Positions 1-64,000 of a stretch of DNA of 64,000 nt are shown in pieces. Source of the stretch: Dysidea avara (lineage: Eukaryota > Porifera > Demospongiae > Dictyoceratida > Dysideidae). The notes under the pieces are model-generated. The model was not told the origin of the DNA. It made no database searches and was given only the letters and a program-made list of their open reading frames with translations. Every line of letters begins with the position of its first letter. The first letter of the stretch is position 1. The position numbers and the translations under genes were made by a program. The stretch lies in assembly GCF_963678975.1 (NCBI RefSeq), contig NC_089279.1:34291297-34355296 (forward strand), read 5' to 3'.

Positions 1-547
1 GAAGTCAAATGCTTCGTAGCGTGGGTATAGATCTAGAAGGCATGTCATTACACATTATCAACACCTCAATTTAGCAATCCATGTTGCTGTCATATTTTTT
101 ATGAAATCAAGTGCTTCAAAGTGTGGGATAGAAGTCAGCTAAATGCCACCTGCACTTGTAGGATATCTACCTTGGCTTCAGGTTGACGATATCCTACTTG
201 TAGCAGGGTTTAACTATAGCATAGCCTGAAAAGAACATTTTATATGCACACACAATGTAGGTAGATGGCTGCATGTGACTTTTATAAGCATATATCACCC
301 ATTCCATTTAATGCACATTTATATATCCAACAACCACACCCCATTGTAAAACAAAATGTAGTTCCTGGGTAGGTAAATCTATAGACATAATTTACTTGTT
401 ACTAGAATACTTCTTTAACAGCATAACACCAAAGTGGTTACAGGAATAATAGTAAAAAAAAAACAAGCAGCTATTACTATAGACAAAGTAAAAACATAAA
501 ATATGCAAAAAGCATTATAAAAGTTATTCCACAAATCTGTTAAATAG
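1..547. other. 3' flank of gene A
   Basis: AT-rich sequence downstream of the gene A stop. No gene or clear repeat was seen. Confidence 0.5.
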
Positions 548-721
548 CTAATGAGCATTAGGATCATAGTTGCAAGTACCAGCATGTATCACAAGATCAT
601 CTTCTGTAGGGAACCTCTTCCCACACAAGGGGCAAGGATTACTGTTAGCTCCACCACCACTAGCTTCCAGTGGACCAGATCTCTGTTTGTATGAATGTTC
701 CAGACCTCCTCCATATGGTGA
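548..721 (-). CDS. Gene A terminal exon with CCHC zinc finger
   Basis: A 174-nt exon, exactly the length of gene B's last exon. It follows the acceptor ATCCAG, starts SPYGGGLEHSYKQRSG and ends CNYDPNAH then TAG. The finger at 634-572 is CPLC, 12 residues, then HAGTC: Cys-x2-Cys-x12-His-x3-Cys, the spacing and LxIH-xxx-C ending of the NEMO and optineurin ubiquitin-binding fingers. Confidence 0.85.
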   Translation of the reverse strand, partial: SPYGGGLEHSYKQRSGPLEASGGGANSNPCPLCGKRFPTEDDLVIHAGTCNYDPNAH

Positions 722-3700
722 CTGGATGAACATAACCACAAATCACAACACAATTCACTCACAAAAAATTTGTGATGACAATATAGAATTTTTTATATCA
801 TTTCATTATTAAAAATAGCATTGGTACCTGCAGTTGACATATACTTCCTAACGTAGCCATATACAACATGTCAATAGTAGCTATATTCATCCTTTAATGA
901 TTTACATTATCAAGTTGTCCGCACTGTATGTGAATCAACTTTGTAATGACACCAAGACTTGATGCTTATAGCAAAAGTCTTGCCAAAAATTTATATAAAG
1001 AAGCATCATGCAAGGATTTTTGTAGCACCATTAATTTTGTTAAATTACTGAGTTCATTATACATGTACGTTCTACAACTGATTGCGAGTTTTAGTTGCAT
1101 CCCTACATGCAGGACCATTTCAGATTCCACAATAACATAAATCAATACATTGGAAATGAAGCATTAAAGATCATGTCCTAAAGTGTATACTGCATGGTGC
1201 AATCAATTTCAAAGTTCTTTTACACAACCTATAGTACAACGATGTGAACATGTAGACAGCAGAATCACTAACAATTGATATCAAGACATATTATTCATGT
1301 GCTAACTATGTGGCACTAGTAGTATCTGTTCTATCACGCAGGTACTGTAACATGGTCAACAAAGAGAAATGAATTTGTACAATAAGTTTTCAAAGCAGTA
1401 CTACTTTTTGTAGCTGTACAGCAAAGGTTAACTTATACACACTTCCAGGCTAATTATTTTTATAATTTAGGCAAGCAGCTAATCATAAATAATTGAAGTT
1501 ACAAAGAGAAGGAACCCATTCTAATAGAACACACGGAATGCACACACATACAAACAAACTGTAGGAACAGTAAACTGTAACACTTGCTTTACATGCATAC
1601 ATACTTGTAACATTAAGTAATTCTATTAATGTGTGTACGTCATTATGTGATTACGTGATAAAGAGAGTTGATCTCGTGTTTCCTACATGGTGTTGCAAGC
1701 AGTTCAAAACTGAGCAGTTGCGACTTACCGCTATTCAGCAACTGTAAAGGAACCACCAGACTATATCCCTGTGCCGGTCGAGGCACCTGTAAAGGTGATT
1801 TTAGCCAATTTGTAGTCGTTTCTGTCACGTGCTCCCTTGTAGATTGATACAAAACTACCCGGAGAAGATGCCATACGTCTTCCGGCAAACTGACTTGCCC
1901 AAGCTCGACATACAAGTAGATAGAGGGTCCAATTTTGAGGTGTGGAAAGATCAATGGGCATCGTACTGTATCCTCTCAGGGCTGGCAGAGGAGTCCGCAG
2001 CAACTAAGGTACAAGTATTAACTTTATATTTGTAACGAGAAACCCTCGCCGTTATTAATAATCTTGGTCTCACTACGGAGCAAAAGCCAGACCCATCCGC
2101 CATCATCACAGCAATAAAGCACCATATCGATGGTCATATCAACAAATATGTAGAGCGACGTAATCTATGCTGTCGCACACAGCAACCTGGTGAGAGCTTA
2201 CGCGAGCTAGCAAAGACATGTGGCTTCTGCTCAGAGAAATGTATGCAAAAAAGCATACAGGACCAGATAATTGAAGGCTCTCTCGATGGTGATGTCACTG
2301 AGAATCTACTGAAGCAAACAAACTTGACATTGGATACTGCCATAACCATGTGTAGGGCACAGGAGGCTGCTAAGAAACAGTGGAGTGAAATGAACAGTGC
2401 AAACTCTGGAGCTGTCTTGGCAATTAAACAACGGCGACAGCCACCAACTACTCAGCCCAACTAACAGCCTGTGATCTGCCCAGGGTTTGGGTTGAAGTCA
2501 CACATTGGGGGTCGTACACTGCCCAGCTTATGAACAAATCTGACATCACTGCAACAAGGTGGGACACTTTGCCAGGGTATGTCGGGCTAAGAAAGCCACA
2601 CTACCCCGACCCCCACCACCAGTCTCTGCTAAATCTGTACAGACAACATGGACTGAGGACCATCAGCAGCATCGGCTAGACACCATCACACAGATCACCG
2701 CCACTGAACCAGCACCCACCATTGAAGTTCGTATCTGCTCTGCCAATGGCTCATGTGATACACTAGCCCTACCAGACTCAGGTGTTGACATTTCAGCAGC
2801 TTCTACAGTTGCTTAAGGAACATCCCCTCAACCTGTTACTGTCAGAGATCATCCCCCGTACAACAGATGGCCATAGCATGCAGCCAATGGACAAGATACC
2901 TATAACATTTCACCTACAGGGAAGGCAACACAAGGAAGACATGCACATTTATTCACAAGCATCAGGAATCATCATGTCCTGGAAGGCAGCTAGAAGCCTC
3001 AGCATATTACCCTCACAGTACACCCAACCAACACCAATCTTTGCACCCTCCATGACACCTACTAGTGACATCAAGACTGTCAATGCAACACCCAGTATAG
3101 CAGAAGTTGGCACAATGATCAATAAATACCCCACAGTGTTTGATGGCCAGATCAGAATCATGCAGGGCGAAGAGTTCCGTATCTGTCTAGCAGCAAATGT
3201 CAAACCCTTTTGTGTACACACACCTCGCACAATACCGTTCACTTATCGCGACGAATTAAAAGCTGAGCTAGACCTGGAGTCACAGAACGTAATTGTTCCA
3301 ATCACTGAGGCCACAACATGGTTTGCATTGATTGTGGTCACACCGAAGAAGCATTCGCAGAACGTTCGCATGTGTGTGGACCTATCACATCTCAACTGCT
3401 TCGTCATCCGAGAAAGATACCAATCTCTCACCCCTGCCCAAGCTGTGGCTGACATTGCCACCAGTGACTCAAAGATATTCACTGTTCTTGGGCTACCATC
3501 AATGCCAATTAGATGCAGACAGCCAAGCACTGACCACATTCATAACACCATTCGGTAGATATAAATACCTACGAGCCCCCTATGGCATCTCCTCAATTTG
3601 TGAGCATTACAACCGAAGCCTTCAGTGGGTTGTCAGGGTTCAGACGCATTGTTGATGATTTTGTAATCTATGATAACAATGTCACAGACCATGTTAAGCA

Positions 3701-6700
3701 CATGGAGCAATTCTTGCAGCGGTGTGTGGAGAACAACATTACACTGAACATAGAGAAGTGCCAGTTCTTTAAAGCTCAAGTCACCTTTGCAGGCTTTCAG
3801 CTATCATCACATGGATACAAAGTAGACCCCCCATCTATCACAGAAGCAATTACCAAGTACCCTACACCTACAACCAGGTCCGACTTGCGCTCCTTCATGG
3901 GTCTAGTCAATCAACTGTCAATGAGCACCCACACTCTGGCATCACTGTTGACGCCTCTCAGACCACTGCTCAGCACAAAAGCACAAAAATGAATTCTTAT
4001 GGTCTAGTCATCATCAGGAAGCTTTCACAAGCATCAAGACATCCCTGACTACCTCACCACTGGTGTCTTTCTTTGACATGACCACACCGACAAGGTTAAG
4101 TACGGATGCCAGTAAACAAGGCCTCGGATTTAATCTACAACAGAAGACTGGAGATGAATGAAACCTGGTCCAAGCAGGATCTCAATTCTTATCTGACGCA
4201 GAAACACGATACGCAGTGATTGAACGCAATTTTCGCACCTCCGTAGCTCTGTGCTGCCTTGATGAAACGAGACGATTTTTGCTGTGGACATTCCCTCCAA
4301 CTTCAGTACTCCACATTCCAAATTTGAGCGAAATCGCTTCAAGTGTTCCCAAGATATGCGACTTCAAAAGTTGGCTTAGTTTCTTGGTGTTTTTTTTCTT
4401 CTTATTTTTCTTCCTCTTTTCGCACACTTACAAAAACCGCTATAAAACGCGAACGCAATATCCGATTGCCTTGAAATTTGGCACACAGAAGGGGGGTATA
4501 AAGGCACATCTCTGTACCAACTTTGGCTGGAATACGATAAACAGGCAAAAAGTTATGAGCAATTATCCACGAAAAATAACACCAATATGTTGTCACGCCT
4601 ACAGGGTAAACCGCTTATGAGAAGAAACTGAAAATCGGTGGGTGAATAGGTTAACTATTGAACCTCAAACCTTTTGTGGTTTGAAAGAAATCGAGTTAAA
4701 AACCAGGAAGATACAACGAAAAACCAACAGTCTGTAACAATTATGCAATCGAGATTAACTAATAAAAAAACGAATACTTTCCACGCCCACCAGAAAAACC
4801 GTTTGGAGTAATACTTTGAAATTCGCTGTACAGATGGAGTAATCATCTTAGAAAGGATCTTCAATGGTGTAGAAGAATCAGACTTAAAGCCACGGAGTTA
4901 TAACACGAAATCAAACTTGGTGTAGCAAGTGCGAGATCGAGATACTCTAATAGAGCAGTCACCCTAATAGAGCAGTCACACTGAACAGAATTCAAAAGAT
5001 CAGCTAGAAACTAGTAACCTGTATAGAGATAAGCTACAAACAATTCACCCTGTACAGATATCAGCTAGAAGAAGTTACCTCGTAGGGAGTTCAACTACGT
5101 AGTTCAGCTAGAAGAAGTCACCTTGCAGAGAGTTCAGCTACAAAGAAACCACCATGTAGAGAGTTCAGCTACAAACAAATCGCCCTGTAGAGGGATCAGC
5201 TAGAAGAAATTACCCTGTACAGAGTTCAGCTACAAAGAAACCATCATGTAGATAGTTCAGCTACAAACAAATTACCCTGTAGAAAGATCAGCTAGAAGAA
5301 GTCACCTTGTAGAGAGTTCAGCTACTAACTAGTGACACTGTAGAGACATCAGCTAGAAGAAGTTACCTTGTAGAGAGTTCAGCTACAAACAAATCATCCT
5401 GTAGAGAGATCAGCTAGAAGAAGTTACCTTGTAGATAGTTCAGTTACAAACAGTTCACCGTGTAGAGAGATCAGCTAGAAGGACTCACCTTGTAGAATGT
5501 TCAGTTGCAAAGAAACCATGCACCATGTAGAGTTCTGATCTGTAATAAATATATGTATTATATATATATATAATTTGTACATTTGTGACTGAATTTGACA
5601 AAACCCGGCTTCGACGCACAAAATTTCGTTAGGAGATATGGCGATTTTAAGTAATCATTGTGTAATAACTTCCCAGTGCCTACAGCTGTGCAAACAAAAT
5701 TTGCACCAAGTATGCATCTATTTACTAGCTATGACTGAGTGGGTGTATACATTTCTGATACCCAAAATTAGCCCTGTTTTGGGCAGCTTTTCTCGAGTGG
5801 GTAATAATATCACAGGTGATAGTAATAGGGTGGGAGGGTGGGGGTGGATGGTGGTCTTAATATACGGGTATAAAATGGAGTAAGAAGACGATTGGAATCC
5901 AGAGGCCAAGTTTGGGCTCTCCATGGCCCTCAAATCACTCCAAATTGACCGAGAACACTATTGATGAGCTCTCTGTGAAGTCCCAGCTCACTACACACCA
6001 TTATCACAAAGCCATGGCCATTCAATGGCGCCAATCTCCCACTCGTGGCTTTGACAGGGTCGGAAGAAAGCTGCCACAGAAACCAGACTTGCCAGTCCTG
6101 AAGGAAATACAGTGTGGAATGTGATAGTGTATTAGGCCAGCAATCCATTTCTGGTAAAAACGTAAGTTTGATTTTGTGTGTGTGGAAGCCTTGTTATGTG
6201 AAATCCGGTCACATTTAATATTAAGAGAGGCATCACGTGAGATCACGTGATCTAACAATACTACAGTTAGCTTGTTTGGCTGCCTCTTGCTACTCCTTGT
6301 GTTCCATGGGTTGGTAATAAAGTGTGGGCCTGTTTTCAAGCGTCAATTGGTAAGTTACACTTTATATGGGCTATAATGTAATATTAAGAGAGGCATCACG
6401 TGAGATCACGTGATCTAACAATACTACAGTTAGCTTGTTTGGCTGCCTCTTGCTACTCCTTGTGTTCCATGGGTTGGTAATAAAGTGTGGGCCTGTTTTC
6501 AAGCGTCAATTGGTAAGTTACACTTTATATGGGCTATAATGTATTCATGTGTGACTGAATTTGACAAAACCCGGCTTCGACGCACAAAATTTCGTTAGGA
6601 GATATGGCGATTTTAAGTAATCATTGTGTAATAACTTCCCAGTGCCTACAGCTGTGCAAACAAAATTTGCACCAAGTATGCATCTATTTACTAGCTATGA

Positions 6701-9700
6701 CTGAGTGGGTGTATACATTTCTGATACCCAAAATTAGCCCTGTTTTGGGCAGCTTTTCTCGAGTGGGTAATAATATCACAGGTGATAGTAATAGGGTGGG
6801 AGGGTGGGGGTGGATGGTGGTCTTAATATACGGGTATAAAATGGAGTAAGAAGACGATTGGAATCCAGAGGCCAAGTTTGGGCTCTCCATGGCCCTCAAA
6901 TCACTCCAAATTGACCGAGAACACTATTGGTGAGCTCTCTGTGAAGTCCCAGCTCACTACACACCATTATCACAAAGCCATGGCCATTCAATGGCGCCAA
7001 TCTCCCACTCGTGGCTTTGACAGGGTCGGAAGAAAGCTGCCACAGAAACCAGACTTGCCAGTCCTGAAGGAAGTACAGTGTGGAATGTGATAGTGTATTA
7101 GGCCAGCAATCCATTTCTGGTAAAAACGTAAGTTTGATTTTGTGTGTGTGGAAGCCTTGTTATGTGAAATCCGGTCACATTTATTGATAAAATCAGAAAT
7201 ATTTAAAGTATTCATATGCTTCATCTTTTCTTCTTTCCTGAGGAAAAGAAAATATGATTGGTTTAAAAAAGCCCCAAAGCTGGCCATAGGTCAGCTCCAG
7301 CTTTGGGGTATACAAATACAAAAAGAAGTGAAATCTAATCCAAAACAGCCAAGCTGTAAAAAAAGAGTGCGCCCTCAAAAAGGCTATGGTGAAAAAGATG
7401 TGAAATCCAAGATGGCCAAGGCACAAAATTCACCTGAATTGTTGTTATTAAAATTTTTACCATTAACCTACCATCACAGCCATTTCTTGGTCGCCACCTT
7501 GGATTTCACATCTTTTTTCACCATAGCCTTTTGAGGGCCGCACTCTTTTTTTACAGCTTGGCTGTTTTGGATTAGATACTATATTATCTGCAAGTAGCTA
7601 TAGGCAGCTTTCTTGTTTTGCTTCTCTTTAGCTGTTCCCTTGTTTTGCTACTTTTCTTTCTTTGATCTCTAAAATTCCTTTGTTTACTATTAACATAGTT
7701 ATGACTAATAAATCCTTGCATACCACATCAAAAGAAAGAATGGCACCAGGCATGCCATAAAATTAATCTTGCATCTGAACACGCACCACAACAATCAATT
7801 ACTGAAGGTGAAGTGGTCATTACACTTCTTCAGCTATTTCTGCCCATTACACAGCATTATGCACAAAGAATAGCATGAGAAGTGTCTCTGTAATTAAACC
7901 AGTGACTACAGAAAATAAAGGCAATAAGCACAATAGGCAGCCACAAGGAAGCCGTAGCTATCGTGCTATTATGAATTGACACCTTTGCATTGTCTGTGAA
8001 AATAACTGAGATACAAAAGAGGACGAAGGTGAGTACATGATGCATGCATTGTCCATACTGTGGTATGCCAAAAAGTACTTCTCAGGCTGAAGCGACGTCT
8101 AGCAGTGACAAAATCATGCCCATAGCCTTAGCCATTATGGAGTTATTGTCTGACAGGCAGTTAGTCAGTAGAAAATCCAAAATTTAAAAAAATTCTGTAG
8201 CAACTTATTAGAAGTATATTTGGGCACTCTGAAGATGCATTTGAGCTTGAGTATTCCTCACCAATACTGCCAAGATGCCATGAAGGTATTGTGAGGCTGG
8301 TTTTGGGGTGATATTTTTGGTCAGAAAAGCCCAAACCTTCATTATCCCTAATATCTTTGAGACATTTTGTATACCACAGAAAATGTGCTACAAAGTACTA
8401 ACAAACAAGTATGTTTGACAATAGGTTTAGATATGCTGTGGTTCATGATTCAGCAGTATATCTTACCGGATTTCTAGGATATTCTGCCATTATTGGAGGA
8501 GAATGATAGTTATCTTTATACCGTTGGTCGGCTGCAGCAGGAGGAGACCATGGTTGGTTGAGTTGGTTTAGTGAAGATCTGGGATCTGGTACTTGACCAG
8601 GTATAGGAGCATAACCACCAACACTTCTAGAACAAAAAAGAGCATAATTTATGTCAATTTCTCCCTTAGATTAGTGTAAGGGACTAAGTTACGCAGCACC
8701 CACTTTCTACGTTATTTACCATCAACACGCATAAACCTATACTGGCTACTGTATTCAGACACTAGTGCTATGAACTTTCAGAGTTTACTAAAAACCGGTT
8801 ATTGGAAGGTGAATAATTGGTTATTGACTGGTTACTGTCTGATTATAGATTAGCAGACATAATGGTACTCAACATGACTGCAGGAAGCCTTACGGTAGTA
8901 CCAAAGTGACCATCAACATCCTACCTTACAATAACAGTTATTACAATCACATGCTTTGAGGTTATGTTATGATGTTAACACTTGTCAGCAGGGATAATTT
9001 ATGGTTTACCAGCAATAATTGGCTTGACCTAGACAATACCTGTTAATACTGGTTTGCAACACTGTCTGATGAGCGATAAGTTGTGCAAAGCATGTTATCT
9101 CATGATGAAAATGGCAGATAACTGAACCTTTTACTATGTCATGAAGCAAATGCCATTATCAACATTAGGGATTACAGATTTAATGATACCTACTAGGCAC
9201 AAATAACTCGCAGAAACCAATAAAAATGCACTGGTGCGTCAGTGGGCTAATGTGCATGATTAATTTTGATACACTAGGGCATTCAGAGGATTCAAAGGGG
9301 TAATTAACACAGTATTTATATAGAGAGCTGAAACTTTCATTTGTTTTTCAAATATATTTGTAATTGTACAGAAATGATCCTATATATATGAAAACTCTAT
9401 CCTAACATGGAAATAAAATGGCTGTTCTATTAGAGTATTTTATTAACAAGTCTAGGACAAACACATAAATTGTACAAAGTGAACCTGCTAGAGATGTTTG
9501 CCACAGGCTAAGAGCTCTGTACAATAATAAATCACCTCACTTCTCTACTTATCTACATGATGATTCAGGGCTTAAGAACAATGTCAATAAACAGACACAA
9601 AGCAGTTACAGTAGGTATTTACACAGTACAGTAATAGTCTACTCAGTGAGTACTGAACAATGACACACATTCACCTTTCTTGTCCTCCATGAGGATAGTT

Positions 9701-12593
9701 GAAACGGTTAGGAGTGGTATCCATTGGCTATCATGAAAACAAATATTTTATGATACAGTGCACAGTAGATAATAAAGACTATGTTGTGTCCTATGTAAAA
9801 TGGTCATATTGCTATAATTATTGGATATTATAAGCAAGTCGTTTCTGGGCATGTCACACTATATGACAGTGTAACCTCAGTTATCAGTCACCAAACACAA
9901 CAGTTTTCTTCTACTGTATTGAAGTAGTCAGTCTTTCTACTATATTTAGTGGAAAAAAACACACTACAGGGTTTACCAACACACACACACACACATGCAT
10001 GCACGCACACCACAGCGTAATAATGATTGTAATCAGATTATTTGAGGAGAGTAATCATAATGTAATCAAATACATTTCATAAACACTGTACTCGTAATCA
10101 CAGAAAGCAAAGTAATCAATGTGTAATCAATCACCCCTGAAGACTCTAGTAGAACACATGACTCTGATATGCACAAAGCTGCAAGGGTTTCTCTTTGTAG
10201 AATAGATGCAACTTATCCAGATGGTTGACGTGCCAGTTTTCAATCATACAAAACACTAAAACAGTTAAACTTATGGTACTACAAGTTCCATGTGAGCACC
10301 ATTAATATAACATATAGTCCATAAAGGTACCTTTCATTTAGAGAATGTTTCTATGATGGTTTTGTCGATGTACAGATGACAAAATTGGCTATGAATTTTG
10401 CCAAATGATGCACTGAAAAGTTTAGTATGATTTAAAATCAAAAAAATTCTGTCAAAGCTTACGGTACTTTAAACAGTAAAGTAAGCAGATAGCCCTTGCC
10501 ACCATTTAAATATGATTATACACACATCTACAGTGTACTCTCAGTTATCCAAACCCCAATAATGGTAAAACTCAGGTAATGGTGAAAGTGTTAAGACAAG
10601 TAAATTGTTCGGATAACCGAAGCCCATACATTTATATAGAGCATACTCTAATAGAACATACACCTGTCTCAAAATACTCTAATAAAAGAATCATTTTCCA
10701 AGTTTGGATAAACATAACTGAGGTTCTACTGTATTCCCAAAATATCATTTGTTCACTGCTTATTGTCACTTCTGTATTACCTTATTGTATTGCTGATGTT
10801 GTTGGTACTGTGCAGCAGTGTCACGCAATGGTGCCCGGTCATAACCATGTCTGGATGGATCACTTCTTTGGCCTCCCGATGAAGTACTTTCACGCCTGTA
10901 ATATAAAATTGGACACTGCAATTCATACACATACAAGTATTGTGTATACTGCAAACCTTTGCATATCATGCACTGGGGTTGGGTTAGCAGCAGGATGCTG
11001 TAATAATAATACAAAAAAAAAACAAATATCATTCTGCAAAGTGTTCACCCATAAGTTCCAAAAGAAGTGTGGTGTGTTTATGTGTTTACTCATCCCTGTG
11101 TACATGGCAAATAATACATTTAGTGGTTTTATCCCAGTTATGCCAATACCGTCTAACTAAGTGAAGAGTATAGTGTAATGTAGCTGTAGTAGTAACCAAA
11201 GGACCTACAGAACACACCACCATAAGATTGATTTTCCAGTGACCCGGTATAAGCAACTATAGTGCTGTAAGCATAAAACAAAACAAACTCAAATACTTAG
11301 CGCACACATGTGCAATGTACATCTGATCTAATGTCTTTTCCTCCCACCCTGAATGTATGATACTTTAGCCCTTTCCTCAAGCAAATAATAGGGTATATAA
11401 AAGAGGTCCACCCTAACTTACCATGCATATTTCTACAACCTAAGTACATACACTGATTCATAAGTCACTTTCACATATGTAGTTAGGGCTGAGTAATAGT
11501 ATCGATAGCGCGATATATCACGATAGTGAATCACAATCGTGATAACAATAGTAGGAATATCTCTATTACAATAGTTATGATAAGCTCAGATCTGGTATTC
11601 ATAACCCTTCCATACTGTTTTACAGTTAGTATTACCAGCTTTCTTACAAGGGAGTGGCCTGTAAAAGCTATACCAAAAGTCCATATTAATTGGTCGCCCA
11701 CGCAGTTAAGAAATGTCCTGTGCATGCAAAATAACTTTCTATATGACTACAAATCATAGCTATACAACTAAGACTTTGTTAAGAGCAAAGTGTTCCATAA
11801 ACTATCGGGGATAGTATTCACTATCACAATATTTAATGAGTAACTATCATGATAGTAAAATTTTTACTATCGCTCAGCACTATACGTAGTGTTCTATAAT
11901 ATTAATATTCTTACCTCAAGTCGTTTTAATTCAGTGCTGTTTCTACCCATTACCATTTTGTTAGCTTTGTTCACTTCTTCCTCGAGTTTTTCACGTGCTA
12001 CATCGGCATCCCGGAACTTTTGTTGGAAAGTTGCTGTTTGTTGCTGCAGGCCTATAATTGTTTGCTCGTGATCCTTCAGTCTTCCAGCTCTCACTTGCAG
12101 CTCCTTCTCAAGTTGGTCAATTTTTTGATTAAGTTGAGCAATCTCAGTATCCTTCTGACCAACAGTTTGCTTGTACATTGCTATCTCATTACGTGACTGT
12201 GTAACTCTGTAATCCAACACACCACATTCACATCATCACATACTACAGTAGTTATAAACCATCACAACTCAAGCCTGTACCAAAAAGGGCACCACCATAG
12301 CAGTGATGATGAACATGCTTCAGCTGGTTGTAGGAAAGCAGTAAATATGGGGTGGAAAATGTAGGTGTATGTGCAGACGTTTACATAGTTTAGTGAACTG
12401 AAAACGTTTCATCTACAGGGATAATGATAAGAGTTAAACCCAACCCTACCACTTAAGCATTTCCTACCAAAAGCATACAAACACCAGCAGTGGGAAAGAT
12501 CTAGCATGTGTGAAACTAACAGATACACAAACATACACACATACCTACAACATGTGGTTGACATAATAATTTTACACACGCACGCATGCGTGC

Positions 12594-12692
<99 letters not shown>

Positions 12693-15600
12693 TACTAGAA
12701 TTTAATGTATTATAATCACCTGATCAATGGCACCATACAAATATACAACTCAGAACTTACTGTGCTGCAAAGGCATCCATTTCAGTTACAGAATCTTCAG
12801 ATATCTTTATGGCTTCATCACGTTCACTAGTAATTGTCTGCTGATTCTTTAACATAGAATCAAAGCGGCGCTGTAGCTCAGTAAAGGCTGCATGACGCTG
12901 TGCAGATTCAATCTTCAGCTGCTCACTACAGATACATGTGAATTGACATAAAACTGACACTTTGATAAAGGAACTACACACCTATAGTACACAAAATACA
13001 TAGCGCACTGAACAAAGTGCAAAGTGAACAATGTGCACTGTGCTCATGTACACTGAACTATTGTACGCCACTATCAAGACAGCTTTCAATAATATAACTG
13101 TAAAGATGGAGAAACTTTAATACAGCAGTCATGCTCCCTTATACATCAAGAAGTCATGGTGTTTCACTGCTATGTAAATGTCCTGGCTACGCCCTTAACA
13201 AAGCAGTTATCATAAGACAAATTACACACAATATCAACCAGATATGGGGCCAAGTACATGAGTACTTACGTATACTTAAGCACAAACTTGAAAGTTGTAC
13301 TTTAATACTTTCTTAAATACCCCAATGTACTTGTACTTGTACTCAATTACCTTGCTAAGTATTTGTATGTACTTGACTACTTTAAGTACATTGAAATATG
13401 TATTTGTAAGTAATGTTAAGCACTGCAACCATTGTAGTTTGTATACAGTGATCATGAACGTCAATGAGAATAAATTTTATGAAGACATGTAGTTTTCAAC
13501 TTTTTGAAATTCTTTAAAACCTTTTACAACTTTACTATGCATCATGTAGTAAACGGAATTCTGGTGTAACAAAAGTAGTACCTGCCATCCTTGCAATGCC
13601 TTAAATTACTTTACAAGATGGTGCCATACATAGCATGTTTAAGGGAGCTGAATAACAGCTAATATAAGCCATGAATTCTTTGCCACTAGCATTATTGGTA
13701 TAGTAGAAATGGCAGTAAGCCATGAAATAAGATTCGTTGAAACGAATATCCTCACGATTGATGGTCACAAAAGCAGCAGACTGCAGTTGATGACTGTTTC
13801 TTGTGAGCAATGCCTAGTATTGGCATTGGATTGCTATTGGAAATTTTCACCTGAAATGTATCTGTATCAAATCGGCAGTGAAAAAGTGGTATTGGTATAT
13901 CACTAAATTAGCAATACATATCACAATAGCAGTGAAAGGTACACAGTTATCTCCATGGTATCAAGCCTTAAGCAGTAATTTGTGTACAAGTAGTCCACCA
14001 GTCATGATACTGTAGAGGCTATACAGCTGAAACAGATACATGTACATATCCCAGAGGACATCCATTACAAAAATTATATACCACACCTGTGGTTTAGATT
14101 AAAAAAGCGCCGTACTGTGGTATATAACTGATATACCACGGCAAACCAGAGGAGGTTGGTCACCCGTCATAATTCATCTCGTGATCTCAAAGGAAGGGTT
14201 GAGCTAATTCAACCTTCACACCTCTTAATATTCTAAAGGACGGATTGTATGTCCATACCAGAGTGTCCCAGTGATATTACAAGCCTTTTCAGTACAATGC
14301 GCTGCTATCCTAGCTGCTAAACAAGCTTTAACACATAGAACAATGCTTTGTTGCATAATTTTGCGTCATAGGATTATGACACGTGACCAACCTCCTCTGA
14401 CGGCAAACTGTAGTATCATGAACCATGATAGTGGGTTCATAATAGGGATCACCCATGTTTTTTGCAAAAATCCTAATAGAACGCACACCTAAAAACCACC
14501 TTGAAAAGCATCCTTCAACTCAAAACAACCCTCTGGTGGTTCTTTGCAATGAGTATTGGTCCACTAGTAAGTATCAAGTGAAAAGGAAACAGTATGTGTA
14601 TTTCAGACAACACTGAAATTTTCCAGTTTGTTCATATTATTATTATTCTTATTATTCATAATATTATTATTCTTTCACAGGCATAGCGAAGTTTACAAGG
14701 AGAATCCTGGGATAAAAAGTAGCAAGGCTTGCTGAATGGATCATTGTGCGTGTCCATTACCTATTTTTGATTTCGTTTTAGGATGGAAACAGCCCAAACC
14801 GGGCCATTTCTTCTTGCCAAAATGCCATTACGCTTGAGAAGCCATACAAGATCACGCTCAGAGTTAAGTTTTTTGGTGTGCGCTACTTGTGGCTAATACA
14901 ATCCGTCTTTATTAAACTCAGTATAGGCCAGGAAGCTTAATCTGGGCTGATGACTTTGTTGCAAGGTGGTTTTTTCGCTCCGTGATTATTGTACGTGGGC
15001 GGGTTATCCAGATTAAATACTCTAATAGAGCAGTCACTTAAATACTCTAATAATGCAGTCAAGTGTATAACTACAATCCTTGCACTGAATTTGACAGCTA
15101 TTAAAGGCACCAGTAATGTAAATTGTAGCTCATATTAGGAGACTCTCAGTCTGTATACACATTGCAATTTGATCAGTTTCATGTGTGTACTGAAATGTTG
15201 ACAGTGTTACTATGCAGAATGCAAAATTACACTATTCACAACAGTCTTTATTATCAATAAAAGAAATCTCATAATCCATTACTGGATTAATTAAAAAGTA
15301 CACAAACTAGAAGAATTAAAAATTGGAAATTTTAAAATGGGAATAGGGATCACTGAAAAAAGCCACAAAACAAGAAGGGATCGCTGGGGTGGTAATGTAA
15401 ACCACAAATCCCTACTCACTTCAAAATGACAGAGCATGTAACTAAAGATTTATGACAGAGTCAAAATAGGGACTTGTGGTTTACATTACCACCCCAGCGA
15501 TCCCTTCTTGTTTTGTGGCTTTTTTCAGCGATCCCTATTCCCATTTTAAAATTTCCAATTTTTAATTCATCTAATATAAGTGATATACCACGCTTTGTGG

Positions 15601-18600
15601 CTATGCTTACCATATATGGTACATTCCGTGAAATCCTTATCAAAACAGTAAACAAGTCTCTCTAATAACAAGTGCCTAAATCAAGCAAGAAGTATTCACC
15701 TGAGCACTGTGAGCAAGGAGAAACATTTTTCAGTGAACTCTCGTCTCCTTCACTGAGTCACGAGTAGATGGGCATGGCACTGCTAAAGAGTCTAAAATGT
15801 CAAGGATTTCTATTGGTTTTGATCTTCAACAGGTGGTGTTTTACTATAAATTGCTATCTATAATCGTTTCATCTACTAGGGTGTAGAATATAACAGTTAT
15901 AACACGATTACTAAAAATATATGCACTCAGGGTGCTCGTGCATATATTTTTGTCATATCCCTTGTAACCATGTTATAAAAAATATATGTAGTGATTTGAA
16001 GCCGTTGGAATGGTTGTTACACTTACATGCTAGTACGGAGTTTCCTCAATAACCATAACTGGCGTCATATAAATACCTACATAACTAAGACCATCCATGA
16101 CTAATGTATGCACATACCCTGTTTTTAAAGCAAGTCACTATCTGTAAGTGGAAGATATCCAAAGATTGTGGTTATGATATCCAGATAGGAAAATTGCTAT
16201 CCATTTTATTACCATACAGCAAACTATAGCTGCAAGGTCCATAGCTGGTAAAATAGCCTCCAGCATACTGTGATTGTGAAATCTGTGATACACAAACAAT
16301 TTTCTATGCATCTCTTTGGATACTATGGCAAAGGTATGAAAACTTAAGAATGCAGAAGGCTTAGGTAAACCTCAATCTGCTTACTCAAAATATAAAACAT
16401 TCAGCATGCCAGCAGAAACTTTTACAAGCTAAGCTTTGGTTAGCAAATTTTACAAAACAATGGACCTTGCACACATAACTAGCTGTACGGTGTGCAGCAA
16501 CATATGATCAAATTAAACACATATATACTATATAATGATATTCCATATATATTTCCTAGCACATACCCTCCTGTACATATTTATGAACCAAACTGCATGG
16601 ATGCAAAAAGGTAAAATACAGGCTTACTGTAAGCACTCACTTTTCCTGATTTTGCTGCCTTATTTGACCCTCATACTCTTGTTGCAGACGAGCTTTTTCA
16701 CTAGTCAAGTTTTCTATTTGACTTTGCTGCTGAGATGCTGTTTTATTGGTACTATGAAAAACAAATAGTGTACTGTTATGAACTGCAAGAAAAATATCTA
16801 TATATGTACACACATACAGAAGTCTATTATAAAGGCTGCAAGGACCCCCCTCTCACTACACGCGCACGCACACACACACACACGCACACGTGCACACATG
16901 CATACATACAGACCTCCTCTTCTTCACTGCATACAACTTTTCAAAAAGGAAGGGACAAACATGCGGCAACTGATACCAGAGGACCCATTGGAATTCCAAC
17001 AGCAACATGTACCACTAGTATTGCGACAAGCATATGCTAAGTTGTGTCAATCCTAGATGTTATCCCCTGGGGGGCTTGTAAACCTCCACAAATGTACCAG
17101 GTTGGTGTGTAAGTGACATCATCAGGCGCCTTCCTGAACTATGGCACACAGTAAACCGACTCCGTGATCATTCTTCATCAGCTAGTTAATAGCCATTACC
17201 CATGGAGCATTCATTTGTCCGGCATGATGTTAAAACTATATCACCCATCCCTCTGCTCCTATGCACACAGTGCCACACACACATTAAATTAACGTACTTC
17301 AATTGAAGCTGCTGAAGATTATCAGTAAGCTGTTTAACCTGATCATCCTTCTGTAGCTGTAGCTGATTAGTAGCACTAGTCTGCTCCTGCAGTTTCTGTT
17401 GTAGATCAAAATTCTGCTGGTCTAAATTAAACTTCTGCTGAGAATTCTGATGCTGCAGACTGGAATATTCCTGCTGCAGCTGACTGTAATTACGTTGCAA
17501 CTGTGACATATCTCCTTTTAGATGCATATATTCTCCATGCAACTGGGTGTAATTTTGCCTTTCTTGTTGTAATTCAGTGTTCAGTCCTTGACTACCCCTC
17601 TCTTTGGTTGATAATCTAGCTGTTAATGCTTCATTTTCTTTAATCTTTCTTTGGAGTTGTATTTCAAGATCACTTTTGCTATGTTGAACTGTTTCTAATT
17701 CACTAGCCTTGGAAGAAAGCATGTCATTGAGATGCGCTATTTCATCTTCTTTCAGTTTAAAGTCATTTTCCAACTTAGAAATCTGGTTTTGCGATTCTTG
17801 TAGCTCTTTTCCTTTCTCCTTTAAATCACTTTTCGTCACACTAACCTCGCTTATCTGTTCATTTAACTTTTGTTTGGTTACTTTTAGCTCTTGTTCCGAG
17901 TCTCTCAGTTTAGTTTGTGATTCAACATCCACTTTGGATTTTGACTCCCGTAGTTGCTGCTTCAATTCAGCATTCTCCTGCTTCAAATCAGAATTCTCCT
18001 GCCAACATTAAAAAATTAGCATTAAACACAAGAGATAAGTACTGCAAAGTAACGGCAAAAAAAAAATACTAGGAATTATTGTGGAAACTTACACACACAC
18101 ACATACACACACATATATATATATGTAGAGACTGCTATGACTTGCAACCATACAATATGTCCTATAAAACTAGATGCATTTTAGTAATGCTATAGAGCAA
18201 AGAATTCCATTATAGAGTTGCTGTTTACACTATCATAACTGCAAGCCATTATGACTTCATAGTACATAAATACAACTTAACAATCACAGTAAGCATCACT
18301 AACTGTTGATGGTTTGTGGTACCTTTGACTTGTACAAGCCAATCAGAATTAGTTGTAAATGTGTACTTGTAATAGAGCTTGTTCTGATCTTATAGCCAGC
18401 TTTTAGGATTTCCAACTCATAGTTGTATTACGCTCTGTATAATCACTGATAGCCAAGTGGAGCAATGTTAGGGCACAAGGCCCACTCGGGTTGCATGAAG
18501 ATCTTAGCAGATAGTGGCAATACGCTCAAATGTAACGTCATCTGCATTAAAAGGCATGGCCACTCTGGTTACATGAATATCTTAGCAGATTTTCAAAACC

Positions 18601-19575
18601 TGAGAAAAAGCATAATGCGTGGCACCTAGAACAGGAGAATTGTGATCCATGCAATGGAAATTGCCATCGACCATGTACCATACAAACTACATAACACTAT
18701 ACTAAACTGTAGATTAATAGCCACTCAAGCTTATGGTTTACTATACTTAATTAACCCTTTAGGGACCAGTATCGTACATGTACCTCCAAATATGACCTTA
18801 TGTGAAAGACCGCCGTCGTACATGTACATCATAGTGTGTAAAAAGTACGCAAAGAGCTGTAACTCCACAGCAATTGAAGCTATGGGCTTGGAACAAAGAC
18901 CATTGTATCCATCATTAGTAGGCGATTCTTCTGATATACAAGGCCAATATATTTTGAAAAGCTATGCTAGTGAAAAGTTGCAATCTATCTAAAGTTATAG
19001 TATGTTTACACAACAATAAAACTAACCTTGTAGAATTCGCTATATAACTTCCTCTCTGATTGTCCGATTTACTTGCAATAAAGCTTAGAGTGCTCTCTAT
19101 TTAGAGAGGAATAAAATGATAAACAAAATCACGTGATGGCGTACTTTAAATAGAACAAATCACGACGTTTTGAAAGATTGCATAGCAAAAGATACAGATT
19201 GCCAACAATGTAAAGAAATCGTGTTGTTGCTTCATAAATAGTAAGTTCTACCCACTTCAATTATTTAATTAGTGCTGTTTGTTATTGATAGGCAAGTTTC
19301 CCCATATATAATACTTTAACCATTACCTACTTCCTGGAGTTCTGTTAGCACTACAAACTTGCTAAGTAATAGAATACATAATTTCATAAATTTACGGGTT
19401 TTCAGGGTAGGCATTGTGTAAATTACTGTGGTCCTTAAAGGGTTAATTAATTAATATACTGTACATTCATAATTCCAAACAGTGTACAATGTACCTTAGA
19501 GAATTTGTCTAGCTTCTTCATCAACCCAGTAGCTTGCGCTGTTCTTGCAGCAGCAGCATCAGGAGTACCACTCAT
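548..19575 (-). CDS. IKBKG/OPTN-like: Gene A: NEMO/optineurin-like coiled-coil protein with CCHC zinc finger and degraded UBAN
   Basis: Spliced gene on the minus strand. Exons, in order of transcription: 19575-19495, 17998-17298, 16751-16641, 12925-12761, 12206-11915, 10895-10781, 9727-9675, 8626-8467, 721-548. All have AG/GT borders, and phases agree except between 11915 and 10895, where a short exon (phase 0 to 2) is missing from my model; genes B and C have a 35-nt exon there. The ATG at 19575 follows an acceptor AG, so an untranslated leader exon must lie upstream. The product is about 629 residues: a short Ala-rich start, about 420 residues of Gln/Glu/Lys coiled coil, a UBAN-like segment, a Gly/Pro/Gln linker and a CCHC finger ending DPNAH. 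Proteins of this family bind polyubiquitin in NF-kB or autophagy signalling; that role is inferred by family. The reading frame is open, so the gene looks functional although its UBAN lacks key residues. Confidence 0.8.
1868..4225 (+). mobile_element. Degenerate Ty3/Gypsy-type LTR retrotransposon, truncated
   Basis: Lies in the last intron of gene A, antisense to it. From 1868 a gag-like frame (MPYVFRQTDLPKLDIQV) runs to 2464 with one in-frame stop near 2033. After a frame change come a zinc-knuckle remnant (CNKVGHFARVC), a protease-like LPDSGVDISAAS near 2770-2805, then reverse transcriptase segments in at least two further frames (RMCVDLSHLN, LRAPYGISS, VDDFVIYD near 3650) and an RNase H-like STDASKQGLGF near 4100. 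Similarity ends near 4220. I see no integrase and no long terminal repeats. It is a dead copy with several stops and frame changes. Confidence 0.8.
4382..4700. repeat. Unclassified interspersed repeat after the retroelement
   Basis: A T-rich run is followed by sequence (ATTTGGCACACAGAAGG, CTTTGGCTGGAATACG) with the look of an old dispersed repeat. It has no coding frame I trust. Confidence 0.3.
4985..5535. repeat. Satellite-like array, about 30-bp units paired into about 60-bp dimers
   Basis: Alternating units of the type AGAGAGATCAGCTAGAAGAA-GTTACCTTGT and AGAGTTCAGCTACAAACAAA-TCACCCTGT repeat with 5-20 percent divergence. Confidence 0.8.
5584..6215. repeat. 632-bp tandem duplication, copy 1
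   Basis: Nearly identical to 6550-7181, offset 966 bp, with about two base differences seen (GATGAG versus GGTGAG near 5964; GAAATA versus GAAGTA near 6105). Short open frames inside are the same in both copies. I see no gene, and the duplication is recent. Confidence 0.85.
6216..6545. repeat. Two 165-bp tandem units between the duplicate blocks
   Basis: Units 6216-6380 and 6381-6545 both start ATATTAAGAGAGGCATCACG and look identical. They contain overlapping CACGTGA palindromes. Confidence 0.8.
6550..7181. repeat. 632-bp tandem duplication, copy 2
   Basis: Second copy of 5584-6215. The similarity stops after GGTCACATTTA. Confidence 0.85.
7339..7571. mobile_element. Foldback MITE
   Basis: Arms 7339-7422 and 7488-7571 are inverted copies (CCAAAACAGCCAAGCTGTAA against TTACAGCTTGGCTGTTTTGG). 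Fragments of the same end occur near 24000 and 50730. Confidence 0.75.
7690..8440. repeat. Dispersed repeat, related to 28380-29035
   Basis: Same order of motifs in both places: ATCAAAAGAAAGAATGGC near the start, a TGGCATAC / CAATGCAT block, CAACTTATT and CCAATACTG, then GTGAGGCTGGTTTTGGGGTGAT. It lies in an intron of gene A; the second copy lies in an intron of gene C. Confidence 0.55.
8467..10895 (-). CDS. Gene A linker exons (Gly/Pro/Gln-rich)
   Basis: Three exons: 10895-10781 (starts RESTSSGGQRSD), 9727-9675 (PMDTTPNRFNYPHGGQE) and 8626-8467 (GGYAPIPGQ ... QPWSPPA ... YPRNP). They match gene B exons 43765-43849, 44866-44915 and 46220-46355 in order, phase and motif (PMDATPN and PWSPPA are shared). 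They form a low-complexity, probably disordered linker between coiled coil and zinc finger, comparable to the proline-rich segment of NEMO. Confidence 0.75.
11484..11882. mobile_element. hAT-like MITE (TAGGGCTGAGYRATA family)
   Basis: Starts TAGGGCTGAG and ends CTCAGCACTA. Flanks TATGTAGT and TACGTAGT form an 8-bp target duplication with one change. It is full of TATCGATA/ATCACGAT motifs and lies between gene A exons 11915 and 10895. Confidence 0.75.
11915..12206 (-). CDS. Gene A exon 5 with degenerate UBAN motif
   Basis: Encodes 97 residues of coiled coil. The UBAN-like segment is at 12040-11984 (about residues 409-427): QTATFQQKFRDADVAREKL. Against the family pattern (Q-V-x-x-Y-x-x-D-F-x-x-E-R-x-x-R-E-x-L), Phe, the second Arg, Glu and Leu are kept. 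The Asp before Phe is Lys, and the Glu-Arg pair is Ala-Asp. The donor is GAG|GTAAGA, phase 0. Exons 16751-16641 and 12925-12761 precede it and are also coiled coil. Confidence 0.75.
12593..12689. repeat. CA microsatellite
   Basis: About 96 bp of nearly perfect CA in a gene A intron. Confidence 0.95.
13245..13490. repeat. Partial GGGGCCAAGTAC repeat
   Basis: Shares its left end (GGGGCCAAGTACATGAGTAC) and many AAGTACTTG words with the longer copy at 32238-32918. Confidence 0.6.
15308..15574. mobile_element. Foldback MITE with near-perfect long arms
   Basis: Arms of about 108 bp (15311-15419 and 15466-15571) are inverted copies around a 45-bp loop, for example GGGATCGCTGGGGTGGTAAT against ATTACCACCCCAGCGATCCC. 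It lies in a gene A intron. Confidence 0.85.
17298..17998 (-). CDS. Gene A exon 2 (main coiled coil)
   Basis: A 701-nt exon that is open throughout. It encodes 233 residues made almost only of Lys, Glu, Gln, Leu, Ser and Asp in heptad-like order (for example ENAELKQQLRESKSKVD and SQLQRNYSQLQQEYSSLQ). The acceptor is GGCAG|GAG and the donor is GAA|GTACGT (phase 2). It has no match in length to any single exon of genes B or C, so the N-terminal half of A has diverged most. Confidence 0.8.
18755..19442. mobile_element. piggyBac-like MITE
   Basis: Flanked on both sides by TTAA. Ends CCCTTTAGGGACCA and TGGTCCTTAAAGGG are inverted. TTAA targets and CCY-start termini are typical of piggyBac elements. 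It lies in gene A intron 1, about 50 bp from the exon 1 donor, and has no transposase. Confidence 0.8.
19495..19575 (-). CDS. Gene A exon 1 (start codon)
   Basis: Encodes 27 residues beginning MSGTPDAAAARTAQATG and ending KFSK, with donor AAG|GTAC. It joins in phase 0 to the exon starting at 17998. The Ala-rich start differs from genes B and C. An acceptor-like CACCTAG lies seven bases before the ATG, so transcription starts further upstream, somewhere in 19.6-22.9 kb. Confidence 0.7.
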
Positions 19576-21635
19576 TTTGGTCCTAGGTGTAGACAAACTG
19601 AGGATCAAGGCACACTCACATACAGTTTGTGAACATATAAGAGAAAAGATATAATGTTCTATGTAATAAAACAAGTTTTCCGTAGCAAAATAAATCAAGT
19701 ATAGAGTCACTAGAGTGGTTATTATTAATTCGCTACCAACATCAAATTATACACAATAAAATACACTCCTTTTACCAGAGTGGTACAGTACTGGTCTACC
19801 ACTCTTAAGGGAAGACCCTGCTAGGTTACTTTTTGTTAACTATAAAATGTTACACTAGTATATTAAAAATTATTGATTTAAGAAATCCTAGCAATAAAAA
19901 GTAGCGAAACAAGAGATGAATGATGGTATTACAGCATAGCTCGATGGGAAGATCCCTAAATTGGCTTGTTACAGGTGTATAACAACAAGAGTATATAATG
20001 GGGAGGTTTTGTTCAATGCCAAAGTAGGGATTTTCCCACCAAGCTATGCTGTAATATTCTTGTTTCATTTTTTATTGCTTGGACCCCTACTTTATTTTAA
20101 ATTAATATACTATACTACTGTAGTTTGGTTTTTTCGTTATAGCATACATGTGACTGTTCTATTAGGGTGACTGCTGTATTTGAGTATATTGAGTCAGCCT
20201 TTCACTTATCATGGTGTGTGTGAATGACTATTTTTATGAATGGTGGAGTTAGTAGAACAATAGCACATATAACTAAACCACAGCTAGACTAATAATAATG
20301 GGGTGCGTCATCATGATAGATTGTTAAGAAGTGTGGTCTCGGTGCTCAATTGTTATAATCAATCGAGATTGCATTAATAGGCATGGCATTCAACCTATAG
20401 TGAAGTTACAGGTATCTAGCGAGCATAAGTGCTTCAATAAGTCTGCAACATCTAAATTAAAGGTGGACCGATACCAATACTAGTATTGGTATCGACACCG
20501 ATACCACTGGTATCGGATCGGATCAGTATCAGTAATATGAGGTACAGATACCACCAGTAGACACTCACCACTTTTATTAAACCATCTCTAGCTAAGTTTC
20601 CAGTAGCAAATAACTTTGTTTGGCTAGTAAAGTAGCAAAAAAAAGCATTTGTTACTCTTTTCCAAGTATTGCTACAGTTGCTCCATGTGTATTCTAATAT
20701 GTTAGAGCACGTGAATCCTATTTAATTAAATGACAGTGCAGTTGTTTCTCAAAGAATAAGTTTATGACTACTTGGCTTGCTTTTTCATGAAAAGGTTTGG
20801 CTGCAAGGCTGTGACAAGCATTGTAGAAGTACTGTGCAGCTGCATCTCACAGCAGCTTATTATAGAAATATTAACTTATTAGTTTATTAGTTTATTAGTT
20901 TATTAGCTTATTAGTTTTTTAATATTAACTTCATACACACTGTGCAGCTGCATCTCACAGCAGCTTATTATAGAAACTTGATACACTACTTCATTATTGA
21001 TAAATCACCCGCTTAGCATTAATTTAAATAGTTTCACTATGAAAAGAATTGTCCCTTTAATGGAAGGCATTTTCCTTTAAAACTAACTATGCTTCACAGC
21101 TAGGCCACCTAGGTGGCTAGTTAAACACAATTAAGCTGGTCATATTTCAATTTGCAAGGTGGTACAGATAATTATTAGAAGCATGGTTGCATATAACATA
21201 CAATCACTGATTTGATTTCAACATACTCTTAAAAGACACAAGTCATATGACATCTATAGGCGAGAAAGCAGTTTATGTGTGGGATATACCGTCTTGACAG
21301 AAGAAAACCAGTCTATACAAAAAATGCTGCAGCTCAAAAAATGATGAAACGTTTGCACTGTAGCTTTTGATATATGAACATTAAATTATTATTTGCTGTA
21401 CCTACAGAGCAGTAGCCTAGCTAGGGCATGCTATAACACTATCCTCCATCTATAGCAAGCATTGCAAAAATCCGACGCACATGAAGCTATACTAATCAGT
21501 AACCGTTAGCAGTGGTTAATCACACAGTGGCACCATAGATATTGTACACTACGGTACGGTGGCGCCAAAACATTAAAAAAGCGATTTGATTAGCTAAACT
21601 GACTACATTGGACTTCCACTTTAAAATTCTTGTTA

Positions 21636-22202
21636 GGCCAGGCAAACTTGATTAATTGTTCCTCATCCCTGCCCACATCCCTTTTTACCCTATAGCCTCT
21701 AATTTCATCATTGCTATTATCAATCACGTGCACACTTATTTTGATGCTAAGGAGGCTGGTCATCATTTTACAGCACAGCAAATGTCATTTGCACCTCAGA
21801 AACAGTGGTAAAACGTAGATGCTACTTCTTAGCTAACCTTTATAGACCCTTTTCAAGTGAGCTGCTGCCATAGCAACATCCGCCATCTTGGAGTACAACC
21901 AGTTTTGCAACCCTGGTAGTGTTGCTTTCTATAAGAGTAAAACAATACCCAGGAAGTAGAGCTTCTTCTTCTACATTCCACAGCAAAGGTTGACCTGTAT
22001 GCTTTCCCCCACGCTACCAGGGTTCCAAAACGGGTTGTACTCCAAAATGGTGGATGTTGCAGCTCACCTGAAAAGGGTCTATAGTAACAGACAACTTGAT
22101 TTGGAGTGTTTCTTTAATAATGAATAATGAAAAATGACATCCTACCTACATGGAAATCCAATTTTTTGTGGATGAGAAACAAGTAATCAAGTTTATCTGG
22201 CT
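21636..22202. mobile_element. TTA-flanked element (GGCCAGGCAAACTTGATT family), copy 1
   Basis: Ends GGCCAGGCAAACTTGATT and AATCAAGTTTATCTGGCT, flanked by TTA on both sides. The TTA target suggests a Harbinger-like non-autonomous element. It is interrupted by a second MITE at 21843-22082; the shorter copy at 31421-31752 lacks that insert. Confidence 0.7.
21843..22082. mobile_element. Nested foldback MITE
   Basis: Ends TATAGACCCTTTTCAAGTGA and TCACCTGAAAAGGGTCTATA are inverted; the inner arms (CATCTTGGAGTACAACC and GGTTGTACTCCAAAATG) also pair. Confidence 0.75.
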
Positions 22203-22936
22203 TTATGCTAGAACTATTTGAACTTTGTATCATCCAAAGTGTGTCCATCCATGCACACAACAGACACAAGTAACACAAGCTTTAAGTAGTCGATCTATTC
22301 ACATACAAGTGTAACATGCTCAGGTTCATGAACCAACGGCTCTGGAACTCATTCAACTGAACACCATTTCACTTAAAATATCATTATGCGGCTGAAAAAC
22401 AAATGCCATAAATTACTTTTTTAAATCAATTTCACAACATACTCTGGAAGTGATATTCGCACTTATACAGGCACGCATATTCTATAGTGTGCTTTGTGTT
22501 CTGCCAACTCATGAAGCTACAAGTTTTAAACAGCCCAAAATTGCAACTTCACCGCTGTTTCCTATGAGGCGCCATTACAAGAATCGGCACTTTGAGAAAC
22601 GTACGCTCAAGCTTGTGGAAGCTTAGCACCAGCAAAATTCAATCTAAATTTGTGATTACAATTCACTGGACATTCACACATACCTACTGCGTGCCCAGAC
22701 GACAATCCAATAGAAATAAAAATGTCAACTCTTCTAAGAAAACTTCACCTCAGGATACTACACGTACACTAGTACGTATACTAACTGAACCGTCACGAAA
22801 GGTTTATAGTATAACATATAGGGGAAATCCCAAAACATTCCCCCACTAAAACCCTCTCGAGTTTGACGTAACTCCGTTTATTTACGTAAATTTAACTCGA
22901 GAGTCATTTCTACTTTTGAAGCAGTCTTGCAGAAAT

Positions 22937-29718
<6,782 letters not shown>

Positions 29719-29929
29719 TTTTATTATTGAAACACCTTTTGTATGTGTTGTGTATCAGTGTATTATGAGTGTATTATGCAGTGCTTTCTGAACTTTTTGT
29801 GTATTACAAATTTTATACTAGATTTTTATATAATTATGTAGAATTGAAATTCAGCACGTCAGATGCTAGTCTCGTTCCCCTCCGTTTTTTGCCTAACGCA
29901 GTGGGTGTGGTCTGGGCACATCGCGGGTA
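29719..29929. other. Short C-B intergenic spacer
   Basis: About 210 bp between the gene C stop and the gene B promoter-like block. It must hold the gene C poly(A) site; no perfect AATAAA is seen. Confidence 0.5.
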
Positions 29930-30028
29930 CGAACTATTTTTACTACGGCGCAGGCGCTTATAATTGTAATAGCGCCCGATTGAGCTTCGCAAAGTCAACT
30001 TCGGGGGTCAATACTTCAGTTTAACAAG
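29930..30028 (+). promoter_or_regulatory. Gene B promoter and 5' leader exon
   Basis: The block with CTACGGCGCAGGCGCTTAT and ...AACAAG|GTATGTGGTGT is repeated in similar form at 59120-59270, followed in both places by TTAA-GTGGCGC-like sequence 80-100 bp later. In both, an ATG exon of 46 nt follows some kilobases downstream. I read it as a shared promoter plus untranslated first exon with donor at 30029. The exact start site is not visible. Confidence 0.5.
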
Positions 30029-32989
30029 GTATGTGGTGTACAATGTATAGGATTAGTAGATGTTATAGTTAGCTGGAGTTTGTGGGTCACCAAATCTTAT
30101 GTTAATGTGGCGCTTAAATTTACGCTGGCACCCTGCTCAGGTACGAGGGTACGCTCAGACGATTTTCTGACCACTTAAACATTTACTATTGCCAGTTAGG
30201 ATAAATGGATTGTCCTTGCCACCTCCACTAGTATAGATGGCAGGCAAACAATGTGTAGTAGACAAACAATGGGTCGCGATTATCGAGCAATGCTCGGAGC
30301 AATGATTCAGCAATCCTGAAGCCTGAGCCCCATCTCCGGAGAAGCATCAACGTAATGATAGGAAATAGGCCTTCGTTTCATCTGGCTCTGTATCATCATC
30401 TTTGTATTTGACTGTCAATATTTACAATGTATTAGATGTATGCATTTGGGCGGTACGATCATAGATTACACACCCACACACACACACAGTGGACTAAACC
30501 TGGGCCCAGGCCCGGGTGTCAGCAATCAAGTCACGCCCACGGAATTAGCAATAGAGTAGTAGAAAATACGATTTCACCGAATAATCGAGTGAGACCTTGA
30601 CAACAGCACACATTTTTGGCTGCAAAACAGCTATATTACCTTTCGTTATTGTGAAATCACTTCAAAATGCCAGGTTATTGGTATAAGTGCCTCTAAAAAT
30701 AATTATCGCTTCGATAATTTAGCTACTTTAATAGTTTCACTTGTGAATACTACTTCAACTTATTGCACTGGGCCCTGGTGTCGGTACAAGTCTAGTTACG
30801 CCACTGCACACACACACACACACACACACAATCACACAATCTATGATACAATGCATATGCCAAAATTATCATTTTTTTAAAAAAAAGTGAGTATCTATAC
30901 GGGGGGGTTAGCAACTCGGAAAAATCCTGTACAAGGTTTCAAAGCTTTGCGAGTTGGCAAGATTTTAAGCAGAGCATTTATAATCTTAGATATCCGAAAT
31001 AGTAGCATCACGTGATACGTAGTATATGGAAATACGCGAAATCCTTTCTCAAGTTCTCTGCAAACTGGTGGGATTGCTGTACATAGTATATGTAATGCTG
31101 CAAATACTGCAGTATACAGGAAATCTTTACAACAATCTTTAGAGATTTCAAAGAGGGCTGTAAGAGATTTCAAGGGAGTTACAAACCCCTCGTATCTATG
31201 CTTGATATCAAAAGGTTCGAAACTGGCTTACATGATCAATTAGGAAGTGCTGCTATTTTGAACTTATTTAATTGTATACTGAGGTAGGCCTACCTTCATA
31301 GGCGTAAGCAAAACCTTTTAAATAAAACGTCTTAGCTTAAAGTTACAGTGGTGGATGGATGTGCCATTAGGGTCAGTTCGTCTATTCTTTTAAAATCAGC
31401 AGGTTTTGAAACACGTATTAGGCCAGGCAAACTTGATTAATTGTTTCTCATCCCCGCCTACATCCCATTTTATTCCATCACCTCTGATTTCACTATTGCT
31501 GTTATCAATCACATGCACACGTATTTTGATGCTAAGAAGACTGGCTATCATTTTACAGCACAGAAAATGTCACTTATGCCTCAGAAACAGTGGTAAAACA
31601 TAAGCACTAGTTCTTAAAAGGCTTTAGCAAATTAACCTTTATAGTTTGATTTAGAATATTCAGTTTCTTTATAATAATGAAAACTGACCTCCCGCCTGCA
31701 TGGAAGTCCGAATTTTTGTGGATGAGAAATGAGTAGTCAAATTTTCCTGGCCTTACACTGTACTTTTGCATTGTATTGTATCAATACTTTGTTGCACAAA
31801 TATCCTATTAAATCGAAAATTCCAGTGTTGTTAGTTGTTTGTGTATTTTTGTAATTTTGAAAGCAGACGCCGGTAAAACCCTGTCTTTGACAAATTAGAT
31901 GATAATAGACTGGTTTTTATGGATATTCATTGTTGCAGATCGTGAAAATGATAGTACGTGTTATGTACAGGACAATCTCAAATACAATAGCTGTTTCTTT
32001 GCTTGTCCACTTTTGGTTTTAGATGATCACAGTGATTTGAAGCTAACACACTGACTGCTCTATTAGGCTATCTGGATTGTTTCAGTGGAAGGGCTGTATT
32101 TTGATAATTTAGTCGAACTCTACTTGCTCCCTCTTGCATGCTACAAGTACATTGAACTCATGTTATCTCCCCGGTTTTACCCAGCTATACCCCAGTGTCA
32201 CAGCCATGCTAATGTTCAACTGCGCAAACCCAGACATGGGGCCAAGTACATGAGTACTTATACTTAAGTACACTTAAGTGCAAGTTTGAAAATATTTGTA
32301 CTTTTCTTAAATACTTTCCTAATTATCCCAATGTACTTGTACTTACACTGAAGTATTTTGCTAAGTACTTGTATGTACTTGAGTACTTAAAGTACTTAAG
32401 TGCTTGTAAATACTGCAAACATTGTAGTTTGTACACAGTGGGTGTCAATGAGAATAAATTTTATGAAGGTGTAATTTTGACTTCTGAAATTCTTTAGTAT
32501 ATTTTACAACCTTACTATGTATCATGTAGCCACAAGCAGCTGTTTAATTGGAATACTGGTATACCAATAACAATGCTGAAGATGCTCATCTATTACCTGC
32601 ATTATCTGTCCCAGTTATGCAGTCATTCAGCATTACAGAAAAACAGTTAAAGCGTGAGTGTTATAGACTGATGGATTTAAAAATTGAACAGGTTTAATGA
32701 TTCTATGCAGTGTAATAGTTCTATGAATATAAAAACCATGTTTGTACCTCATCCAGAAGTTATTATGCATACTGCATAAATTTGGCTATAGGAACATGTA
32801 CTGTACTTGTACTTTACTTAAGTACTCTTGTGATTTCAGTTGGAGTATACTTGTACTTTGCAAACTCGAAAGTACAGTACTTGTACTTTACTTGTGTACT
32901 TTTAAAAGTATTTGGCCCATGTTTGCAATCACTGTACTTTCTCTTAGCCTACTCATGCTGCCAGTAGATGGAGGGAATAGTGGAGTTAC

Positions 32990-33073
<84 letters not shown>

Positions 33074-36000
33074 GGGCTGAGCGATACTACCGTTTTAGCG
33101 ATATATCGCGATATTTTGAAAGTATCGATATCACAATATTTTGTTATTAACTATCGTGATACCATACCTGTACATTACTGTCATTTTGTTATGCGGTATT
33201 TGGCTAAGAATCCTTGTAAGTCATAACCTGGTTACCCCCTGCAGAGAGGTGTGAACACCATAACATAACTTCAAAGCAGGTGTTACAATAACTGTCACTG
33301 TAAACAAGGTTGACAGTGGCTAGTTTGATGAAGACTTCCTGCAGGAATACTGAGGAATACACTATGTAGCACCAGCAATGATTGACATATTGTAAGTATC
33401 GTGAACTATTCAATATCATGAATAGTGGCTTTAGTATCGATCGTGATACTAAAATGGCAGTATCGCTCAGCCCTAGTGTGTGTGTGTGCATGTGTGTGTT
33501 TGTGTGCGTGTGTGTGTGTGTGTGAGTGAGTGAGTGAGAGAGAAAGAGGGGCAGCATAGCCAAGTGGCTAGAGTAATTGAAAGGTTCCCAGTTCGATGCT
33601 CAGTTACGCCAAATTGGTGTTGTTGTTTTTCCTGGGCAAGAACTTTCACTTACACTGCTCCACCCTACCCAGCTGTTTAAATGGTGGCCTGGTGTCAACT
33701 GGGGAAGCAGTCCACCCAACTGTAACATCAATGAGTACCTGGTATTATATGGGAAAACAAATTCCTAACTGGCCATGTCTGACGCACCAAGCGAAGGTCC
33801 ATTTGGGTGCCCACACCTTCACCTGTGGGATATGGTATAGCCTCCTTGTGTTACTAGTCCTGTCCCAGGAGGATTTGCCCTAGCATCTGGGTAATGCACA
33901 AGTGTCCTAGTGCTAGTTTACTGGGTAGCTTTTCTGGTTTGCTTTTGTGCGCACACACACACTTGTGTGTGTGTAGGTGGGTGTAAGTGTGTGTGTGTGT
34001 ATGCACGTGCACGCATGCACATGTACAGTTGCCACTCCAAGTGAATGCTGTGTTTCCCATCCTGCACCCAGGCATATTTACATGTGGGCAGGTGGTCCAC
34101 TTTAATCTCATTTCATTATAAGATTGGCAACTTATCAAGCCATCATTAATTTTATTTGACACAACCATAGCAAGCTGCATAAATGCATTAAGCTTGTGCC
34201 TTCATCCTTGACTGAGTTGACAACTAGCTGTTTTCATAATAATTAGACTTGTGTATTTGTGTTATCCACCTCCTGTATCCAAATACTGTCAGCACTAAAT
34301 GAACCGTTATCTATATTCTCCCATTTTCTTGCATACTATATAGGCTCAGTAAAAACCATTATGAGTTCATTTTATGGTATTCCTACATTTTAAAAGAAGC
34401 TCTGGACAAGTCTTAGTGTAACTAGTTCAAGAAATTTATTTATTACATATATGGCATTGTATATCCACAGCATGTTATTCATTTCTGAATGGGAAGGGCC
34501 TAAGACTTCTAACAAGCAGCTGGTAGCCTGCTCATTACTCATCTTAGGCTGATCAATCACAGTATCCGTAGATATGTATAAACTGACAGAATCAGTTTTG
34601 AATTAATTAAAGAATTCTTTAATCGGCTACAAGATGCTTCATTTTGGCCCCTGAGCTTCTACATCATCTCTCTCATGTAAAAAAAAGGTTGTTACTAACT
34701 CATCAGTGCTAAAAGTATAGTGATGGCCACTACAAAACCTGAGTCACTATACTCAAAAATTCAATAGTGAGTATTGTGACGTGTATAAGTAAGTCATGTA
34801 TTTATACAGTACATGCAGAGCATCTATCTATCAACAAGTGATTTATCACCTGATCATGAGCCAGTATTGTGGCAAAAAGAACCAGTGATCTTTTACTAGT
34901 TATTTTCTAATGTGTAAGAGCTGGTATATTTATATGTTTGCATAGAGTAATTATTATTATTATGTCCTACTTTATAATTAATGTACAGATGAGTGAAGCA
35001 GGATCAGATGAAAACTTGGCACTATCACATTCAGGTTGATATATAGTGTAGTTAGCTAATTTTTTTTACGTTTCTCTAGTTTGTATGTATGTATATGTGA
35101 CAAGGCATTCAAGAGGAAAAAACATTTTTATGTAACACCTGTAATGCCATTAATGGCTTACCATCTAAAAACATTACAATTGAAGTTTGAGTATTACAAT
35201 GTAGATCAGCTTTCGATTTAGACCACGTGCAATCTCATGCGTGGTCTTGCAAAAAGTTGCTACGGCTTTGGATTTTACAAGGAAAAGTATTGAGTAGTAA
35301 CTGTCCTTATGCAGAATACAGTGTAACTCACTGCAGCACAAGTACTTCATCATAGGGCTAAAACGATCATGGATTTTTACTATTCAAGTACTCTCTAGGG
35401 TTAGTGACCAAGACATGTTTTATAGCAGACTATAGCAGTTTACATCTTTTCAAGCAGCAACAATGGTACACACACTGTACTAGTATCCATGCAAATGTTC
35501 TTGACAAATGAAGATTATGATTCACAAACAAATTTAATCTGCACAGCCTTCACAGTGTCATTTCTTGTTGACCAGGCATCACATGAACTAGGTCATGTGA
35601 TCTTAATGAGTAGTCTCAGGTACCAATTTTACTATCCAAGTAGCAAAATCCTCAACAAGTAGTTTCAGTCCTACTTTATCAGAATGATACTCTTCCAGTA
35701 TAAGTCCTTTGCATTTTTTAGCATTAAAGGCACATACATTTTTTGCCCTAAAAATGATGTCTTGTTGTGTACACATGATTATATAGAGGATCACGTCGTA
35801 TACCTCTGACAGAGGAGCGCTATCTGTTTTCATATATGCAAGTGGTTATGCTATCAAGCAATCAATTTAAATCTTAGCTTATTGTTTCTGCTTTTTAAAT
35901 GTCCAAAGCCAAACTTTTTTCAGCTTGCAATGATCTTGAGCCTCTTCTGTACATCTATAACCTACCTAGAGGAGAGCATTAGGCAGAAAAAAATACTGTA

Positions 36001-36973
36001 TGTATGTAGGATCCTTGTTTTTACAATACCCTGCCATAATGCCACAGTTTACCAATGCAAGCTCATTACCACCCTGATACTGATACTAGTATCAGCATCA
36101 GTGCATCACTAGAACACTTAATTAAAGTACATGCTCACATGAGATAAAGCTAAACCCAAACTGTAAGGAAACTTATTGGTACTCTAAGTGCCATAAACGT
36201 GATGTGCACATACGTACAGGTGCATACCACTTAAATGGGATAAATACTTGCAAGCAAAATGGGTGCTAGTCTCGTGCCCAGACCGCTTTTTTTCTTTTTT
36301 TTTGCCGCCCCCACACAAAAAGAAAAAAAGCAGTCTGGGCACAAGACTAAATGGGTGCCACGCCATTTAATTAACAATTTTTTTTAATTCCTCACACTCG
36401 CGAGACGACTGAGCGGTACCACAGATACTACAGTAAATGCATTATATCGGTACATCATTGGATGATTAAGTACTCAAACTGATTGTTTTCTATACATATA
36501 ACTTTTATGTACATCTGTATATTCACATAATGTGTGTGACTCTAAAAACTTGTCAGTTGTCATCACTCATCATTGTTTAACATTAACAGTTAGAGAATTT
36601 ACTAGTGGATCTCCATACAATTCATCTCCACTCGATACCAACGTATCATCAGGCCCAGCTTCAATTAGACTAAGTGATGTTAGCATGTCACTTAGTCCCG
36701 ACAATAGCTTACAGTCAAGCATTCTTGCTCCACTGGAAAGTGCCATAGCACAGATTGATGAGTTAAAGAAGCTTTTGGAGGAATGTACCAAGAAGGTGAA
36801 AGATCGTGTGCTGAAGTTGCAACCATTGCAGGCAGAGAGGAACAACTGTGCCACCTTAAAAGAGGAGACTTTAAGACCGCAAGTAAGTATAGTTGATGTT
36901 CACAGTGATATTTAAAAAACTCCACTCACATAAGTCTTAACAGTAGTTATACATCATACACTTACGCACACAC

Positions 36974-37041
<68 letters not shown>

Positions 37042-40000
37042 CACTACACAGAGACAACAGGTACTGTCATAGTTTTGAAAATCAATTATACTGATTCAGA
37101 AGTTGGCATGCTTTACAGGACCTTGATGGATCAACAAAAGAATTAAAAGAATGTAAAGAGCATGTCAAGACTGTAGGTGATGCTGTCGTTGCTGCATGCA
37201 AAAGCAGTGAAGGTATGATAAGACGTTTGATGACATTAGCACAAGAGAGGAAACAAAACTATGGCAGTAACAGTGAGCTAAATTCCATTCAAAGGTATGT
37301 ACACTATAATTACTACACATCTTTCACTACATACATAGAAAGCTTGTACCTTGACATTTTTGTACTCCAAATTGGCAAGTTAGATGCAAATATATGATGT
37401 GAATACCTGTCTAATCTGGTCACTGTATAATACAGCTGTTTAGACTGGCCATTGTAAAATTCCATAAGCTGATTTGTTCATGAATTGACAAATAGTATAC
37501 TCTAACTTGATAACAATAATATATTTGATGTTGCCTGATTCTGCTATTTACCTGCAAAAAAAAGGAAAGGTAAACTTCAAAGCCAGTGCGTGCTAGCCTT
37601 TGGGGTTGCAGATAGAAATGCAAAAACAGCCAAGGTATTATTTACAGTCATCAGAAACAAAATTTGAAAACGATGTACAGTAGCATCAAAAGGTGGAGAC
37701 CGAGAAATAATAGCTACTGTACATACATGCAGTGAAGCACATGTAATGACATTATTGTCAATTGACATACCGTATTTCCTTGTATAAAAGCCACATTCGA
37801 TTAAACACCTGTCTCCGTTATATGCCGGGGGTTTCCAGGATATTTGGAAAATAAATGCCTGGTCTCTAATAGAGGCCCGGTTATTACTTGAGTCTACTGT
37901 TAATGGCTTTCATTGCTTTTTCTTGTTGCTGCTGCTTCTTCATACTTGAGTGTAGAGCCTTGTGAGGGTTGAAGGTATTATGAGTAATCACATGAATAGT
38001 CCAGGAAAGTCCACGTGCATGCAGATATGACTATTTTCCAATTATTTTAAGCCTCGACTACACTTGTTTATATAGTCAACACACTCTATCACTGTTATCC
38101 TGTTCTACCACCACCACCTGAATTTAAATGCCGGGTGTCAGTCGGACCAATCCAAATAAACACCCAGTCTGAAATAAAGGCCCTATTCATTTAGAGGCTG
38201 AATCAAAAATTCTGGAAAGGAAATAAAAGCCCAGGCTTTTATACAAGGAAATACAGTAGCCATTTGATATCACACCTTATCCAAACTAGATAGCCTTGGT
38301 ACACTCGTTTTTCCACAACTTGGCTGTTTTATATTAGAATTCCATACAGACATTTTACCATATTGTGCAAGGTTGAAGCTAACAAAAGCCTGTGTAGTGA
38401 AGCAGCAGAATTAGAGGTAAAGCTAAAAGAGAAAGAGATGAAACTTGTCCAGATGGAGCAAGAGAGAAAGTCACTCACTGACAAAATTGAGCATTTACAA
38501 CTCCAAGTTGAAAGCTATGATACTGATTTTACAAATGAACGTCAAGCCAGAGAACAACTTGTATTGGATAATCAGAAACTGAAACAACATTTGAAGGAGA
38601 GAGAGCAGTTTAGTAGATATAATGATGATGTAGTCACCCAGAAGTTTGTTCGAGGCAACCTGACAAGTGATGCTAAACAACAACAATTGTAAGTAAAATT
38701 GTTGAGTACTGTACATGATAGCCAGGGGCAGTTCTAGAAAGTGTGCTGAATGGTTTCTATATCCAAAGTAGAAGAATTGGTGCTTTACCCATGGCAAAGT
38801 CATAGTCACAGGAAATCTTTCTGACATGGTGGTAAATCCAGACGTGAGGCATGATAAATACAACCCTACACATGTACGTAGCTTTAGTTTAGCTAGCCAG
38901 CTCAGTATGAGTAAACAACAATATTTTTTTTAGGCTGCAGCACATGTTGCTGTCAGACCTTCAGTGCTGGTCACTGTAAAGTGCTAATAATAATATTAGT
39001 AATTTCACAGTTGAATCTTACCATTTCAGGCCAATGCAAAAAAAGTTGAAGCCAGTTTTGAAATTATTAAAGTGATACATACATAATTATTGCACTTGAT
39101 ATACGTGAAAGTGTTGGAGAAATAATTTTGGGTGATAGTGTGACAAAATAAAGTAATTTATGAGGTTGGATCACTAAAGTTTAGATTAAATAAACTCCTG
39201 GCCGGCTGTTCTACCAGGTTGTTTTTTGATGTTATACAGCTAACCTGGTTTCCAGAAACTGGTAAACTCTGTGCCTGCTTGTTAACACAATAATAGTAAG
39301 CAGCTCATATCATCATAATACAGTTCTTAATAATATTTATGAATTGTCAGTTATTATAAAATAAGGTTTGTGCCATTATGGGATAGTTATATCATGACTA
39401 TGAGGGCGACCATCAACTGCACATTTGCTCATTTTGATTATTTTAAAATAGTTGTGATATGTTCATGCAGTTATGAGGCAATTGTCTTTACCATACCTCT
39501 ATCTTAAACACTACATTCTACTTTCAAGTCCTAGGGTAGGTCCGATAGACTTCATGGGTATTACCATTACACCAAAAGTGTAAAGTGATATCCCTCACAT
39601 AAATGTGGTGCATGATAAACTTACGTATGTGTATGGTGTACAGGGTAGGTGAGTGTATGACACTGTGTATATTGGTTAATATCCATCAGCTACTATACAC
39701 AAGCACGCTATATGCTATATACTACAGTACGAATGCATATGTGTACTATTCACAATTGATTATGAACATACAGTACTACAATGACAACTCAATACATCAA
39801 CTGTATAGCCACACAATACACTCAATGTGTGTCACATATTCACTAGGCTACCACAGGCTATACTACACTGTAGGCTTTTGTGTAACTCCGTGCACCTGAC
39901 TTCTCGTTTTACAATCTGTCGATGCTTTTATCTATTTGGCTCTACTATTTTAAGATGACAACTGACCCCATTGCTTGATTTTCTACTTCACATATGTTGC

Positions 40001-43000
40001 ACATATCAGCACTTGTATGAAGCCACCAATCTTATCTGAAGCAGTCCCTATATCATTGCAATAAATTATGTGTACAGTGGAATAAACTCCCTGAATTAAG
40101 GACATAATAGAAAGTCTCTTTAATAAGGACAAAATTTTGGTCCCAACAGGTCTGGTTAATACATTTTAGGGATCTGCAATACATATCGATATGGCAATAT
40201 ATCGATACAGCAAATAAGTATCACTGTACTTAGTAAATATCAATATATCGAAGTTTTCTAGTAGAACAGTCAGTGATTGCTCCATTACTGTAACAGTGAT
40301 GTAAATATTCAAATAGAAAGCCTCTCTGTTTACCTGTACTATAAAATGCAACGTTACGAGAAACCATACAAATATGCATGTATAAGTGCTGCTGTTATGG
40401 CTAAAATATTCTTACTAAAAACAGTAGCTGTTACACTGTAAGTGTAAAGAACTGCACCACTAAGTAGTAAACAACCTGCTGTATACACTAGCCATCTTGA
40501 CAACTCATCAAAATGTGAAGTAATCCAGACAAGCCTTTATGGGAGCATACATTAAAATGTTTGTGGTGGCTAACTGTCTGTGTGGTGTAATAGAGGCAGG
40601 TATCCAGGTAGAAATGGGCTTTTTAACAGCAACTCTGTTTTCCATACATCAGCTATTTGTCAATTCAGTATAATACTGTAGTTTATCAGTATTTACTGAA
40701 TAAGAAATTTGTATACACAGTGAATATAGAATCAGTCTCGGTTCTTTAAGATGCAGATAAATTAGATATTGTTACAACTATTAGCTAATATGCCAGTTAT
40801 AACTAGCCATGACCACTTCATTATAGTATCGTGATATAGTATCGTATCAAACAGTTTATTGATGGTGATACGTGATACACAAAATGCACTGTATCGCAGA
40901 ACACTAATACATTTTCCCAGGAAAACCTCTATATTACAGCAAAACGTGGCCTGGTTTCCAAAATGTCCAGAGGGTTCCACTGTATAAGGTGGCTATAGCT
41001 ACTGTAACTGAGATACAATATTAGGAGATTTCATGTATCACAAATTTCAGTACGTTTCTATTATTTCAGTGAACAAGTCCACGCGAAGGAACAGGAACAA
41101 CAAGAATGTCATTATGGGCTTCAAGATACCTACAAGAAAGAGTAAGTCTTCAAATTATCATAACTGGCAAGGACTTTTAGCTGTTTTTGTATAATTGGTT
41201 ATTTTAGCAAATATTGTGAAACATTGGTTAGGGGTCATCCATAATTTTCAGCATTTTCACAAGAGTACAGAGAGTACTCTTTTCCATAACCCCCTCCCCC
41301 CCACCTAAAAGCGTACTATTAAAAATGTTGATATCGATCGTGAATTGTTGTATGTATGTATGTGTGTATGTCACATATGAAATTGTTTTTAGGAGTTATT
41401 GTTGCTGTTTTTACACTGTAGGAAATGCAGACAGATCAATCACGCAAGAAGTTATTTACATGTGTGAATTTGTGTGACAGTCATATACTTATTTCTTTTT
41501 AGGTCTTCCCTTTCCCATTTTGTAATTTTGCTCAGTCTGGTGTTTCTGAAGCTGGTATTTGGTAGGATAAATTTCACCATAAACAAGACATTTTATCTCA
41601 ACTTTGGACTTCTTTGACTGTGAAGTAGATTCTGATTCCTCTCGTGACCTAGTTCCACTGTGTATCAGGCATGTGTGGCGCTCCTTGTCAGCTTCACTGG
41701 TAAAAACATAACGGAAATGTGCACATCACAGAAATGGCTATCTATTGGCTGTCTTCAATATAATGCATCAAATTATCATCAGTACTACAGCTTGAAACAC
41801 CTGTACTAACTTGCTGAGTTACAACACTTTGTACATTATCATGAGCTTCAGCACCACTACTGACGTCGTTTTCTACTGCTACAGTTTCTTCATTCACTGT
41901 GCTTGTCTGCAAAGAAAACAAGTTATAGGTAGCTGTCGTTCAATACATTGTGCAAGTCACCTATTTGTAAACACTACTTCTATAAATTAAACCGGCTATC
42001 TGGCAAGCTACAATCCTGCATGTATGAAATAGTGCTAAACCTATCAATCTAGCCATTTAGTACTGTACAGCTACGTGCTTTTAGTACAGTGAAAACAGTT
42101 TTTTACTGAAAGCGATCCTGGCTATTACCTAACATGGCCTAGTCATGGCTACCTGCATACCTAATGTACAGCTAGCTACGTGGTTTTATAGCCTGTTTAT
42201 ATATTGTACCTTGAAAAATGAATCAATACGCCTTGTCCTGCTCCACTTCAAGTGTTGCGCAGCTTTTTTCAGTGCTGCCACATAGTGCTCTTTGCTGTAA
42301 ACAACTCGCTCCTTCCACTCTATTTGCGCGCTTCACAGCATCTGCCCTCTTCATTTTCGTATCGTTCGTCACAACAAAGGCGTTCACGAAATGCTGGTAA
42401 TGATTAGTTGGTGACTTGTGTACACTATCTGGATGCCTAGCGAGTTCAAGAAGAAACTGCCTTGCCTCGAGCTGCAACTCACATTTCGCCATCTTGATAC
42501 TGAAATTGTATGCGCATGCTAAATTATTTAGAATTATTTTTATATAGCGCTACTAATATCAACATTATTAAAAAGCGTACGCATTGGATTTACCCCCTCC
42601 CCCCCAGCGTACGCTCTGTACGCTTGCGAAAATGCTGAAAATTATGGATGACCCCTTAATGAAGTAACAGAGTTAAAGGTGAAATTACAGGAGAAAGATA
42701 CAGCATTAGCTCAAATGATGAACGAGAAAAAGTCATGGAGTGAAGACATGGAAGTGTTGCGATGCCAAATTCACGATTATGGTACTGATTTTGAGGCTGA
42801 ACGCCAATCCCGAGAACAGCTTGTAGTGGTTAGTGAAACCCTGAGGCAACAGTTGAAGGAAAGAGAAGAACAGTTTAGTAAATTTAGTGATGAATTCACT
42901 ACCAACAAATTTGCTCAAGAAAGATTGGCAACAGATAACAATCAACTACAACAGCAGATTGATCGTCTGTATAATCAGTGTGAACAACTGAGGAGATCAC

Positions 43001-45522
43001 AAGAGCAAAAAGATGAGAGACTTACTCAGCTCAGTAATCAGATTTCTGCTGAAGTTCAACTCAAGGAAAGCATACTAGCTGAAAATCAAAATCTAAGAGA
43101 CGAGCTTCAGATGAAGGAATCTAAATTTTACGTATCGAACACTGCATTCAGTATTGAAAGACAACAATTCACAACAGGAACTGATAGGTTCAGCCACTCA
43201 CTAGAAGAAGCTGTGGACGTGAAACAACTACAAGTATGTACTATAATTTATGCATCAGTTGTATTTGATTTTATCTTATGTAGCTGAGTGGCCAATTTAC
43301 AAGTTTACCACCAGCTAGGTAAGCCTGTTAAATAGGCTGTGTGTACTGTAAGTGTATGTCATCTTTACTGTAGGTGTATGTCATCTTTACTGTAGGTGTA
43401 TGTCATCTTTACAGTGTTACTGTATTTAATTGGTGTACGTGTTACATTGTACATGTTAGTTTAAGACCAATTTCTATTTTTGGTGGATGATAACTTTTGC
43501 CATTTCCTTGTTTTCTGTATAATACATTCTGATGAAATAGAGATAGGTTACCCAACAATTAGTTCTGAAGCTTAGTACAGTTATCACACTGCTGCTGTTT
43601 CAGGACATCCATATACAGTATCTACGTATGTGTGTAGTTGTTGTTTGGTCAGAGATCATAACCTTTATCTGTTCCATCTTCATAGGTACAGTACTAGTAG
43701 ATTCATGTGTTTGTACAGTACGCGCAGCTCTTAATCAACATCATGTGTGTGTGTACATGTGTAGACAGAACAGTGGTGGTCAGAGAGCTGGTGCAGCACA
43801 TCATGGGCATGACAGTCAGGCACAGTATCAGCAACACCTACAATATAAAGTATGTACACAAGTCAGACACAAGTTTTTACATAGTCAAAAAAATTGATGT
43901 TCACAGAAGCTGATTTACTATAACATTCAGTTATAAGCGTCTCAGTAACCAACGCTTTATTTTTTACTCATTTTTGTTACAATAAAGGGATTTTCCCCTT
44001 CAAAGGTATAAAATGTATCTGTATCTTTCTGCTAATTTTTCTATATATTACACCCTTATATATAAAATGGTGTTTTTATCCACCCTATAACAATAATTTT
44101 GCTAGCTACCCCAATATTAGAATTTATTGTAGAGCTAAGATTCCAATGTATTCCCAAACGAGAATATTTGTAGTTCAAACATAAAAACTGGTTCTGCAAT
44201 CTTTTGCTAATCACTGTAGGCTTGATCTGCACTAAGACATAATCTGACTTTATATATTTTCTGCGACGAATAGGGTCTGGCTATACCAACAGTAGCTACG
44301 TACGATGTACCATTGCAAGTTATACGCACAGTATTTATATTAAATCATGGTGGCATCCTTGACCCCATGTGCAAGACAATCACTTGCTTAGTTCACAACA
44401 TCTTAATCATAGTTACAAACTTTAAATTAAAGGTGTGGATTTAGTGATTATGTAATTTCAAGGACTACAGTGTTAACATGTTAACACCCAAATGTCAGCT
44501 AACAGAAATGCAAGCTGACTGTTTTATTTGCTCTGTAAACAGTTGTTTGTTTATTTTCAGGTATACCTCCCCCATGTTAGTTCAGAGAATTGACTCTCAG
44601 CCCTCCGATGTATATTGGTTCAAGACATTCATAATTAAAAATTTAATCTGTATTAAGCTCAGTCTTTCATTTCCAGTATGTCAGTTAGCCATCACATCAG
44701 TGTGGTTGGTACATAAGTACACCTGAAGTCTTGAACCTCAAGCATAGTGGTGACTGCATATTCGTTTATGTATAATATGACTTTTATGACTACTGTAAGT
44801 TTTATTCATTTGCTTTGATATGTTAAGTTGTTTGCAAATGTCAAAATCTTCCTTTGTTATTATAGCCAATGGATGCTACTCCAAACCATCACAACTATCA
44901 AGGAGGACAAGATAGGTAAGCACAGTATTACTGTATGTACTGAGAACCATGGTATGGTAGACATGCAGAGAGTATTGTAGTGCTTGCATTTGCTCTTTAA
45001 ACCATGACGTAGTTTCCTTAATGGGTTTAGTTTGGTTTCTTGCATACCTATACATATGCACGCACACGCACACACACGCACACACACAAAGCAAAGCCTA
45101 TGGCAGCCATGCGAAACACAGCTATTGCTGCCCAGCGAACCAGAACTGGGATACCAGTGTGCACCACTTAGCACTTAAGCCTTGTGTAGGCAAATCCTCC
45201 TGGCGCACAACTAGTAACCCACAGGAGACTGTCCAGGTCTCATGGAGTGAGATAGTGGAATATCACTATATGAGACAAGGACAGCTGTTCCCAGTAAACA
45301 CCAAGTACCCATTGATGTTATAGCTGGTGGGCTGCTTCCCAATATACAGCTTGGTAGACTGGAGCACTGTTAGTAAAGTTTCTTGCTCAAGGCATTACCA
45401 AATTGGCATAACTGGGCATTTAACTTGGAACCTTTTTCAATGACCAGGCCAATGCTCTATATAGCCACTTGGTTATGCTGCCTAGCTACTCAGACACATA
45501 CACACATGCACGCACACGCACG

Positions 45523-45598
<76 letters not shown>

Positions 45599-46162
45599 TA
45601 CATACATACACATGCATGCATGTACGCGTGCACACTCACACAAACATACACTAACTCGCTCATTCACGTGCACATAGTGTCACATGCATGCACACGCACA
45701 ACACACACACAAAGCAAAACCTTCAGCTTCCAAGTTAGCTACCCAGTGAACCAACACTGGGACACCTGTGCGCTACTTAGGTGCTAGGAGTCAACACAGG
45801 AAAATCCTCCTGGAGCAGGACTAGTAACCCCACAGGAGGCTGTACCATCTCCCCACAGGTGAAGGTGTGGGCAACTGAAGTCCCACCTGGACCTTCATCC
45901 GTTGTGTGAGACATGGACAGTTGCCATTTAATACCAGGTACCCATTGATGTTACAGCTGGGTGGGCTGTTGACACCCGGCCACCAGGTCCCCCACTTAAA
46001 CAGCTGGATAGACTGGAGAAGTGTAAGTAAAGTTTCTTGCTCAAGGAAACAACAACACCAATTTGGTGTGACTGAGCATCAAACCGGAAACCTTTCAATT
46101 ACCAGGCTGATATCAATGCTCTAGCCACTTGGCTATGCTGCCTCACAACACACACACACACG

Positions 46163-46195
<33 letters not shown>

Positions 46196-48670
46196 ACACC
46201 CTGCTATATCCTTTTACAGGAATGCTGGTGGATATCACCATATACCTGGACCAGCACAAGACCCAAGATCACCACCACCAAATCAAATGTGCAACCCATG
46301 GTCTCCTCCAGCTAGCCAAATTAATCAGCCAAATTTTGGTGCTCCACAACATCAGGTGAATTTTTATTTGTGTGTTTACCTTCGATAGGTCTGTACTTGA
46401 AATTAAACCAAATTAACCCATTACGTTATGAAAATAACTTACAGTCCTTCTGCAGGGTTTTGAAGTCATGCTGTACAATCATGTTTCCATGAGAGAGATG
46501 TTCTGACAATGTGATGAACTGTTTCTTTTAGAAGCTGTTGATACTTTCCTACATGGAGATATCTGATGAAGTAAATACTTCATTCTAGTATGCGCATAGA
46601 CTCAAATAGTTGTGTCCCAAAAAGTGACCAAGGAAATATTAGACAAAATATCATTTTTTACTGTTTTACAGATTCATCTGTAAACCAAACAAATAAGAGT
46701 AATATACACTGTTAGAGAATTTTTCGCTAAAGCTACAGGTTTGATTTCTTCACTTACTTTTGGCCTGAGGCATGCTTTTCACCACCTGCAGCAGCTACAG
46801 TGTGCACAATGCATGCATCATTTGTCCTCCTTTGTGTCCTCTCCACTACTGTATAGCTAGGTGTTGATTGCAGTAATGTGTCATGTAGTTTCAGTGCTTT
46901 ATTTCCATAGCATGACTGGATTCATTGCAGAAGTACTTCATGTACTGGTGTAACAGGTGGAACATAGCTGAGACTGAAGCAGAATGGCCACTTTTCTTTC
47001 AGTGTGATTGATAGTCAGGGCGTACACTCAGCTGTAATTTCCTTAATGTTTTAATACTGTAAAACAGGTAGGGCCACCCAGAAAATTTAAAGGCCCAAGG
47101 CAAGGAGTTAAAATCAGGCCCCATATATAATTAAGGCTTATCTAGTGATTGATCATGCCAGAGTCTGGACCATGGTCTATCTAGGGGGCATCATGCCCCC
47201 CCTCCCCTCCAGGAAAGTTTTGAAAAAAATAATGCACTGAAATTGAAGGGTATTTAAGAGTCTCAATTCAAGAAATTCATGAATTCTAATGTCAGTAATT
47301 ACTACAGCTATATAGTTGTGTTTGTAGAATATTGCTTTAAACAAACTACTGATTTTTCTACAGGCCAACACATGTACAAATTGTGCAGTTTTAGCTATAA
47401 TAGCTCTCCTAATATGTATGTATGCCTGTATATTTGTTTTTGAAAAAGATGTTCTATTAGGTTACATGTCATAGCTACACATATTAACTATACATGCATA
47501 CAATTGTACATATAGTATAACTGCATGAACAAAATGGTAGGGTTATTTTGCTTCCTTGTTTTAGCTGCCTTCCTATTAGTTAGTTTCCAGTTTTCTATTC
47601 TTTACTTCTTTGCATTTCTTTTTGCAGAACTGGAGGGGTAACTAGTACATTTAAAAGTTGACACAAAGAAAATAAAAGTTTACTACACTATTTATATCAC
47701 TTGCTATGTTACATAGGGCTACACTCAAACAACTGACATTTTAGCTGTATAGCTATCTACCAGAAAGTAGAGCACATTACATGGCATACAGCTACAAAGG
47801 GTTACTTACTTACAAAAGGAACACACACATATATAATTATAGTATCACACTGCAGGCTTCAGTAAAGAAGGCTTTAGTTATCATGTTGCTGGCAGGTTGT
47901 TTGACTTTCAGTTGAAAAGTTATGTAATCACAATGCTATATAGTTAAACATCAAATTATAATTGCATTGATTAGGCACAAAACTGTGGCCATAATTATTA
48001 TGAGTCATGGCTCATGCATATATGGACGCCTGCTGACACCAACACCAAGTGCTTCTTTTGAACATTGAGGATGTGGGCAGATGCCAAAGTGTGTACAGAA
48101 ACATAACAAAAAAGACTCAGCAGAAACATAATAAATTGACTTCTGAAACTGCATAGCTAATTAAAAGAATCCCCCTGAGGCCTCTAGCAGGCTTTAATTT
48201 TTACGACATATCTGGTGCCGTTCTTGAAAAATTGGAAGGTTTACATTTGAGTAGGAATCGTAGAATTAAAATGCAATGAAACAAGGGAGGTCATCTACAC
48301 CTGCAGTTATATGTAGTGGACATTTAATTCCTATACTTCAGTCATGACTGTACTATTGACAAAGCTGTAAGTAGGAATTACCTCGTGTCATTGCTTTTTC
48401 TTTCTGTAACCCCTATAACTCTAATGTAAAATTTCCTATTTTCCTTATAGTTGTAGTGTATGTTACGTTATGTGTTTGTGGGTTGCATTTTTCCAGTCAC
48501 CATTTGGAGGACGAGAGCAGCCATACAGACAGAGATCTGGTCCACTGGAAGCTAGTGGTGGTGGTGGTACTAACAGTGATCCTTGTCCAATGTGTCTGAA
48601 GAGATTTGCTAACTACGAGCAATTAGTGATACATGCAGCTACTTGCAACTATGATCCCTCTGCTCACTAA
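29940..48670 (+). CDS. IKBKG/OPTN-like: Gene B: NEMO/optineurin-like protein with two UBAN motifs, interrupted by a transposon
   Basis: Untranslated leader exon ending at 30028, then coding exons 34989-35034, 36590-36882, 37119-37294, 38350-38688, 41070-41141, 41208-43233 (broken by an element at 41231-42655), 43284-43318, 43765-43849, 44866-44915, 46220-46355, 48497-48670. Phases agree at every junction. Leaving out the element and one TTA, the exons total 2,004 nt, or 667 residues: Ser/Pro-rich start, ELKKLLEECTKKV helix, UBAN 1 (about 224-242), coil, UBAN 2 (about 353-371), coil, Gly/Gln/Pro linker and CCHC finger (about 640-660). Two UBANs in one chain is unusual for the family. In this haplotype translation runs into the element and stops at 41242-41244, giving about 320 residues with UBAN 1 only. 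All exons after the insertion remain intact, so the insertion looks recent or polymorphic. Confidence 0.75.
30478..30822. mobile_element. MITE with CAGTGG termini
   Basis: The left end CAGTGGACTAAACCTGGGCC and right end TACAAGTCTAGTTACGCCACTG are imperfect inverted repeats. It is bounded by CA tracts on both sides and lies in gene B intron 1. Confidence 0.55.
31421..31752. mobile_element. TTA-flanked element (GGCCAGGCAAACTTGATT family), copy 2
   Basis: Ends GGCCAGGCAAACTTGATTAA and AGTCAAATTTTCCTGGCC, flanked by TTA. It is shorter than copy 1 because it lacks the nested MITE. Confidence 0.7.
32238..32918. mobile_element. MITE with GGGGCCAAGTAC / GTATTTGGCCC termini
   Basis: Inverted ends about 680 bp apart, with dense AAGTACTTGTAC words at both ends and a unique centre. 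Confidence 0.65.
32993..33070. repeat. TG microsatellite
   Basis: About 78 bp of perfect TG that served as the insertion target of the adjacent hAT-like MITE. Confidence 0.95.
33072..33475. mobile_element. hAT-like MITE (TAGGGCTGAGCGATAC family)
   Basis: Ends TAGGGCTGAGCGATACT and AGTATCGCTCAGCCCTA are perfect inverted repeats. Both flanks are GTGTGTGT, an 8-bp duplication inside the TG tract. Confidence 0.88.
33550..33940 (+). mobile_element. tRNA-derived SINE
   Basis: The head resembles a tRNA gene: box A-like TAGCCAAGTGGCTAGAG and box B-like GGTTCCCAGTTCGATGC (33583-33599). An unrelated body follows, shared with copies at 45088-45484, 45711-46144 and 27028-27265. The 3' end is TG/CA-rich. 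It lies in gene B intron 1. Confidence 0.8.
34989..35034 (+). CDS. Gene B first coding exon
   Basis: Acceptor ATGTACAG directly before ATG; encodes MSEAGSDENLALSHS plus one base, donor TCAG|GTTGAT. Length 46 nt and phase 1 are identical to the exon at 62185-62230, which supports both. It joins in phase 1 to 36590. Confidence 0.65.
36267..36349. mobile_element. 83-bp palindromic MITE
   Basis: TAGTCTCGTGCCCAGAC pairs with GTCTGGGCACAAGACTA around A/T-rich runs. The flanks carry a perfect 9-bp duplication AATGGGTGC. Confidence 0.8.
36590..37294 (+). CDS. Gene B coding exons 2 and 3
   Basis: Exon 36590-36882 starts REFTSGSPYNSS, then SLSPDNSLQSSILAPLESAI and the helix DELKKLLEECTKKVKD, donor CAA|GTAAGT. 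Exon 37119-37294 starts DLDGSTKELKECKEHVKT and ends SNSELNSIQ, donor AG|GTATGT (phase 2). Both align with gene C exons 2 and 4. The intron between them carries an 80-bp CA tract. Confidence 0.75.
36964..37038. repeat. CA microsatellite
   Basis: About 75 bp of CA in a gene B intron. Confidence 0.95.
37768..38258. mobile_element. MITE with TACCGTATTTCCTTGTATAA termini
   Basis: Ends TACYGTATTTCCTTGTATAA and its inverse are about 25 bp long; several GCCYGG..TAAA blocks repeat inside. It lies just before the UBAN 1 exon of gene B. Confidence 0.75.
38350..38688 (+). CDS. Gene B exon with UBAN 1
   Basis: Acceptor CCATACAG, phase 2 in; donor TT|GTAAGT, phase 2 out. It encodes 113 residues. UBAN 1 at 38504-38560 is QVESYDTDFTNERQAREQL, with Asp-Phe, Glu-Arg and Arg-Glu all present. 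The exon is a shortened relative of gene C exon 7: similarity stops after EREQFSRYNDDVVTQKF, where a donor has arisen. Confidence 0.75.
40075..40982. mobile_element. Tc1/mariner- or pogo-like MITE (CAGTGGAA ends)
   Basis: CAGTGGAAT... and ...GGGTTCCACTG with TA on both sides. It contains a complete second element at 40167-40906, so only about 170 bp are its own. Confidence 0.65.
40167..40906. mobile_element. hAT-like element nested in the CAGTGGAA element
   Basis: Starts TAGGGATCTGCAATACATAT and ends CTGTATCGCAGAACACTA, flanked by a perfect 8-bp duplication ATACATTT. Its ends are distant relatives of the TAGGGCTGAGCGATAC family. Confidence 0.78.
41231..42655. mobile_element. 1,425-bp TTA-flanked DNA transposon inside a gene B coding exon
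   Basis: Terminal inverted repeats start GGGGTCATCCATAATTTTC, are perfect for 28 bp and continue imperfectly to about 50 bp (AGTACAGAGAGTAC against CGTACAGAGCGTAC). Both sides are TTA (41228-41230 and 42656-42658). C-rich runs lie just inside each end. A 3-bp TTA target fits the PIF/Harbinger superfamily, but no transposase is visible. The minus strand carries a decayed multi-exon gene. The element may be non-autonomous or a deletion derivative. Confidence 0.88.
41489..42492 (-). pseudogene. Decayed gene carried inside the TTA-flanked transposon
   Basis: Three open segments on the minus strand. From ATG at 42492: MAKCELQLEARQFLLELA onward; the frame appears to shift near 42325, after which a second frame continues through HYVAALKKAAQHLKWSR to RIDSFFK at a donor (AAG|GTACAA, 42208). 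An acceptor TTTGCAG near 41908 opens TSTVNEETVAVEND onward. A third segment from 41696 is Ser/Lys-rich, has a single-finger-like CLVYGEIYPTKYQLQKH and ends GRPKKK before TAA (41489-41491). The basic tail suggests a nuclear protein. I do not recognise the family. Confidence 0.5.
43284..46355 (+). CDS. Gene B linker exons
   Basis: Exons 43284-43318 (LSGQFTSLPPA, 35 nt like gene C's 26884-26918), 43765-43849 (QNSGGQRAGAAHHGHDSQAQ), 44866-44915 (PMDATPNHHNYQGGQD) and 46220-46355 (NAGGYHHIPGPAQDPRSPPP ... PWSPPA). All borders are AG/GT. The last three match gene A exons. The region is probably disordered and joins coil to zinc finger. Two SINE copies lie in the intron before the last of these exons. 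Confidence 0.75.
43347..43415. repeat. About 24-bp tandem repeat, three copies
   Basis: CTGTARGTGTATGTCATCTT repeated three times in a gene B intron. Confidence 0.8.
45088..45484 (-). mobile_element. SINE copy, reverse orientation
   Basis: Reverse complement of the SINE at 33550; ends TAGCCACTTGGTTATGCTGC (box A inverse). A CA tract precedes it. It lies in the gene B intron between 44915 and 46220. Confidence 0.75.
45515..45600. repeat. CA microsatellite
   Basis: About 80 bp of CA between two SINE copies. Confidence 0.9.
45711..46144 (-). mobile_element. SINE copy, reverse orientation
   Basis: Reverse complement of the SINE at 33550; ends CTAGCCACTTGGCTATGCTG. It is followed by another CA tract (46147-46199) about 20 bp before the gene B acceptor at 46219. 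Confidence 0.78.
48497..48670 (+). CDS. Gene B terminal exon with CCHC zinc finger
   Basis: A 174-nt exon after TTTTTCCAG; starts SPFGGREQPYRQRSGPLEAS and ends CNYDPSAH then TAA. The finger at 48584-48646 is CPMC-x12-HAATC. About 70 percent of residues match the gene A exon by eye. There is no sign of decay, although the upstream insertion should prevent its translation in this haplotype. Confidence 0.85.
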   Translation, partial: SPFGGREQPYRQRSGPLEASGGGGTNSDPCPMCLKRFANYEQLVIHAATCNYDPSAH

Positions 48671-51600
48671 CCAGCTGCTACAGAATAGATTTTTTTTGGG
48701 CAACCTATTTTATATTGATGTCCTTTTATGTTTTTTGTGTGTGTGTTTTTTATGATGTGCCATTTGTACTGTTTTGTAAACTATTATTTAAACTTACGCT
48801 AACTTTTATTAATTCTTTGTTTCTGTCACATACCACATTGCCTTACCACATGCATTGGTAATTAAGATTTAGAAATATGAAATAATTCTGTGTTGAAGTT
48901 TGAGATGCTCTAATACATCAGTCAGCCACTCTAATATATCACTCAGTTATTCTGCTATAGCAAATTATTTACTAGAAAGTATTTTTTATTATATATAAAC
49001 TCTCCTACAAGTATCACTTTGATTTTGGAAAGTACTTGGTTGTCATCTGTTACAAGTTTGCAATCCTTTGAAACAAAGACCACTGCTCTTTTGGAACTGG
49101 AGTCGTATATATACATACCATTTGCAGCAGTTTGCATCATGTTACGATACAGGTTACTATTGTAGCACAAAATGGTTACCTTTTCCACAATTAGTTATGT
49201 ACCACTCCATAATATTATTATTTCTATACCATGTACAAGTTGAGCTGGATCCTGAAAAACAGCTAAAAATTAAAAATGGATTTTTTCTCAAGAAAGTTAA
49301 CATTTCAGCCAACCAGATGAAAAGTGGTGACAGCAAAGGTGTCAACAACAGACACATATGGTTTGGCTCCATTACAAGTTTGGGAAAGGGCTGTAATGGA
49401 CACATCACTTTTATGGTTTCCTCATAGGAAATGTATGGTGACAGTATTTGATTAGCCATAAATATTGTGTCAGACATTTGAACGAAAAGGTTTTGAAATA
49501 CTTTTAGTGGGTCAAGCAGTTCTGCAAATGAGCCAAATGTGTAATTTCATCCACGAGTTATTAAATGTTTTTAAGGATCCAGCCCAACGCGTACATACTG
49601 TAATGTTTTACTATCATCACAACAAATTAAACTATTATTCTCCAATTTAGTTTGGAAAATTAATCTACATATATACCACACTATAGTACAAAGGAAAGTT
49701 TTACACACCCATTGAGATGTCATTTGTGATTTGTCCAGTCTTTTTCACAATAAAGCTATGCAGTATTAGAACTCCAGTATTATATTTGTATGCTTGTATT
49801 CAATGTATTGTGTGTGGCATTGATGTGCACATGTGGAACCAATTACAAATGGACATTGTTTTTACAGCACAGCACAAGTGCTGAAGGTCTATAGGATACC
49901 TGGTCCTACAGATTCAATGTGGTTGAAAAGTTACAGAAAGGAGAAAAAATCCATGACCAGACCGATACTAAATAGCATAGAATTTTGTAAAGACCTACCA
50001 TGTGTTGTAGAAGTCCAACGTGCATTTAAGACTGAATTCACCTTGTGAAATATAATTATATGTGTGTGCTATTTGTCACGCTAAGCTTACATTGTTTACT
50101 AATGGTATGCTTCATCTAGAGCATATTGCAGTGCATTTACATGTACAACATATACATTCTAAATGTATGAATCAAATAATTCTATTATGATCACAAGTTG
50201 CAATTTGCTGTCACAGACACCCACTGCCTAAAGCACCGTATTATTATAGCTGAGTTGCTGCTTGTACACCATGACAAGCTATATCAGTGTACAAACCTTG
50301 TTTAGAAAAATGGGAATCAGATTTGAGATCAAGTATATAATGTAGATATAATGCAAAATCAAACATATAGGGCTGTACTGTATGTGAAAAAAACAAGTGA
50401 GCAATTGCAAATAAGAATAATAATTTTATTGTCACCCCTAGCACTCAAGCCACTAATGAAAACTAGTGGAATGCAAAAAAACTGAGAACTTGTTTAAAGA
50501 TCAAAGTAGTTATAATGCAAAAACTGTCATTATGTGCCAATCTAATGTAGCATTTTTAAAATTATTATGTTAACTACATACGTAATAAAAATAAAACGCT
50601 AGCATTTTGAGTGGTGCCAGGAAAAATAATGAAAAAGAGGAAATAAAACTTAGTGTATAAATAAATAAAATAAAAATAGCCTTTATAAATAGAAATCAAT
50701 TATATGACTTACTTTTTGATACAGCCAAAACAGCTAAGCTGTAAAAAAAGTGAACAAGCCATAACTATACATTCTAAAAAATAAAGTGTGCTTTGCACAC
50801 AAAAAATGTACCCTGTGACACCGAAGTGTGATGTTTTGGTGTCATGGGGCACACTTCATTTTTTAGAGTGTAGTACTTTTTAATATGTGCTGTAGAAGGC
50901 CTGCATCAAATATGCTGGCATAATAAAAAGCATAATAGGCTGGAGTGCTATGCTAGTTTAATGCTAGCATATTAGGTGGATATTTCAAACTATGGAACTT
51001 GATTCCATGAAAATAGATCAATACTCCCTAATAGAGCAGTCAGTGGAAAACTGCAAATTGCATAGAGCACTCAAATGCATTGTACATAGCTCCTTATAGA
51101 TCGATACTCTCTAATAGAACAGTCATTTTATACTGAAATACTCTAATAGAGCATTCACTGATTAAAATGTTCCAAGATAGTTGTAAGATGTGTTGCTAAC
51201 TTAGGAGCATAATGCAAGCATAACGGAGAGCACTGAAGAGCATAATGGATGAAACTTTTGGGAAATTCCTGAAACCATTTTGGGAAAAATTTTGAACATA
51301 TTTGACTCAGGCCAAACCGTAGAATAGAGACCAAGAAATGATAGCTGCATAGTAATGTCAATTTATCATACAGTACAATAGTATCTTTTTTGTGTCAACC
51401 TAACAGAGTCAGTAGTAATGATATGCTGCTTCAGAAATTTTTGAGGTTTTACATGAAAGCTCTATGATCTGAAATTTAATTCTAGAATGACATGGCTAGC
51501 ATACAGTATTTAGGCAGATTTTAGATTTAGCTGTATAGTGCCGGCTTTTGAACTTATAGATTGTTTGCTTCTGTGTTATAGGGACAATGATTATTTGGCT

Positions 51601-51954
51601 GATAGTCATAAATGGACTTTTGTGTATTACAAGTAATTTAAAGACTGTTCGTTATGCTTGCACATTATTACTGTATAGCCTAAGGATAATAATTTTCAAG
51701 GTTTTGGGTTACCGTGAAAAAATTCTTTTTCATGTGGAGCCTGTGATTTTTTTTCACAAACTTTGATTTAGCTAATTCTTAGGATATGTGGTAGCATGAG
51801 GCATGAAAAATAATTAATGAATTCAAGTTGATGAGCAATGTAAAGAAATCAGCAAGTGAAGAGCGTCACTGCTAATTTATTGCGTATAATGTATAATTTT
51901 ATAAGTCTGCTGCTATTTATTTATTTATTATTTATTTTTAATGAACACACTTAC
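48671..51954. other. B-D intergenic region, proximal part
   Basis: AT-rich. It holds a hairpin-like repeat near 50770-50870 (AAAATAAAGTGTGC against GCACACTTCATTTTTT), a fragment of the 7339 MITE end near 50730, and three CTCTAATAGARCAGTCA motifs between 51018 and 51150. Open frames of about 100 residues near 49068-49477 show no family resemblance. Confidence 0.5.
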
Positions 51955-52553
51955 CTAGGGATCATCTAGATCTTACACAACAGTATGCCATGGGCCTCTC
52001 CTATAAATAGCATTGTTAATAGAGCTTCCAGGACACTAAATTTTTTAAAGCAAAACTTATCAAATTGTTTTCAAAAAGTCAAAGAATCTGCCTATTTTAC
52101 AATTGTTTGTCCTACTTTAGAATACGCATCTGCTGTTTAGGACCCTTACCAGCAAGTACATATCAACTCATTGGAAAAATACAGAGGAGAAGTGCAAGAT
52201 GGGTATGTAACAACTGTACTGAGCACATAATCACATTAGTGTAACTACTATGATAGAATCTCTAAATTGAGCCACTCCAAGAAAACGCCATAAGATTGCT
52301 AGATTATATAAAGCTAGTGTAGTAAATATACCACAACATTTTTTAAGGACAACTACACACACTTGCCACCACCATCCACTTTGTTTTATCCACCCAAGCG
52401 CAACCACCATATCAAGCATATCGAAACAGCTACTTCCCAAAATGATGATAACATCATGAAAGTATGACAACATACAAGAGATAATGGGGTCCCAGACTCA
52501 GGGGTACCAAGTTGAAATAACAAGGGCCCTGGCAAGGCATTAATACAAAAAGA
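51955..52553 (+). mobile_element. 3' end of a non-LTR retrotransposon (CR1/jockey-type LINE), decayed
   Basis: Broken reading frames show the usual C-terminal reverse transcriptase landmarks in order: a CPTLEYAS-like block near 52110-52135, LEKIQRRSARWV near 52170-52205, and a final segment near 52400-52500 resembling the conserved end of these ORF2 proteins. Stops and frame changes are present. Its 3' tail runs without a break into the AATAAC(AC)n array. Confidence 0.65.
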
Positions 52554-55500
52554 AAAACACAATAACAACACACACACACAATAACAACACACACACAATA
52601 ACAACACACACAATAACAACACACACACAATAACAACACACACACAATAACAACACACACACAATAACAACACACACACACAATAACAACACACACACAA
52701 TAACAACACACACACAATAACAACACACACACAATAACAACACACACACACAATAACAACACACACACAATAACAACACACACACACAATAACAACACAC
52801 ACACACAATAACAACACACACACAATAACAACACACACACAATAACAACACACACACAATAACAACGCACACACAATAACAACACACACACAATAACAAC
52901 ACACACAATAACAACACACACAATAACGCACACACAATAACAACGCACACACAATAACAACACACACACAATAACAACACACACAATAACAACACACACA
53001 CAATAACATCACACACAATAACAACACACACACAATAACAACACACACACAATAACAACACACACACAATAACAACACACACACAATAACAACACACACA
53101 ATAACAACACACACACAATAACAACACACACACAATAACAACACACACACACAATAACAACACACACACAATAACAACACACACACAATAACAACACACA
53201 CACACAATAACAACACACACACAATAACAACACACACACAATAACAACACACACACAATAACAACACACACACAATAACAACACACACACAATAACAACA
53301 CACACAATAACAACACACACACAATAACAACACACACACAATAACAACACACACACAATAACGCACACACAATAACAACACACACACAATAACAACACAC
53401 ACAATAACAACACACACACAATAACAACACACACACACAATAACAACACACACACAATAACAACACACATAATAACAACACACACACAATAACAACACAC
53501 ACACAATAACAACACACACAATAACAACACACACACAATAACAACACACATAATAACAACACACACACACAATAACAACACACACACAATAACAACACAC
53601 ACAATAACAACACACACACAATAACAACACACACACAATAACAACACACACACACAATAACAACACACACACACAATAACAACACACACACAATAACAAC
53701 ACACACACAATAACAACACACACACACAATAACAACACACACACAATAACAACACACATAATAACAACACACACACAATAACAACACACACACAATAACA
53801 ACACACACAATAACAACACACATAATAACAACACACACAATAACAACAACACACAATAACAACACACAATAACAACACACACACACAATAACAACACACA
53901 CACAATAACAACACACACACAATAACAACACACATAATAACAACACACACAATAACAACACACACACAATAACAACACACATAATAACAACACACACACA
54001 ATAACAACACACACACAATAACAACACACACACACAATAACAACACACACACACAATAACAACACACACACAATAACAACACACATAATAACAACACACA
54101 CACAATAACAACACACACACACAATAACAACACACACACAATAACAACACACATAATAACAACACACACACAATAACAACACACACACAATAACAACACA
54201 CACACACAATAACAACACACACACAATAACAACACACACACACAATAACAACACACACACAATAACAACACACATAATAACAACACACACACAATAACAA
54301 CACACACACAATAACAACACACACAATAACAACACACATAATAACAACACACACAATAACAACAACACACAATAACAACACACAATAACAACACACACAC
54401 ACAATAACAACACACACACAATAACAACACACACACAATAACAACACACATAATAACAACACACACAATAACAACACACACACAATAACAACACACACAC
54501 ATAATAACAACACACATAATAACAACACACATAATAACAACACACACACAATAACAACACACACACAATAACAACACACACAATAACAACACACACACAA
54601 TAACAACACACACACAATAACAACACACACACAATAACAACACACACACACAATAACAACACACACACACAATAACAACACACACACACAATAACAACAC
54701 ACACAATAACAACACACATAATAACAACACACACACAATAACAACACACACACAATAACAACACACACAATAACAACACACACACAATAACAACACACAC
54801 AATAACAACACACACACAATAACAACACACACAATAACAACACACACACAATAACAACACACACACAATAACAACACACACAATAACAACACACACACAA
54901 TAACAACACACACACAATAACAACACACACACAATAACAACACACACACACAATAACAACACACACAATAACAACACACACACAATAACAACACACATAA
55001 TAACAACACACACAATAACAACACACACACAATAACAACACACATAATAACAACACACACACAATAACAACACACACACAATAACAACACACACAATAAC
55101 AACACACATAATAACAACACACACACAATAACAACACACACAATAACAACACACACATAATAACAACACACATAATAACAACACACACATAATAACAACA
55201 CACATAATAACAACACACACAATAACAACACACACACAATAACAACACACACATAATAACAACACACACAATAACAACACACACAATAACAACACACACA
55301 CAATAACAACACACACAATAACAACACACATAATAACAACACACACACAATAACAACACACACAATAACAACACACACAATAACAACACACACACAATAA
55401 CAACACACACACAATAACAACACACATAATAACAACACACACACAATAACAACACACACAATAACAACACACACAATAACAACACACACAATAACAACAC

Positions 55501-58491
55501 ACACACAATAACAACACACATAATAACAACACACACACAATAACAACACACACAATAACAACACACATAATAACAACACACACACAATAACAACACACAC
55601 AATAACAACACACACAATAACAACACACACAATAACAACACACACACAATAACAACACACACACAATAACAACACACATAATAACAACACACACACAATA
55701 ACAACACACACAATAACAACACACACAATAACAACACACACACACAATAACAACACACACACAATAACAACACACACAATAACAACACACACAATAACAA
55801 CACACACACAATAACAACACACATAATAACAACACACACAATAACAACACACACACAATAACAACACACACACAATAACAACACACACAATAACAACACA
55901 CACACAATAACAACACACACAATAACAACACACACACAATAACAACACACACACAATAACAACACACACACAATAACAACACACACACACAATAACAACA
56001 CACACAATAACAACACACACACAATAACAACACACATAATAACAACACACACAATAACAACACACACACAATAACAACACACATAATAACAACACACATA
56101 ATAACAACACACATAATAACAACACACACACAATAACAACACACACACACAATAACAACACACACAATAACAACACACACAATAACAACACACACACAAT
56201 AACAACACACATAATAACAACACACATAATAACAACACACATAATAACAACACACACACAATAACAACACACACACACAATAACAACACACACAATAACA
56301 ACACACACACAATAACAACACACACAATAACAACACACACAATAACAACACACACACAATAACAACACACACACAATAACAACACACACACACAATAACA
56401 ACACACACAATAACAACACACACACAATAACAACACACACAATAACAACACACACACAATAACAACACACACATAATAACAACACACACACAATAACAAC
56501 ACACACAATAACAACACACACATAATAACAACACACATAATAACAACACACACACAATAACAACACACACACAATAACAACACACACAATAACAACACAC
56601 ATAATAACAACACACACACAATAACAACACACACAATAACAACACACACAATAACAACACACACACAATAACAACACACACACAATAACAACACACATAA
56701 TAACAACACACACACAATAACAACACACACAATAACAACACACACAATAACAACACACACACAATAACAACACACACAATAACAACACACACAATAACAA
56801 CACACACACAATAACAACACACACACAATAACAACACACACAATAACAACACACATAATAACAACACACACACAATAACAACACACACAATAACAACACA
56901 CACAATAACAACACACACAATAACAACACACACACAATAACAACACACACACAATAACAACACACATAATAACAACACACACACAATAACAACACACACA
57001 ATAACAACACACACAATAACAACACACACACACAATAACAACACACACACAATAACAACACACACAATAACAACACACACACAATAACAACACACATAAT
57101 AACAACACACACAATAACAACACACACAATAACAACACACATAATAACAACACACACAATAACAACACACACACAATAACAACACACACACAATAACAAC
57201 ACACACAATAACAACACACACAATAACAACACACACAATAACAACACACACAATAACAACACACACATAATAACAACACACACAATAACAACACACACAC
57301 AATAACAACACACACACAATAACAACACACACAATAACAACACACATAATAACAACACACATAATAACAACACACACAATAACAACACACACAATAACAA
57401 CACACACAATAACAACACACATAATAACAACACACACAATAACAACACACACACAATAACAACACACACAATAACAACACACACAATAACAACACACACA
57501 CAATAACAACACACATAATAACAACACACACAATAACAACACACACAATAACAACACACATAATAACAACACACACACAATAACAACACACACACAATAA
57601 CAACACACACACAATAACAACACACACAATAACAACACACATAATAACAACACACACAATAACAACACACACACAATAACAACACACACACAATAACAAC
57701 ACACACAATAACAACACACACACAATAACAACACACATAATAACAACACACACACAATAACAACACACACACAATAACAACACACATAATAACAACACAC
57801 ACACAATAACAACACACACACACAATAACAACACACACAATAACAACACACACACAATAACAACACACATAATAACAACACACACACAATAACAACACAC
57901 ACACAATAACAACACACACAATAACAACACACACACACAATAACAACACACACACAATAACAACACACACACAATAACAACACACACACAATAACAACAC
58001 ACACAATAACAACACACACACAATAACAACACACATAATAACAACACACACACAATAACAACACACACAATAACAACACACACAATAACAACACACACAC
58101 AATAACAACACACACAATAACAACACACACACACAATAACAACACACACAATAACAACACACACACAATAACAACACACATAATAACAACACACACACAA
58201 TAACAACACACACACAATAACAACACACACACAATAACAACACACACAATAACAACACACACACACAATAACAACACACACACATAATAACAACACACAC
58301 AATAACAACACACATAATAACAACACACACACAATAACAACACACACACACAATAACAACACACACACATAATAACAACACACACAATAACAACACACAT
58401 AATAACAACACACACACAATAACAACACACACACAATAACAACACACACACACAATAACAACACACACAATAACAACACACACACACACAC
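52554..58491. repeat. 5.9-kb variant-unit satellite, AATAACAACACA(CA)n
   Basis: About 370 units of roughly 13 to 19 bp made of AATAACAACACA plus a variable number of CA. Variants are not spread evenly: GCACAC units occur only from about 52865 to 53360, and ACATAATAAC units only after about 53465. A block with AACAACAACACACAATAAC near 53840 recurs near 54357, about 518 bp later, pointing to segmental duplication inside the array. The minus strand lacks stop codons in the unit, hence open frames of over 1,800 codons that are not genes. Confidence 0.95.
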
Positions 58492-59114
58492 ATTACAACA
58501 ACACCAAGACACGGTACAGTATAATAATTAGTCTAACAGATCAATAACATCCCATGATGTTGAGGATCTGGCATTGAAGGTCCTATACGAGCAAGTTATG
58601 GCAACTTTTGCTGCTTGCTGAAGGATGCCATGAATAGAATGTTTTGATTGATGGAACACTTCTGACAATTTTGCTACTGTTGCTGGCACAAAATGCCTAA
58701 ACTGCCAACTTCAATCGTCACAAACTCAACGGAAGGAGATGCACATTTAAGATCTTGTAGCAGTGGAACTATCATAGATTGGAACTCATTATTGACCTCA
58801 TTAATTGAAATGACTGATAAGAAATTATTTCTAGATAACATTTGTAGCTAATTAATCATTTGTAAATAGCTAATTGTACATATATTCCGGCCCCCCTTGT
58901 AAATCCCCCCCTGGGCATAATCAGTAAACACTGCCTCAGTGTTGCCAGATGATTTGCTCCAAATGTTCACGTAAAACTTTTGAATAAATTTGTTCATAAA
59001 AAGTTCATTGATTATTTCAGGTTCACAAACAAAAACAAAAAGTTCATAAATCTATGAACTTTATTCACAACATGGCAATACTGCACTGCCTAAAAATAAA
59101 TCTTAGTTCCATTC
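58492..59114. other. Flank between satellite and gene D promoter
   Basis: No gene seen. It contains repeated AAAAGTTCAT / GTTCATAAA words near 58985-59060. Confidence 0.4.
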
Positions 59115-59260
59115 TGACTACCGCGCAGGGCGCTTATGTAGCTCATGCAATCATTGTATGACGCAATGGGAATATTTTTGTTGTTTTTGTGATTTCATTG
59201 TTTACAACGAACACGGAATCTATCTCCGACTGGACAATAAGATTACTCCAGGTAAACAAG
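59115..59260 (+). promoter_or_regulatory. Gene D promoter and 5' leader exon
   Basis: Contains GACTACCGCGCAGGGCGCTTATG and ends GGTAAACAAG|GTATGCGGTGT, matching the gene B leader and donor at 30028. The following intron carries a hAT-like MITE with a nested element. Confidence 0.5.
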
Positions 59261-59611
59261 GTATGCGGTGTTTACTACAACATAGTACCGTGTCTATGTT
59301 TGCATTTAAGTGTGGCGCGTTGTGGCGCCAGTTCTAGTCACGGGTTGTCTAGCTCACCGGTGGCTAGAGACTATGTCCCATGCTTCATTATTATTGCTAT
59401 TTAAAATCAGCAAAACCTGTTTTGGTGTATAGCCACAAAAGCACAGGAATATCTGAAGGGGTAGCTATCACCCGAGGTATCACCTAGCTATACCTCAATG
59501 GCACTCACTTCCGCCCACACATCTTTATGAAAAAGCTAGAAGAAATTTGTCTATATCACGCTGCAACTAACACACTATGACATAAGTATACAGCTGGAAT
59601 TAGCTAGCTAC

Positions 59612-60453
59612 CAGTGTTGGGCAAGTTACTTGGTAAAAGTAACTAGTTACATATTAGGTCACTCCAAATAATTTCTCTGTTTCCTGTCCACCGCCCGCAT
59701 CTGGTTACTGTCAGCTCTAAAACTTCCATTATTCCGTATTCTTCCGGTTATTCTTGCATATTGACAGGCTCAGTAAAAGCCATCGCAAAATGGTGTCAGC
59801 AGTGCTGTCAAGTTGGCTCACACTTCACGCTTGTGTTATTTTTACAGCTTAAAAAGGAAGGATCAAGCTTAAGCACGCTTTTTTTGCAGCTTTTTATGGT
59901 TGTGCCAGGCAAATAATGGCTTGAAAAGCTGCCAATCTTATAATGAAATAATGGAAATGGACCGCCCGCCCGCAGTGGCCTTACTTGCAACTGAACTATT
60001 TAGTTACAGTTAAATTTTACCCATAAAAAAAGTAACTATAATAATATTACATATTATATTACTTTGTGTCCACAGCCTTAAGCTGTCACGTGTGAAACTA
60101 CCACCTTATCACGTGACATGATTGCGTTGTTGGACAACATGCAAATCTTGATTATAAGTAAGAAGCTAGTAAATAAGCTTCATTTAGTAGGCTTCATTAC
60201 TTCGTTGTGGCTAGACGTTACTCAGTAGAGTACTAACGAGATTAGTAACTTCCTTACTTGTAGTAATAATATTACATAATATTAGATTCGTTACAGTAAC
60301 TACATTACTTAGGTAACGGGCTAAATTTGTAAGTAAAGTAACTTGAGTTATATTACCTATTTTTATAGTGTATTTCATTATATTACTTAGTTACCACAAA
60401 AGTAATAATATTATGTAGCGCATTACATAAGTAACACGTTACTCCCAACGCTG
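59612..60453. mobile_element. hAT-like MITE (CAGTGTTGGGCAAGTTAC family), copy 2
   Basis: Ends CAGTGTTGGG and CCCAACGCTG, with a perfect 8-bp duplication CTAGCTAC. It matches 25020-25542 along its length apart from an insert at 59657-59980. It lies in the gene D leader intron. Confidence 0.88.
59657..59980. mobile_element. 324-bp TTA-flanked element nested in the hAT-like MITE
   Basis: Interrupts the copy 2 sequence at ...ACATATTA / TTACTTGC..., leaving TTA on both sides. Ends GGTCACTCC and GCAGTGGCC are imperfect inverted repeats, with CCGCCCGC near each end. Confidence 0.7.
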
Positions 60454-62184
60454 CTAGCTACTCAATCAAAGTAGAAAAGTAACCTTTGACCTTTGACTTG
60501 CACTAAGATCCTCACTTGACTCTTAACCGAATTCTATATTTTTGTAAAATAATTACACTTATATTGTTGTAATTTGACCAGTATCAATTGTGTTGTACAC
60601 TTTACAAACATAACTTGTCTTGACGTACTGGCTACTTGACTTTTGATCGGACGTGACTAAAATGTGGAATGGAATGGAAACGGACTCGTAAACGGACTGG
60701 CTCAAACAAGTCAAAAACATGGATTTACCAGTATAGCTCATAGCATAGCATCCTAAAACAATAATGCGCACAACAAAGGTCTTACAAAAGTTTTTGAACA
60801 TGATTTTAAAGCGTGTTCAAACCAACAACAAGTCCTGTTGCTTAAAACTATAATTTAATAAACTCTTTTGATTTCTGTTTTGACTGAGGACGAAGTATCA
60901 ACTAACACTATCTTTGGTAGTCACTCATCTCTTGCCTCTGTCCAGCCATGCTTCCTGAACTTAATATCCATGGTAACAGAGATATATGACCCCCAGGTAC
61001 TAAATCTAATGGTAGCTACGTATAATCCACAATTGTCTCATTTTAATTCAAGAACTTCTACATTGCATGATGGTGCATGTCCAACTCCAAACCATCCCAG
61101 GTAAAACAATCCCTTTAAAAAGTGAATCTCTTTTCTTGCATGAATAATACAACAGAAGGCCATTTTTCCTTGTTCAAAGACTAGTTGCATTTAGAGTCAA
61201 CTTTGTTCCACTTACGTGTGTAAGAAAACGGAAAGTTATTTTCTTCAGACCACTGTTCCACACTGCATTTGCCAACCAGTTTGTTATACCCATCATTATC
61301 CTGTATCAATTTTGAGATATTTCAGATTTGTCCAATAATTAAATGTATATTTCATTGTTGGTGTTTCAGTACACTGTAACAAGGTCACTGCACAATTTTT
61401 AATGAGTGAAAGTCACTACTATTAATACAGTCGCTACTACTAATGCAGTCACTACTTTTTAGTACTGATCATCACTACCAGGAGCAGCTAATAGTATTAT
61501 AATAAAAACCAAGAGTGTTGAATGGTAAATTAGTCTGTGATTAATGATTACATAAAATAGCACGGATATTTCAATAATTGTTTGTTTATGCAAAATGGTA
61601 ATTTGAAATGCGTATATGGCAATGGATCTTTGTTCACCAGTTTTCCATGTTATTCAACCAAGTATTGAACAGTTATTGTACAAGGAAAGTGTAGCAAAGA
61701 CCCAAGATAACTCCAGCTCGCTAAAACAACAGTTGCACAAATGAGCGTGTTGCCAAGTCTTCAGGGATCCGCTTGGCAGTGCCAGAACTTTAGCATCAGC
61801 CATTTCCCTTTAATGTTATTATGTTTTTACTGGTCAAATTGGGCTAAATACAGCAACCCTTAATGGCAATATAAACGAACAATTACTGAAGTATCCATGT
61901 TACTTCATACAATCATAAATCACGAAGTAATGCACCTGTTCGATACACTTGGTTACTATTATATCCTCTTGGTGCTACAAGGTACTGCACACGTCTTTGG
62001 TGCTTCTAAGCTCCTGTCACTACCTTAAAATAGGGAGTATTGTACGAATCAGTAGGGACTTTCACTATCTATATTTACTTATTAGTAAACTGGTGGTTGA
62101 TTAGCTGGGGAGTTACAGTGATATGTACTGTTGGAAATTAGGGTTGTATGGAATAGTTTATCATTTCATCCTACTTTCTTACAG
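60454..62184. other. Rest of the gene D leader intron
   Basis: Mostly unique AT-rich sequence. An open stretch at 60868-61101 ends CPTPNHPR at a possible donor (CCCAG|GTAAAA), loosely like the TPNHHN exon of gene B, but it lies before the gene D start and has no supported partner exons. Confidence 0.35.
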
Positions 62185-62230
62185 ATGACTGAGTTTAGAT
62201 TAGACGAAGAGTTTGCACCATGCTATTCAG
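62185..62230 (+). CDS. Gene D first coding exon (fourth paralogue, rest outside or unrecognised)
   Basis: Acceptor TTTCTTACAG then ATG; encodes MTEFRLDEEFAPCYS plus one base, donor TCAG|GTACAT. The 46-nt length, phase 1 and position after a B-like leader match gene B's first coding exon. I found no convincing second coding exon before 64000; gene B's next exon lies 1.55 kb away, so it may be outside the window or diverged. Confidence 0.5.
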
Positions 62231-64000
62231 GTACATAATTATTGTGTCAATTGCTTTTGTATGTTTTGTATGTACAGTAGAGTCTCTTTATTCAGTGACG
62301 GAAAACAAGGAATCTTAATCTGGCTTAATGGATACCAAGAGTTTTAGAGCCTATTTGCTTGTAATATAAGGCTTAGCTGTTTCAGAGTGTAATGTGTATG
62401 CCATTGGGACCAAAACCTTGTATTTGTTTCTATTGTGTCCTTACTTCAGAAGGTTTAAGAGAGGCTACAACAGTAACCAGACTATAAGAAAAATGCTGCA
62501 GCCTTTAATAAAAGCCTGGCTGGGTTCAAAAAGTTATGAAATCAAAAGTGGTGGCCTAGAAGTGACTGCAGTGATGTTGCTATGAATTGAAGAAAGTCGT
62601 ACTATTATTTTACAGCATGATTGTGTTAGATGTTGCATTTTACAGCTACACAACAGGCTGTAGCGTTAGTCATCGATTATCAACCACCTAAGCTTTAACG
62701 TGCCATAACTCGGGCATCCGACATCATAGAGCAGCGACATTTTGGATGGAGCTGCATCTATTATCTCCAAATACACACTAAAAAATCTACTCCACAATCA
62801 AAAGTATATGAGAATCGAGAATAGTGTCAATTATAGCAAACAGCATGGGTCTATCAATTATCAACTGTCTCTACCTATTATCGACTTGTATGTAAATTTC
62901 AATTGCCTATTATTGACCAATTCCAAGAAATGGAGCATAACTCCTATGAATTTGTACAAGTAATAAAACTATGCTAACACCTTAGCCACTAACATGACAA
63001 GGGTCTACACCTAAAATATGAATCAAATTGAACTTTCTGTTCAAGAGATATTCACACATTGAGTAGATAATTTTTATGTACATTCACATAATACTTCACA
63101 CATGCTTGTAAACACTACCTAGTTGTCCATTCACTAGTTTTCATTAGTACATACAGTCCACCCAATCCCTCATCAACTTTCCACAGAATGCGATAGATGA
63201 GACACCTTGGAAGTTACAGCAATTGTAGTCACTGTCAATTATCATCATATTCACCATTTCTGAGTCAAGCATGGCACAGGCACCACTGGTGTCTTCAACT
63301 TATTTTGCAGAACTCTGAAGTATCCTTTCCTTCCGCTTTACTTCCCTCCTTTTTACTTTGCTTTCTTTGTCTTGCACCTCTCCTAATTATTTTTCTTAGC
63401 TTCTTGTTCCTCTTCTCTTCTTTTTCACCTTCTAAAATTACCACTAAAACATAAAGTATTTATGATGAATGATTACAACAATAAATAGATTACATTATTG
63501 GGACCTTGTACAGAATGTAGCCAATAGCTCAGTATAGCTAGACATTCAGACAAAATGCACTCCTAATCTCACAAGATCATTTATTACCCCCTTTTTGATT
63601 TCTTAACTGCCATAGATTGTTATAGCTACTTCTTTACCTGTTTCCTCAGTCCCATGGCAATCTTGCCAATTTATCATCAGAGTCTCAAGATTTATCTTCC
63701 TCAGAGCTAGTTTTATCGTGAATGAGGTTTTGTCCATCCAGAATTATGTATTTAGTACTGTAGATGGAACACCATGTAGTTCTTCCGCTTCATTCATTCA
63801 ACAAAACCACGTTCATTGCGACTGCTCATCAGCTTGTTGTGCCAGTTCAACACCACTATGCTTGGTGCCTTTCCATGTTTGATTTCTAGTCTTTATGATA
63901 TCGTATGAGCGCTGAATAGTCCGAAGGGAGAACAAGTTCAATGAGTCTCTTAACTTGCATATTCGTAAAATCACGTAATTACTTGGATACTACTGGTCAA
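62231..64000. other. Sequence after gene D exon 1
   Basis: Presumed intron. I saw no further exon or clear repeat that I can support. Confidence 0.35.

Follow-up and report, generated by a model that had tools for sequence, protein, structure and literature searches.

A very young DNA transposon, probably a Zator-type element, in a UBAN exon of a NEMO/optineurin-like gene of the sponge Dysidea avara

NEMO combines a UBAN with a C-terminal zinc finger, according to a passage in PMC10245932. Among cut-and-paste transposons, Zator and ISAzo13 both make 3-bp target-site duplications, as stated in a portion of PMC10045372, and the two are paired with each other in that portion and in an excerpt of PMC5718144. 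Zator is derived from TP36 in a passage of PMC7386202, and it is described as rare, occurring among molluscs in bivalves only, in the relevant part of PMC10294476. The duplication made by PIF/Harbinger elements is given as 5'-TWA-3' in an excerpt of PMC4482050.

Here we describe a locus in which a gene of the first kind is broken by an element of the second. The window is the whole stretch of 64,000 nucleotides of Dysidea avara that was analyzed, and all coordinates refer to it unless a locus label is given. We suggest, with a probability of about 0.87 for the reading as a whole, that an internally deleted, non-autonomous DNA transposon of the cut-and-paste type, most likely Zator, was inserted very recently at a TTA in the second UBAN exon (UBAN 2) of gene B, a member of a linked group that has at least four NEMO/optineurin-like copies. 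The literature on sponge optineurin, Harbinger and Zator contained no report of this locus among the matches listed.

The element, its ends and its copies in the genome

The preliminary description of this DNA had proposed a transposon at 41231-42655 within a coding exon of gene B. The inverted ends, the TTA on both sides and the near-identical copies elsewhere in the genome bear this out. The features of the element are as follows.

41231..42655, minus strand (the strand of its decayed gene): non-autonomous Zator-like transposon, 1425 bp (inverted ends, genome copies, alignment)
41228..41230, no strand: left target-site duplication, TTA (sequence; identical TWA flanks at other copies)
42656..42658, no strand: right target-site duplication, TTA (sequence; flanks of other copies)
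41231..41280, plus strand: left terminal inverted repeat (arm comparison)
42606..42655, minus strand: right terminal inverted repeat (arm comparison)

The element starts with GGGGTCATCC and ends with GGATGACCCC. The inverted arms, 41230-41280 and 42606-42656, show 92% complementarity along their 51 nt, with mismatches at 4 of the 51 bases, and their outer 28 nt are identical. A Pfam search of fragments from the window element returned nothing useful, and the exact 19-base end sequence had no match in the viral contigs and none in the genome contigs of the viral and prokaryote collections, which says little.

The 550.8-Mb host assembly (108 contigs) was searched for the element, and 40 of the 461 first-look candidates were scored, so that the copy counts are lower bounds. 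The element occurs in at least 34 other places. Of these, 32 were fetched with their flanks (L009-L040), and the partial matches at C3:21373627 and C13:12966547 were left out. The 3-bp flanks are identical in 31 of the 32 fetched copies, TTA in 19 and TAA in 12, the exception being L027; with the window copy included, a 3-bp TWA duplication is present at 32 of the 33 copies examined. At least 22 other copies measure 1388-1425 bp, near the length of the window copy, and were aligned with it. The nearest, L034 and L035, differ from the window copy at 2 positions in 1425 bp, L036 and L037 differ at 3, and the farthest of the 22 differs at 95. The printed flanks of the five nearest copies, about 40 bases on each side, are unrelated, and these copies are therefore separate insertions. 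The existence of near-identical copies with unrelated flanks rules out chance as an origin of the element.

Only one substitution in the 1425 bp is private to the window copy in the alignment with the 22 others. Together with the copies that differ at 2 positions, this single private base makes the window insertion very recent, in line with the recent age that had been proposed. The mismatches between the two ends, taken alone, could suggest some age, but the nearest copies are near-identical over all 1425 bases, so the mismatches are shared and predate the insertion.

The open reading length across the joined insertion site was compared with base shuffles at 33 sites, using flanks of 200 bp, or just under 100 at about half of the sites. 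The window copy gives 89 codons, a length attained in 3 of 100 shuffles; the values are 92 for L014 (0 of 100) and 83 for L035 (6 of 100). Since L014 and L035 resemble the window copy in this respect, open length alone is no proof of an exon; the comparison with the paralogues, given below, is. L014 (C6:26532428-26533460), a member of the same family, is possibly a second coding-exon insertion, given the 92 open codons of its joined flanks.

Other features of the window and the genome were also recorded. At 52557-58486 a 17-bp unit (ACACAATAACAACACAC) is repeated in tandem about 363 times, and the windows from 54001 to 58000 within this array have a GC skew of -1.000, meaning that there is no G on the plus strand. 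Two stretches of 649 bp within 5569-7183, 99% identical and 966 bp apart from start to start, mark a recent local duplication. COX1 gave 21 matches on nine contigs (L062 among them), several with in-frame stops, and there are many nuclear copies of mitochondrial DNA. In a nuclear COX1 copy, TGA stands for Trp and AGA/AGG for Arg at sites that we assume to be conserved, and we take this to be mitochondrial code 4, which points to a sponge, cnidarian or placozoan.

The broken frame of gene B and the linked paralogues

The exons of gene B, with the stop brought by the element and the corresponding exon of paralogue A, are listed below.

38338..38688, plus strand: predicted gene B exon with UBAN 1 (CC2-LZ) (Pfam, frame reconstruction)
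41070..41141, plus strand: predicted gene B exon just upstream of the interrupted one, with a phase 2 donor (frame reconstruction)
41208..41230, plus strand: 5' portion of the interrupted UBAN 2 exon, one TTA included (joined frame, comparison with gene C)
41242..41244, plus strand: premature TAA stop supplied by the element (frame; position counted on the sequence)
42656..43233, plus strand: remainder of the interrupted exon, with UBAN 2 (CC2-LZ) (Pfam, PDB match, joined frame)
43769..43849, plus strand: predicted downstream exon of gene B, open (frame reconstruction)
44866..44915, plus strand: predicted downstream exon of gene B, open (frame reconstruction)
46220..46355, plus strand: predicted downstream exon of gene B, open (frame reconstruction)
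48497..48670, plus strand: predicted last exon of gene B, with C-terminal C2H2-like finger and stop (Pfam, frame reconstruction)
26202..26832, plus strand: corresponding UBAN exon of paralogue A, without interruption (homology comparison)

The upstream exon runs to 41141, where the donor reads ...AAAGA|gtaagt; the acceptor AG that follows is at 41206-41207, and 23 bases lead from there to the end of the TTA. When the flanks are joined with one TTA, a single open frame results, DKYCETLV|NEVTELKVKLQEK..., whereas with the element present the frame reads ...DKYCETLVRGHP (...ETLV-RGHP) and then stops. The predicted exons that follow, over 42658-48670, keep one frame through the finger to the stop. 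It had been claimed that the frame is split from its upstream half exactly at the TTA duplication, that the element brings an immediate stop, and that all later exons are intact, and each of these points holds on reexamination. The intact later exons had also been read as a sign of a perhaps heterozygous allele. They are explained by the youth of the insertion alone and say nothing on heterozygosity. A search of the assembly for the joined 24-base empty site gave no match; no empty allele was seen, and the assembly shows a single locus.

The UBAN 1 exon, the small exon 41070-41141 and the UBAN 2 exon also share one frame when the flanks are joined, and gene B is therefore likely to be a single gene with two UBANs. 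The CC2-LZ family (PF16516, cut-off 35.3 bits) is reached by UBAN 2 (37.7 bits), by UBAN 1 (37.0 bits) and by paralogue A (35.8 bits). Furthermore, UBAN 2 matches NEMO structures in the PDB (best E 1.2e-5), and UBAN 1 found no solved structure there at E 0.01. The C2H2-type match of the gene B finger is below the cut-off (16 vs 25.2 bits), and the last exon keeps CPMC...H...C. Gene B thus resembles NEMO and optineurin in the CC2-LZ scores of both its UBAN exons and of A, in the match of UBAN 2 to NEMO and perhaps in the finger-like C-terminal exon. It differs from them in having two UBAN exons and in lying among at least four linked places with a UBAN exon on one chromosome, UBAN 1 not counted. 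The UBAN 1 exon has the look of an internally duplicated UBAN exon; since both its ends are in phase 2, its addition need not have disturbed the frame.

The same exon can be followed in the paralogues. The clearest comparison is with gene C. It lies just past the end of the window (L060, about 3006), and its exon has the same phase, reads (D)RDVERLSNELAELKV with no insert, and is of equal length up to ELKV. Around the junction, B and C are identical at 13 of 23 bases before it and at 18 of the next 21 bases after it. Paralogue A has five extra residues at the start of the exon and again no insert, and all five of its examined exons are open. The gap between the two exons is 47 bp in A and 57 bp in C. 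Because the exon is found in both A and C in this uninterrupted form, the insertion lies inside a coding exon and is absent from both paralogues. The downstream exon of B was found in four places in the assembly, namely this copy and three diverged paralogues.

The other members of the cluster vary in condition. The UBAN exon of gene C (L060, about 3006-3605) has a frameshift after ...ELKV, about 16 codons in, and is then open, making it a second damaged copy. Gene D (L060, about 8200-8900), the fourth UBAN copy, has several stops and frame changes and is apparently a decayed pseudogene. On the minus strand, 551-721 is 69% identical to the finger exon of gene B, which indicates a further related gene in opposite orientation.

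Was gene B already a dying duplicate, so that the insertion landed in a pseudogene? The frameshift and stops in the linked copies C and D would fit such a history. However, joining the flanks leaves the B exons open and consistent in phase all the way from UBAN 1 through the final exon, and for the UBAN 2 exon the pairwise dN/dS values are 0.27 (A-B), 0.32 (A-C) and 0.41 (B-C). The A-B and B-C values show that the exon has long been under constraint, with the qualification that pairwise dN/dS averages over old time and would not register a very recent release. We regard prior decay of gene B as unlikely.

Consequences for the gene B message

The insertion lengthens the exon to about 2 kb and places an in-frame stop after ...ETLV-RGHP. 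A stop ahead of several downstream exon junctions is ordinarily expected to cause nonsense-mediated decay. Four predicted junctions follow the stop in gene B, which favors decay of the mRNA, and the message would then be a target of this pathway. The allele should thus be a strong loss of function, with most of the mRNA decayed or mis-spliced, and any protein that is made would stop after UBAN 1, lacking UBAN 2 and the finger.

Splicing might instead tolerate the insertion, if the enlarged exon were skipped or a cryptic acceptor past the element were used, to give an in-frame protein with its finger. The upstream exon does end in phase 2, and the exon that follows could be entered at either of two acceptors separated by four bases (43765/43769), of which the one before 43765 is in frame by eye (GA|A CAG AAC), but skipping would need that alternative acceptor as well. 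As for a cryptic site, the AG before 42741 would join in frame without a stop and preserve the UBAN core; however, it is preceded by a purine-rich tract (CGAGAAAAAGTCATGGAG), and it is the sole in-frame, stop-free acceptor in a scan of 41150-42830. Rescue by splicing is therefore, in our judgment, distinctly unlikely.

The preliminary description had gone further, proposing a one-UBAN, finger-less form that could act as a competitor. A stable protein of this type, competing for ubiquitin chains, would require polyadenylation inside the element or escape from decay. The truncated frame does retain UBAN 1, which is over the CC2-LZ cut-off, and the plus strand of the element has three ATTAAA hexamers, at 41318, 41986 and 42567, with no AATAAA found there. 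Three ATTAAA should be no surprise in 1425 bp of AT-rich DNA, and UBAN 1 lacks, at E 0.01, the solved-structure match that leads from UBAN 2 to NEMO. Since the stop also precedes the four predicted junctions, such a competitor is possible but very unlikely.

It can also be imagined that the tandem UBAN cluster is being dismantled again and again, each time at the UBAN exon or close to it: in B through a transposon allele that segregates, in C through the frameshift and in D through several lesions. Loss, or the truncated one-UBAN product of B, would then be favored because it rewires ubiquitin-dependent, NF-kB-type signaling. We give this very little credence. The cluster looks like the ordinary birth and death of tandem copies, and selection for loss is possible but unproved. 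The insertion itself is real, young and gene-breaking, and the kind of event is common.

Long copies, the transposase and the transposon family

Two copies are much longer than the others discussed here, L009 (3747 bp) and L010 (3755 bp). They have unrelated flanks and are 6 substitutions and three gaps apart. Each carries transposase exon 1 (MAEREL...CIDSFFK) as one continuous frame. In L010 the open frame of transposase exon 2 spans 917 codons; in L009 it spans 868 and begins at residue 50, after a frame change near the exon start; of the two long copies, only L010 has a fully open transposase gene. The window element is 92-93% identical to the ends of L009 and L010, and about 2.3 kb of the middle is missing, the catalytic part included. 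Two remnants of the gene are left in it.

42210..42492, minus strand: remnant of transposase exon 1 (MAKCEL... / ...RRIDSFFK), frame-shifted in the window copy (two frames vs one in L009/L010)
41489..41906, minus strand: remnant of transposase exon 2, its catalytic middle deleted, with a degenerate C2H2 tail ending KGRPKKK (comparison with long copies)

The window copy is thus an internal-deletion derivative that cannot make a full transposase. Presumably it was moved in trans: to judge from its anatomy, a transposase of longer relatives elsewhere in the genome would have acted on the inverted ends and left the 3-bp duplication.

For the 917-residue exon of the long copy, Pfam's PF07592 (ISAzo13) scores 14.8 bits (E 0.014), a weak match that stays below the cut-off of 26.9. 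We take PF07592 to be TP36 (Bao et al. 2009). Two relatives of the long-copy transposase, L047 and L049, share 61% and 67% identity with it, and their scores of 26.9 and 27.0 bits barely attain the PF07592 cut-off. In a PF07592 scan of the sponge's own genome, three places passed the cut-off, all of them outside the window element's own family; among 14 control genomes, one gave a signal and none passed the cut-off. A tblastn search of the transposase against plasmids returned four records only, at E 0.2-0.4, and is uninformative.

A putative DD43E triad, D481, D599 and E643, is invariant across three aligned relatives, with 43 residues between the last two, and these residues may well be catalytic. 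The available portion of PMC8533490 gives no residue spacing for Zator, and DD43E is therefore not taken as proof of membership; no literature match paired Zator with DD43E. The relatives at the PF07592 cut-off and the 3-bp TWA duplications do point to Zator, and the element is most likely a member of this superfamily rather than of PIF/Harbinger. The window family has in common with Zator the 3-bp target duplication, a putative DDE triad and perhaps a transposase of the PF07592 kind, the cut-off of which is just reached by relatives. It may differ in the extra N-terminal exon and C-terminal C2H2 fingers of the long copies, and the window copy lacks the catalytic part. A PIF/Harbinger origin, with which the TWA duplication also agrees, is hardly tenable, as the 917-residue exon found no Harbinger-type transposase domain in Pfam at E up to 10, relatives of the transposase match PF07592 instead, and the second, DNA-binding ORF usual in most autonomous PIF/Harbinger elements has no counterpart in L009 and L010, where every frame of at least 80 codons, apart from the two transposase exons, is antisense, overlapping or end-spanning.

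We therefore keep to a young, Zator-like insertion that breaks the UBAN 2 exon of gene B. It cleanly exemplifies how an adaptor gene of the NEMO/optineurin type in a non-bilaterian animal is broken by a young, non-autonomous transposon, and the genome also holds a candidate for the autonomous partner. The locus would allow tests of whether the family is still mobile and of whether the tandem gene copies are dispensable.
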